Shown: positions 1 through 64,000 of the stretch, piece after piece | Numbering within the stretch: position 1 is the stretch's first letter | Layout of the letters: each line of letters starts with the position of its first letter | Assembly: GCF_041146795.1 (NCBI RefSeq) | Contig: NC_135169.1 | Coordinates: forward strand, 8,510,264 to 8,574,263 | Length of the DNA stretch: 64,000 bases | Origin: Maylandia zebra | Lineage: Eukaryota; Chordata; Actinopteri; Cichliformes; Cichlidae | Direction: 5' to 3' | Translations under genes and position numbers: made by a program | The notes under the pieces: model-generated | Seen by the model: the letters and a program-made list of their open reading frames with translations, nothing else | Told to the model about the DNA's origin: nothing | The model's database searches: none

Positions 1-463
1 GGGAGAGAAAGAAAGAAAACCAAAGGGGAGAAGAGACGGTGAGAAGGGGGGGGAAGAGAGAGAAAAAAAAAAAGAACTCCTGGGTCATCTGTATGGAGAA
101 AAAAAAAACAAGCAAAAAAAACAAACAGAGGAGACAGCAAACAACAAAGAGCAACATAATAATAGAGAAAACAAAGCACCATCACAATAAACTAGCTAGT
201 CATAGATATCAATATTTACTAAATAATAAACGATATTGTGCAGCACGCAAGATAGACAGCGCACAGTGTGCTTTGAGGTAGCAGCCAAGAAAGCTTTAGT
301 CCGCGTCTGTGAATACCCATGTGTGCATACCTGTGTGGATCAGCATGCTTGCATTCCAAAGGTTTCTCCATGTAATGATCTGCTAGGGAGTGTGGGGGGG
401 CCACAGCCCCGTCCTCCAGGGTGTGAAGCGGGTATGGAGGAGATCAAAACTCAGCCTTCCTAA
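1..463 (-). mobile_element. 5'-truncated copy of a retroposed element
   Basis: This stretch is the reverse complement of about 2815-3270, the inner part of the polyA-tailed element at 2511-3427, with only scattered differences. Read on the minus strand it starts at about 463, where the similarity ends, and runs off the left edge of the window before its 3' end. The purine-rich part (about 1-180) matches the pyrimidine-rich 3' part of the other copy. Short ORFs here are near-identical in both copies, but I recognise no protein in them. The sequence between 464 and 746 is unrecognised flanking DNA. Confidence 0.75.
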
Positions 464-746
464 CGTTCGCTGTTGGCCTGCTTAACAATGTGGGAATAAA
501 CAGTGGGGAATTATGCTACGTTTCGTGTCAGCTAATCGTTAGCCGGCCTGCGAGTAGGATTCCAGCCGGTTAGCCTGTCTGGCGTGTCGCCCGCAGCTCG
601 GGGGTTAACGCGGCCAGCAGGGCTCCGCTCGTAGCTCGGCTACATTGGGGAAATGTGTCAGAGTTCCAAGCATATGCTTTTACCTGTCAGCACTGTGACG
701 CAGGAGCTAATAAACAGTGGAAGGGGAATTCAGGTTGTGGCTAGCG

Positions 747-765
747 CCGGTGTTCTGACAAAACG
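747..765. repeat. Left terminal inverted repeat and CCGG duplication
   Basis: CCGG at 747-750 is followed by the 15-bp terminus TGTTCTGACAAAACG. The similarity to the right end continues weakly for a few bases (tcctacc against cccatca). Confidence 0.88.
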
Positions 766-879
766 TCCTACCTTGTCAAAACATCCTACCGTAGCGTAAA
801 TTTATGGTCTTGTCTATCAATCCGTGCTACCTTATCAGAATATGCTACCTTACGTAGTTAATGGCTCCGTCGTATAGGT

Positions 880-1388
880 AGGACGTTCAGATGGCCAATT
901 CACACTTAAAAACTTTGAGTTATTTCGCTAGGACGTTAAGAACATGCTTCCTGCTGGGATTTATTTAGGTAGCAAGTTCAGATGGCCAAATCACACTATT
1001 AAAACGTGCTTCCTGCTGGGATTTATTTGGGTAGCATGTTCAGATGGCCAAATCACACTATTAAAACATGCTTCCTGCATAGTTTTATTTAGGTAGCATG
1101 TTCAGATGGCCAAATCACACTATTAAAACATGCTTCCTGCATAGTTTTATTTGGGTAGCATGTTCAGATGGCAAAATCACACTATTAAAACATGCTTCCT
1201 GCATAGTTTTATTTAGGTAGCATGTTCAGATGGCCAAATCACACTATCAAAACATGCTTCCTGCATAGTTTTATTTAGGTAGCATGTTCAGATGGCCAAA
1301 TCACACTATCAAAACATGCTTCCTGCATAGTTTTATTTAGGTAGCATGTTCAGATGGCCAAATCACACTATCAAAACATGCTTCCTGC
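880..1388. repeat. Subterminal tandem repeat of the Ginger element, about 62-bp unit
   Basis: About eight head-to-tail copies of a roughly 62-bp unit occur here. Each contains ttcagatggccaaatcacac, then attaaaacatgcttcctgc and a T-rich stretch before ggtagcatg. The last copies are nearly identical; the first (near 885) is diverged and spaced more widely. The array lies inside the left end and just downstream of the stop codon of the minus-strand transposase gene. Subterminal repeats in DNA transposons can be transposase-binding sites; that role here is inference. Confidence 0.85.
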
Positions 1389-1463
1389 ACACAATCATCT
1401 AATGTTGACAAAGAATGCAAAGAGACATGGAGGGGGAAAGACAGCTGTTTTTATTAGAAGTTG

Positions 1464-1759
1464 TTATGTGTTTTCCTTACATTTTTTGCATTTATATTCT
1501 TGGTTGCTCTCTTTATATTTTGCACATGCAAAATGTGCCCATCTTTGGCAAGATTCACACTGCACCTGGAAAGGAAAAATAAATAGCTCATATTATGTTT
1601 GGTGAATACTATTAGTCAACATTTTAAACATGATTAGCAAGTAATGATACTAAGACTTATGTGTTTCTTTTGTTTTGTTTTGTCTTACCATTTCAATCAT
1701 GCTGCGGTCAGCGTCAGCATCTAACATAGAGCAAACAATGCAGTAATCCTCAGCGTTCC
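1464..1759 (-). other. PHD finger exons of the Ginger gene
   Basis: Exon 11 ends with [19 protein letters not shown]. Exon 12 begins [20 protein letters not shown] and ends [10 protein letters not shown] before the stop. Together they give the C4-H-C3 pattern of a PHD finger (CIVC, CESC, HFAC, CKKC) with the usual aromatic before the His. PHD fingers read histone tails, so a role in choosing chromatin targets is possible but is inference. Confidence 0.8.
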
Positions 1760-3300
1760 CTGAAACACATTCATTTTTAGGTTTTAATCAAACATTATTT
1801 ATTGATTAATTAAAAAATAATAGTAAATTTGTTCCACAAATACTTCATGGCAAATTAGTCCCTTGAATTTTTTTAATTAGACTTAAAGAAGGGTCTTATC
1901 TGAAAGTGTTTGAAAAGCAGTATTTAAATTGGAAGTACACACTCTAACGTGATAAGGACTTTACTGGACTTACCTCGATGTTCAAGTAGGGTGCAAGCTA
2001 TCTGCATTCGCTCCAGCACAACTGCTTCTGTAGTGGTTAATACTTCACTGACCTCTCCAAAAGCAAGGTAGTGTTCTGCAAACTGTGAGATTTCTCATTA
2101 TTATAATGTAAAGTCCTAATTGTAGCTAACAATAAATGGAATCATTTGAATAAGGGTTACCTTTAACAGCAAAACTCCGCAACTGCTGGAATCCTGTTGC
2201 TTGTTGTGTTGCATAGTCTGTAACTGCCACTCCATGGTGTCTTCATGCCCTCTCATCCTCAGAAAATTCCTATTTGAACAAAAATGTTTGTAATGAAACA
2301 AGAAATGTTTTATCTAAGAATAATACCTCAGTATCATGCATACCTCCAGTTGCGCAGAATTTTCCTGTCATAAACACCTTCATTCCCCATGGGGTCTATG
2401 AGCAGTATTCTCTGTGCAGAAATGTTGACAATCTAAAGAAAAAGTTAATAAATTAATTAAAATTACTATAGTTTTTGCCACTGAAAACCTATTTAAGAAT
2501 AACACTTTCAACACACCGGCTCACTCCTTGGCGGCCGCTTGTCGGGGCCTGGGGCCTGGGGCTCGCTCGGGCCCCTTTGGAGGTGGGGTGCCCCCGGCCT
2601 CTCGGCCTAGGGCTCGGTCACTCAGGCGCAGCTGGGGGCCGGCGGAGCTCACGGGCGCGTCACTGCAACTCCCCCTGACTTCTGCTCCGCGGCTGCTGGG
2701 CGAGCCCTCATCTGGGACTCTCCTCAGCTCTTACTGGGACAGTGGCGCGGCTGCCCCTCTGTTGGTCTTCCATGGTCTCTTGTGTTCTGGGGGCCTCTGG
2801 ATGTCTGGAGTTTTGATCTCCTCCATACCCGCTTCACACCCTGGAGGACGGGGCTGTGGCCCCCCCACACTCCCTAGCAGATCATTACATGGAGAAACCT
2901 TTGGAATGCAAGCATGCTGATCCACACAGGTATGCACACATGGGTATTCACAGACGCGGACTAAAGCTTTCTTGGCTGCTGCCTCAAAGCACACTGTGCG
3001 CTGTCTATCTTGCGTGCTGCACAATATCGTTTATTACTTAGTAAATACTGATATCTATGACTAGCTAGTTTATTGTGATGGTGCTTTGTTTTCTCTATTA
3101 TTATGTTGCTCTTTGTTGTTTGCTGTCTCCTCTGTTTGTTTTTGTTTGTTTGTTTGTTTGTTTTTTTTCTCCATACAGGTGACCCAGGAGTTTTTTTTTT
3201 TTTTTGTCTCTCTTCCCCCCCCTTCTCACCGTCTCTTCTCCCCTTTGGTTTTCTTTCTTTCTCTCCCCCTCTCTCTCTCATTCATTCCCCCTGTCCTATT

Positions 3301-3336
<36 letters not shown>

Positions 3337-6300
3337 ACAAAGGATGAACTGAAGCTCTGCCATCACGTAATGTCGCATACTGCTGTTTCTGATGTCATTT
3401 AGAGAAAAAAAAAAAAAAAAAAAAAAAGAATAACACTTTCAGCAAGAAACTGCTTCACAACAAATTAATAACTAAATGGACACATACCACAAGAATCCAG
3501 TGCATACCAAAGTTCACAGGGCACAACCACATGACATTTACATGGTGGCTTCTTCTGTACGGCTTGATATGGTCAATGCTGTAGTGATTTTTTAAAGTTG
3601 CTCCTTCCGTGTTTTTTAATCTCACACATTTGCCAGCAATGTCTTGAATGGTGTAGGGTCCTGAAAAATCTGGATCAAACCTTCCTCCCTTCCTTTCACG
3701 TTTCCTCATGTTCAAGAGAAGAACTTCATCTCCAACGCTGTACACAAGGTTTCTGTACTTCTTCTGGACTCGTCTGGCATAGGCTTCCTTTTGTAAGTCT
3801 TGGGACTTTGCCATATTTTCCTCTACAGTTTTTTTTAACTTGCCCTTGTGTGTCTCTTGTAGAAGATACAAAGTCACCGTAACTCGACTCCTCAGGGAGA
3901 ATGATGGAGGACAGCTAAAATTTTCACATTTTAAATTACAATTAAAATCATAAAGACAAATAATGCATGTGAAACATGAACTGAAAAATCTAACTATAAT
4001 AACTCATGTTTAAAAGTAAATATACTATTATAAAGCTTTGAGCACAGAAAGCCACAAAGATAGACTCATATCATTTTTTGTATAGTCATTTTTACTCTTG
4101 ATACACTTCCATAGGTGAACACATTATACTTAACGGTCTCCTCAAGATGTATTACTTTACATAAAGATACAAATATAAAGAAGTAACTAGTCACTTACTT
4201 TATCTTTTAAATGTTTCTTGCATATAGAAGTTAAGCAGAGAAGATTAAAGCTGCAGCCAATATCAATATGCACAATTTCCAATTAAGATTACATTTAATT
4301 TATGCATTATCATAGTTGTTGCATAAATAGAATTCCTTAATAACACTTACTGGGACTTCAACAGGAACTTCAGAAGGATATGTAGCTTCTCTCCCATACA
4401 TTAAACGGAATGGTGTGTATTTGGTTGTGGTGTGGACCTTGGACCTCAAAGAAAACAGTGTAGCATCCAGATACACATCCCAGTCATTCTGTTGACTGTT
4501 GACTAATTTTCTCAGGGCTCTACATGTGGACATAAAAAAAACACAATAGTGACAGTGTCTTAAAAGCAAATGAAATGTTACATACAAATAAAACATACCT
4601 TTTTATGTTGTCATTTGTCTTTTCGTCTAGGCCATTTGTCTGAGGGTGATATGCTGCTGTGACACTTCTTTCTATTTTCATTAAGCTGCAAAGTCTTGAG
4701 TTGAGCTTCAAAGAAAAAAGAAAATTGTTTTTTAAAAACAACCACACAAAACCTTTGGCCTGGCAGCTACTTGGCACACTGTGGCCAAGTATTTACCTAA
4801 AGAGGTATGGAAAAGTAAACTTAACACTTACCTCGTTAACAAATTCTCTTCCTTGGTCGGATAAAATTCGTTTTGGGCAGCCATGTCTATATATGAGTGA
4901 GCACAACTGATGAGCTACCTCAGCAGCACTTTTGCTTTTTAATGGAAAAGCCTCAACCCATTTTGAAAAATAGTCTGTTGCAGTCATAATGTACTGGAAG
5001 CCACTAGACGTTTTTGGAAGAGGTCCAGTTAGATCTATTCCGATTAGCTCCCAGACATGTGACACCTGTCAATGATAAAAGAATCACATTAATATGTAAT
5101 GTACATTATAACATTACTATTTTCTACTAAAATGCTACTGATATTTACCTTTATACACTGCAGTGGTTGCACAGCAGCCAATGGTTTTCCCATTTTTTGA
5201 CACTGGTCACAAGCCAGGACCTTAAAATTATTGAACGATCTTTATATTACCCAACAATCGCAATTAATTAAACAACAAAATTGCAAATGTTCTATAAAAA
5301 TACTCGATCAAGTGGCGAAACAGTGTTAATTACTGTACATCATCCTGAAATCTGGTACGTGTCTTCAATTCAATTAAATTTAATTTTATTTATATAGCGC
5401 CAAATCACAACAAAAGTCGCCTCAAGGCGCTTCATAGATACAGAGAAAAACCCAACAATCATATGACCCCCTATGAGCAAGCACTTTGGCGACAGTGGGA
5501 AGGAAAAACTCCCTTTTAACAGGAAGAAACCTCCGGCAGAACCAGGCTCAGGGAGGTGCGGCCATCTGCTGCGACCGGTTGGGGTGAGAGAAGGAAGACA
5601 GGATAAAGACATGCTGTGGAAGAGAGACAGAGGTTAATAACAGATATGATTCAATGCAGAGAGGTCTGTTAATACATAGTGAGTGAGAAAGGTGACTGGA
5701 AAGGAAAAACTCAATGCATCATGGGAATCCCCCGGCAGCCTACATCTATTGCAGCATAACTAAGGGAGGATTCAGGGTCACCTGGTCCAGCCCTAACTAT
5801 ATGCTTTAGCAAAAAGGAAAGTTTGAAGCCTAATCTTAAAAGTAGAGATAGTGTCTGTCTCCCGAATCCAAACTGGAAGCTGGTTCCACAGAAGAGGGGC
5901 CTGAAAACTGAAGGCTCTCCCTCCCATTCTACTTTTAAATACTCTAGGAACAACAAGTAGGCCTGCAGAGCGAGAGCGGAGCGCTCTAATAGGGTGATAT
6001 GGTACTACAAGGTCATTAAGATAAGATGGGGCCTGATTATTTAAGACCTTGTATGTGAGGAGCAGGATTTTGAATTCAATTCTGGATTTAACAGGAAGCC
6101 AATGAAGGGAAGCCAAAACAGGAGAAATATGCTCTCTCTTTCTAGTCCCTGTCAGGACTCTTGCTGCAGCATTTTGGATTAGCTGAAGGCTTTTCAGTGA
6201 GTTTTTTGGACATCCTGATAATAATGAATTACAGTAGTCCAGCCTGGAAGTAATAAATGCATGAACTAGTTTTTCAGCGTCACTCCGAGACAGGATATTT

Positions 6301-7563
6301 CTAATTTTAGAGATGTTGCGCAAATGGAAGAAAGCAGTCTTACATATTTGTTTAATATGTGCGTTGAAGGACATGTCCTGGTCAAAAATGACTCCAAGGT
6401 TCCTCACCGCGTTACTGGAGGCCAAGGTAATGCCATCCAGAGTAAGAATCTGGTTAGATACCATATTTCTAAGATTTTCAGGGCCGAGTACAATAACCTC
6501 AGTTTTATCTGAATTAAGAAGCAGAAAGTTAGCGGCCATCCAGGTCTTTATGTCTTTAAGACATTCCTGCAGTTTAACTAATTGGTGTGTGTTATCTGGC
6601 TTCATGGACAGATAGAGCTGGGTGTCATCTGCATAGCAGTGAAAATGTATGCTATGTCTTCTAATGATACTGCCTAAGGGAAGCATGTATAATGTAAACA
6701 GAATGGGTCCTAGCACTGAACCCTGTGGAACTCCATAATTAACCTCAGTGTGTGAAGAGGACTCTCCATTTACATGCACAAATTGGAGTCTATTAGATAG
6801 ATATGATACAAACCACTGCAGCACAGTACCTGTAATACCTACAGCATGTTCTAATCGCTCTAATAGGATATTATGGTCAACAGTATCGAACGCTGCACTG
6901 AGGTCTAGCAGGACAAGCACAGAGATGAGTCCACTGTCAGAGGCCATAAGAAGATCATTTGTAACCTTCACTAAAGCTGTTTCTGTGCTGTGCTGAGCTC
7001 TGAAACCTGACTGAAACTCTTCAAATAAACCATTCCTCTGCAGATGATCTGTTAGCTGTTTGACAACTACTCTTTCAAGGATTTTTGATATGAAAGGAAG
7101 GTTGGAGATCTTCAGGATAACTATGCATTCTATTGGTGCACTATTAACATACTATATATAAATAACAACTTTAAAAATACATACCCAATTCCCAATGTCA
7201 ACCGACATGCCATACCAGTAAAATCTGGAACAAATTGCAGTTCGAGTCTTGAGTACACCAGTGTGTCCACCGATGGGACTTGAATGAAACTCTTGGAATA
7301 GTCCCATGGCTTCTTCTTTTGTTTTTATCACTCTCCTGTTTCCAAACAAGAGCACTCCGCCTATATTTAAAAAAATGTAAATTAATTATAACATGTATTT
7401 AACCAATAATTACATTTAGTTGTTTATTTACATTACAATACTGACCCTTCAGTCTGAATTTTGCGGCGTATCTCCTAAGGGTTTGCCTCTGGGACTTATC
7501 GTATTCCGATGGGTAGGACCCAGCAGACAGAAACATGAGCAGTTCCTCGTATTTGTTCTCCAT
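1464..7563 (-). CDS. Ginger transposase: integrase, Ulp1-like protease and PHD finger, 12 exons, one frameshift
   Basis: I place exons at 7563-7446, 7360-7185, 5220-5149, 5065-4832, 4705-4599, 4519-4351, 3914-3488, 2432-2344, 2269-2161, 2082-1974, 1759-1689 and 1565-1464, all with GT..AG borders and matching phases. The start is ATG at 7561-7563 (MENKYEELL) and the stop is TAA at 1464-1466. The exons total 1783 nt, one more than a multiple of three. Domain order: HHCC zinc-binding (exons 2-3), DDE integrase core (exons 4-6), a short C-terminal domain ending HIKPYRR, then Ulp1-like and PHD parts. The reading frame breaks at an eight-base T run (3829-3836); removing one base would restore frame. 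As read, the protein ends soon after, in exon 7. The protein would cut and join transposon ends in the nucleus. A polyA-type AATAAA lies just past the stop (minus strand, near 1452). Confidence 0.85.
1974..2432 (-). other. Ulp1/C48-like cysteine protease exons of the Ginger gene
   Basis: The catalytic pattern of Ulp1 (SUMO) proteases is visible across exons. It has His in FGMHWILV at the end of exon 7 (near 3495), Asp in [11 protein letters not shown] in exon 8, and Gln..Cys in [13 protein letters not shown] in exon 9. Exon 10 continues as [20 protein letters not shown]. Phases join without a break. The part before the His is very short: only about 15 residues separate it from the end of the integrase region. 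The N-terminal half of a normal Ulp1 domain therefore appears to be missing or unrecognisable. Confidence 0.75.
2511..3427 (+). mobile_element. PolyA-tailed retroposed element with a likely 3' transduction
   Basis: The insert lies in intron 7 of the Ginger gene and is flanked by a direct repeat, gaataacactttca, at 2497-2510 and 3428-3441. The 5' part (2511-2750) is GC-rich, the 3' part is pyrimidine-rich, and it ends in A23 (3405-3427). A second A30 run sits inside at 3305-3334 and is followed by 70 bp of non-repetitive sequence before the final tail. That layout fits a transcript that read through its own polyA site. I see no reverse transcriptase, so it was moved by another element. An inverted, truncated copy lies at 1-463. 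The short ORFs in it are not recognised. Confidence 0.8.
3829..3836 (-). other. Frameshift site in the Ginger transposase (T8; A8 in the coding strand)
   Basis: Exon 7 enters in phase 0 from exon 6 and reads [18 protein letters not shown] up to the A8 run. After the run the conserved sequence ([20 protein letters not shown]) is in another frame. One base fewer in the run would join them, and the summed exon length is one base too long. It could be a true mutation, an assembly error in a homopolymer, or, less likely, a slippery site. Confidence 0.8.
4351..5220 (-). other. DDE integrase catalytic core exons of the Ginger transposase
   Basis: Exon 3 supplies the two cysteines of the zinc-binding domain (ACDQCQK); its histidines are in exon 2 (FHSS..GGHTG). 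Exon 4 has the first Asp in [12 protein letters not shown] and the second in [12 protein letters not shown]. Exon 5 has the Glu in [12 protein letters not shown]. All three catalytic residues are therefore present. Exon 6 carries the conserved [16 protein letters not shown] stretch. The same motifs occur in Ty3/Gypsy integrases, but in those the gene has no introns. Here the core is split by four introns with good donors (GTAAGT or GTATGT). Confidence 0.87.
5366..7110 (-). mobile_element. 5'-truncated L2/CR1-group LINE nested in Ginger intron 2
   Basis: The minus-strand 3' end is the common fish tail, read on the plus strand as ttcaattcaattaaatttaa then tttatatagcgccaaatcac. The body encodes a reverse transcriptase C-terminal half. 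The 5' break is near 7110, where the reading frame loses similarity just before [12 protein letters not shown]. The element sits wholly between Ginger exons 2 and 3, so the host exons are untouched. Confidence 0.8.
5793..7110 (-). pseudogene. LINE reverse transcriptase, N-terminally truncated, otherwise open
   Basis: The frame is open from the truncation point near 7110 to the stop at 5793, about 438 codons. It shows [13 protein letters not shown], the first catalytic Asp region [27 protein letters not shown], the catalytic [12 protein letters not shown], and the [11 protein letters not shown] thumb motif. The C-terminal part ([28 protein letters not shown]) is typical of fish L2/CR1-type elements. 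No endonuclease remains. The open frame despite truncation suggests a fairly recent insertion. Confidence 0.85.
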
Positions 7564-8010
7564 AACTAAGGAGAAAATTGGACAATTTCAACATGGCTTC
7601 GGAATCCATACAGTAAAATAAAACGACTACACGACGTTATCACGCAATTAACAAGTATGTGGTGCAGTAGTACTTTCTTCGACATAACAACGGAGCGTTT
7701 ATTCACCATAACAACGGAGCGTGGTGTCCAGTAACTGCAGGAGGACTAAAATAAATTGAGAAGGTTTGCAGAAGTTGAAAAGCACAAAATAAACACTTGG
7801 AATATGACTTCGAGTGAGCAGCTTAAGGTAAACAATTATCATCTGTAATAAAGAAGTAAAACTTATAATACAAACCTTTTTTCGAAAGCAACGAGATCAG
7901 CACAAGATCGGGGTAGGATGAAATAATAGGCGTGTACTATTTACACCGGAAACATGGCCGTTTTGAATTGTGCGCATGCGCAGTAACAACAAGTAGGGCA
8001 GCTTGATGGG

Positions 8011-8029
8011 CGTTTTGTCAGAACACCGG
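8011..8029. repeat. Right terminal inverted repeat and CCGG duplication
   Basis: CGTTTTGTCAGAACA is the perfect reverse complement of 751-765 and is followed directly by CCGG. Confidence 0.88.
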
Positions 8030-8030
8030 C

Positions 8031-10165
8031 TACCTGTTAGCACTTCCTGGTTAGCATGTGGCCCCGCCCCCTTGCTTGGTAGCAGAAGTATGGCAGCCCA
8101 CACGTCCCAAACATGTCTGTGTATGGCATTTTTGCCTTTTTATCGTAGGCACTGTGCTGGCTGAAGAAGCTGTTGCTTGCATGCACTGCTTTGTTGCCAG
8201 CGCGGACTAGACAGACCGTGCTGGGTTTGAAAGCATTAAATGACCCGCCCCTCCCCCTTCTCCTGCCTCCAAAAATGAGAGAGCAGGCTACTATGGGGAA
8301 CATGGCTGCCACTGCTGTGACTCCAGTCATGGCATGGGCCATGGGCTGGGTCCCCTCCCATACCTGTTGCTGATTTACTGCTGGCCCTTCCCACAGCGTC
8401 CCTCCCATGGCTCCGCCTCTGTGAGGCCTGGGCTTGGAGGTTGACTGACATGATGTTGAAGAAGCTTCCATCTTCTCCTTCGGTGTTGCCCACCTGTCCC
8501 TGGGCTGCCCTGGGCTGTCTGGCGAGTTGGGTCCTTTCGGCTCCTGATTGCAGCATGCTGGGTGTGGGAATTAACCCTTCCTGGGGTCCACTCTAGCTTA
8601 ATAGACCTCCAGGTTGTTGCTATCACGCAGCCTCAGTGCCTACTGCCTAAGGTGCCGCTGCTGCCGTATGTGCCCTGCCTCCTGGCGTTTATGATCCCCT
8701 GCCCGCAGTTGAATGCTGCCATGCATGGCAGGAGTAGTTGCCTTTGGCCCCTCCCTCGTAGCCCCCCCCCCCCCCCCCCCCCCTTGGTCCCTAGTTGCCC
8801 CTTCGGGCCTTCCCTGGGCAGGGCGGCATGCCCTGACAGGGGCGTGAGGGTTACTTATGCCCTGCTGGTAGCCATTCTGTCACTTCCTCTGTGGATGGTG
8901 CTTGACACGACAGCTGCAGGCGGGCTGGGCATGGAGAGCCCACCCCAATCCCGTGCCTTTCAGGCTACATGAGGATGATGGCTGCAGCGTTCCCTTCCAG
9001 GGCCCCGCCTCTGCGAGGCCTGGGCCGGTGGAGGTTGATTATCGTGAGGTGGATGTTGAAGAAGCTTCAATCCCCTCTGGCAGCCACTGGGGTAGGGTCC
9101 GGACGGGTGAACCCATGTCTGGGTTCCCTGGGTTCTGGGGCCCTCCCATGGCATTCTCTCCCATGACCCCGCCTCCTTGAGGCCTGGGCTGGTGGAGGTT
9201 GATGGTCAGGAGGTTGATGTTTATGACGCTTGGCTCCGGTCAGACGACTAGACAGACTGATGTAACTGTCTGTCTGGCCTGCGGCCACCTCGCTTTAAAG
9301 AAGCTGAGGGGCCTCTGCAGGCGTGCAGAGACGGCCGTGTTGAGTTGAGGTGGGGAGGACTTGGAGCCTAGGCTCAGCTGTCCTCCAGCCACTCTCCTCC
9401 CTCCTGACATCCTCAGCTAGCCTAGTGGCCAGCTCTGCTGCAGGCTGTGCTCTCCTGGCCTATTTCCCGCTTCGCGGGTTCATACGTCAGTCGGACCTCG
9501 CTGCGTCTGACCGCTCGGCCAGCAGTTGACAGTTCTCCAGCCTGCGGCGCTGGCTCTCTGTCTGGCACATTCTCCAAATGTTGCGGGTTTACGTGGCCGG
9601 CAGGGCCCGCTCAGTGAGCTGACATCCCCGGTGAGTCACGTCCCTGGCTGCACTGCAGCTCCGGGCAGTCTTCCCCTGGCATGTTGCCTGCATTCGTCGG
9701 TTGGACCTCGCTGCGGCGTGTATGCCTTTTCCAGCCTATTTTAGCCGGATTCTCTCTGGCATGTCAGCTGCTGCAGCTCCCGGTTGTGTTCCCTTGGTGT
9801 GTTGCCTGCGCTTCGCCAGTTTACACGCCAGCTGGGACTCGCTGTGTCTGATCATTCGGCCGGCGCGTGGGTGTTCTCCGGCCTGCAACGCTATGTATGG
9901 GTGTCTTGTTTTTGAAGTTCAGTCTTGCTGCTCCCCTGTCTGCGGACAGCGCCAGCCCCCCCCCCTCCCTGTCTCTCAACAGCTCGGGGTGGCTTCAGCT
10001 TTGAGGATGGACGGGTCACATCCCAAGCTTCACCTGTGGTTGCCCGCTTCGCTGGCGTACACACCAGTCGGACCTCGCTGTGGTGAGTGAGAGTTCTCCA
10101 ACTTTAGTGCCAACTCTCTGTCTGGCATTGCCCGCATGTTGTAGCCCTATGCGACAGGCGGGCTG
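8031..10165. repeat. GC-rich block of diverged internal repeats
   Basis: No gene is supported here. A motif ccccgcctc(t)gngaggcctggg followed by ggaggttga occurs near 8411, 9003 and 9166. A second motif, a variant of cagtcggacctcgctgcg after a gcttcgc element, recurs near 9466, 9680, 9805 and 10042. A C22 run lies at 8762-8783. The ORFs in this stretch are low-complexity and overlap on both strands, so I leave them out. Similar GC-rich sequence resumes at 14291 beyond the RTE-like LINE. Confidence 0.5.
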
Positions 10166-10184
10166 TTCCTTCCTTCTTGTCCTT

Positions 10185-11915
10185 AGCGGGCGACCAGCGG
10201 CGGAGGTCTGCCGCGCAACCAGTATGCTGCTTTAGGTGCCGCAGGTTCTCTTGCTTGACCAACGATTATCTTCCACGCTTTTCGATCCAAGGCGATGGTT
10301 CTTGCCTGCTCGAGGTCAAGTCGAAGGGCCTTCAAATCATCCTGGATTTGTTTCATCCATGTCTTCTTTGGTGCATTTCGATGCACCCTCCAATCGGTGG
10401 GGCGGGTCAACCAGAGTAGGCCATGGGGGTAGCGGCTCGGGTCCATTCGACAAATGTGGCCAAACCAACGGAGTCGGTGGCGCTGGATTAGGTCGCGATC
10501 GTCGGTTGGCTGCCGCAGCTGGTGAGGATGGTGTCATTCGAATGACGGTCGTATGCATCTAAGGCAACGCATTTGGAAAACTTCGAGCTTGCTCAGGTCG
10601 TGTTTTAGCATTGTCCACGTCTCTGCACCGTAAAGTAGAATGGGCAGGATCAGGGTTCGGTAAAGGAGGATCTTTGTCGCTAATGAGATGTTGTTCTTCT
10701 TCCAGACGCACCAGCGCAGGGAGGCGAATGCTGCCGCCGCCTGCCCAATTCTGGAGCGTATCTCCGCTGATGATGCCACTTTCTTCTCCTCGACGAGGGA
10801 CCCCAGATATTGAAATTGTTGGACTTGTTTGATCTGCACACCATCAAGGTGGATGATCGTTGGTGAGCCGTCGGTGGTCAGGACTTTGGTCTTCTCGGCG
10901 TTAACCTTGAGGCCGTACAGTTTGGAGTGCCGGGCGATGTCATAGAGGATGTGAGTTGCCTCGGTGTCGTCTTCGGCAAAAATGGCACTATCGTCAGCGA
11001 ACATTAGATCGGTGATAAATCGATCGATCGAGGCTTGGACTCCGCGGCGGCCCTCGAATGTTTGTGCATTATCGCATCGATGACGATGTTGAACAACAGC
11101 GGTGACATCACATCGCCCTGCCGGACCCCTGTCATGATGGGGAATTCTTCGGACACTTCGTCATGAATACGTACCTGGCTAGTCGAGCCATCGTAGGCGG
11201 TTTGTAGTAGCTCGATGATCTTCACTGCTGGCCGGTCGTTGCAATCAAACGCAGACTTGAAATCAATGAAGATGATGACTGTTCGGCGTCCGCATCTGAT
11301 CCGTTCCTCCATGAGTCGACGTAGGGTGAAGATCTGGTCGCTGCAGCCTCGTCCGGGTCGGAACCCGGCCTGTTCTTCCCGGCTGGTCATCTCACGGTGA
11401 TTTTGAAGGCGTGATTGAATTATTTTCATAAGGACCTTGCCGACGATGGACAGTAAGCTGATGCCCCGGTAGTTTTTACATTCTCGATTGTCGCCTTTCT
11501 TTAGGATAGGAATGACAGCCGCCTTCTTCCAATTTGCTGGTATCACATTTGATGTCCAGATCAGTTTGAATAATGAGTGTAGACGTATGACGAGGACTTC
11601 TCCTCCAGCTTTGAGGGCTTCTGCTGCCACATGATCAGGGCCAGCGGCCTTGTTGTTCTTTAGCGAATGGATTGCATCAGACATCGGCACCGTAGGAGGG
11701 TCGATGATGGGCGGCGCTGCAGCCGGACGTTGGGGCGGATCGTGATTGTAGAGTTCATTGAAGTATTCTTTCCACCATTGCAGGCGCTCCGCAGTTGACT
11801 TTACAAACGAGCCATCCACCTTCCTGATGTTATCATTCATCGTCTTGCACTTGCCACTGAGACTACGTATGGTCTGGTACAACACCCTGTAGTCTTGTCG
11901 TTCGGCCGTATTTTC
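10185..11915 (-). pseudogene. RTE-like LINE reverse transcriptase, frameshifted
   Basis: Frame 11915-11004 carries KNNKAAGPDHVAAEALKAG, IPILKKGDNRECKNYRGISL, QAGFRPGRGCSDQIFTLRRL, IIFIDFKSAFD and GVRQGDVMSPLLFNIVID. About ten residues appear missing right after SAFD. A frameshift near 11004 moves the catalytic MFADDSAIFAEDD into 11004-10534. Another shift near 10530 moves the end (WLTRPTDWRVHRNAPKKTW) into 10446-10185. The first ~150 residues of the long ORF ending at 12335 are antisense of the inserted Rex1-like element and do not belong to it. Confidence 0.82.
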
Positions 11916-12917
11916 TGTGGTGTCCCTGTGGTGCCCCCCCCCACAGGGGCACCACGGGGGACTGTCCTCTCCCCTTTCCTCTTCACCCTCTACACCACAG
12001 ACTTCAGCCACTGCACGGAGACCTGCCATCTTCAGAAGTTTTCTGATGACTCTGCGGTGGTTGGATGCATCAGCAGGGATGATGAGACAGAGTACCGGGC
12101 TGTGGTCGACTCCTTTGTCACGTGGTGTGAGCAGAATCATCTGCAGCTCAATGTGGCAAAGACCAAGGAACTGATCGTGGACTTCAGGAAGACCAGGAAA
12201 CACTTGGGGGTCAGTGTTGACATTGTGGAGGACTATAAATACCTTGGAGTACACATTGACAATAAACTGGACTGGGCTAAAAACACCACAGCACTTTACA
12301 GGAAGGGCCAGAGTCGTCTCTATTTTTTGAGGCAACTGAGGTCCTTCAACATCTGCCAGAAAATGCTCAGGATTTTCTATGAGTCTGTTGTGGCCAGTGC
12401 GATCCTCTATGCTGTTGCATGCTGGGGGAGCAGGCTGAGGGTCGCAGATGCCAACAGACTTAATAAACTAATCCGTAAGGCCAGCAATGTTGTGGGGATG
12501 GAGCTGGACTCCCTCAAGGTGGTGTCGGAAAGGCGGATGCTGTCCAAGATAAAGACAATGTTGGATAACACCTCCCACCCACTCCATGACATGCTGGTCA
12601 GTCACAGGAGCACGTTCAGTGAGAGACTGAGATTATCGAAAAGCACCACTGAACGACACAGGAAATCTTTCCTGCCTGTGGCCATCTCCCTGTACAACGC
12701 ATCCACTTAACACACTGTTTACTGCTACAACTACACATGTTTCTTTTCCAGCTATTTATTTATGACTGACTTATGTATGTATGTATATATATGTATATAT
12801 TGTACTATTCTTAGTTAGCGTATTGTCTGTCTTGTCTTAATGTTGGTTTATAATGGAGCACTGTAACAAAAAATAATTTCCCCCAGGGATCAATAAAGTA
12901 TTCTGATTCTGATTCTG
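11916..12917 (+). mobile_element. Rex1-like LINE fragment inserted in the RTE-like LINE
   Basis: A plus-strand, 5'-truncated LINE. It begins at the GAPRGTVLSPFLFTLYT region of the reverse transcriptase. It continues through a degenerate catalytic box (FSDDSAVVG instead of F/YADD), KTKELIVDFRKTRKHLG and YKYLGVHIDNKLDW, and ends FLPVAISLYNAST at 12710. The 3' tail is gggatcaataaagtattctg with a repeated attctg unit, as in Rex1/CR1-group elements. It splits the linker of the RTE-like LINE. Confidence 0.82.
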
Positions 12918-13110
12918 ATTTTAATAATGGATTGGATTTATATAGCGCTTTTCAAGGCACCCAAAGCGCTTTACAATGCCACTATTCATTCACTCTCACA
13001 TTCATACACTGGTGGAGGCAAGCTACAGTTGTAGCCACAGCTGCCCTGGGGCAGACTGACAGAAGCGAGGCTGCCATATCGCGCCATCGGCCCCTCTGGC
13101 CAACACCAGT
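12918..13110 (-). repeat. Dispersed fish repeat (tatatagcgcttttcaaggc type)
   Basis: Begins tggatttatatagcgctttt and contains cacccaaagcgctttacaat and tacactggtggaggcaagct, ending near gccaacaccag. I recognise it as a very common teleost repeat, probably the 3' part of a LINE in minus orientation. A diverged relative is at about 23640-23800. Confidence 0.6.
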
Positions 13111-13279
13111 AGGCAAGTTCCTCGGTGACTTTGTTCCAGTACGCCTCACGGTCTGCTTTCATCTTCAGCCGCACCTCACGGTTTAGCCGACGACACTTTT
13201 CAAAGTTGGTTAGCTTGGCCTTCTTGCGTTTGACGACCAAGTCGAGACAGTCGTCCGAGATCCACGGTTGTGTGTGACG

Positions 13280-14270
13280 TCAGGCGGGTGGGCACAGCGG
13301 CTTGGCGCAGTCCAAGATGGCTTCCGATATTGTTTGCTCTTCTTTGTTGGCATCGTCGCTCAGGGGGAGTAGGGCGAAGCGGTTCGATAATGCGATCTGG
13401 AATTCTTGACGGCGGTCATTGTTGGTGAGGTGATGCCAGCCCAGCCTGGGCGGTTTGGGTGTCGGCCTCTTCGCTCGTTGGAGCTTCAGGCGCACTCTGG
13501 CGCGGAAAAGATAGTGATCAGAGCCGCAGTCAGGTCCGCGCATCGCCCGGACATCTTGCAAGGATGATCGGAACCGGGTGTTGATGAGCACATAGTCGAG
13601 TAGCACTGAGTCATTTCCTCTTGGGTTGCGCCATGTCAGACGGTGCTTGAGCGAGTGTTGGAATAGCGTGTTCCCGAGGACCAGTTTGTTGGCGGCGGCA
13701 AATGACAGCAATCGTAGCCCGTTGTCGTTCATTTTTGCATGGCCGAATTTTCCCATCGTCGATTCCCAGCCAGTGCAGTCTTCTCCGACGTGGGCGTTCA
13801 TGTCGCCGGCGATCATGATCATGCCGGTTTGAGGTAGGGAGTCCAAGACGTCTTGCAGGCAATCATAGAAATCATCTTTAGATGCGTTGGAGTTCATTTC
13901 GGTCGGTGCATAGACCGCGATGATATGTAGCTTGATTGTACCGTTGACAGTTAGGACAGCGATACGGTCAGATATAGGTTGGAAGGCCACGACGCTTGCA
14001 GAGAACCGATGGTGTACCATGAAGCCAACTCCGGCTTCTCTTTTGTCGCCGCCCGAGTAATACAACGTCATCTTTTCGTCCATGGCCGGCACTTCGACAG
14101 AGACAGTGCCAGTTCCAGTCAGCCGAAGTTCCGATAGGGCCGTTATCGAGACGTTGAGTTTTGAAAGTTCATGGGCGATGATCTCCTTCTGCCCAACAAG
14201 ATGACCAGTTCTGACATTCCATGCTGCAATGTTGATCGGCGTCTTGGGCGTGAGACGATGGAATTGATGG
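13280..14270 (-). pseudogene. RTE-like LINE endonuclease (APE type)
   Basis: Frame open from about 14270 to 13280. It begins INIAAWNVRTG and has LSELRLTGTG carrying the metal-binding Glu. It continues AGVGFMVHHRFSAS, IIAVYAPTE, MIMIAGDMNAHVGED (the catalytic Asp/Asn pair), DYVLINTRFRSSLQD and a GSDHYLFRARVRL end with the catalytic Asp-His. This order matches apurinic-type endonucleases of non-LTR retrotransposons. The protein then continues toward the reverse transcriptase, with the frame broken near 13280. Confidence 0.82.
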
Positions 14271-14290
14271 CCAGTAGTCCATTTCCCACC

Positions 14291-14612
14291 AGCGCCCTGG
14301 GTCCCCAGCGCTGGCGCATCGGCTGCCCCGGATGCGGGCTGTTACTTGGTGGCTCGGTGTGCTGCGTTCCCTGGCTATCTGCCTCGCGGTTCCTGGGCTA
14401 ACATTGAGTGGCCGATCACTTGCAGTCCTGCGTCCTGCAGGACCGGTTCAGGCCAGTCTGGTATCTGCAGACTGCTGCCTCCACCCCCTGGCTCGGCCTT
14501 CGTGTCTGGCTTGGCCCTGACTGGGGTGGTGTGTACATATGTGTATTTGTACATAGTTCTTCACTCTCGGCAGTTTGGTTGCACTGTCTCCTCGCGGGGT
14601 GTCTTAAAGAGT
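14291..14612. other. GC-rich sequence, no gene seen
   Basis: Composition resembles 8031-10165, on the other side of the RTE-like LINE. It has a short inverted repeat around cctgcgtcctgcagg. No coding region is supported. Confidence 0.3.
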
Positions 14613-14950
14613 TACCGTACATATGGAATATGTAACGGTGTGGAGAGATAGTCTCTCACTAAGAGAACCAAGGTTACACCATAACCGTACGTTCTCTAGC
14701 ATATCGAGACTATCTCTCCACCGTGAGGCCACTCGGAGACGCGTTCCGATCAAACGATCACCGGTGTCACGTCTGCACAGCTGTTTTATACGTAAGCTGT
14801 GGGGTGTAGCCGGGTGTGCCGGAGTGTCTTAAAGAAATATCCACACGCCACGACTAAGGGGGGGTCGTACCCCGTACATATGGAATATGTAACAGTGTGG
14901 AGAGATAGTCTCTCACTAAGAGAACCAAGGTTACACTGTAACCGTATGTT
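14612..14950. repeat. Pair of ~78-bp direct repeats with an internal inverted repeat
   Basis: The sequence starting cgtacatatggaatatgtaa occurs at about 14612-14690 and again at about 14872-14950 with few changes (for example caccataac against cactgtaac). Inside, ggagagatagtctc (near 14641) is the reverse complement of gagactatctctcc (near 14705), so the first copy could fold into a hairpin. This may be a solo transposon end or the two ends of a small element of about 340 bp. Confidence 0.7.
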
Positions 14951-15145
14951 CTGATTAATGTTTGCTCATCACTTTCTGTTCTGATTAATGTTTGTTCATC
15001 ACTTTCTGTTCTGATTACTGTTTGTTCACCACTTTCTGTTCTGATTACTGTTTGTTCATCACTTTCTGTTCTGATTACTGGATGTTCGTCACTTTCTGCT
15101 CTGATTACTGTTTGTTCATCACTTTCTGCTCTGATTAATGTCTTT
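14949..15145. repeat. Minisatellite, 30-bp unit
   Basis: Six to seven tandem copies of a 30-bp unit of the type ttctgattactgtttgttca tcactttctg. The period is a multiple of three, so the minus strand reads as an open repeat peptide (IRTESDEQTV). I treat that as chance. Confidence 0.9.
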
Positions 15146-15699
15146 AAAGTTTTACTTTGAAACATCTGAAGTCATTGCTGGTTTACGCCCTTGCCCACGC
15201 ACCTGTGAAGTGGAAGCACCTGAGCCTCATTTCCCCTGCCAGCATTTAAGCAGAGGGATGGCAGCAATTCATCACCAGATCATTGTGTGACTCGCACTCC
15301 CTTGAATTGTCCTTTTTTTTCTTGAGTCGGCTGCGAGCAGCGAGTGACCAAAGAGGATGGAGTCCGTTACCGCCCCTTACGCCACTGGTTTTAGGGTTTC
15401 CCCTGTTACAGCAACATAAACCCATGTTGGATTGGAAAAGGGAATGCCTTGTGGGGTAAAGGGGTGGTGCCATACGACCTGTTTAAAAGCCACCACCCTC
15501 TCTGTCAGTTTACTGAATCCCTCTGTCACACAATCCACCTTACCATTCTTCAGTTCCATCTGTTTATCACGACCTTGAAGAGACTCACGTCTTCCTTCAA
15601 CAGTTGCCGGTGCGATTATTATTAAACTAGTGGTACATGTGCCACAGTCTGAGAATGACTGACCTAGGAGATTGAGTTTGGCATATAGGAGGCCCAACG
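15146..15699. other. Unassigned sequence
   Basis: No coding region is supported. It may be the upstream part of the Gypsy-like remnant that follows, but I could not identify motifs. Confidence 0.3.
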
Positions 15700-15826
15700 A
15701 ACTGAACCGGACCCTGGGACTGTCCCTCCAGGACTCTTTGTTCCCTCCTCTGTTAGGTCACTGGGCACGCACAACCACATTCACCTGGCACCCAGGGGTC
15801 CACCACACCATCTCATTCATTTAAAG

Positions 15827-17305
15827 TAGAGCAGGACGACATGGCAAAAAATATGTATCACGATATATATTTGAAAATTTGCGCTAACAATATAACTGAC
15901 GATATAATTGATGCGAGACAAAATACAACTCCACAACTTTACTAGCACAAAAAAAAAATCTATTTTCACTTAAACAAGCAGCTGTTTTTTATGTGCATTA
16001 AAGCTATATAAAAATTTAACAGTGCAAATGCAAATTCCTTGCTGAAAGTTTAGAAATGGGCTGACACATCCTGAGCATAACCATGTAAAATATCCACTGA
16101 AGTTAAAAAGAGGTGCAACATTAAACTGCAGTGTGCCAAATAAAAAAGTAAAATACGTATTTTTCGAGCCATAAAGTGCACGGGATTATAAGGCACATTA
16201 AGCGAAACAAAGCAGTCAGATAAATCAAGCTTTATTCAACTCCTACTTCTTGCTTCCTCCACTTCTGTACCATTGATTCATTAATGGTACAGAAGTGTAC
16301 CATTAATGCTGTATTCTATCACAGCTGCTCTATTCCCATGTTGTTGCAGTGTATTAATGACTAACCTTCTATTGTGGATGGATTATCTCAGTTGTTCTGC
16401 TGACTGAAGTTTGGTCCGTTTACAGCATTCTGCCATGCAATTGCATTTGTCTCTAATCATCAGGAACCTTCACGTTAACTTTTATCGAGTGGAAAAGCGT
16501 TAGCGTTCATCCTCCAACGTTGCTGTTTATGTTATGCTAACATAGCTGTGTCGCTAGCGATCACGTAGCACATCATTATATACCACCTAGCCCAACTTCA
16601 GTAACCTTACCAACGTCACTGCTGTTTAGTTTCCTGTCTTCGTTTATGTTGGAAGTGATAGCAGAGCTGCACGTTTTAATTTTTTCAGAAATCTCTTAGT
16701 CAGAACATGCTATATCATGCTTAGGTAACTAGCGAAACTAGCGAGCTAACTTCCACTAACTTCCTGCTAACTTTTAACTTCGTTAAATGTAATAAATTCT
16801 GTTTTCATGGATGCCCAGATGTTAAACTTCATAGTTACACCTGGTAAAGCAGCAATGCTGATTGTTTTATTAAAGATGAAAGAATTTAGACAGTTTTTAA
16901 CTCTCAGTGATGCTGCAGTGTTGTTTGACCTGAAGGTTTACGGAGTTTAGGACCCAGATTACTCCCAGATTTACAAGCACTTTAGTCCGACAAATACGGC
17001 AATAACGACGGTCTGCTTGCATGTTCTACAAAAAAATGTGCTTTGGTGGGTATCTGACAGACAAACACCAAACCAGTTCCACATCACTGAAGTGGCACCA
17101 TTTTTACAAACCAATTGTGGTTCATCCGTTTCACTCAATAAGATGCTTTCTCCCTTCTCATTCTCCGTTGTCGCCATGCTTTTTCGTCCATGTGCGTATG
17201 AAGACAAAGGCACTGCGCATTCGCGTTTTACCCATATTCATTTTCTTATCGTTGCCTAACATTGTACCGGTATTACCGTGAACTGTATAATATGGCCAAG
17301 CCCTA
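15827..17305. mobile_element. Non-autonomous hAT element inserted in the Gypsy remnant
   Basis: The 8-bp sequence atttaaag flanks both ends (15819-15826 and 17306-17313), the duplication length of hAT elements. The ends are diverged inverted repeats: TAGAGCAGGACGACATGG on the left and, reading inward on the minus strand, TAGGGCTTGGCCATATTA on the right. No transposase ORF is visible. A second element seems nested inside (about 16155-17001). Confidence 0.8.
16155..17001. mobile_element. Possible nested non-autonomous DNA element
   Basis: The left edge reads cgtatttttcgagccataaa gtgc. The right edge, on the minus strand, reads cgtatttgtcggactaaagt gc, giving an imperfect inverted repeat of about 25 bp. 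The phrase gggattataaggcacattaa is common in fish repeats of this kind. No target duplication was identified and no gene is inside. Confidence 0.5.
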
Positions 17306-17899
17306 ATTTAAAGCTTTGCTTAGTGGCCTACTCTCGCCAAAGATGTCCGTGAGTACATTTCTGCCTGGCCAGTCTGCGCACAGAACAAGACCTCTAACCA
17401 ACCAGCCTCTGGCGTGCTCTGATCCTTGCCGATGGCAGGCCATCCCTGATCACATATCACCATCGACTTTGTCACGGGCCTGCCACCCTAATCAGGTAAC
17501 ACAATCATCCTATCATTGGTCGTTTCTACCTAAGCTCCCCACAGCTCTGGCAACTGCCTGGCTCCTAACAACTCACGTACTTCGTCTTCATGGTATCCCT
17601 GCTGACATTGTCTCTCACCGAGGCCCACAATTCACATCACAAGGCTGGAAGGTGTTCTGTTCGGTTCTGGGAGCCCAGGTTAGTGTTTCTTCTGCTTTTC
17701 ATCCACAGACAAGTAAACAGAGAACAGGCTAACCAAGAGCTTGAGGCAGCCCTCCAATGTGTGGCCTCTACCCACCAGACCACCTGGAGCAAACATCTCC
17801 CTTGGATCGAATACTCGCGTAACAGCCTCACCTCTTTGGCCACTGGATTGTCTCCCTTCGAGGCATCCCTGGCTTCTTTAAGTTTCTTTAATTTTTTAA

Positions 17900-18114
17900 G
17901 CTTGTGTTTTGGATGAACCCGTTTGTGTCTCAGTGTGTGGCTTGATCTCCACCACTTACTTTTAGAACTGAAGAAGCTTTACTGGTGAAACTTGCAGACC
18001 ATTTTCTTTCCAAGCTCCTTTGATCACTGACGCTTGTTTTTCTCTTTGTAAAATGAAATTTAAATTGAATTTTGAATAAAATGTGTTTTTTCCTTTCTCC
18101 CTCAGAGTGCAGAC
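17900..18114 (+). promoter_or_regulatory. TRIM copy 1: 5' flank with intron acceptor
   Basis: The stretch matches the reverse complement of about 57719-57950 upstream of TRIM copy 2 and, in part, 34992-35155 upstream of the TRIM remnant. A polypyrimidine tract and acceptor (tttctccctcag, ending 18105) sit nine bases before the ATG at 18115, so the coding exon follows a 5' intron. No 5' exon or promoter is visible upstream, where a Gypsy remnant lies instead. Confidence 0.7.
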
Positions 18115-19770
18115 ATGTCAGCTGCCAACAATCTGAGATCTGAAAATCAGTTTCTGTGCTCCATCTGTCTGGATGTGTTCACTGATCCAGTCACTACATC
18201 ATGTGGACACAACTTCTGCAAAACCTGCATCAGTCAGCACTGGGACATGAATGTCATCTGTAAGTGTCCCTTGTGTAAAGAGACTTTCTACACTCGACCT
18301 CAGCTGAGGGTCAACACCTTCATCTCTGAGATAGTTGCTCAGTTCAGACGTGAAGCTCAGCAGAAAGCCAGCAGCAGCAGCTCAGAGCAACAAGCTGCCA
18401 AACCAGGAGAAGTTCCCTGTGACGTCTGCACTGGAACCAGACTGAAGGCCCTGAAGTCCTGCCTGGTGTGTCAGACCTCCTACTGTCAGACTCACCTGGA
18501 GCCTCATCTGACAGTGAAACGTCTGAAAAGACATCAGCTGGTTGATGCTGTGGAGAACCTGGAAGGCAGGATGTGCACGAAGCACGATAAACTCCTGGAG
18601 CTGTTCTGTAAGACCGACCAGACATGTGTCTGCATGCTCTGCTCTGCTTTAGACCACAAGAACCACGAGTTTGTTCCTCTGAGAGAAGAATATGAAGGAA
18701 AGAAGGCAGAGCTGGAGAAGACAGAGGCTGAGATTCAACAGATGATCCAGAAGAGACGACTGAAGATTCAGGAGATCACAGAGTCGGTGAAGATGAGTAA
18801 AGATGCTGCAGACAGACAGAAAGCAGAAGGTGTTCAGGTCTTCACGGCTCTGAAGGAGTCTGTTGAGAGACGCCTGAAAAAGTTCATAAAGGAGATCGAA
18901 GACAAACAGGAAGCTACAGAGAAACAGGCTGAAGGTCTCATCAAAGATCTGGAACAGGAAATCTCTGAGCTGATGGAGAGAAGCTCTGAGGTGGAGCAGC
19001 TCTCACGCTCTGAAGACCACCTCCACCTCCTCCAAAGCTTCTCCTCCCTGAAAGCTGCTTCACCCACCAAGGACTGGACAGAGGTCAGAGTCCGTCCACC
19101 ATCATATGAGGGGACTGTGGTGAGAGCTGTGGAGACACTGGAGGAGACACTCTGGAAAGATATGAATGAGCTGTTTGAGGCTGAGCTGCAGAGGGTGCAG
19201 CAGTATGCAGTAGATGTGTCTCTGGATCCTGATACAGCACATCCTTATCTCATCCTGTCTGATGATGGAAAACAAGTGAAGTATGGTGATGTGAAGAAGA
19301 AACTTCCAGACAATCCAGAGAGATTTTCTCCATGTCCTAATGTTTTAGGAGAGCAGAGTTTCTCTTCAGGCAGATTTTACTTTGAGGTTCAGGTTAAAGG
19401 AAAGACTAAATGGGATTTAGGAGTGGCCAGAGAGTCGATCAACAGGAAGGGAAACATCACATTGAGTCCTCAGGATGGTTTCTGGATTGTGAGGTTGAGA
19501 AATGGAAATAAGTACAGTGCTTGTGCTTCACCTCCAGTCCGTCTCTGTCTTCATCCTGGTCCTGAGAAGGTGGGGGTGTTTGTGGATTATGAGGAGGGTC
19601 TGGTCTCCTTTTATGATGTAGGTGCTGCAGCTCTGATCTACTCCTTTACTGGCTGCTCCTTCACTCACAAACTCCACCCTTACTTCTGTCCCAGTAACAA
19701 TGATGGCGGTAAAAACTCTGCACCTCTGATCATCTGTCCTGTAAATCAAACTGAGTTGATCAACGACTGA
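18115..19770 (+). CDS. TRIM E3 ubiquitin ligase, bloodthirsty-related type (copy 1)
   Basis: One open coding exon of 551 residues. The RING finger (about 15-57) has the C3HC4 pattern in [20 protein letters not shown] and CPLCKETF. A B-box 1 (about 102-131, CDVCTGTRLKALKSC) and B-box 2 (about 154-188, CTKHDKLLELFCKTDQTCVC) follow. A long coiled coil (about 190-300) and a PRY-SPRY/B30.2 domain (about 370-545; LDPDTAHPYLILSDDGKQVK, VGVFVDYEEGLVSFYDVGAA) complete the protein. TRIM proteins of this kind attach ubiquitin to targets chosen by the B30.2 domain and, in fish, form large families linked to antiviral immunity. The start follows a splice acceptor by nine bases. It is a close paralogue of the minus-strand gene at 56015-57709; the length and all zinc ligands look intact. 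Confidence 0.93.
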   Translation: MSAANNLRSENQFLCSICLDVFTDPVTTSCGHNFCKTCISQHWDMNVICKCPLCKETFYTRPQLRVNTFISEIVAQFRREAQQKASSSSSEQQAAKPGEVPCDVCTGTRLKALKSCLVCQTSYCQTHLEPHLTVKRLKRHQLVDAVENLEGRMCTKHDKLLELFCKTDQTCVCMLCSALDHKNHEFVPLREEYEGKKAELEKTEAEIQQMIQKRRLKIQEITESVKMSKDAADRQKAEGVQVFTALKESVERRLKKFIKEIEDKQEATEKQAEGLIKDLEQEISELMERSSEVEQLSRSEDHLHLLQSFSSLKAASPTKDWTEVRVRPPSYEGTVVRAVETLEETLWKDMNELFEAELQRVQQYAVDVSLDPDTAHPYLILSDDGKQVKYGDVKKKLPDNPERFSPCPNVLGEQSFSSGRFYFEVQVKGKTKWDLGVARESINRKGNITLSPQDGFWIVRLRNGNKYSACASPPVRLCLHPGPEKVGVFVDYEEGLVSFYDVGAAALIYSFTGCSFTHKLHPYFCPSNNDGGKNSAPLIICPVNQTELIND

Positions 19771-20268
19771 TTTTATTTGATGAACTGATTGATTTTTATT
19801 GAGGAGAACAAATGAACATATTGAGCATAATACTCTCCATGTTTTCTATAGAATCTGATTATCAGGACTCTGACTTTGATCTGATTCTCATGGAATTTGA
19901 CGCAAACAGAAGAAAAGTTGAATCAGGAAATGTTCCTACTAATGGAGACTCAAGCTGAAGAATCATGTGTGGGTGTTATACGGAGCATTCAGTTTTCAGC
20001 TGAGGGGAGTTGGATAAAAAGTGGTTTGGTTATTTTGGGTCTGTGAGGATTTTTGATGTGTTTACTGAAAACTGATAAGACGGGATAATATTCAAAGAGT
20101 GGTGGAGAAAGGAGAAGGTGAAGTACAGACTGCTGCATCCTTCTAGTCACATAATTTTGATGTGATGATTATATTTCCATGTTCTGATGATTTGGTTTAA
20201 AGATAAACATAGAGTTGGAAAATGGCTGCAATCACAGCATGAATGAGATGCTGAAGGCTATATTTGTA
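19771..20268 (+). other. 3' flank of TRIM copy 1, shared with copy 2
   Basis: This non-coding stretch matches the reverse complement of about 55450-56014 (for example gggtgttatacggagcattc and ctgctgcatccttctagtca), so the duplicated block extends about 500 bp past the stop codon. It probably holds the 3' UTR. Copy 1 has lost sequence around 20100 relative to copy 2. Confidence 0.7.
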
Positions 20269-22116
20269 CTTGTTTTGTCCACTAAACTTTGTCTTTGCTA
20301 TGCCTCTGCTTGTTTATATGAGTAATGAGCCTGATGGCCTTTTGTAACAGTTACAACATTTGCACTGGCTATTATAATCTCCTAGGGTGTAACTCCCTCT
20401 CCCCGCATGTGGCATTGTCATCACCCTTTACTTACATTTATGTTTTCCTCCTTCATGCTGCTACATTTGGTTAATTAGCGCTTCTAAATTTCCTGTAGTC
20501 CTGAATGGTTATGTGTCTCTCTCTTGACCTGTCCACGGCAGAGAGCAAGCTTGGGTGAGCTAGTGTTGAACATCTACACCTGCAGGAGCCTTATTAAGAC
20601 TTATTGTTCATTCTCCTGCCAGTGGTGGAGGAGACTTCTTTACTTTCTTTCGGTTGAAGAAGAGGCCTCGCAGTCCGGCTGTCTCACTGATGACATTGAG
20701 GGATTAGCGGCTGCCATCTATTCCAGACCTCGAGTGTTTGAATCTAAGTACTCACACACATGTTCACATTCAGTGCTGTGCATTTTCTTTATTTGGCTGG
20801 ACAGCTATCACAATTATTTTCTCATTCACAAAGAGTATACAAAGACATTTTGGTTAGTACCAAATAGACACACTCTGATTACGGACTGAGGAGGCTGCAG
20901 TTTTGCAACCCCAGGACTGAGAAGAAGACTCTATAAATACCATACTCACATATCTCCAGGCTAAGAGAAGGGTAATTGATGCAAATATTTTCTTTTCATC
21001 TTCTAATCTTTGTTTAAACTTTATTCCAAGAGAACTGTAAGTTGTTCAGGTTGTAAACATATTCACCTAGATCATCTTACAATGCTGATATTGCAGCCAT
21101 TCCCCAACTTTCTGTGAATGGTACTCATGGCCATTGGACAATGGACTTTCATCAGTAATTGTAGATCAATGGTCATGAGAATTTGCATATTAATGATCAC
21201 GAAACTGACCTCAAACCCCCATTGTTCATTCAGTGGGCTGGTTTCAGTCATTATGCAAATGTACAGTTTATAAGATTGCGAAAAACTGCAGTCAGCTGAG
21301 ACTGAAGAAGTCACTCGGATGAGTGATGAAACATGTCCCCCACTGAAAATGTTATGACCAGTTGAACAAAAACTACTTTGGGAAATATTAACCTAGTGTT
21401 GGTTAAGTTTCCTTCGATTTGCCAGTGTCAAGCTGATGTGTAAGAGGGTATGTTAGGAAGTTCTGGAGGTGTTAAAGTAGCATGTGTTCCAGTCCATCAA
21501 GTGAGGTATTGAACACTGATGGTAAACTGCCATTAGAAACCTAATTAAATTGTCCTCTGTTGGTATTAATATTGTTTCGATTATTCCTTGGTGAGGAAGC
21601 AGAAAATTATTTGAAATAAGTTTACCATGGCTTTGTTTTTAAGAGCTTGATCAATTGCAGCAGAGACATTACTTCAGTTGAAAAGTAATTAGTTATTGTT
21701 ACTATTTACCACTTCAAAAAAGTTACTGTTACTGAATTAGTAACTGAGTTACAATTTTATAAAAGTAACTAATTACAGAAAAAGTAACTACTGTTGTACT
21801 TTAAAAAAAATGTTTAACAATAAAAATTTGGATCCCCTCTGAATGGAACTAAAATACTAAAATATAAATTAATGAACATGCTAAAACTTCTATTCTTTTC
21901 TTTATTTAATAAAGTTTAATAAATTTCATAAGTGTTATTTTTTTAAGTGAATGCTTTCTGTTTTTTCTTCACAGCAGAAGGTCTGCTCTTTAGTCATACA
22001 TCATACAACATCATAAAGTCTAAAATAAAACATGATTGTCACTGTCTCTGCAGCCACTGTAGAATGACAGGCCTTGTTCCATAACTCCATGCACTTTGTT
22101 GTAGGGCTTCTATATA
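20269..22116. other. Intergenic sequence with dispersed repeats, no gene seen
   Basis: At 21300-21345 is the fish motif ctgaagaagtcactcggatg agtgatgaaaca, related to the motif upstream of the TRIM copies. At 21690-21815 is a common repeat rich in aaaagtaact and gttacttt. The 121-residue ORF at 20524 has no recognisable content. Confidence 0.4.
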
Positions 22117-22225
22117 CAGTGGAACCCCAACCGACGAAATTAATTCGTTCCCGAGGGTCTTTCGTAAGTCGAAAATTTTCGTAAGTCAAAGCACCCATTG
22201 CGCGTTTTGAGTGAGGCGATGCTGA
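22117..22225. mobile_element. Solo end of a Tigger/pogo-like element
   Basis: Starts CAGTGGAACCCCAACCGACG after a TA dinucleotide. The next 100 bp match the reverse complement of 40640-40744, the right end of the Tigger element (both read attaattcgttcccgagg-type sequence followed by cgtaagtcgaa variants). No transposase follows. Confidence 0.7.
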
Positions 22226-24604
22226 ACGATAGACTATAGGATAAAGCAACAGAAATGAAGACTGGAAATAAAACGAGACGTTTCAGTCACACAGCAGAGC
22301 ACTCAGCTGTTAGTTAATGTGATGACCTTGAGCTGTGTTTGTTCAATAGGAGTTGGTAGCAGATGCAGAGGTGGTTCTTTAACTGATACGGTGGCTTTGA
22401 AAACATTCTCATATCCCAGCACACAGAGTAAATCATGTATTATTATGTGAAGTGGCGATAAAACCGAATTAAAAATTGAAAAGTGCTGTAGTTGTGTTTA
22501 ACTCCTGCATCTCGGTCACTTCTAATGACACATAAATCAATGTTCAGAAGTCCTTGCTGTGTGTGAGACACTGACAGATGAAGCTCTTCTTCTCTTCGTG
22601 TCTTTGATCAACTACTTTTGTTTTGATTGTCATGATCACGGTCGCTCTCACTGTCTGTGTGCGAGAAAATCTGGATCCTGTTCTTATATGAATGATGCTA
22701 ATCTCCATCTGTCGTTATCATAATCTGTTATCATCCCAGCACTGAAACAAGCTAACAGTTCACCTGTAACTCAGTTTGTAATCCACATGTCTGAACGACA
22801 GATGAACGTGATCGGCTCAGACGCTACTTGTCTGCATTTTTATTCTCTGCTTTGTTCTGCAGCTTAAGGACTGAAGCAGTGTGTGCATTACACCAGAGAT
22901 TTGGATTTTCTTCTGCTTTTAATAAGCCTGAACTAACAGAATGCTTTCTACTCTATTTTGCTTGTAACTGTAGGTTTTTATATGAAATAAAACCATTTAA
23001 GCACAAACATCATAAATGATCTAAACATCAGATATTATCTGAGGAGTACCAGCCAGACAGAGTCAGGCTCACCTTAATGCACAACTTGGGAGAGAATTTT
23101 ATAACGTTGACACACTGATCATCAGACACCTTCACGAGACAATCACGAGTATGAGCACGCAAATATCTGTGGAGATTCTTTTCTGAGGTCGGGTTACACC
23201 GAAGGACGGCTTTGTCACTCCCTCCTTGACAAAGCAGTCAGAGATGTGCGTATAGTGCTTATCACTGCTAATCAAGCCAGTAAAGTAAGATGTTCTTGCA
23301 GCGTTTAGTCAGTTGAACAAGGTTAATAAGGTCTTTTTCCACATCTGTTCAGCTTTCCTACAGAATATAATCCTGCATCCAAGAGGAAGGATTGACGGTT
23401 TGAAATAAGTTGTATTTTAAGGGGCTACACAATGGAGAGCTAATCGACATGTATTATTAAAACAATTGAGGTTACCACAGATTTTTGAAAACGTGGATGT
23501 TTAAATAAGGCAGAGAATATAAGTGCAGAATTCAGATATAGCTTCTGAACTTTAGAATGAATTATGTAGTAGTCATTTTGTGGAGTATGTCTTACTCGGC
23601 TTGTTTACACTCTGCCTGAGCACTCACACCACTTTATACAACACGCCTCATTAATGGCACAAGCTTTAAGTGCTTTCTATCCCACACTCACACTGCAGTG
23701 GGCTGTGGAGAACAACCTGGGGTCAGCATCGTGCCCGAGGATATTTGGCATGCAGACTGATAGATGTGCTCCCTTCTGAACCACAGCCACACTATGAGAT
23801 CACATCCTTCTAATTACAAGGATTATGTTTCTTCCCTCAGGAGTTGGGATGATGGGCAGTGAGTACGACTGAACATAGAGATGGGAGGAGCTGAGGAAAG
23901 CATGAAAAGCTCTGAGACAGAATGATTGGCTGTTTATTATTTCACTCAATGGCACGTAAATCAATTCATAATCCTGCTAATGTGTTTTTCTTTCAGAATC
24001 TCTGGTTGCTATGCTCTCTCACAATTAAAATGAATCCACAGTTCATTTCTTTTCAAACTCAGAGTCTTTTTATCTTTCATGTTGTTTTTACATTGTTCTA
24101 GTGCAACACTCAGGCTGTAGTTTCCAGTTCCTGTGTATTATCTGCACACATGGTTTCTGACAACAAAGCTGACTTTGACTTGGAACATGTCGTGTCAGCA
24201 AAAGCTCTGGATAATGTTTCAGTGAGTCCTGTTCTCCAGACAAGAGATGCTATTTGGCAATAATAGCAATAATTTTCCACATGGAAAATCTTTCTATACA
24301 ACTTTGTTTGCAGTGTGAGCTTCACTTCTATTTGTAGAAGTAAATACAAACACTCATGTTCTCTTGTCCTCTTATACTCTGTTCAGGTCTGTTGAAAATA
24401 ATGTCCCAGTGGAAAAGCTTGTTAGTTTAGGCCTTTATAGATTCTGATGATCTCTGAGCAGCAACAGAAGGAAATAAACCTCCAACAGAACGAACTCTGG
24501 GAAATTCAGTCATCTTTTCACAGGTGGGGATGAGGTGAGAGAAACAAAGAGCTTTTAGAAATAACAGTCAACAAACACATTATTGGGATGAAGTCCTTTC
24601 ACCC
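22226..24604. other. Unassigned sequence, one dispersed-repeat fragment
   Basis: No coding region is supported. About 23640-23800 contains acctggggtcagcatcgtgc ccgaggatattt, a phrase common in fish repeats related to the one at 12918-13110. Confidence 0.35.
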
Positions 24605-24757
24605 TCTGTGCGACACACAGACAACCTCCCACAGACACACACAGACAACCTCCCACAGACACACACAGACAACCTCCCACAGACACAGACACACACAGAC
24701 AACCTCCCACAGACACAGACACACACAGACAACCTCCCACAGACACACACAGACAGA
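24605..24757. repeat. Minisatellite, acagacaacctcccacagac type
   Basis: Tandem copies of cacacagacaacctcccaca of slightly varying length (24 to 30 bp). The long ORFs on both strands here are products of the repeat. Confidence 0.92.
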
Positions 24758-25319
24758 CTGTAGACAGATGAAACGAACATATATTGATGAACTCAGGATG
24801 ACCTACTAGCCTTGTGTACATGTGAGAGCTTCAGGTATATAGAATTACTGAAGGCTGTTGTTGAGTGTTAGTAAAAGGCGTACATGTGACAGGCGTGTAC
24901 TCTCTGACGTGAAATGTTTCTGAGGCCAAGGTAAGGCCAAGCTGGGCAGCCAAGACCAAGAAATGGACCAAACCCACCAGAATTGTTATATGTAGCAACG
25001 AGCAGCACTTTGCATGTTGAAGGACACGTGTATCAGCAGGGGTGGCTTACCCAAGAACACGAGCCACTCTTCTGTGGTCCTTGTGTGGTTCTGGGGCACA
25101 CCGCTCCTCCTGGCTGCCTGACCCACGTCTTCTCCTTTCACCCTGAATCATGTTCGCTGAAGCCAGAACTTTTCTATGTCTCACAAAAAAACAAGTCATC
25201 TGTTCAACAGCCTTTATGTTTATCAGTAGGCTGGCTTTATTGTGCTCATTAATGCTGCAATAAGGACATAGTTAAAGCCTTGTATTCTTACTTGTATTGT
25301 TCCAACAGTTGTGCTGGCT
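24758..25319. other. Unassigned sequence
   Basis: No gene, repeat or motif recognised. Confidence 0.3.
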
Positions 25320-27083
25320 CAGGGGTGTCAAACTCAATCGCACAGGGGGCCAAAGGTCAAGGCCCGCTTTAGGTCGCGGGCCACACAAGATAAACATTTA
25401 TTGAACACTAAAACAATGTTTTTAAACATATATATGAATTAAAAAAAGACAGGAATATTATTAAATAAACTTAAAAAAATAAACTTTAAATATTTTGCTC
25501 TCCATAAAAATATATCCTGTCAAAATTACACAAGTTAGAAATATGAACATGCTGCCAGAAACCCAGAAAAAATAAATGAGAGCAAACACAAGGTTGGAGC
25601 CGCATGTAGACGAGCTGGGCGCTGCTGCAGGAGTGCAGCTAATAAACTGTGCGGGCCAGTCAGTGTCTCTCCCTGAGTGCATCATTACACTGCAGCTGCA
25701 GCTGCATCTGCACAGGTGTAGCTCAGCAAAGTGCGCTGACTTGGTTCAACATTACTGCAACAGGGAAAGTGAGGCAGGTTGCACTGGTGCATTTGTGACA
25801 GCTTGAAACACCTTCACTGCGTCATACATGTCCATGAACTGACAGGTTTCCTTGCTGAGCTCAAAAACTCGATTGAGAACTTTTCCCAGCTCAGCCAGCG
25901 GAGCTCTGCATGAAGGAATGTGGGCAAACTCTGAATCTATTTCCCACATGAAAGACTGAAACTGACGGTGATTTAAACTTTTAGCTCAGATCAAATGTAC
26001 GGTCTGTGTTACGGTGATCATTACATGCTCCATTTTTAGGACTTTACCACACAGCCTTTCCTGGTGTGTGATGCAGTGATGCTGATAACTCACCAGTACA
26101 GTTCTCCTGCATCTTTACTCGCATCCTGCTGACTAGTCCGCTTTTTTCACCGCACAGCACCGGCGCTCCATCTGTTGTAAGTCCAACAAGTTTGTCCCAG
26201 GGCAGTTTCATGTCGGCTACACTTTGACATGTGTTTTAAAAAATGTCTTTTCCTGTCGTTGTGCATCGATTTAATGTTCAATATTTCCTCTCCACGGACG
26301 AAGATGGCCAGCTGTGCAGTGTCCATCATGTCTGTACTTTCATCCACAGAGAGTATTTAATAACGTTTTTGCTTCTTTCACACAACTGTGTTCTTAAATC
26401 AGTGACTGTCTCACAAACCCGATCAGCAATCGTATTTCTGCTCAGGCTCACATTTGCTAAAATCTGCGTTTTGTCTGGACACAAGACGTCCACAGCTTCA
26501 TCCTGCAGCTCTTCAGAGCGGTACCGGCCTGATTTGGCTCCTCTGCTACAATGAAACCTGCTTTCACAACAGCTTCACTTTGTGATTTTGCTCTGGTGAC
26601 AAACGTCTGCTGAAATGTCAGATTCTTCTTCAGCTCTTCTACTTTCTGTAGTTTCTGCGTTTAGGTTTTTCAGCTTATCCTGACGTTTTGTCTCGTAGTG
26701 CCGTCTTAAATTAAATTCCTTAATTACAGCCTCATTAGCTCCACTAATAAGACGCACGGTTTACCAGCATGTCTGTAAACATATATTCAGCCTCCCACTG
26801 GCGCTGAAAGGCTCTGCTTTCAGAATCAACTTTTCTCTCCACCATTGTGAGCAGCGAGCTTCAGTAACAGAAGTTTGACTTGATTGATGCAAATGTTCCC
26901 AGTTAGCCTAGCGTTCAGCAAGGAGGCTGCAGCGCTGCATTATGGGATCTGTAGTTTGTATATTATTAGCGCCTCATATCGCCGGGCCATGCATAACAAT
27001 AATAGCACATCTATATAAAAGGATCTCGCAGGCAGGATATAAATGTACGGATGTGGCCCGCGGGCCTTGAGTTTGACACATGT
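25320..27083 (-). mobile_element. Decayed hAT element
   Basis: The left end is CAGGGGTGTCAAACTC, followed by gggccaaaggtcaaggcccg. The right end has gcgggccttgagtttgacac, giving an imperfect terminal inverted repeat. The flanks gtgctggct (25311-25319) and gtgctgggt (27084-27092) form an 8-9-bp duplication with one mismatch. Inside is a broken minus-strand transposase. The type matches fish hAT elements often annotated as GTF2IRD2-like proteins. Confidence 0.85.
25752..26757 (-). pseudogene. hAT transposase remnant (GTF2IRD2-like)
   Basis: Three pieces in order on the minus strand: 26757-26575 (VIKEFNLRRHYETKRQDKLK, the BED-side segment), 26347-26147 (MDESTDMMDTAQLAIFVRG, the catalytic-domain start with its Asp) and 25949-25752 (WEIDSEFAHIP, KVLNRVFELSKETCQFMD). 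Frameshifts and deletions separate them, and the C-terminal dimerisation part is missing. Confidence 0.82.
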
Positions 27084-27232
27084 GTGCTGGGTCCTGCGCT
27101 GTCTGGCTCTCCACTCCTGCTGCTGAGCAGCCTCCGCTCACACATCAGCTAGTCTTACGCCATGGGTTGATGTAGATTCTTATGGGTCTCCTTTGTTACT
27201 TTTTCATTAGCACTCTTTCCAGCCAACTCTAA

Positions 27233-27939
27233 GGCTACGTTCACGCTGCAGGTCTTAATGCTTAACTCTGATTTTTTGATCAAATCCGATGTTTTTGTCT
27301 GCTCGTTCACACTACAATTAAAATACGACAGCAAACGCGCTCTAGTGTGAACGCTCAAAGCATGCACAAAAGAAGACGTCACACACAACGCGCTCTGTTC
27401 AGACCCAGAGCAAACAGTGTTGTTTGACTGATGGCTTTAATATAAAGACTTGTTTCAGACTTTACGTTTCCCAATTTTGCTTTAAGTTATAAAGTTATTT
27501 TGTTATTTACATTTGGCCTAATAATGATCCTTACTGCTGTTTTAGAGGAGCGCTGCTTCAAAAGATAGTTGCAGATTTCTGCAGTACAAATAAAATGTTC
27601 ACGTTTCTCCAACGTTGTCTTCCCAACAGTTTCACTGACATCTACACTGGATGGCCAGGAAGCGTTCGCGATGTCTTCTCCAGAGCTGATAATTGGCGTC
27701 TGTCTTGTGTCAGTGACGTAAAAGACGGATTTAATGCGACCTGACCATCAAACAGCAGTCGCTTTCTGAAACATCAGATATGTATCGGATTCAGCACCAC
27801 ATACGAAAGTGACCCAGATCGGATTTGACAATATGGGATTTGTGCCGTTCACACTGTCACACCATGATGGGATAGATGGGTCTCATAGGGTCAGAAAAGT
27901 TGGATTTGATGGGCTTTCGCCTGCAGTGTGAACGTAGCC
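27233..27939. mobile_element. PIF/Harbinger-like MITE
   Basis: The ends are inverted repeats: GGCTACGTTCACGCTGCAGG on the left and, on the minus strand, GGCTACGTTCACACTGCAGG on the right. TAA flanks both sides (27230-27232 and 27940-27942), the 3-bp duplication typical of Harbinger elements. No transposase is present in the 707 bp. Confidence 0.78.
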
Positions 27940-28896
27940 TAAGACTACTAAATGAAAACACGTGGCTCAGTAGCACAAAAGACCACTAAAGCTAGGAAAC
28001 ACTTATTTCAAAAGCATGTGCTTTACTAACTATAAGAAGCTAACATTTTAATAGCTCACCTGAGAGCCTGCATCATGCACACTGGCTGTGTCTTCAACAC
28101 TGTAGCCCACACCGTTTACTGCATGTCACTGACTGGTAATCTGAAAGTGTGTGTGTTGTCCAACTGAACCATATCCTTTTGGTTTTTTATTTGGCAATAT
28201 TGAGTTTGAAAATCATCAAGATGACATTTGCCATAATCTGGAGGTACTTAATGAACCGCAGACGCACAAAGATGCTTCTGTCGCCGTTTCACAGAGGTTT
28301 TTGGTTTCCAAGCAGTTTTCAGCCGAGTCCTCTGGGCTGCTGTTAAAGCTCCATGCTTGAGTTAGGACTTGGGTTTTGTGTTCTTCTACAAAAAGGTTTG
28401 AGAGACCATTTTATTTCCTTTTCTTTTCTTTCTTTGCACACTTGAAATGTATATAGTTGGTGTACTAATAGATCATCTAATGACTTTTATTTTACATGGA
28501 AGTCATTCTAAACTGTCCTTTTCTGTCTCATTTTCCAATTGGCTGTTCACCAAATCACTGTTCAGGTTGCTCCCCAATTTCAGGGGTGTCCCCAGTCATT
28601 ACTGGGAAGAACAAAGGAACACACTGTTGGCATGTTTTATTTCATCTAGTGTGGATAATGATGAGTAAAAGACAGCTACCTTCACCATGCAAAACAACAG
28701 TGTGACACAAAGATGAGGTTATGTATCTCTGTGTTGACCATCAGTCAATATGACAAATTAAACAGCAGTGACATTTTATCTGGGTGGAGGTAAAAACCAT
28801 TGTTATAAAGCGAAATGCCAGCAAGCATGGAGCTAAAATAAATAACAGTGTATTTTAGTCTGTTTGTTCTTGGTTTTGAGTGAAGGTACAGAAACA

Positions 28897-28980
28897 GTAT
28901 ATAAGTGCTGGTGTTAGGTTCAGCACCTGCACACTTGAAGGCTGAAGTTACAAGCTGACACTGATAACAGGGAAGATAAG
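28897..28980 (+). promoter_or_regulatory. Possible TATA promoter and short first exon
   Basis: A TATA-like box (gtatataag, about 28897-28905) is followed about 30 bp later by a stretch ending gggaagataag, then gtaagagag, a good splice donor (GT at 28981). No downstream exon with a matching acceptor was identified, so this may be chance or a fragment of a repeat. Confidence 0.25.
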
Positions 28981-29103
28981 GTAAGAGAGATACTCCCTAC
29001 AGTATGTGACAAAATTTGATTCGATTTGATTGATGACCCTAATCATGACCTTTTGACCTCCCCCCTCCCCCCCGGAAGTGTGTAATTTGATCCCCTAAGC
29101 GCG

Positions 29104-29290
29104 CCACCTGTTGCGCCACCTGTTGTTGGAAAGGCCATCAGACTGCTGAACACGTCATAGACACCTCAGCTTCACTACTGGAACTTCAACACTATGCACT
29201 CCACACTGTATATAAATGCCACTTGTTTTGCACATATTCAACTCTGTATATTTTTATATATTTTATTTATTATTTTTTTACTATTTAATT
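29104..29290 (+). mobile_element. 3' end of a Rex1/CR1-group LINE
   Basis: gttggaaaggccatcagactg encodes VGKAIRLLN, the last residues of this class of reverse transcriptase protein. It is followed by a stop, an AT-rich 3' UTR (tgtatataaatgccacttgt) and a microsatellite. Confidence 0.55.
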
Positions 29291-29302
29291 TGTAAAAATG
29301 TG

Positions 29303-29304
<2 letters not shown>

Positions 29305-29351
<47 letters not shown>
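29305..29351. repeat. CA microsatellite
   Basis: An uninterrupted (AC)n run of about 46 bp next to the LINE 3' end. Confidence 0.97.
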
Positions 29352-29352
<1 letters not shown>

Positions 29353-31193
29353 GCGGGTCAAGGAGGAGAGAGACAGCAGATATCAGTTTTTTCTCAATGC
29401 TTATAACCTATAACGCGTCCCCCAAAAAAATATTATTATTATTAAAACATCTATATGAGGTAGGTTTTGCGCAGCCTGCTCCTTGGTAGAGTTTTTTTCT
29501 TCATTACTTTTACAATGGGTTTTCTCAATAGATAGAAAATGATGACGCTGAGGAGTCAACAGCCGATATTATCATTGCTTGTAACCCGGTAAATAATTTC
29601 GTACATCTCCCCATAAAATAAGTCTTAGTGGAAAAAAGCTCATATTCGAATAAGTTTATTAAAGCACCCCCCTCTGTGGGAAAGAGTTTTTTCTCAGAGT
29701 CAAGTTTAAACCATGAGGCGAGTTTTGTCAACAGGAGGCGAGTTTTGTCACGAGCAAGAACAAGGGCAGACAACTGTTGCCCATAAAGTAAAACAAATAT
29801 CCGCCTCTAAGTCGTATTTTACCGTTGCAGAATGTGGAAAACAGACAGCCCTCACAAGAAGGCACCCAAAAAGGAAATTGGACACCCCAATTTTCTTATG
29901 CTAGATACTATGAGGCTTGAGTGTCCTAAAAATCACACTTTCTCCCTGATAAACAGTTTGATTACATTCTCGCATCATATCACAATTAATTCAGTTAGTT
30001 TCCCTGGCAAAAACAGCAGTCCTCACCAACAGAGGAGTTCAAGATATCCTCAACACCTCACCTCAGTATCACTGTCATTGGATAGAAGTGAGAGTCACTG
30101 ACTCGTTGACTCAGTTCACAAGTTTTAAAACCTCCTCCAGAGTAAATAAACATGGAGTTATTCACTGAATCACACCAAGAGAGTTGTGATATTGTGCAGA
30201 GAGAATACCCTTAGATGACACATGTATATGTAAAAGTAGGTGTAATTGTCCACATCGCATAATAACACTGGGAATGACTAAGAAATTCAAATTTAATTAA
30301 AATCATTGCTAGTATAAAATTATTCAGGCTAAAAAAACCCAAAACAAAACGCATTACTGGAAAAAAAAATCATTTTTTTGAGTTCAGATAATGTAGTATT
30401 TTCTAGACTTCTGTATATGGACTATGTATCTTTTTTTCTTTTCCTTCAGCTTTCAGCTCCAAGTATTAAGAAATAATATTATAGTATAAAGAAATGTAGT
30501 AAAACTAAGAGGATGCATTTTTTTATTAGGAACTTGTAGGCTTGATAGGCTAAACACAACATTTATTTGATAGTTGAACGTGTTGCTCTGGCACAGCTAC
30601 AAGCCATGTGAGCTCGTAGCCCCTCCCACTAGGATGTACTACCACAGTCGACCGTTGTAAAGCAGCCGCAAATCAATAGCAATACAAAAACCCTCAAAAT
30701 CATTGAAGAACATTTTATAACCGAACACCCAATACAGATATACTGAATATCACACCATATCAGATCACCAAATTAACACTGGGTTACATTAACATTTTAC
30801 CACAACTTCACCAGATGTAGCTAAAAAAACTAAACTCATGTCCAGCCCAGTGGGACAGCAAGGAAAGATGACAAAAAACAGTTGCTTACGTGCAGTTTAG
30901 AGGGTCAAGCTGAAATTGAAGCAGCCATTGAAAGAGGTGAAGAGAGAAAGATGACAGCTTGGTCAGCACTAGTTGCCTCTATAATGTATGCAAATACATG
31001 CAGGTCGGAATCTCCGCCCCTTAAGCGCACCCCCGGACAGTGCCAGCAGATTGAAACTGAAAAACAAAAAATGTGATACAAAAAATGTAGTTTCAATTAA
31101 TTGTTTTTTCACTATCATTTTTTTAAACTTTCAATACAAGAGTACATTTATTTCAGTTACAATATTGTTTTTCAGTTTCATTTTAAGGTGGCA
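29352..31193. other. Unassigned sequence
   Basis: No coding region or repeat recognised. Small ORFs (for example 30882-31076) show no known motif. Confidence 0.3.
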
Positions 31194-32985
31194 TGTATTT
31201 ATGTATTTATTTATGTATTTAAGTATTTATTGTCATTGTCAGAGAACAATGAAATTGCGTTTGGGGCTTCCATACAACCCGTAAATAAAATAATGAAGAA
31301 AATAATAAATACCCCTTAAAACCCAAGTGTAAATATTTAACCCAGTGTGACTCCAGTACAACAAGACAATCCTTAGCAACAACATGAGAAAATGACAAGT
31401 AATGTTCATAAGAAATTCAGACAAAGACCTGAGAAACATGACAAAATACAACAATGCAACCCATTCAATATTATTGTACTGTGAGACATGATGTCAGATA
31501 TGATAGTTATCTATTTAAGAAAGAGGGAGGGGGGGGGGGGGCAGGAGGGGGAAGAGAATAAAGATATGATGCACCAATGCAGACCAGTTCATTGCTATTA
31601 AGAAGTTGGATATGGTTATTGTCCGTGAGAGGGGGGCAGAGAGTTCAGGAGCCTCACAGCCTGTGGATACAGGCTGTTGGCCAGTCTGGATGTTCTGGCC
31701 TGTATAGACCTGTACCTTCTCCCTGAGGGCAGCAGATGGAAAAGGTGGCGCGCAGGGTGATGTTGGTCCCGCAGGATACTGTGCACCCTCCTCAGACAGC
31801 GAGTGGGGAAGATATTACTGATCTCTGGCAGACTTGTTCCAATAATTCTGCCAGCTTCTTTCACCACCCGCTGGAGTGCTTGCTGATCGGCCTTGGTGCA
31901 GCTGGGGAACCACACTAGAAATCCATACGTCAGAACGCTGCTGATGGCACAGTTGTAGAAGTTCAACATCAGAGATCTGGGAATGTGTGCGCTCCGCAGT
32001 CTCCTCAGGTAGTAGAGGCGCTGTTGGGCCTTCCGTACAACTGAGGTGATATGGTTGCCCCAGGACAGGTCCTCGGTCACAGTTACCCCCAAGAATTTAA
32101 AACTGCTCACCCTCTCCACCGCCTCACTGCCAATGAAGAGAGGCAGATGGTTGTTATGACCCCTCTTCCGGAAATCTACAATGATCTCCTTGGTCTTTTT
32201 GGTGTTTAAGACCAAGTTATTGTCGTGGCACCATGACTCTAGTTGTTGCACCTCTGTCCTATAGTTTGTCTCATCATTGTTGGATATAAGTCCGAGCACT
32301 GTAGTGTCATCTGCAAACTTAACAATGAGATTGGACGCGCAGGAGGAAATACAGTCATGGGTGAAGAGAGTGTATAGCAGAGGGCTCAGAACACACCCCT
32401 GAGGGGCACCGGTGTTGACCACAAGGGTGGAAGAGGTGTTCTTACCCACTCTGACACTCTGTCTACGGTTAGTGAGGAAGTCCACAATCCAGTTGCACAG
32501 AGAGGAGTTAAGTCCCAGTTGGTGGAGTTTGGGACGGAGTTTGTATGGCCGGATGGTATTAAAAGCCGAGCTGTAGTCTACAAAGAGGAGCCGTGCATAG
32601 GTGTTCCTGTGTTCCAAGTGCTTCAGTAATGTGTGCAGCACTGTGGCGATCGCATCCTCGGTTGACCGGTTCTCCCTGTATGCAAACTGGTGCGAGTCCA
32701 GGGATGGTGGAAAAGCAGCTCTGATGTGTTTAATAACCAGTCTCTCCAGGCATTTGGCGGGAATGGGGGTGAGTGGCACAGGTCTGAAATCGTTCAGACA
32801 TGTGACATTTGACTGTTTTGGGATGGGAACGATGGTTGCTGCTTTGAAACCGGATGGTACCAGTGAACAGGACAACGAGGTGTTATATATAGAGGTGAAG
32901 ACGTCCGCCAGGTCCGCAGCACAGTCTTTTAGCACCCGGCCCAGCACTCCATCTGGCCCGGCCGCCTTCCTGCTTTGGTTATTTG
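31194..32985 (-). mobile_element. 5'-truncated Rex1/CR1-group LINE
   Basis: The 3' end on the minus strand reads gcaatttcattgttctctga caatgacaataaatacttaa, a tail typical of this LINE group. The body codes for a reverse transcriptase. The 5' break is near 32985, just before [11 protein letters not shown]-rich run (about 31526-31541) lies in its 3' UTR. Confidence 0.82.
31616..32985 (-). pseudogene. LINE reverse transcriptase, N-terminally truncated
   Basis: Open from [20 protein letters not shown] to the stop at 31616, about 456 residues. Motifs are [48 protein letters not shown] with a catalytic Asp, [25 protein letters not shown] with the catalytic Asp pair, and [12 protein letters not shown]. 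The C-terminus, [16 protein letters not shown], is characteristic of fish Rex1-like elements. The residues before RKAAG are flanking DNA. No endonuclease remains, so the copy is dead although its frame is open. Confidence 0.85.
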
Positions 32986-33299
32986 TCTTTTGGTTGAAAG
33001 TAAACTGAGAGAGGACTTTTTTTATTAGTGATCTTAATAATACTTTTTTTAATCTAATTGAATACAACCTATTTGTGTTTGATTGTCAGTCCAAAGAGGG
33101 AGAGAGGAAAGAGGAGAACATGAGGAGAAAGTACAAGGTCAGGAAGAACCAGGTAAGAAAACAGACAGGAAACAGTGACAGGCACAACAGAAACTGTTAA
33201 ACTGGCAAAGAAAAAACCCCAACTAAGTTTACTCATACAATCTGGAAGTTGTGTTCTCCCTATATTAAAGCTGCTATACCGAGTCTGCTAAACAAACTG

Positions 33300-33690
33300 G
33301 GCTGTCAGCCCTGGCACTGCATTACCATATTGAGCTTCAGTCAGAGGAAGTCACGGTTGCCAAAAACGTTTTGAAGCTCAAGAGTGAGGCTGGTGCCATC
33401 CCAGATATGTTAACATTGTGCAATCTTCTGGATAATCAGATCTTCCCCACACTGAAAACTGTTATTCAGGTTGCCCTAACAAACCCAGTTAGCAGCTGTA
33501 GCTGAGTAGCTGCGTGAGTCAGCTCCATACCTGGCTGAGAAGGACCATGGGTCAAAGCAGACTCCAGCACCTGGCTGTGATGTCAGTTGAGAAAGAGATG
33601 CTTGAGAGACTTGACCACCAAAATGTGATAGACAGATTTACCAACCTCAAGCTGAGGCGACATAGGATAAAAGAAAAGAAAAGATCTGCA
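33300..33690 (+). pseudogene. hAT transposase C-terminal fragment
   Basis: Reads VTVAKNVLKLKSEAGAIPDM and QIFPTLKTVIQVALTNPVSS, then breaks. In another frame it continues SQLHTWLRRTMGQSRLQHLA, EKEMLERLDHQNVID. This is the dimerisation region of hAT transposases. The break falls at the place where the family has its SERSFS-type motif. No ends were found. Confidence 0.75.
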
Positions 33691-33699
33691 GAGCCATAG

Positions 33700-34991
33700 A
33701 AGTATCTGCAGTAAACATCTTTTCATACCATAGGCCAAGGTGTCTCAGGTTTTCTAACGTATTAATAATATTTTGCACATTTCAAGGACTCTGAGTCTTT
33801 TTTCATATATCTGTATTGTATTATACAAACACATTAAAAGTGAATCTCTGTCCAAAAAATGCCCTCAGTTTACTTTTTACTCACTGTGAGCATCACTCAT
33901 TATTCTCCTCCAGTAATTAAGGTTAGGATATTTATTTAAATTCCAATCCATTCTTCTTTAGCAGCATTTAAATAACCTTTATCAGATTTGATGGTTTTGT
34001 TACAGACTTTAAAATAGTGTTTTGCTTTTCTTTCACAAATGTGGGATTCAATTGTGTTAAAATGTACAAAGCAGTGATGTCATGTTTTGTGACGAGGACT
34101 CAGGCACAGAGAGACTTGGTGCATTTAAGAATCTTACGATTTAATAAAGAAATTTGCAGACTTGCACAGAGATGGTAAAATTATTATGACTGAAAATGGA
34201 GATGAAGACAACAGACGATGAGGAACAGAGGGAACTCGGGACAACTGGAGACATTTAAGGATGCAGGGACTGACAGAGACGGGGAGGACGTCTCATCGTG
34301 ATGAGTACAGTTTACCTTGCCTGGATGGGCAGCTCTCTGGGTGCTCAGCACCCCCAAAGCTCTGATCCTAGAATCGCCCCTGGTGGGAACTAGTGCGTTA
34401 GCGCAGTTAGCTCGTTAACGTGTTGACGCCGTCCAGCCGTATGGAGGACCACAAGAGCCACGCGCACCGAAATAAAGAAATTCTGTACTTAATTAATGAA
34501 TTGTAGAATAAAATCTGTATTTGTAAATTCATTTTTGAATTCCAATTTAATAAACTGGTTTTTAAAACGCTTTTTAAGTCTTCATTTCAAAAAACATTTT
34601 CGAATTGCACTTTAATAAACTGCACACACTCTAACAACATAACAATATAATACTATAACAATATAAAGACAGAAGAAGCAGAAGGATAGAAATAAAGTCA
34701 GGAATGGGGCAATGGCAATATTTTCTATATAAAAGGGGAAAAACTGTTTGTAGTTCTCTTATAGTATTGCACATTTTTCACGGACCTGTTACAGAAGTCT
34801 GTTGTGAGTATGTTGCACATTAGTCAGTGAATCGATCGTACATTCAAAATGAGGTGAAGTAGTGCAGTGTTTATTTTAAGTGTTCTGTGTTTTTGTTTGC
34901 CATCAGTCTGACTGTGGCATATTCAGTGTTGTGTTATCAGGGGTTCTTCCAAAAGTGCAGTATTCATTCCTTGGTTCTGTCCGTGTTGAGG
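33700..34991. other. Unassigned sequence with dispersed repeats
   Basis: About 34060-34350 (tttgtgacgaggactcaggc and following) and 34620-34990 resemble common fish repeats. No gene is supported. Confidence 0.3.
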
Positions 34992-35374
34992 ATGAGGTGA
35001 AGAAGCTTCTGTGATGAAAAGAAACTCAAAGAAGTCCAGACGCTTTTCTCTCCAAGCTCCTCAGACTACTGACGCTTGTTTCTCTCTTTGTAAAATGAAA
35101 TTTAAAGTGAATTTTGAATCAAATGTTTCTCTTCTTTCTCCCTCAGAGTGCAGACATGTCTGCTGCCAGCAATCTGCGATCTTAAGATCAGTTTCTGTGC
35201 TCCATCTGTCTGGATGTGTTCACTGATCCAGTCTCTACACCATGTGGACACAACTTCTGCAAAACCTGCATCAGTCAGCACTGGGACATGAGTCAGAGCT
35301 GTCAGTGTCCCATGTGTAAAGAGACTTTCTACACTCGACCTCAGCTGAAGATCAACACCTTCATCTCTGAGATG
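34992..35374 (+). pseudogene. TRIM remnant, RING finger only
   Basis: The 5' flank (gtgaagaagcttctgtgatg, then the conserved intron end and acceptor tttctccctcag) matches the two full TRIM genes. The ATG at 35156 starts MSAASNLRS, but the next codon is TAA where the paralogues have GAA or GAG. After it, the RING region ([20 protein letters not shown] to CPMCKETF) is intact. Similarity stops within SEMV near 35374, where a LINE-type tail takes over. B-boxes, coiled coil and B30.2 are absent. A downstream ATG at 35216 would give a peptide lacking the first RING cysteines. Confidence 0.88.
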
Positions 35375-35445
35375 GTTTCACTGCGTGTTGTATTTGTATA
35401 ACTGTGCATGTGACAAATAAAGAAACTTGACTCTAATCAGCACAA
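35375..35445 (+). mobile_element. LINE 3' tail fused to the TRIM remnant
   Basis: tgcatgtgacaaataaagaa acttgactct is the kind of 3' end found on fish Rex1/CR1-group LINEs. It follows the RING coding sequence directly and supplies an AATAAA. Confidence 0.5.
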
Positions 35446-36635
35446 ACGAGGCTCTGACACATGGATTGTTTTTATAGTTTATTTAAAAGGATTAACCCCA
35501 AAATGTGAAAACAAGACCATCAACAGGCAAGACAGAGCTGACAATGTTACTGATGTCTGTCTGTAAATAAAGGGTGAGTGGAAACTAAAACTGGGGTTGG
35601 GAAACTTGCTGTGATCACTAACAGCTGCACGAGTTCTGGAGTCACCAATAAAACAAAAAGTATAAAAAAGGTTTAGCAAGCTCAGCATTACATAGATAAG
35701 GGATTAGGTGGGGATACTTTCAATGCAAACCCAGGATGAGAGCACGAGGTGAGGCAGAGGAGGAGCAGGGAAGTGATGAAGGAGGACCAAAAGGATTCTT
35801 CTGTATCTTTGGGTTTGCAGCAATAAGCAGGTGGATTTTTAATGTTTCTAACTGTTTGCACAGTTTCCGTGCTGTTATTCTTTAGCTTTGGGGCCGTTTT
35901 ATAATAGTTTTGTCTGAGGTGTTTAAGCTTCTATTTGTTCATCCACAATATTGTTTAGCTGATTCTATACGAGCTCGTTCCAGTTCTTTCAGTCAGTCTG
36001 TTGCTTCTCTCCCGATCATTTTCCCTGTTCCTCATAAATCCCAAGGGTGGGGCCCGTGGGTCCATGTTTTTATATGTGACTTTTTTCTATCAGGTGAACA
36101 AACTGTGCATGCATATTCACGCTAAAGTTAAATGCAGAGAAAGCGCAGAGTCTCTGCTTTCAGAAACAATTGGATTAGGTTCAATTGAGCGAACGGTTCA
36201 AACGTTACAGTGATTTAAAAACACGTTGCAAAAACCTGTTGGATTGTGAGTTTCAGGCATTAAATGCAATTCTACATCCGGACACTAGAGGGCGCAGAGC
36301 GCGATGGTGGTACCGAGCAGTGTTTTGGGGCGCAGAAGAAGAATTTCGCAGAAAGAACTTCCTGTTGTGAAGCTAACGCCAGCACAGCATGTGTGTCGTT
36401 TGTGTTCACGGTTTAAAGAAGATTATTGTGTTTTCGTCTACTTGTTACCCAGGCTGACAGCAGCTTCACTGCCTCAGGTTAGTAAACATTACAATGAATG
36501 TGCACGGCGCACCTCACAGTACAGGCTGTTGTTCGGTCATTCGCACATCAGGATGCGGGTCATTGTGTATACACTGTGGCTTTAGGCTGCAGGTTGATGG
36601 ATGCTAATGCTAGCTGACTTGGCTAATGCAGAATA
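35446..36635. other. Unassigned sequence
   Basis: No gene is supported. At 36283-36296 cactagagggcgca resembles the core of a CTCF site, followed by a GC-richer stretch. Confidence 0.3.
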
Positions 36636-36777
36636 CAGTGGAGCCCCGACTTTCACGAAAAGTTCAAGTTACGAAGGCACTGAACGGCAATACTTCTGCC
36701 CGTGTTACGGCAAAATGCCCGCGTAACGAAATCCGCTGGCTCTGATTGGCTGAGCCTTCAATGCCCACAGTGCCTTC

Positions 36778-37501
36778 TGTCAGGGTTCGAATTTGAGGAA
36801 GAGACAAACGACTGCATGGTCTCAGTAGATGTCAGAATAGTGATTTTATTATACATATGTACATATGGGGAAGATGAGCATCACAAGCCTTTTAGAGCCG
36901 ATCTCCCCCGAACAAGCATCTCACAAGGCTTTTATTACAATGATGACGTCAAGTCACCTGATAAGTATCAGTCAGTTCTCAGAACTCAGGAAGTTCCCCT
37001 CACTCCACAAGTTCTCCTTATAAGGCCTCCAGATGTTTCCACTCAGCCCAGCACTCAGAGAAAACCAGTGTGTGTGGTGTGTATATCTATTCGTGTCTAT
37101 TGTGAAAGTATATCTATCAGAAAACTGTCCTATTCTTACTAAGTGTGTGTGTACACATGCATGTGTTATATAAGAGCGTGCATGTACTTTCAAGGCCTGT
37201 GTACGTGCAGAACTGAACATAGAACCAAGGCAGGGTCCAGCAGGCCCCACAGGCTTCTGAGTGATTACAGAACTGTGAAACAGCTTTAAGCAAATAACAT
37301 GAATAGTACAGAACAACAATAGACTGATTAAAGTACTGATAATCTGTGTAGATTAATGTTAACATAGATATGGTTCAAAGATTATTCTGTCAACTGGTTC
37401 AACAATGGTAAATGATTAATGATTGATACTTCTGATTATAACTGTGATCATAAGAATACAAAATAAAATATCTCCTGGTCACACTTCCAAATCATGTGAC
37501 A
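36778..37501 (-). mobile_element. Possible solo LTR
   Basis: On the minus strand it starts TGTCACATGATTTGG and ends CGAACCCTGACA, with TG..CA borders and a 5-bp inverted TGTCA/TGACA. A TATA-like ccttataagg lies inside. The flanks show no clear duplication, so the call is tentative. Confidence 0.35.
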
Positions 37502-37524
37502 ACCCCTTGGCTTCCGTACTTGCT

Positions 37525-38390
37525 GTCACTACCCGATCCGTACCGGAAACCCGATCGGTACCCCGCATGCGCAAATCTTACGTCACTTCCTCTCTTTGCC
37601 AACATTGCGACATTCAATATATTTGAATGATACGGTTAGCGCCCAGTTAGCTCCTAGCATTTCTCAGCAGCTCTGCCTCCTTTTCGACTACCAGGACATT
37701 TAAACAATGAATAATCCGTATCCGCAACAAATTTTTGCTTTTCTCCTCAACAGAAAGCGTTCCCCGATTGAACAACAGCGCCGTAAAATAAGAAGAATGG
37801 TGCCTAATGACAGAGTTAATAATACAGACTTTATAATATGTCACGTGAAGATTCAGCAGCCAGATGAAGTGTTTACTGGCAATTGACAGTGATAGCAGAC
37901 ATTATCATCACTTTTCCAACAATCCTCTCCACACAGACAAGCATAAACACACTCGATTATCACTAAATCAGATTTAACACACGTTTGTAATGACGCTAAT
38001 TCAGTTTACAATAGGGTTCATTCGCTCAGTCAGCAGGTGGCGGTATCCTCGTACACTGGGGAGTACACTGCCATTAAAGGAACAGAAGAAGAAGAAAACC
38101 CCTGCACATGCGCGGTACGGATCGGGTAGAACCGATTTGTACGGTCTGACTTTGCACATGCGCAGTAAGGATCGGGAGTCCCGATCCGTCACTATCTTTT
38201 AATTTTTTTATTTTTGTCTACATTATATTAAATGTTTCATTAGCGGAAACATGTTAAGAGATACTTGTTATTCTTAACATCTTAACAGATACTCTGACCT
38301 GTAACTATCGTAAAATGCTTCGACCGGAAGTAGACACCTTTCGCGCATGCGGGGTACCGATTGGGTTTCCGGTACGGATCGGGTAGTGAC
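37525..38390. mobile_element. MITE with ~48-bp terminal inverted repeats
   Basis: Positions 37525-37572 (starting GTCACTACCCGATCCG) and the reverse complement of 38343-38390 differ at one base. Related GC-rich motifs (ggatcgggt, tgcgcatg types) recur at 38105-38195, suggesting a second element or internal end. No ORF with known content and no clear target duplication. The core carries cagcaggtggcggt (38031-38044), similar to a CTCF site. Confidence 0.8.
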
Positions 38391-38432
38391 ACCTGCGCTT
38401 CGCTGTTCCACTTGAACCACGCAGCTAGCAAA

Positions 38433-40640
38433 ATGAAGCGTAAAGTAGGGCTGGGTATCGTCACTGATTTCTAGAATCGATTCAATTCCGATTCACAAGG
38501 TCCCGAATCGATTCGATTTAGTTCGATTCGATTTAAATCTGGGAAATTTTGACAGTCAGAAATATAATTCAGATCAGTACATTTACATATTTTTGTATCA
38601 ATAAAAAGGAAGCTGACACACGCAAGACTTTATCACAGGTGTGAGCGTCACAGCAGATGCCTTTGTGTCAAAGTAGCTGAAGATAAAACAGAAACACATG
38701 AAGGTGATTTTCCTGTTCTGGGATTTTATAAAAATATTCTGCAGTACGTCAAAAACGAAAGAAAACCATTAATCAACATATGAACATTACCTCTGACGTT
38801 ACAGCGGTTTTATTACAGACACAGCGTTTTGCATTTTGAATAATTTTAAAAAGTTTAAATTTGTTCAGTATTGAACGGCAGAAATGAGGTTTTCTTTTCG
38901 GAAGAATGTAAAAGGGAAAAAAACAGCGGCCGACAGCGCTGTAAGCAGCAGTAGACTTGTGCGTAACAAGCAAGCGAATAATGAAGAAAGGGAAACTGTT
39001 CTTGAAGTACAGAGAGAGGGAGAGAGAGCTGTGCATCGCCATGGAAGCAAAACAGTAAAAGTGAATTCATGACGATGTTTATGTGAAGCGTTTGGATCTT
39101 CTTTTGCTGCTGGTTCGGTCAATATTGTTTGGAGAGAGATCAAACTAACAGCTTTAGAATCAGCGCATAAAGGGTGTGAACACAAAGCGCCGACCCGCCG
39201 ACAGATCAGAATCAGCGAGCTGTCGGCTTTCAGCCCCGACCGTAAGAAAGGCGCCATCTAACTGATTCTGATCCGCGGGTCGCGCTGTGTGTTTAAGTCT
39301 ATGTGCAGAGTCCCTGTACCTGCTCTCATTTACTGTTTGGTGGTTCTTGAAATTTTGTGAGATGTCACCTGAGATTCTGGCATTTCGGGCAAAATAAATT
39401 TATATTAAAAATCGATTCAGGATTTTAATGAATCGATTTTACGTTATCCAAGCCAGAATCGATTTTAATCGATGAATCGATTATAAAAACCCAGCCCTAG
39501 CGTAAAGTACTGTCGATGAAAACAAAGAGAGAAATTATTGATAAATATGAGCGAGGTGGGAAACTTAGTGCTATTGCACGCGAGTATGGCCGAAATCCTT
39601 CGACCATAGGAACAATTCTAAAACAAAAAGAAGTCATCAAAGCAGGTAAACCTTCAAAGGGCACCACCATCATGTCCAAAAGGAGGACCCCCATACACGA
39701 CGAGATGGAAAGGCTTCTCCTTGTTTGGATTAAAGACAAGGGAGAGACTGGCAATACCCTCACAGAGACTGTCATTTGCGAGAAGGCGTCCTCAATTTAT
39801 AATGATTTAGTAAGTAAGGCAGCTTCCGATGAGCAGCCAACGGCATCGACGTCCTCGCAGGAGGCACCCCTAACCTCCCCAGAGTTCAGGGCATCGCATG
39901 GGTGGTTTTATCGGTTCAAGAAGAGGACTGGCAACCACTCCGTTGTGCGTCACGGCGAGGCAGCAAGTTCCAATCACAAGGCTGCCGAAGAATTTGTTAA
40001 AAAATTTGAACTTATAAATCAAGAAGGCTACATCCCCCAGCAGGTATTCAACTGTGACGAGACTGGCCTCTTCTGAAAAAAGATGCCGCGGCGTACGTAC
40101 ATCACCGCGGAGGAAATAAAGATGCCAGGCCACAAGCCCATGAAGGACCGTCTCCACCCTCGCCCTGTGTGCTAATGCCAGTGGGACTATAAGGTCAAGC
40201 CACTCCTAGTGTACCACTCAGAAAATCCGCGTGCCTTCAAGAAACACAAAAACTTTAAAGGAGAGGCTCGAGGTTATGTGGAGGTCCAACCCCAAGGCCT
40301 GGGTGACCCGACAGTTCTTTGTCGAATGGGTCAACTTGGTTTTTGGCCCTGCTGTCAAGAAGTTCCTCGAGGAGAACGAGCTCCCCATGAAGTGCCCTCT
40401 GATCATCGATAACGCCCACCCCTCTGGCCTCGAGGACGATATCCTGGAGGAGTTCTCGTTCATCAAGGTTCTCTTCCTCCCTCCCAACACGACCCCTCTC
40501 CTCCAGCCCATGGACCAGCAAGTGACCTCTAATTTAAAGAGACTGTACACGAAACACATGTTCAAACGGTGTTCGGACATAACAGAGAGTACGCAGCTCA
40601 GCCTCAGGGAGTTTTGGAAAAATCATTTCGACACCAAGAA
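38433..40640 (+). pseudogene. Tigger/pogo transposase (CENP-B-like), broken
   Basis: ATG at 38433 gives MKRK, then the hAT insert, then VLSMKTKREIIDKYERGGKL with a helix-turn-helix (AIAREYGRNPSTIGTIL), a second CENP-B-type DNA-binding region (PEFRASHGWFYRFKKRTGN) and the DDE domain. The catalytic Asp residues are in VFNCDETGLF, CPLIIDNAHPSG and LQPMDQQV. A TGA follows GLF (40075) where the family usually has Trp. A frameshift lies near 40190 and another near 40255. After FWKNHFD the normal C-terminus is missing and the sequence runs into the right terminal repeat. Confidence 0.85.
38446..39499. mobile_element. Non-autonomous hAT element inside the Tigger ORF
   Basis: TAGGGCTGGGT at the left and ACCCAGCCCTA at the right are perfect inverted ends. 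The 8-bp duplication gcgtaaag is at 38438-38445 and 39500-39507. Removing the insert and one copy rejoins the Tigger reading frame after its fourth codon. Subterminal stretches rich in atcgattc are typical of this fish family. No transposase is visible. Confidence 0.92.
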
Positions 40641-40744
40641 CTCCGTCTCCAGCCAGCATCTTCTCACTCAAAAGGCGCGATGGCTGCTTCGATTTACGAA
40701 AAACCGTCGGGAACAGATTAATTTCGTAAGTCGGGGTTCCACTG

Positions 40745-41479
40745 CAGTGTGTTGCTGTGACATTTGTGAGGTTCCCTCAGACACACTCCGCCAGTCTTGT
40801 TGCTGTTAACAACAAAATATTAAAAAATCCACCATCTGTTCCACCGTCACCAGTTAATCTGGAACACCGGGTGATTTAACGCTACTCTGTGTTCATACTT
40901 GGAAGTATTAGCATGTTATTGACTTGGATACTATATTGTTTTAAGCCTTTGTGAATGTTTGTTCATTTTAAAGTGAAAACGCCATCTGCTTTTGGCACAA
41001 AACTATCGAATTTGCAGCTTCGGTTAAGTGGGATGGTTTGTCAGACATCACTGTAACATCATCCTACAGTAGGACCGTTTGTCAAACAGTGGTTACATGA
41101 TGTCTGGAGACTTTCTGGTTCAGTTTTGTTTGTTTAGCAACTTCTGCTCATTTACGTAACTGCTGTTTTAGTCATGGCTTGTTTTCTTTGCGTTTGCTGG
41201 TTGTAGAAATGGTTTCTATGAAGCGTTTCTTTTAGCTGAACGAACTGCTCGTGTGCGTGCATGTTTTATACATGTGCTAAAGTTAAATGTCTTTGTGCAG
41301 AACATTGTGTGCTTTGGAGAAACAGCAGAGGATCAACAAAGGTTCAGTTTTAAAGTAGGTACTGCTCTGTGTCCAGTGTAGCGACATAGCTAGCTTTGCA
41401 TCATACCGAGACACGCTACTGGTGCTATAAAGTGATGTGCAGAGTTTGTCTCTCTCTTTGTATTTGCAGTCCAAACAAC
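40745..41479. other. Unassigned sequence
   Basis: No gene recognised. A splice acceptor-like tctctttgtatttgcag ends at 41469, just before the next ORF. Confidence 0.3.
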
Positions 41480-41833
41480 ATGGATAGAAACATTGTGTAC
41501 TGCCTGCTGTGCAACAAGCCCCAGCTGTTCATTTGGAATCACCTGAGCGGAGTGTGCCTGAAACACGGCACAGCACAGGAGAGGGAGCAAGAAGCTTCCA
41601 GAGCTAAAGCCTCCCAGAAGCTGTTTTCCAGGGAAGGTCGACTCTGGAGCTTCTCGGAGCTGCAGGAGTTTTGCAAGGACGCAACATCTTGCACCAAACT
41701 CTGCAGTCGCCTTCAGAGTCGTGGCTTTATCATCACAGACACTCCCCAAACCTGCCCAACACAGAGGTCTGATGAGCTTGTTGCCACTCTGGCCAGTCCA
41801 GCTGTGGCTCCGGTTGACTCGATCCATCCCTGA
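41480..41833 (+). CDS. Small unrecognised protein with a CX2C..H..C motif
   Basis: Reads 117 residues from ATG at 41480 (MDRNIVYCLLCNKPQ). An acceptor-like site ends ten bases upstream, so this may be a terminal coding exon whose start lies further up. The N-terminus shows CLLCNKPQLFIWNHLSGVC, spacing compatible with a small zinc finger. A charged stretch (EREQEASRAKASQKLF) follows. attaaaa at about 41934 could be a polyA signal. Similar exons seem common in fish as uncharacterised, possibly transposon-derived, genes; that is memory, not evidence. It has no intact neighbour to suggest a function. Confidence 0.4.
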   Translation: MDRNIVYCLLCNKPQLFIWNHLSGVCLKHGTAQEREQEASRAKASQKLFSREGRLWSFSELQEFCKDATSCTKLCSRLQSRGFIITDTPQTCPTQRSDELVATLASPAVAPVDSIHP

Positions 41834-42269
41834 TGGAGTCTCCCATAAATCCTTTGGCTGGACATTTGACTTGTCTTTATTTTTCCTTTGTTTGATGCTT
41901 TGCTTGGCTTTTGTTGTGTCTGACCTTTTCTGATTAAAAGGAAATTGAGCTCACAGGACACCATGTTGCCTCAGCTGATGCAGTCGTCTTTGCAATAATG
42001 TTTATTTCCAAAGGAATTTCTAGAAATTCAGAACAGTAAAATTCACAGAATGAATTAGAAGATAACTCTGATGTAGTTAAACTAAAATCCTCTGTGGGGG
42101 TTAGTATATAAACTCTTAACACCTAGTTAGCATGAATAAGTGTTGAATGATCAACTCCAGACAGATTTGGTATTCAACACTAAGTCAGAGTTAACGTTCC
42201 AACTCTCCAATAAGAGTTAAATTAACTTATAAAGACACTTTAAAAGAGCTGAAATCAAATCTGACAGTC

Positions 42270-43240
42270 TTCATTTGGACATGTTGGATTTGCTGTGTGG
42301 TAAGGCACCTGGGCCAGATGGCTTTCTGACTTTAAAAAACCTTCCCAGAAGAAAGAATATTTCCACTTATTAACATGTATGTAGAAGCATATCACACGGA
42401 GGCTCTCCACCCACTGTGAGACAGGCAGTGAGTACTGAGAAACCTGCTAAACCTGCAGAACACTCATCATTTAGAGTCTGACGGGGGTTGACACTAAAAT
42501 ACTTTAAATGTTTAGCATGAAGATCAGAGCCTTGGATCCCACATTTGATTCGCTTTGTACCAAAGCATCAAGGGTTTCACAATATAAGAAGGGTTCTCAT
42601 ATAATTCATGAGAGATGTGATGCTAACGATGCAGCTTTATTATCACTGGACGCTCGTCAGGCCTCGGACAGAATAGACTGGTCAGATTTATTTAACCTTC
42701 TCCCAAGATATGGATTTGGAAATCATTTTCTCAGATGGGTTCAACTTAACCCGTCACATTGGAGTGTTCCACTCATGAGGGGTGCCCGTTATCTCCAATG
42801 CTATTCATTCTGACTATGGAACCTCTGGTGATGACACTTACAATGAGAGCTGTACTATTTGGTTTCCAGTTAGGAGATCGAGAGCAGAGATTGGCCCTAG
42901 GCCCTAGACTGGCTGTCTGTTAGCCAAGTTGCAAAATTAATGCTACAAATGGAGCTATTTAGACGATTTTCTGGCTATAAATGATTCAAAATCCTCCTCC
43001 GTCCTATTCCTGAACAAGGATGAAAGGTTATGCAAAGTTTTTATATTGAGTCACGTCCTCTGCCTCCTCCAAAAGAATCCTTTCAGAAGTTAAACGATAT
43101 CTTTAATTGGTTAATTTGGAATAACAAAGGTCCTAGATGAAGACTTGGCTTGTTGTACCTGCCATATGAAAGAGGGGGTTACAATTCTCTGATCTTAAAC
43201 TGTATCACTGGTCTGCACAGGTGCGCTCAGCCACGCTCTA
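42270..43240 (+). pseudogene. L1/Tx1-like LINE reverse transcriptase fossil
   Basis: Degenerate pieces in order on the plus strand: LLCGKAPGPDGF, then ALLSLDARQASDRIDW (catalytic Asp region, one residue off), LLPRYGFGNHFLRWVQL, RGCPLSPMLFILTMEPL, and downstream FNWLIWNNKGPR and LPYERGGYNSL. The pattern ..CPLSPxLF..xEPL is typical of the L1 group. Many stops and shifts are present and the catalytic FADD box is gone. Confidence 0.75.
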
Positions 43241-43348
43241 TTTTTCCACTGAGACACCTGCAGCCTGGATAAAAAGTGAACAAAAAACAGTGACAAACCT
43301 TCAGTTTGATCTGCATCTATGCTCTGCAAGCTCAAAAAATAAAAAAAT

Positions 43349-43397
<49 letters not shown>
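43349..43397. repeat. AT microsatellite
   Basis: A pure (TA)n run, flanked by aaaataaaat and attttatttt, which could form a hairpin. Confidence 0.97.
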
Positions 43398-43402
<5 letters not shown>

Positions 43403-44079
43403 ATTTTATTTTAAAGTTTCCACTTGACAGAAATGTGTTTTTGTTTGAGATTCCCGAGGTTCGCACGGTGTCATCCTCCTGAAAAGGAAACACCTTGTGG
43501 CGTCAGGTGAGCTGCAAAAGGTGCTGTCAGTCACATGACCCTGAGCCTCAGCAGGAAGTCTGACCCCTTCATAATAAAAGCATGTTCTTCACCTGCACTA
43601 ATCAGGCTGAGAACACGCTGGGCTGGAGTCACGTGATCGACTTGTAGTTCAAACACAGCTGTTTCCTTTCCTGAGTTCTTATCACATCTCCTAAACACAT
43701 TTCCTCCACCTCACAGCGTTTCTAACAAGGAAAAGTGCTTAGGAAAGGAGGTAGGAGACCACTGAGTGTATGTGAACGTGAAGGGCTTTTATTGTGAAAT
43801 GCAGGGTAGGGAAAAGTTGTTCCGCACATGCGCGGTAGAGATCCTGCGTGAGCAGAGACTAGTCAGTTTAATAAGTTTGATGATTTGTTTAAAATACAGA
43901 ACAAAAGTAAACAAAGTAGGACGGTAGGGCATCATGGCGGCTTTATGAACGGTAAGAGGCGGGAACACGGGGGCGACGGTCAGAGGGAGGACATCAACAG
44001 GAGGAGGACCGGAAGCTGTTTGAAAGCCGTGAGCGGGAGTTTGTCAGCAGGGGGAGAAACCGGCACCCGGAGCGAAGAC
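43398..44079. promoter_or_regulatory. Upstream region and 5' UTR of the ctc1-like gene
   Basis: From about 43920 the sequence becomes GC-rich with several CpGs. A short upstream ORF, ATGGCGGCTTTATGA (about 43936-43950), precedes the main start. No TATA box is evident. About 43740-43860 resembles a dispersed repeat. Confidence 0.4.
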
Positions 44080-47000
44080 ATGGACCCCCTGCAGGAGCTC
44101 CTGGACCGGGTCAAGCCCAGCACCGAGGCGGTGAGTCCCAGACTGACCCTGTTTGCCCGAACTGAGCGATAAATAACAGTCTACGTACACGCACAGCCCT
44201 GCGTACGTAGACTGTCTGCGTCATGACGTAGGCAGAGTTCAGTTCAGTTCATTTTTATTTCAAACATTTCAAACATGTGCCTTCACAATCATTACAAAAT
44301 ATCATTCCAGTATTTGTTTGAAAAGGAGTAGGCTGAAGTATTTACTTATTTGTCCCTACCCCTTCAAGTTTTATCTCTCATTCATTTAATTTTTTTTTGT
44401 CTTAAATTAAACAAACAACATATGAAACATATGAAGTAAAACAAAACATAACATACATAAATCAAAAACAAGAAATTAGCAAGCCCCACCACAGTATAGT
44501 TTCTTTCATATGAAAAATACAGAATGTGTATATTTGCAGATACACAAGTTATGGAAAAACAACAAACCAAAACAAAACAAAAAAAGAACCACAACACCAT
44601 TACCAGCTACATTACCATCCTGGGTTAACCCCGTTTTCTTCATTCTTATACTTATTTAAAATTAGGTTTTTATATTTTACTTTAAACTGTTTTATGTTTT
44701 GACTGTCTTTTATTTCTTCTGTTAGACTGTTCCATAATTTAACTCCTGCAATTGACATAGTTCTTAAAGTTGTTCTAGCACTTTGTATTTTTAAATTCCA
44801 TTTCCCTCTTAAGTTATACCCACCTTCTCTTTCTATGAACAATTTACAGATTTCTTTGGGAAGCAATTTATTTCTGACTTTATACATTATTTGCGCTGTT
44901 TTAAGCTTCACCAAGTCTTGGAATTTAATAGCTTGCATTTTGACAAAGAGTGCATTTGTATGGTCCCTGTACCCCACATTATTTATTAATCTAATGGCCC
45001 TTTTCTGTATTATAGTTATTGTTTGTGTGTTACTTTTGTATGTGTTTCCCCAGACCTCTACACAGTAGCTCATTTAAGGCAGTAGTAAAGCACAGTATAA
45101 AATGTGCAGTGCTTTCTGATCCAACATATGCTTTGCTTTCCCCAGGACGGCAATGCCCCGTGCCAATTTCCCCCGAACATAAGTAATGTGTGGCTTCCAA
45201 CAGAGCTCGTGGTCAATGATCACCCCAAGAAATTTTATTTCATTGACTCTTTCTAAATATACATTGTCAACACATATTTCTACTTCGATGTTTTTCTTTT
45301 GGTTTCCAAACAACATGAATTTGGTTTTATCTAGATTCAATGATAATTTATTTATATCAAACCACTTCTTTAATATCGTTAATTCCTGTGTGATCATCTC
45401 CAAAACCTGTGGCAATTCCCCACCTGCACACAGTATATTTGTGTCATCTGCAAATATTACAAACTTTAAAATCTCCGATACTCTGCAGATATCATTTAAG
45501 TACATAATAAACATTTTTGGACCCAGTACTGAACCTTGAGGTACTCCACAAGCTATATCCATCAAATTAGATTTATATTCATTTATTTGTACATCCATCC
45601 ATCCATCCATCTTCATCCGCTTATCCGAGGTCGGGTCGCGGGGGTAGCAGCCTAAGCAAAGAGGTCCAGACCTCCCTCTCCCCAGCCACCTCCTCCAGCT
45701 TGTCCGGGGGAATACCAAGGCGTTCCCAGGCCAGCCGAGAGATATAATCTCTCCAGCGTGTCCTGGGTCTGCCCCGGGGCCTCCTCCCGGTGGGACATGC
45801 CTGGAACACCTCGCCCAGGAGGCGCCCAGGGGGCATCCTTGCCAGATGCCCGAACCACCTCAGCTGGCTCCTTTCGATGTGGAGCAGCAGCTGCTCTACT
45901 CTAAGCCCCTCCCGGATGGCCGAACTTCTCACCCTATCTCTAAGGGAGAGGCCAGCCACCCTTCGGAGGAAGCTCATTTCCGCCGCTTGTATCCGCGATC
46001 TCGTTCTTTCGGTCACTACCCACAGCTCGTGGCCATAGGTGAGGGTAGGGACGTAGATCGACCGGTAAATTGAGAGCTTCGCTTTTACACTCAGCTCCCT
46101 CTTCACCACGACTGACCGGTGCAGCGTCCGCATTACTGCAGCCGCAGCCCCAATCCGTCTGTCGATCTCCAGCTCCCTTCTCCCATCACTCGCGAACAAG
46201 ACCCCGAGATACTTGAACTCCTCCACCTGGGGCAGGAACTCATCCCCGACCCGGAGTGGGCACTCCACCCTTTTCCGGCTGAGAACCATGGCCTCAGATT
46301 TGGAGGTGCTGATCCTCATTCCCGCTGCGTTACACTCGGCTGCGAACCGCTCCAGTGCGAGCTGGAGGCCCTCACCCGATGAAGCCAACAGAACCACATC
46401 ATCCGCAAAAATCAGAGATGAGATTCTGAGGCCACCAAAGTGAAAGCCCTCCGCCACTTGGCTGCGCCTAGAAATCCTGTCCATAAAAATTATGAACAGA
46501 ACCGGAGACAAAGGGCAGCCCTGGCGGAGCCCATCACCCACCGGGAACGAGTCCGACTTATTGCCGGCAATGCGAACCAAGCTCTTGCAACGGTTGTATA
46601 GGGATTGAATGGCCCGTAGCAATGGGCCAGACACCCCATACTCGCGCAACACCTCCCACAGGACGCCCCGAGGGACACGGTCGAATGCCTTCTCCAGGTC
46701 CACAAAACACATGTAGACTGGTTGGGCAAACTCCCATGCACCCTCAAGTATCCTCGAGAGGACAAAGAGCTGGTCCAGTGTTCCGCGACCAGGACGAAAA
46801 CCGCATTGTTCCTCCTGTATCCGAGGTTCGACTAGCGGACGAACCCTCCTCTCCAGCACCCTGGCATAGACTTTCCCGGGGAGGCTGAGGAGTGTGATCC
46901 CCCTGTAGTTGGAACACACCCTCCGGTCCCCCTTCTTGAAGATGGGGACCACCACCCCGGTCTGCCAGTCCACAGGTACTGCCCCTGATCTCCACGCAAC

Positions 47001-50000
47001 ATTGCAGAGACGTGTCAACCAAGACAGCCCTACAACGTCCAGAGCCTTCAGGAACTCGGGGCGGACCTCATCGACACCAGGGGCTCTGCCACCAAGGAGT
47101 TGTTTAACTGCCTCAGTGACCTCGCCCCCGGAAATTGGTGGGTCACACCCCTCATCCCCAGACTCTGCTTCCTCCCCGGAAGACGTGTCAGTGGGATTAA
47201 GGAGGTCCTCGAAGTATTCCTTCCACCGCCCGACAATTTTCTCAGTCGACGTCAACAGCGCTCCGCCAGCACTATACACAGTGCAGGTAGAGCACCGCTT
47301 TCCCCTCCTGAGACGCCTGACGGTTTGCCAGAATCTCTTCGAGGCAGTCCGAAAGTCTTTTTCCATGGCCTCTCCGAACTCCTCCCACACCCGAGTTTTT
47401 GCTTCAGCCACTGCCCGAGCCGCATTCCGCTTGGCCTGTCGATACCTGTCGGCTGCCTCCGGAGTCCCACAGGCTAACCAAGCCCGATAGGCCTCCTTCT
47501 TCAGCCTGGTGGCTCCCTTCACCTCTGGTGTCCACCATTTGGTTCGGGGATTACCACCACGGCAGGCACCAACCACCTTGCGGCCGCAGCTCAATGCAGC
47601 AGCTTCGGCAATGGAGACGCTGAACATGGTCCATTCGGACTCAATGTCCCCAGTCTCCCTCGGAATGCTGTTGAAGCTCTGCCGGAGGTGTGCGTTGAAG
47701 ATCTCGCGGACTGGGGCCTCTGCTAGACGTTCCCAGCACACCCTCACTACGCGTTTAGGTGCACCAGGTCTGTCCAGCGTCCTCCCCCGCCACCTGATCC
47801 AACTCACCACCAGGTGGTGATCAGTTGACAGCTCAGCCCCTCTCTTTACCCGAGTGTCCAGAACATATGGTCGCAGGTCTGGTGATACGATTACAAAATC
47901 GATCATCGACCTACGGCCTAGAGCATCCTGGTGCCACGTGCACTTATGGACACTCTTATGTTCGAACAGGGTGTTCGTTATGGCCAAACTGTGATTAGCA
48001 CAGAAGTCCAATAACAAAGCACCGCTCGGGTTCAGATCAGGGAGGCCGTTCCTCCCAATCACGCCCCTCCAGGTCTCGCTGTCGTTACCCACGTGAGCAT
48101 TGAAGTCTCCCAGCAGGACAACAGAGTCTCCAGGTGGAGCACCTTCCAGCACCCCCCCCAGGGACTCTAAGAAGGCTGGGTACTCCGAACTGCCACTCGG
48201 CGCATAAGCGCAGATGACAGTCAGGACCCGTTCCCCGACCCTAAGGCGCAGGGAACAAACCCTCTCGTCCACCGGGAAAAACCCCAACGTACCGGCAGCA
48301 AGCCGAGGGGATATAAGAATACCCACCCCAGCCCGCCGCCTCTCACCAGGGGCAACTCCAGACTGAGACAGAGTCCAGCCCCTCTCCAGGAGACTGGTTC
48401 CAGAGCCCAGACAATGCGTAGAGGTGAGCCCAACTATATCTAGCCGGTACCTCTCAACCTCACGCACCAACTCAGGCTCCTTCCCCACCAGAGAGGTGAC
48501 ATTCCATGTCCCTATTGCCAGTCTTGGCAGCCGGGGGTCGGTCCGCCAGGGCCTCCGCTCCTGGCCGCCACCCGGCTCACAATGCACCCGACCCCTATGG
48601 CGCCTCCTGCGGGTGGTGGGCCTGCGGGAGGATGGGCCCATGTCTCCTCTTCGGGCTGTGCCCGGCCGGGCCCCATGGACTAAGGCCCGGCCACCAGACG
48701 CTCGCCCTCGGGCACCCTCCCCGGGCCTGGCTCCAGGGCGGGGCCCCGGTAACCCTATCCCGGGCAGGGTAAACTGTTCCCTCGATATTCTTTTCATGGG
48801 GTATTTGTACATATTGTTGCCTATTCCCTACATAGCTTTTTAACCATTCCAAAACCACTCCCCTAAACCCGTACTTTTCCAGTTTTTTTAATAGAATTTC
48901 ATGATTCACAGTATCAAACGCCCTCTTTAGATCTAAGAAAACTCCGAGCGCATACCTCTTATTATCCATACATTCCGTTATCTTTTCCATTAAATCAGTG
49001 CCAAAGCTGTTGATCTGTTGTTTCTGAACCCATACTGACTATCTGTCATTAATTCATATTTTTCCACAAAACTGTCAAATCTTTTTATGAAGAGTTGTTC
49101 CAGTATCTTAGAGAACTGGGAGAGTATTGACACTGGTCTATAGTTTGTAAAATGATGTCTTTCACCGGTTTTGTAAATGGGAATAACTTTAGCAACTTTC
49201 ATTTTTTGTGGAAAAACTCCTTTTTGAAACGACAAGTTGAATATATATTTTAATGGTTTTACGATACCATCAATAACTGTCTTTACCGTTACCATATCAA
49301 TATCATTCCAGTCTGTACTGGTTTTGTTCTTAAGTCCTCTAACTATGTCATAAATCTCTTTCTCTTCCACTGCTCTTAAAAACATTGAGCTACTATTCCT
49401 TTCAATATTTTCACCAGTGTCCCTTTCTATTCCATCAACCTTTATTTCTTCTGCCAGTTTTGGCCCTATGTTTACGAAGAATTCATTAAAGCCAGTTACT
49501 ATCTCCTCCATGTTATTAATACTTCTTGTCCCTTCTATAAAGTACCCAGGGTAATCATTATTCCTTGATTCATTTTTGATTATTCTGTTTAATACATTCC
49601 ATATATCTCTTGTGTTATCTTTATTGTGTTCTAACCTTTTAATGTAATACTCTCTTTTACAGGATCTCATTATATTAGTTAATTTATTTTTGTAAGTTTT
49701 ATACTTCATTTCAGTTTCTATTGTTCTCTCTTTTATGAATTCTCGATATAGGGTATTCTTTTTTTTGCTGGCATTTTGTAGTCCTTTTGTCATCCATGGT
49801 CTTCCTGCATAGTTGTGTTTCCTATTGATTTCAATTACTGGGCAGTTTTTATCAAGTAATGTGTTAAATGTTCTTAAAAATCCTTCGTAAGCTTTATTAA
49901 CTTCTGTTTGTTCATATACAATATTCCAATCTTGCTTTAAAAGTTACTTTCTAAGACAATTTAAGGTCTTCTCTGTTCTTATTCTTTTGTAAATAATCTT

Positions 50001-52653
50001 ATGTCCATCGTTGTTCACTTTATAATGGCATTTATAAGATGCAAAGACTGGTAAATGGTCACTTATATCATTGATTAACAGCCCACTTTTTATCTTTCCT
50101 TCTATTATATTTGTAAATATATTATCTAATAGAGTTGCACAATGAGATGTTATTCTGGTCGGTCTTGTTATCAGTGGAAATAAACCGATGCTGTACATGG
50201 AATCAATAAATTCTTCTGTACTCTTATTATGATTTGGATTCAATAAGTCAATATTAAAGTCCCCACAAATAAACATTCTTTTCTGATTTATATTTGTAAA
50301 TAAGTCCTCCATATTATCCTTAAATATCTCAATCTTAGATCCTGGTGTTCTATATATACAACTGACAATTAGGTTTTTCCTTTTTTCCATACTTATTTCC
50401 ACTGATAAACATTCCATCACTCCATCAATAACAGTTGTCATTCTTCCCATTCTTTTGTACTTTAGGTTTTTATCAATGTAAAGTGCCACCCCACCTCCTT
50501 TCTTGTTGATCCTGTCTACATGAAGGAATTCATATCCATTTATTTTAAAGTCTTCTTCTTTTCCAGGAGTTATCCAGGTCTCCGATATGGCTATCACATT
50601 GAATGGCTGTTCAAACTGTGTTATGTAGTCTTTGATGGATTGAAAGTTTGCATATAAGCTTCGACTATTAAAGTGAACCATTGTTATACCCTGTTCTACC
50701 TTGAATTCCTTTTTAAGTTGCTCATTTGTATAATAATTGCATTCATTTGTCTTATTGTTAAAGAAATTACAATCAGGATCTATGTTGCTGTCATACATCA
50801 ATGTCTTATTTTCAATATCTATATGAGTTGTTAGTTGAAAATTGTCAGACATCTGCGTTGGTTGTGCACTTGGACGGTCCCATCATATTTAGCACTGCTT
50901 TGCATTTATCAGTTATATTTTTCTAGTTCCGTCATCTCTTTGATGACTAGAACCTTAGCCTGCTCTGGTGTTCCATTTAACTTAATGAATTTTTTACAGT
51001 CTGACGTCCAAGTTGACTGTATTTTCTTCTGTTTTCTTAATATTCTTGCTTGTCTTGCAATGTCTGCATTTTTCTTGATTAGGTGTTCATTTAAATAAAC
51101 ATTTGTACCTTTTAGCTTTCTTCCTTGCTTGAGCAGTTCTTTTTTCTGTTTTCTATTAACAAAATGAATGATAATGGCAGGAAGAGGATGGCATCCCTCA
51201 ATATTTTTACTGTCCATTTTGATACCTTTGCTTTTAAAGAAGGCCATTACCTGCTCTTCCAAAGAGCGTAGCTCTTGCTCGGGTGGCTCCCCTCTCTCTG
51301 ATGCTGCTACCCGTGCGTATGTCTGATGCTTGGTTTCCAGTCCTGTCACTATCACATCATTTACTCTTGAATATTGTTCCAGATCTGACACCCGTCCTTC
51401 CAGCATAGCAATCTTCTTGTCCTTTTCCTCGCTCTGCCTTCTTAGTTCTTTAATATCATCCATTAAATTGAGTATCAGATTTTGTTGTTTTGAAATTGTT
51501 GTTATTTCTTCAGACATAAAGTTTAGGGATTTCTTTATGTCCTCCAGTTCCTCCTCATTAACGTTGCTCCTCTTAGGCGGCATCTTAACGGCGTTAAGGC
51601 CCGCTGGTTGCGAAGCACCCTTGAGGGTTGCCGAAACCCGGCCTGTCCTGGCAATTAAGAGCAGCAGCCGATCGCTGTTTCGAGCTAATTCTATAGCAGA
51701 AATCCACACAGAAAAGAGAATATAAGGATGTGAGCCTGTTCTACATTTATTATTGTGACCTCCGACCTGCTGCTTTGTTTCTTTAGGAGTCCCTGTGGTT
51801 AAAGAACATCTTCACCTCCATCTCTGAACACCTGAGTCCTGTGGTGTGTAGCTCCGCCCCCTCGCAGACAGGTGAGTTCCTGTTTGTTTGAAACAGCTGG
51901 CTGATAAATCAGCTGTACTTTAAATCCTTAATGACGATGTCCATGTCTTTTATGAAACCAAATACTATTTAAACCATTATTTAAACAGTGAAAGCAGGGC
52001 TCACCTGCCCTCACAGGTGTCATCAGAGCAGTCCAGTGTGTAGATGTGAGTGTGGTTCAAAGGTCAGAGCCATGAAGGTGACCGACTGTCAGTGAGGAAC
52101 AGGGAGGACTAAGAGTCTGAGGATGAAGAGCAGCTGCTTCCTCAGGTGGTCCCACCTGTTGACACACCAGCTCTGGTGTCCACTTCAGGTGTTCTCAGTG
52201 GGCGGGGCTTCAGTTGTTTATGTTTGTGTTTACCCTTTAAACTTTGTTTTCCCAGGTAACCACGGTGACCTCAGCCTCTTCGATCTGAGCATGTGTGCGG
52301 TGCAGGCGATCCAGCAGCAGATGTGTGTGGCCCACAGCTTACCTGTCAGCTACAGGTAACGCCCGCTGACATCATCGCTGTCGCAGGTCACGTGACCTGG
52401 CCTTACCGCTGTCCTCCCGTCTGTCCGCAGGCTGCTGTCCGTCTCCCAGCTCGTCTCCCAGCAGCACCTGGCCTGCGTCAGCAACCTGTCCTGGAGCACC
52501 AATCAGCAGAGAGCCTGGGCCAGGGAGGCGGAGCTCGCCGTGCCGGGTCAGAGGGCGCTGCCGAGGGTCAACCTGCTGCTGATTGGCTGTCTGAGAGAAG
52601 GCCTTGACGGAGAGTACAGGCTGACGGACGCCAGCGGCAGCGTCATGTGTGAG
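44080..52653 (+). CDS. ctc1: CST complex subunit CTC1-like, N-terminal four coding exons
   Basis: Exons at 44080-44130, 51787-51871, 52256-52355 and 52431-52653 have GT..AG borders and compatible phases, giving 153 codons. The protein starts [17 protein letters not shown]. Exons 3-4 read [55 protein letters not shown] and [13 protein letters not shown]. This matches the N-terminal region of vertebrate CTC1 (conserved HLSWS..QAWA, LLLLG and the VRD..G.L.CE strand). CTC1, with STN1 and TEN1, binds single-stranded DNA and recruits polymerase-alpha/primase to telomeres. The first intron is 7656 bp because it carries nested LINEs; the other introns are short (384 and 75 bp). The next exon is expected soon after 52653, but none was found before the window end, so the gene is partial or broken. 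An in-frame upstream ATG (near 43945) is possible. Confidence 0.72.
45595..48801 (-). mobile_element. Full-length RTE-clade (Rex3-like) LINE with perfect 11-bp duplication
   Basis: Inserted in ORF2 of the older LINE. The plus-strand duplication tatttgtacat is at 45584-45594 and 48802-48812. The 3' end is a GATG repeat tail (plus strand catccatccatccatccat) preceded by tcttcatccgcttatccgag, typical of fish RTE/Rex3 elements. The 5' end is GC-rich (the ctatcccgggcagggtaaac end). The single ORF fills the element. Confidence 0.9.
45621..48797 (-). CDS. RTE-clade LINE polyprotein, intact
   Basis: Start at MKRISREQF, four bases inside the element; the five residues before it are flanking DNA. A later start, [12 protein letters not shown], is also possible. 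The protein has 1058 residues. The endonuclease spans about 95-330: [55 protein letters not shown] and [12 protein letters not shown]. At the usual Glu position it reads [12 protein letters not shown]. The reverse transcriptase spans about 540-900: [77 protein letters not shown] and [12 protein letters not shown]. The tail has [20 protein letters not shown]. The protein nicks DNA and copies its RNA at the target. No stop or frameshift is seen. Confidence 0.9.
50909..51583 (-). CDS. LINE ORF1 protein, coiled-coil RNA-binding type
   Basis: Start chosen at [15 protein letters not shown] (51583); the 42 residues upstream in the same frame lack such features. It is 224 residues long. A coiled coil spans about 10-75 ([40 protein letters not shown]). 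A basic fold follows ([60 protein letters not shown]), similar in layout to L1-type ORF1 RNA-binding domains. It would coat the LINE RNA. The frame is intact. Confidence 0.75.
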   Translation of the reverse strand: MPPKRSNVNEEELEDIKKSLNFMSEEITTISKQQNLILNLMDDIKELRRQSEEKDKKIAMLEGRVSDLEQYSRVNDVIVTGLETKHQTYARVAASERGEPPEQELRSLEEQVMAFFKSKGIKMDSKNIEGCHPLPAIIIHFVNRKQKKELLKQGRKLKGTNVYLNEHLIKKNADIARQARILRKQKKIQSTWTSDCKKFIKLNGTPEQAKVLVIKEMTELEKYN

Positions 52654-53908
52654 GTGAGTCAGAGGGGGAGGAGCCTAACCTTAACCCATGGTCCATCAGC
52701 TGGTTAGTTCTCAGGAGCTTCTTCACAGCAGCGTCACTAAACCGGATCTGGTCAGAACTGATGGTAACGAGGTCACAACAAACTGCAGGTGTTCGTGTTT
52801 CGGTTTGTTTACAGAGGTCAGACGGTGAAAGCTTCAGCCTGACCAGGAAAGAATCAGTCCTCTTTAAATCACACTTACTTTAAAATGAATTCCTCCTCAC
52901 CTTCATGTGTTTTGTATTATTGCATCTTATACTGAAAGAGTTCACCCATCGACACATTTGAATCCTGCAACATTTCACCGTGTCAGTTTGTCATGAATTG
53001 GACTATTTTAGGATTTCAGTTCATCTTTCCAATAAAGCTGGCAGCTCTGAAACAGCTGTTCTCTCTGAGGCTGTTTTGCATGTAAATAAAAGTGAAATAA
53101 TTAAATGTTCTGTGAACAGACCGTCCAGTGGAGCTCCTCAGGGCTCTGTGCTTTCACCACTTTGTTTTCTATGCTAATGAGTGTCAGAGCACGTCAGCAT
53201 CAGTCCTTCAACATGGTCACAGCCTCTGATGAAGGTGTTCAAATGTGGCTTTTAATCCAGGTTTACACTTAAACAGTCTCCATGAAACGGGCCTCTGCCC
53301 TCATTCATCCTGGAGATCACTCGTCTAAACCAACCAACATAAAGAACGTGATGTTTTCAAAGCGAACACGTACACACAGTTGTTATGGAGACGATTAAAT
53401 GTAGGAGCGATGATTTGTGAAATCCTACATGTGTGTTCTAACATGCTTTAATGATGGCACGAGCTGACAATGAATAACATAAAGTTAATAGTTAATCTGC
53501 AACAAAACTTTTTCACCGCTTCAGTTTTTGGTCTTTTCCACATACGGTTGTTGTTGTCATGGAAACAGAAACCAATCGGGCCTTGGACGGACGTCGGGAG
53601 TTCTTAACAGCAGCTCGTTGTTCATTCTGATGTTGTTTTTTAATTATATTTTATATTTAATATCATATATTGGCCTTTTTCAGCTTTATCTGAAGGGCCA
53701 CAGGTCAGACTCCAGCTGGGCCTGCCGCTCTCAGCCTCACTCTGAGGAAGCCCACAGTCTCTCACAGTGGAAACTACACCGGGGGACCCCATCCTTGGGG
53801 TGGACCCATTTTTGTTGTAGCGTGTTTTGGGGTTTAAAAGCCACAGAGACGCGGTGCTTAGAAAAAATGCATTTCAGCTGTGCTGATGCTCCTGACACGT
53901 TGGAACGT
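52654..53908 (+). other. Non-coding sequence after ctc1 exon 4, with a LINE trace
   Basis: About 53115-53175 reads RPSSGAPQGSVLSPLCF, the palm motif of a LINE reverse transcriptase, in an otherwise decayed setting. No further ctc1 exon was found. About 53690-53905 looks like part of a dispersed repeat. Confidence 0.4.
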
Positions 53909-54265
53909 TGGGTTGTGTTGCGTGGTTGAGAGGAGGCGGCAAAACACCTAGCAGGCTAGTCGGAAGAACACACACCCACGCTGGTATCGGTAATCCACGG
54001 TGGTTCTTTAATACGCCTTCTTCAACAACCATATAAAAGCCCGGCTGAACGGCTGCGGCTCAACAACATAACGCCCAGCGTTCATACAACCCAAGCGTTG
54101 CAAACAAAACAAGAAGAAAACGTAAATCCGTCCCTCGTTAAGCAGAAGCGTGCAGGCACGTGTCCTCATAATCCCAGAGAGAGAGAGCAGCGGCACAAAG
54201 TGATGACACCATCAACCCTCGACTTGGGTGTCTTAAAGGGACACCGCACCATAGTGGCTGTCACA
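53909..54265 (-). mobile_element. Solo LTR
   Basis: Read on the minus strand it starts TGTGACAGCCACTATGG and ends in CA at 53909. It has a TATA-like tttatatgg, then a ttaaag polyA-like motif. ACGT flanks both sides (53905-53908 and 54266-54269). The start phrase with ccctttaagaca is common to fish Gypsy-type LTRs. No internal region is present. Confidence 0.65.
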
Positions 54266-55449
54266 ACGTATAAGACTGGGGAAACCTGCATTCAGCTGGA
54301 CCTGAAAAACACTATGTCCAGATAAACACAATCAACTTTTGGAGAAAAATAAAAGATTCTTCATCAGACTAACAACTAAAAACATGACACTTACCTTAAC
54401 AGTATGGGCTACATCAAATATATTCAAGACCGACAACAACACTTCTCACTGCTGCTAATTTTAACAAAACTAAACAAAAAGTAGAAAAAGGCAATTCACC
54501 AAGTCTTGAAAAGTAAAACTGAAAAATAGAAACACAGAATAAAACATCCATCCAGATCTTTACCACCAACAACATAAAATCTATCTTGATTAAATGGCCT
54601 AATTCTCCAATAAATGAGCAATAATAAAGTAAGAAAAAATAAGACATTCAATTTATGGACGCTCAAATTAACAGAGCGACATTAAACGCACCTCATTGCC
54701 TGCCGTAGCGTTCTTCGCAGCTGCACTTCACCTCAAAGGTCGGTTAATACATCGGATTGAACTTAACCAAAGTCCAATTAAAGGAAAATAAATGTTTCTA
54801 ACAAATACAATGAAGAAGATTAAAATAATTCACTGTCAGTTACTGTCGCTGTGAGTTTGACGAGGTCAGCTGCTTCATTTGGTTCTGCCTAAAGTTCTCT
54901 CAGTGATCCAGTGTTTATATGATAAGATACGTGTTTAATGCAGAGAGTTGGAATTACAAGTTGGTAAGAAGCTTTTTAACAAAGGTTTGATTTAAGCTTT
55001 AAGTTCAAAGGTGAAAGAAATTTCACCTTTGATGAAGGAAGATCAAGGCTAACAAGGACATAGGTCAAAGGTCAAAATAAGGTGAGAAAATATAATAGAT
55101 ATATATAATCAATCAATAAGGTGAAAATATCAGATAAGGGTTTTTTGGTTATAAGGAATAAAGAGGTCAAAGGTCAAAACAAGAGACACTGGTAGAGACC
55201 TCAAATCATTGTTACTGAAGAAGGAGGAGTTCTTTAACAGTACGACATTGATAGAGTTTGTTTGTGTGTTTGAGAGTTCAGACTGAAAGGGAGCGCACAA
55301 TCGTGTGTGTGTCTGCAGCTGTTGTGTTGTTGCTGCATCGTTGCCTCAGGGGGAAAGTTGTGTGTGTGTTATGCAGACTAGCAGAGACTGCAGCTGTCAG
55401 CAGCCACACACACTTTCTATTCTTCAAATCAAATCACAGTGAAACATGT
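54266..55449. other. Unassigned AT-rich sequence
   Basis: No gene recognised. About 55010-55090 has an inverted aggtgaaagaaatttcacct and repeated aggtcaaaggtcaaaa phrases. Confidence 0.3.
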
Positions 55450-56014
55450 TCACTGACAGCTCAGCTTCAGCATCGTCTTCATGCTGTGACTGCAGCCGTT
55501 CAACTCTGTTTGTCTTTAACCCAAATCATCACAACATGCAAATATAATCATCAAAATGATGTGACTGGAAGGATGCAGCAGTCTGTGCTCCACCTTTCTC
55601 CTCCACACCTGCAGGTGGAGAACATGGATGCATGAATCTCTACAGAGTTCTTTGAATATTATCCGTCTCATCAGTTTTCAGTGAACAAAACTCCTCACAG
55701 AGCCAAAATAAGCAGTTTGTATCCAACATAACTCAGCTGGACTCTGATGCTCCGTATAACAGCCACACATGAGTCTGGATTCACTCAAAGCATTGAACAA
55801 ACTTTATTGGAAATGAAGCTTTTGGACATTTGTTCTCTGATATTTGCTCTTCAGCTCGAGTCTCCATCAGTGGGAACATTTCCTGATTCAACTTTTCTTC
55901 TGTTCAAATCAAACTCCATGAGAATCAAAGTGTGAATCAGAGTCCTGATGATCAGATTCTATAGAAACATGGAGACTGTAGAGGATTTACACTCAATATG
56001 TTCATTTGTTCCCT
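55450..56014 (-). other. 3' flank of TRIM copy 2, shared with copy 1
   Basis: This is the reverse complement match of 19771-20268. It presumably contains the 3' UTR. Copy 2 carries about 90 extra bases around 55590-55650. Confidence 0.7.
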
Positions 56015-57709
56015 TCAATCAGAATCAGAATAGAAATCAAGCGGTTCTACAAATGAAATCAGGGGTAGATTAATGTTATTGACAGGACAGATGATCAGAG
56101 GTGCAGAGTTTTTACCTCCATAATTCAAACTGGGACAGAAGTATGGGTGGAGTTTGTGAGTGAAGGAGCAGCCAGTAAAGGAGTAGATCAGAGCTGCAGC
56201 ACCTACATCATAAAAGGAGACCAGACCCTCCTCATAATCCACAAACACCCCCACCTTCTCAGGACCAGGATGAAGACAGAGGGGGGCTGAATACTTAGCA
56301 CAAGCTATGTACTTATTTCCATTTCTCAGCACTACAGTCCAGAAACCATCCTGAGGTCTCAGTGTGATTCGTCCCTTCCTGTTGATCGACTCTGTGGCCA
56401 CTCCTAAATCCCAGTCAGTCTTTCCTTTAACCTGAACCTCAAAGTAAAATCTGCCTGAAGAGAAACTCTGCTCTCCTAAAACACAAACACACTGAGAAAA
56501 TCTCTCTGGGTTGTCTGGAAGATTCTTCTCCACATCACTATGATAAACTTGTTTTCCATCATCAGACAGGATGAGTTTAGGATGAGCTGTATCAGGATCC
56601 AGAGTCACATCCACCTCATGCTGCTGCACCCTCTGCAGCTCAGCCTCAAACAGCTTCTTCTTCATGGGTTTCCAGACTGTCTCCTCCAGCTGAGCCACAG
56701 CTCTCCCCACAGTCCCCTCATATGATGGTGGATGAACTCTGACCTCTGTCCAGTCCTTGCTGGGTGGAGCTTTCAGGGAGGAGAAGCTTTGGAGGAGGTG
56801 GAGGTGGTCTTCAGAGCGTGAGAGCTGCTCCACCTCAGAGCTTCTCTCCATCAGCTCAGAGATTTCCTGTTCCAGATCTTTGATGAGACCTTCAGCCTGT
56901 TTCTCTGTAGCTTCCTGTTTGTCTTCGATCTCCTTCATGAGCTCCTTCAGGCGTCTCTCAACAGACTCCATCAGAGCCGTGAGGACCTGAACACCTTCTG
57001 CTTTCTGTCTGTCTGCAGCATCTTTACTCATCTTCACCGACTCTGTGATCTCCTGAATCTTCAGTCGTCTCTTCTGGATCATCTGCTGAATCTCAGCCTC
57101 TGTCTTCTCCAGCTCTGCCTTCTTTCCTTCATATTCTTCTCTCAGAGGAACAAACTCGTGGTTCTTGTGGTCTAAAACAGAGCAGAGCATGCAGACATAT
57201 GTCTGGTCGGTCTTACAGAACAGCTCCAGGAGTTTATCGTGCTTCGTGCACATCCTGCCTTCCAGGTTCTCCACAGCATCAACCAGCTGATGTCTTTTCA
57301 GACCTTTCAGTGTCAGATGAGGCTCCAGGTGAGTCTGACAGTAGGAGGTCTGACACACCAGGCAGGACTTCAGGGCCTTCAGTCTGGTTCCAGTGCAGAC
57401 GTCACAGGGAACTTCTCCTGGTTTGGCAGCTTGTTGCTCTGAGCTGCTGCTGCTGGCTTTCTGCTGAGCTTCACGTCTGAACTGAGCAACCATCTCAGAG
57501 ATGAAGGTGTTGACCCTCAGCTGAGGTCGAGTGTAGAAAGTCTCTTTACACATGGGACACTGACAGCTCTGATTCATGTCCCAGTGCTGACTGATGCAGG
57601 TTTTGCAGAAGTTGTGTCCACATGGTGTAGTGACTGGATCAGTGAACACATCCAGACAGATGGAGCACAGAAACTGATCTTCAGATCGCAGATTGCTGGC
57701 AGCAGACAT
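56015..57709 (-). CDS. TRIM E3 ubiquitin ligase, bloodthirsty-related type (copy 2)
   Basis: The open frame reaches up to 57751, but its first 14 codons are intron; the ATG at 57707-57709 follows the acceptor by nine bases. The protein has 564 residues, in the same order as copy 1. The RING is [20 protein letters not shown] and CPMCKETF. B-box 1 is CDVCTGTRLKALKSC, B-box 2 is CTKHDKLLELFCKTDQTYVC, followed by a coiled coil. The PRY-SPRY has LDPDTAHPKLILSDDGKQVY and VGVFVDYEEGLVSFYDVGAA. The C-terminus is extended relative to copy 1 (SFVEPLDFYSDSD). It would act as a ubiquitin ligase, probably in innate immunity. It lies in inverted orientation to copy 1, about 36 kb away. The 5' exon and an IRF-like site are visible upstream. 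Confidence 0.93.
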   Translation of the reverse strand: MSAASNLRSEDQFLCSICLDVFTDPVTTPCGHNFCKTCISQHWDMNQSCQCPMCKETFYTRPQLRVNTFISEMVAQFRREAQQKASSSSSEQQAAKPGEVPCDVCTGTRLKALKSCLVCQTSYCQTHLEPHLTLKGLKRHQLVDAVENLEGRMCTKHDKLLELFCKTDQTYVCMLCSVLDHKNHEFVPLREEYEGKKAELEKTEAEIQQMIQKRRLKIQEITESVKMSKDAADRQKAEGVQVLTALMESVERRLKELMKEIEDKQEATEKQAEGLIKDLEQEISELMERSSEVEQLSRSEDHLHLLQSFSSLKAPPSKDWTEVRVHPPSYEGTVGRAVAQLEETVWKPMKKKLFEAELQRVQQHEVDVTLDPDTAHPKLILSDDGKQVYHSDVEKNLPDNPERFSQCVCVLGEQSFSSGRFYFEVQVKGKTDWDLGVATESINRKGRITLRPQDGFWTVVLRNGNKYIACAKYSAPLCLHPGPEKVGVFVDYEEGLVSFYDVGAAALIYSFTGCSFTHKLHPYFCPSLNYGGKNSAPLIICPVNNINLPLISFVEPLDFYSDSD

Positions 57710-57718
57710 GTCTGCACT

Positions 57719-59288
57719 CTGAGGGAGAAAGAAGAGAAACATTTGATTCAAAATTCACTTTAAATTTCATTTTACAAAGAGAGAAACAAGCGTCAGTAGT
57801 CTGAGGAGCTTGGAGAGAAAAGCGTCTGGACTTCTTTGAGTTTCTTGAAGACGTTTCATCAGAGAAGCTTCTTCAGTTCTCAGAGTAACTGGTGGAGACC
57901 CAGCAACACACTCAGACACAAACTGGTTCATCCAAACACAAACCTAACATCGTAGTGTCTGCTGTACAGTGCAGCGTCCAGATGGACAGGATCAACGTTT
58001 GGGGATGAAGATAAATACAGTCGTTACAAAGATGTGAAATTGTTTCTCTGTTTTACAGAAGGTCCAAGATTCATCCAGATCATTTGTATACTTGAATAAA
58101 TCAGTTTGTTGGATATTTTCCATCAATCACTGTGAAGTAAACTTCGACCTTGTTGGTGACTGAATACTTCTTATTGTACGTCCAGATCAACGAGCCATTA
58201 ATATTAAACAGTGACTGTTCCAGTAGAGCTGACAGTGAGGAGGACGATGAATCACAAACCTCAGAAATGTGTTATTAACTGTTGATCCAGTATTTTAATG
58301 GCATTGATGAGAACATGTTTATTCAGAGGTGTCTGTATATTTGGTCCATTTGTGCGTCAGTAAAAACTGTCCTGTTTTCTCTCACAGATACTGGAACATC
58401 CTCACAAACTCAGGATGTGGAAGAAGATGAACTTTTCCAGTCACTCGCTGGGATACATCATTCATGTTATTCTGGATCCTCAGAAAACATTGATTTATTT
58501 TTGTGTTTCACATATTTGTTTGTCCAAATCAAAGATTGATGTTAGTAGAGAAGAAGCCACCATGATAAAGCCTGTGTGTGAAAACGAGATCAGTGGATTT
58601 GATCAAAATCCCATTTAAGGAGGAATTCTGTCCTCCAGTTTGTTTAAATAAGCTTTGGGATTAAACAGCATCATCTATGTTTGTGTCTGATGACATGTTT
58701 GATCCAGGTCAGCTTGAATATCACAGCTGATGTGTGGAACTCTGACATGTTTAAAGCCTGATTATCAGGATGATTCAAACACATCTGTCTAAATAATGAG
58801 ATTCATGTTTCCACACAAAGTTATAAAGTGCAGCATCGACTGTTTTCTGAATGATTGAGGATCATCTGTGACTCTTACAGGATACACTAAGTCAGATAAG
58901 CTTTGTAAAATGTGTGAATGACTTTTTGAAGTACTGACCAAAATCTGCTGGTTTACAGTATCAAAGGCTTTATATCAATAAAGAATAAATAGGTGTTTTC
59001 ACGTCTGTAATCCTTATGATCAATCAGATCCAGAATCAATCTAAGAGGAACAGGAAGTGATGAATAACCAGGAAGTGTGGAGTCAGTCTGAAGTCCAGAG
59101 CACAGCCTGAGTCCACAGTCCTGAGCAGAGCCACAGTGAGACTGAAGCAGCAGCTCGATGCTCCTACAGTGGATCTGTGGTTACATGAGCAGCTTTCTAT
59201 GGATCCAGTGTGACTGTGATGAGTCCTGATGAAGTGAACAGAGTGAAGATTTGTGTAGAAGCAGGAAGTGTGATCAGCTGCACTCACC
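57719..59288 (-). other. 5' intron of TRIM copy 2
   Basis: On the minus strand the donor GTGAGTGCAGC begins at 59287, and the acceptor ccctcag ends at 57719, giving an intron of about 1.57 kb. Its end (57719-57950) is conserved upstream of the two other TRIM copies and includes the common fish motif ctgaagaagcttctctgatg. Confidence 0.6.
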
Positions 59289-59400
59289 ACTGTTGCTGAG
59301 AGGAACCTGATGGACTCCAGTGAATCTTCTTTTAGAGACAAACAGGACTCGACTGCAGCTCTGCTGCTGCTCTCTCACACTTTCACTTCTGCAAAATGAT
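59289..59400 (-). promoter_or_regulatory. 5' non-coding exon of TRIM copy 2 with IRF-like element
   Basis: Minus strand: gcagaagtgaaagtgtgag at about 59376-59392 contains AAGTGAAA (59381-59388), the core of an interferon-regulatory-factor site. The exon ends at 59288 with caacagtg|GTGAGT. Fish TRIM genes of this group are often interferon-induced, which fits. The transcription start was not located. Confidence 0.45.
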
Positions 59401-61289
59401 GTTGAGCTTCTTGTTTTTCAGCTGTTGCTCCGCCTCTTCCTGCCTCTCCCTTTACAGGAATCAGCCGGTCTGTACTCAGTGACTGTGTGCAGCGGGTGGA
59501 GGAGTGAGGAGTGGTGTGTGGGTTCACACAGTAATGACGGCCTCAGGTGATCAGGAGAAACTCACCTGGATTTCCTTTTTCCACAGCAGACTGAGAGCTT
59601 CAGGTGGACCCTGAAGGAGGTCTCAGACACAGGTGGTAAAAGTACACACAGTGTGTACTGAAGTAGAAGTACTACTGTTAAAAATACTCCAAGTACTAAT
59701 TCAACTTCTTTACTCAAGTAAAAGTAAAAAGTAGTGGCTGTGAAATGAGAGTAAAAAGAGCTGATTGAAGAACATTTCTAACACGTGTTTATACAAAGCT
59801 AACTGACTGTGTGACTAACTAACTGACTAACTGCTGTGGTTTGGAGTAGAGATTCCTGAATTTACCAGGTGCACCTGAAGGCAGCACAATTTAAACCGTA
59901 AATAATGATGTAGGTGCGCAAATCCTTTTCAAGCATCACACCATCAAATGAGCCGGCTTACGTTTGTTGCACTTCTACACCAAGTTTTTAGATTAGATAA
60001 AACTTTATTAGTCCCTCGGGTGGGTTCTAATAGCACAGCACCGACAGAAGTCACAGAATGTGAGCTGAAATATATACATACATATATAATAATATACACA
60101 TGTATAAATACAGAGTATACAGAAGGGATCATAGAGTAAATAAGAATATTGCAAGGGAATTGCACATTTCAAGTATTGTGAGTCTTTTGCACCGTTGGAT
60201 ATTAACAAAAGTATTGCACAGTGAAAGGCACTACAGCTTTTTTTTTACGCTCGCGATTTTTGTTCCACAAACCAAAAGAACAAAGATTCAACCTTTAATA
60301 TATTTTCATGTGTGTTTCAAGCACTATGACATATCACACACACACATGCTGAGTGTGTCACTGATAAAGCTGTGACACAGCAGCTCACTCAGTCCAGTCC
60401 AGGTAACAGACTCACCTGTTAGCAGCAGCTCTGCCCTCACAGAGCTCAGCTGCTTATTTCAGTCAGCAGGAAACATTAATATTATGGACTACAGCCGTCT
60501 GTCAGGGCCGTTCAAGGACACAACGTCACACACAGGTTTAAACTGTTAGACTCATGAATACCCACAACGTTCGATGCACATTTCTCTTTAACAGGAGCAA
60601 ACGGCCTGATCAGATAATATAAGAACTCATAAAAGCTCATTTATGTAAATCTCTGCTTGGACCAGTGAAACAGTCTCACACTGATTAAACACCATCACTA
60701 CTTCAGTAATGACAGAGGGGCGTAGGCGTGCTCGTGGGACAGCTTCCTCCAGCTGTGGAAACCAGATGTGGAAGCAGACTCCCTGATGTTGCAGTCCAAC
60801 ACCAGTGTGAGCAGAGAGGACTCAGCTGCTGGGCGGAGCTTATCTTCCTGTCCTGTTCAAATCCAGCATGAAACTCTTCTTATGTTCCCTCTTCAGTCTG
60901 ATCCTGTCTAACAAACATCACTGTTCACCTCCTCCTCCCTCTGTGACTCCTTCATGTCCACTTTACTCCTCAGTAAGTCTCCACAGCTCCAAGCCAGCTC
61001 TGCATTCAGAGTTAGTCCACGTTCTCACCTCCATCTTCAACCTTTCCTCAGCCAGAGTGTTGTGTCTGTGCTTCCACAGGCCCCGCTGGTTTACAAACTT
61101 GTTCCTGTTAACGGAAACAAGACGAACAGCTTTTACTTGCTAGCAAGGGAGGACCGCTCGGTGTGTCAGGAAAGCACTGAATCCACCCACAGACGACCTT
61201 TTACTGAACACAGTTACAGTACACACAAGCACCACCCATTGTAACCCCCCTATGGTCAACAAACATAAGGCCCTATGTGTGTGTGTGTG
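59401..61289. other. Intergenic sequence with LINE and repeat fragments
   Basis: About 59640-59770 is a repeat with ctcaagtaaaagtaaaaagt. About 59988-60225 is a minus-strand 3' end of a Rex1-like LINE (see separate entry). No gene is supported. Confidence 0.35.
59988..60225 (-). mobile_element. 3' end of a Rex1-like LINE
   Basis: Plus-strand tagattagataaaactttat tagtccctcggg is the reverse of the LINE ending ..gagggactaataaagttttatc. The upstream 3' UTR, with ttgtgcaat and tatatac phrases, follows. There is no coding part. Confidence 0.6.
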
Positions 61290-62080
61290 TTTGGGGTGCG
61301 TTTGTGTGACCTCCTGCCCACAAAGGATGATAAAGCAGGAAGCTTACTAAGCAGCAAACAGAGCCCTCACATAGATGTGCCTATAACAAAACACTGCAGC
61401 CTCCCCACCAACAAACTGGCTGGAGAGGTGGTCAGAGACAAAGGAACGTCTTTGATCAGGCTGCTTGAACCAAGACTTACAAACTTAAGTAACACAATGA
61501 CAACATTTAACAACTTGACTCCCACACAGAGCACTATCCCCACATGCTTCAAGACCACAACCATCATGCCCCTCCCCAAGAAAAGCCCAGCCACTAAACG
61601 CCTGCAGACCAGTCGCACTGACTCCCATCATTGCAAAGTGCTTTGAGAGAGCGGTGCTGGCCTACATCCAGAGCAACATCCCAGACACTCTGGACCCCCT
61701 GCAGTCTGCCTACCGGCCCAATAGGTCCACGTCAGACGCCATCGCTGCTGCCCCTCACTACTCCCTCTCCCACCTGGAAAACAAAGACCTCAGGGTGCTT
61801 TTTGTTGATTATAGCTCCGCCTTCAATACAGTCATCCCTCACAAACTCATTCACAAGATCCTCAGCAGCTTCTACAGCTGCACTGTGGAGAGCACACTGA
61901 CCAGCTGCATCACTGCATGGTACGGCAGCACTACTGCTATGGACCAAACGCCTGCAGAGAAGATGATCAGGACCCCGCTGCCCTCTGCATCCACCATCGC
62001 AGAGTCCAGAGGAGAGCTGCCTCCATCCTCAAAGACCCCACATCCCCCCAACACGGCTGTTCACACTTCTACACTGTTAA
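61290..62080 (+). pseudogene. Rex1-like LINE reverse transcriptase with internal deletion
   Basis: Plus-strand order: [20 protein letters not shown], a frameshift near 61620, then [20 protein letters not shown] (start of this run is inferred), [15 protein letters not shown] and [17 protein letters not shown]-like sequence (reads [12 protein letters not shown]). Then it jumps directly to [20 protein letters not shown], a C-terminal segment. The palm region with the catalytic Asp pair is therefore deleted. The tail reads [18 protein letters not shown]. Confidence 0.8.
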
Positions 62081-62089
62081 ACATTTTAT

Positions 62090-62360
62090 TGTATTTTTAC
62101 AGTAACTTACTGGCCAGTAAGTTACTGTAATTACTGATCTACAGTATCTTTACTGTTGTGATGTTTTACAGTTCAACCACTTTACTGTAAACATATATTA
62201 CAGTATAACAGCTTTACTGTAAACGTGGTTCACAGTTAGAAAGACTTACCGTGATTAAGTTTTATAGTATCACTGTACTGCAAATGTGGTTTATGGTATA
62301 ACACTGTAATTGTGTACAGTATAATTTGTTTAGACTGTAATTGTGTTTTACAGCATATAA
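62090..62360. mobile_element. Fold-back MITE-like repeat
   Basis: Rich in ttttacagt and actgtaaa phrases in both orientations and contains a perfect palindrome at 62097-62130. Such tracts are common in fish as tips of small non-autonomous elements. No target duplication was determined. Confidence 0.5.
62097..62130. repeat. 34-bp perfect palindrome
   Basis: TTACAGTAACTTACTGG is followed immediately by its exact reverse complement, with no spacer; the centre is at 62113/62114. Confidence 0.95.
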
Positions 62361-62932
62361 AATAATATTAACATTCATATTCAATATAAGAACATTTACA
62401 AAAAACAATATAATTCAATAAAGTAGTCTCAGGATAGTGAATTAAACCAACATTTATTGTTGATATTTTTTTTAACAAGAAAAACATTTTTCAACTGAAT
62501 AAAAACAATGTCAATAACCAAAATAAATAGAAGCGTACATGAAAACTACACAGTCCTTCACCTTTCTGTGTCTGATTTTTTTAAGCAAAACAGTTTTTCA
62601 TTGAAAACAGGACAAACCCACCAGCATGAACATTAAATAAACTATTACATGTAAAACAAAACTCATTTACAAAATGTAATAATTATCAGTGGGTCCCAGG
62701 AAATAGAATGTGACATGGGATTTAGATTTCCGTTACCAGGATGGTCGGGTTCAGTGTAGTCTACATCACCACCTGTCAAAGACACATCATCAATATTCAT
62801 GTTTGCTCAGGTTATTCACTTGTTCACATCTGTCTGAGATCATTCATACTGTCGTATGGATGTGTGTACAGTATGTATATAATTATCAGCTATGTAAAAT
62901 ATATTATCATCTCTGTTCTTACCTAGTTGGAA
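62361..62932. other. AT-rich sequence, 3' of the right-edge gene
   Basis: No coding region recognised. It may include the 3' UTR of the minus-strand gene that ends at 62933, since a donor-like gtaagaac follows its stop codon. Confidence 0.3.
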
Positions 62933-64000
62933 GTCCGCCATTCAAACTCAGAGAGCCGCTGGAGGAAGGTGGTGATCCGAGGGCTGATGCTTGTAACCTT
63001 CCTCTTTACCACACGACCTGTCTTGCAGCTTGTACCAAGTTTTGCAGGGCATTTTGTTCCCATGTCTGGATTGATCCTCACAAAGAACCTTTTAACGGAA
63101 AAAAGGCTGCTTTAATTTCAAAATTAAAACATACGTTACAGCAATCACCTATATGTTTCTGCAACTGTAGTCAAGCTATCACATATATTTCATTCTTAAA
63201 TGGTGTAAAGTATTTACCTCTGTATCATCTCCAGTGTGATGGACGCTGACTCCTGATACTCAAGGTTGAAAACGTAGTATGACGCAAAGAAGACAGCAAG
63301 GGTGCTGGCAAAGTCATGCATCTGCTCAGGCTCATAAAATACCTTGCCCTCCAAACTGATCATCCAGCGGCTTGCAGACATGAAATTATTCCCTAAAAAC
63401 AGACAATGTGCTCACCCTTACAAATAAGGTTTCCACAAGAATGCTGGATAGCAGGCCTCACACTGTACAAAAATAGAATCCACACAGTTTGCTGCCGTTT
63501 CTCTTATTATTTATTATGTAATGAAAATTATGATCAATTACAGGAAAAAACTGCCTAATGTTTTGGCATTTTGGCCTGTGCTGAAATGTTAGGCTGGTTT
63601 TTCCTGTTGGTCATTGTGTATAATAAATAATAAGAGAAACAGCAGCAAACTGTGTGTATTCTGTTTTTATACAATATAAAACAGACAAACCCCTGTTAAG
63701 TTGCTGTGGGTACAAATACCACAATAATTACATAGATTTTTATTACAAGAGGATTGAAACTATTTACTTACCAAGCGCTATTGCCCTTGGTGTGATGGGT
63801 AAGGTCATCTCTCTCTCAACAGACATCTTGGTGGAAAAAGCCTTTAAAACACAAAAGGAACTGATTTGAATGATGATACCCAAAATCATTGAAATATTTT
63901 TCCTTTGTTTATGCTGGCAGTATTGAGAGTGCATGTGTAAAATTTTAAATATAATTACGTCAGCCAAGATGAAGATTGAGTCCTCTTTTTCTTGGAAGTA
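62933..64000 (-). CDS. Unrecognised spliced gene, 3' exons, continues past the right edge
   Basis: Exons on the minus strand: 64000-63959 (partial, YFQEKEDSIFILAD), 63841-63772 (AFSTKMSVEREMTLPITPRA), 63392-63218 (NNFMSASRWMISLEGKVFYE; SYYVFNLEYQESASITLEMI) and 63088-62933 (RFFVRINPDMGTKCPAKLGT; PRITTFLQRLSEFEWRTSN), with stop TAG at 62933-62935. All joins have GT..AG borders and phases that match, including two that split a codon. I recognise the pattern (ADxx..LPLTP..VxG; YYVFNLxY; RFxxRINPxxGTK; FEW) from many uncharacterised teleost proteins. It seems to be a multi-copy family of unknown function, possibly transposon-derived. The stop is followed at once by GTAAG, so an alternative 3' splice form is possible. 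Confidence 0.65.

Follow-up and report, generated by a model that had tools for sequence, protein, structure and literature searches.

Does the intron-rich integrase gene in this 64,000-nucleotide stretch of the Maylandia zebra genome (hereafter, the window) belong to a mobile element, and is this copy of the element complete? An earlier note had described it as a near-complete Ginger transposon. We find positions 751–8025 to be a Ginger1-type DNA transposon with its gene on the minus strand and, at a probability of about 0.9, interpret them as a non-autonomous copy, with an internal deletion, of a cut-and-paste element whose full-length family carries a gene of 16 exons.

Ends, target sites and gene of the window copy

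Both ends of the element are formed by the terminal sequence TGTTCTGACAAAACG, arranged as inverted repeats at 751–765 (plus strand; the left end, 3′ on the gene's strand) and 8011–8025 (minus strand; the right end, 5′ on the gene's strand). CCGG stands at 747–750 to the left and recurs at 8026–8029 to the right, bearing out both the perfect 15-bp ends and the CCGG duplication that had been claimed; the extended arms (746–768/8008–8030) are 96% identical over 23 positions. The perfect inverted repeat is 22 bp long in the full-length copy L040, 15 bp in the window, where the right end is shortened internally, and about 7 bp in a second family described below. A genome search with the terminal 15-mer, as proposed in the earlier note, gave 60 matches as compared to 2 for the reversed control, and other copies share the borders. 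A single array on C2 holds 20 of the 60 occurrences and likewise makes up 20 of the 30 that were read.

The window gene comprises twelve predicted minus-strand exons; all donors are GT and all acceptors AG, and the exon borders were derived from splice letters and homology. Exon 1 (7446–7563) contains the ATG and the YPYY motif as defined in PMC2836005 (cited from excerpts, as are all papers here), read by eye as SYPSEYD..RRYAAKF. It is followed by the histidine half of the H2C2 finger in exon 2 (7185–7360), its CxxC in exon 3 (5149–5220), the integrase core with both catalytic aspartates in exon 4 (4832–5065), the catalytic glutamate in exon 5 (4599–4705) and exon 6 (4351–4519). The next exon (3488–3914) is a fusion of true exon 7, with a GPY motif (SGPYTI, by eye), and the end of true exon 11, with the histidine of an Ulp1-type protease. 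Exon 12 of the full gene (2344–2432) carries LLIDPMGN, whose aspartate we take to be the Ulp1 D, and exon 13 (2161–2269) carries QQDSSSCGV, with what are presumably the Ulp1 Q and C. Exon 14 (1974–2082), exon 15 (1689–1759), in which a PHD-like finger starts, and the last exon (1464–1565; number 16 of the full gene, 12 in the window), with the end of that finger and the stop codon, complete the model. As had been claimed, the copy keeps all catalytic residues of the integrase, D, D (LSDQG) and E (HPQTNGLDE), with a D-35-E spacing counted by eye.

Full-length copies and the lesions of the window copy

The copy L040, at an independent site, has an open frame of 752 aa across 16 predicted exons, every intron being GT-AG. 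Its protein matches the Pfam models H2C2 (6.4e-15), rve (2.9e-11) and Peptidase_C48 (4.1e-11), as well as PHD at 5.3e-5, where the 23.6 bits fall below the cut-off of 24.0, and its solved structural relatives include Ty3 and PFV integrase and SENP1. A second copy, L056, also has 16 exons, with a damaged donor at exon 3. Measured against these two independent full-length copies, the window element has lost ~1.4 kb, corresponding to the front half of the Ulp1-type protease: exons 8–10 are gone, exons 7 and 11 are joined across a junction at 3529–3534 with a 2-base overlap, and just the back half of Ulp1 is retained. The converse reading, a ~1.4-kb insert in L040 near window position 3532–3558, was rejected, since L056 and the second family carry the same exons; the stretch is coding sequence deleted from the window copy.

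A one-base frame break lies within an A-run of the fused exon, in its exon 7 part. Once this break is set aside, the twelve exons are phase-compatible, as had been stated, because the deletion preserves the frame (the fused exon is 427 bases long, one of them extra). Two retro-inserts interrupt the copy. One, poly-A-tailed and 912 bp long (2514–3425, plus strand), sits in a 19-bp target duplication (2495–2513/3426–3444, one mismatch) and is missing from L040, L058 and a further copy, L039; the other is a LINE piece with reverse transcriptase (5368–7108, minus strand; 452-aa frame), flanked by TCTTCA at 5362–5367 and 7109–7114 and missing from L040 and L058. The description as near-complete therefore does not hold: besides its deletion, the copy has a broken frame and two interruptions, and its 12 exons compare with 16 in the full gene.

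Insertion sites, a second family and the 62/63-bp arrays

L040, L056, L057 and L058 all begin at the terminal repeat behind CCGG or CCGT, in flanks that differ from those of the window copy. L040 has CCGT on both sides, L056 and L057 have CCGG on both sides, and L058 has CCGG beside the single end found in the fetched stretch. The CCGT-flanked copy on C33 lies inside a multi-copy repeat. When the flanks of L040 were joined by one CCGT, all 40 scored places (of 312 candidates) matched across the junction at 92–99%. The check for empty sites, likewise suggested in the earlier note, thus succeeded for L040: three such junctions were read, and two of them show one CCGT where the occupied copy has two, while the third shows CCAT.

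L058, on C19, has the same deletion junction and frame break as the window copy, from which it differs at 15 of 3911 sites; the corresponding figures are 27/2918 for L057, 45/3814 for L056 and 60/3801 for L040. As these shared lesions stand behind a separate CCGG, the deleted form was probably mobilised by the enzyme of another copy. A full-length relative would have moved it in trans, after which the two retro-inserts would have entered the window copy. Gene conversion of L058 is a possible source of the shared lesions.

The second family (L059 and L060) is 68% identical to the first at the amino-acid level and has the same 16-exon plan. Compared with L040, 13 of 16 exon lengths and the phases are equal, although equality of phase is partly built in because the family-2 splice sites were picked by likeness to L040. 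Two family-2 copies have identical coding sequences. Among the 18 end matches of this family, 12 were read, with L073 and L074 set aside as chance; CCGG precedes 8 of the 10 genuine left ends, and the C22 copy has CCGG on both sides.

An alternative is that copies spread chiefly by segmental duplication or gene conversion, which would also account for the lesions common to L058. One copy, L039, which lies on C3 at a distance of 161 kb, is indeed a segmental duplicate of the window copy: its flanks are the same, and 4,885 bp match at 100%. Against this as the general route stand the single target expected of an empty site at the L040-type junctions, the four copies that start at the terminal repeat in other flanks, and the lack of any mutual likeness among the 200-bp flanks around the 12 family-2 matches that were read. 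We regard spread chiefly by duplication as improbable, and transposition as the preferred reading.

Between family 2 and L040, dN/dS is 0.22 overall, 0.06 in the integrase core, 0.30 in the Ulp1 part and 0.08 in the PHD-like part, where silent changes are saturated. That the Ulp1 and PHD-like parts are constrained alongside the core suggests that they serve transposition. Within family 1, L040 and L056 give a dN/dS of 0.64 (27.5 changing, 11.5 silent), arguing for weak recent constraint.

The sequences thus show independent insertions into CCGG or CCGT targets with duplication of the 4 bp, an empty-site comparison for one of these, two families that share a 16-exon plan and in which silent changes per site exceed those that alter amino acids, and a deleted form present at two chromosomal sites. 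The expectation of active relatives voiced in the earlier note gains support, at the level of sequence, from the shared borders, the open 16-exon frame of L040, the empty sites and the near-identical family-2 copies.

A 62-bp tandem array of 7.3 copies occupies 936–1389 of the window. The motif AAC(A/G)T(C/G)CT(A/T)CC, chosen post hoc after the sequences had been inspected, has 14 of its 17 matches in the element within this array. Arrays of 62/63 bp are confined to one side, and the repeated motif recurs near the element ends. The two array units are weakly alike, with 7 of 500 shuffles reaching their alignment score and 2 of 500 their word length.

The full-length family would encode a single transposase of ~750 residues, with YPYY, H2C2 zinc finger, D-D-E core, GPY, Ulp1-type protease and PHD-like finger in this order. 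We infer that it binds the ends via the motif that also fills the array, and it may join the 3′ ends of the element to the target with a 4-bp stagger, as retroviral integrases do; the protease may act on SUMO and the PHD-like finger on chromatin. A precedent for array platforms is Galileo of Drosophila, with multiple transposase-binding sites in its terminal repeats; it is a P-superfamily element with a THAP domain, and differs from the Ginger1-type element in both enzyme and terminal layout (PMC3688188).

Relation to Ginger1, GIN genes and Gypsy elements

The Ginger1 superfamily was described by Bao, Kapitonov and Jurka in 2010 (PMC2836005). Like its members, especially Ginger1-5_HM and Ginger1-9_HM, the present element encodes a transposase with YPYY, H2C2, D-D-E and GPY. 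The C-terminal protease of Ginger1 is Ulp1 or OTU, with PHD in some members; here it is Ulp1, followed by a PHD-like finger where Ginger1-9_HM has PHD, and CCGG/CCGT duplications, introns and small families are further likenesses (PMC2836005). On these grounds the earlier assignment to Ginger can be narrowed to Ginger1-type. Ginger2/TDD elements, by contrast, have an AT-rich RTATAY target and lack YPYY and GPY/F (PMC2836005), whereas the target here is the GC-rich CCGG and both motifs are present. The differences from Ginger1 are 15 introns as opposed to 0–4 in Table 1 of that paper, inverted repeats of at most 22 bp as opposed to ~40–270 bp, and ends that start TGTTC, with the TGT of Ginger1's TGTNR and C instead of a purine as fifth base; one-sided 62/63-bp arrays with an end motif find no mention in the excerpts of PMC2836005. 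Given the short repeats and the fifth-base C, we file the element as a variant form of Ginger1 rather than a typical one. Ginger1 itself has been described before; what departs from the published account is the number of introns (15), the shortness of the inverted repeats and the confinement of the arrays to one side. Ginger elements have also been counted in teleost genomes (FishTEDB, PMC6404401; PMC4746887; PMC7915175), where the excerpted surveys give counts, coverage and divergence without exon structure, ends or target sites. A literature search that covered titles, abstract openings and passages turned up no fish Ginger1 element whose structure is described.

Could the gene instead be a fixed, domesticated host gene of the GIN1/GIN2 kind, with which it shares an integrase-derived backbone (PMC3424704, PMC2836005) and richness in introns? 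A GIN2-like gene, L077, has introns 4 and 5 in common with the transposon, as well as the acceptor before exon 4 and the donor after exon 6, all at equal phases. L077 has lost the second catalytic D and is for this reason a better GIN2 candidate than L061, which keeps the E, has a broken frame and was rejected. GIN2 is fixed between OGFOD2 and ABCB9, immobile and altered in its catalytic residues (PMC3424704, PMC2836005), whereas the window family is multi-copy with D-D-E intact. Retention of D-D-E alone would leave a GIN1-like gene possible, because mammalian GIN1 retains these residues (PMC3424704); the occurrence of copies at several sites, each bearing terminal inverted repeats and flanked by a duplicated target, and the empty sites of L040 together make a host gene highly improbable.

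We likewise give almost no credence to a Gypsy/Ty3 LTR retrotransposon fragment that is Ginger-like in its integrase exon through shared ancestry: the core does match rve and the Ty3 and PFV integrases, and long-frame rve matches are numerous in the genome, but a Gypsy element would combine LTRs with RT/RNase H, and here the sole RT seen belongs to the LINE piece, which has a separate target duplication and is missing from L040 and L058, the 20 direct-repeat families listed over 1–9000 include no LTR pair, L040 has 15 introns, and the copies have terminal inverted repeats and CCGG/CCGT targets. Among 150 scored rows, moreover, the best exon-4 matches outside both families were eight at 49–55% with open frames of 96–116 aa (two of them, L062 and L079, were fetched), whereas the long-frame rows, read as Gypsy, reached 44% or less. 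The two signs of an LTR retrotransposon named in the earlier note, best matches to such elements and LTRs nearby, were both absent from these comparisons.

We tentatively advance a joint reading, to which we give somewhat less than even odds: that a Ginger1 lineage with a 16-exon gene is mobile now or was until very recently, that its one-sided, fast-changing 62/63-bp satellite of the enzyme's end-recognition motif is a docking platform, and that GIN2 owes its introns to such an element and did not acquire them once domesticated. Bao et al. (2010) state the mechanism of Ginger1 excision to be unknown (PMC2836005), and Chalopin et al. (2012) leave open whether the introns of GIN1 and GIN2 are transposon-derived or arose after domestication (PMC3424704). 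Both questions become testable in a vertebrate whose genome has Ginger1-type copies that are young, full-length and rich in introns: empty sites for comparison are present within the same genome, and intron positions are directly comparable, the GIN2-like gene having two entire introns and a further two flanking splice sites in common with the transposon. The full-length, very young relatives in this genome could thereby show how derived host genes acquired their introns.

Ends, target sites and empty sites

The window spans C3:8510264-8574263. The window copy, a Ginger1-type transposon at 751-8025 with its transposase gene on the minus strand, ends in perfect inverted repeats of 15 bp (751-765 and 8011-8025), each bordered by CCGG on its outer side, so that both the perfect ends and the target duplication claimed in the earlier note were seen. 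The genome search for these ends that it called for, covering 962 Mb in 63 contigs, returned 60 matches to the 15-mer versus 2 for a reversed control, with other insertions sharing the borders. Thirty of the 60 matches were read for their flanks: 20 form one array on C2 with the flank CCGA, and the remaining 10 are flanked by CCGG (8, including the window copy's own two ends and two of L039, its duplicate at a distance of 161 kb on the same contig), CCTG (1) and CCAG (1). In the C2 array (C2:19755885-20075748, L010-L029), the 20 copies of one Ginger 3′ end lie on a single strand at ~4-34 kb spacing; this end is a passenger inside a large tandem array.

L040, a copy inserted separately on C33 (C33:3448560-3456230) with CCGT at both sides, has flanks that belong to a multi-copy repeat. 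When these were joined through one CCGT into a 399-base empty-site query, all 40 scored places (of 312 candidates) matched at 92-99% identity, each over at least bases 6-399 and thus across the junction. Two of the three junctions read, on C2 and C1, show a single CCGT with no other gain or loss, and the third, on C33, reads CCAT. Because of these empty sites, the L040 insertion amounts to an added element plus a 4-bp duplication, as expected of transposition. Near-identical empty versions of the target repeat number at least 40; by eye, the right flank of L040 resembles a coding-exon fragment.

A full-length gene and a deleted window copy

In L040, exons defined by splice letters measure 118, 176, 72, 234, 107, 169, 607 and 116 bases (exons 1-8) and 42, 72, 66, 89, 109, 109, 71 and 102 bases (exons 9-16); every intron is GT-AG and, once joined, the 16 exons read open for 752 codons up to the stop. 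H2C2, the integrase core (rve) and the Ulp1-type protease (Peptidase_C48) exceed their Pfam cut-offs and a PHD finger falls slightly under its own, while solved relatives of the protein include the Ty3 polyprotein (3.7e-21), PFV integrase (1e-19), SENP1 (3.7e-13) and PHF13 (4.4e-4). From sequence, we infer that the 16-exon gene is spliced and that its predicted transposase is active, presumably by integrase-like strand transfer and with roles for the Ulp1-type protease and PHD-like parts. An intron insert of ~120 bp (L040 2990-3111) appears hairpin-like by eye. L056, a separate insertion at C3:610.6 kb with CCGG at both sides, retains 16 of 16 exons, yet its exon 3 donor is hit by a small deletion and it is altered beside the protease cysteine. 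In a further copy, L057, exon 6 holds an insert, and exons 7-8 found no match.

The earlier description of the window copy as near-complete did not hold. About 1.4 kb present in L040 and L056 is absent from it, namely the closing part of exon 7, exons 8, 9 and 10, and the opening part of exon 11. Since a second family carries exons of this stretch too, the stretch is ancestral and was deleted from the window copy, which sequence comparison indicates is a derivative of a fuller element. The deletion junction shows a 2-base overlap, and a one-base frame break sits in an A-run of exon 7. Two retro-inserts, each with its own target duplication, add to the damage: one at 2514-3425, which L039, L040 and the C19 copy L058 lack, and, at 5368-7108, a LINE piece that L040 and L058 lack. 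The twelve phase-compatible exons were nonetheless borne out once the frame break is disregarded, because the deletion preserves frame. The body of the first retro-insert (2808-3267) has an inverted 97% second copy directly outside the element (1-452).

L058 shares the deletion junction letter for letter, as well as the frame break, and starts exactly at the terminal repeat with CCGG just outside. Compared with the window copy, 15 of 3911 sites differ in L058, 27 of 2918 in L057, 45 of 3814 in L056 and 60 of 3801 in L040. The simplest reading is that a copy already carrying the deletion was mobilized by another copy's enzyme. Gene conversion may also lie behind the shared lesions; the C19 stretch examined did not show the far end of L058, so its duplication is visible on one side only.

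Elsewhere in the window, two closely related long open frames at 18076-19770 (plus strand) and 56015-57754 (minus strand) look like TRIM genes, with RING, B-box and SPRY apparent by eye, and frames at 11004-14341, 31616-33085 and 45074-50882 (minus strand) resemble non-LTR retrotransposons (endonuclease and reverse transcriptase, by eye).

A second family, constraint and one-sided arrays

With exon 4 as the genome query (150 of 2627 candidates scored), 6 places matched at 100% amino-acid identity, 13 at 87-90%, 3 partially at 80-83% and 8 at 49-55%; those under 49% were mostly long-open-frame rows, interpreted as Gypsy. The 87-90% group is a second, younger family. Its members L059 (C15) and L060 (C22) have 16 exons as in L040, equal in length for 13 of 16 and in phase for all, the latter partly built in because splice sites were placed by likeness to L040; one intron has a GC donor. 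Their coding sequences are identical (0/2226 differences), and 499 of 737 aligned residues match the L040 protein. The left end of this family has 18 exact genome matches, of which 12 were read, giving 10 genuine ends (CCGG in 8, CAGG in 1, CACC in 1) and 2 chance matches; the 200-bp flanks of these 12 showed no mutual likeness. The C22 copy has CCGG at either side.

Between the families, dN/dS (own Nei-Gojobori script) was 0.22 overall, 0.24 for YPYY+H2C2, 0.06 for the core, 0.18 for the post-core part with GPY, 0.56 for the linker, 0.30 for Ulp1, 0.35 for the Ulp1-PHD interval and 0.08 for PHD, where silent changes are saturated. These coding-sequence estimates demonstrate constraint between the two families. 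Within the first family, L040 versus L056 gave 0.64, and recent constraint there therefore looks weak. These elements may still be active.

Arrays lie on the gene's 3′ side in both families. The 62-bp unit of the first is present in 7.3 copies in the window copy and 18.3 in L039; this difference, together with the uneven likeness of the two copies (4,885 bp identical on one side, 98.4-98.6% on the other), reflects either recent conversion or an assembly effect. The L040 array is longer and was called with a 51-bp unit, and tandem-repeat calling on this side of L056 gave no array. In the second family, a 63-bp unit recurs 25.4 and 27.4 times. The units of both families have the word AACATGCTACC in common, and shuffles matched their likeness in 2 of 500 cases for word length and 7 of 500 for alignment score. 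The motif AAC(A/G)T(C/G)CT(A/T)CC occurs 17 times in the window copy (14 inside the array), 39 in L039 (36), 38 in L040 (34), 6 in L056 (0) and 29 in the C22 element (28), every match outside the arrays of these five elements sitting within ~260 bp of an element end. As the motif was picked after the sequences were seen, this pattern is a lead. It is a putative transposase binding site, for which Galileo is cited as precedent from the available part of PMC3688188.

Relation to known Ginger elements and GIN genes

By enzyme, motifs and target, the element is Ginger1-type as defined in the accessible portion of PMC2836005. It departs from Ginger1 as described there in its terminal inverted repeats (22 bp or less versus ~40-270 bp), its fifth terminal base (C rather than a purine), its introns (15 versus 0-4 in Table 1) and its one-sided arrays. 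Ginger presence in fish is not new, since surveys, in the parts available, already count such elements (PMC6404401, PMC4746887, PMC7915175); a literature search, with Repbase/Dfam outside its scope, found no structural description of such a fish element in the texts as accessible.

L061, L078 and L079, with some exon borders at similar places, are additional Ginger1-like lineages or relics; L078 (C11:32881500-32888500) is an older relic with faint Ulp1 traces. The GIN2-like locus L077 on C4, in which the second catalytic D is lost, was compared with the transposon over exons 4-6. Exon 4 has 234 bases in both, exon 5 has 104 versus 107 in the transposon and exon 6 has 166 versus 169; hence both introns flanking exon 5 agree in position and phase, and there is further agreement at the exon 4 acceptor and the exon 6 donor. 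Three introns are common to GIN genes and a Hydra element, according to the portion available of Bao et al. (PMC2836005). Since GIN-shared introns were known from that element, the L077 result extends the pattern to a vertebrate transposon.
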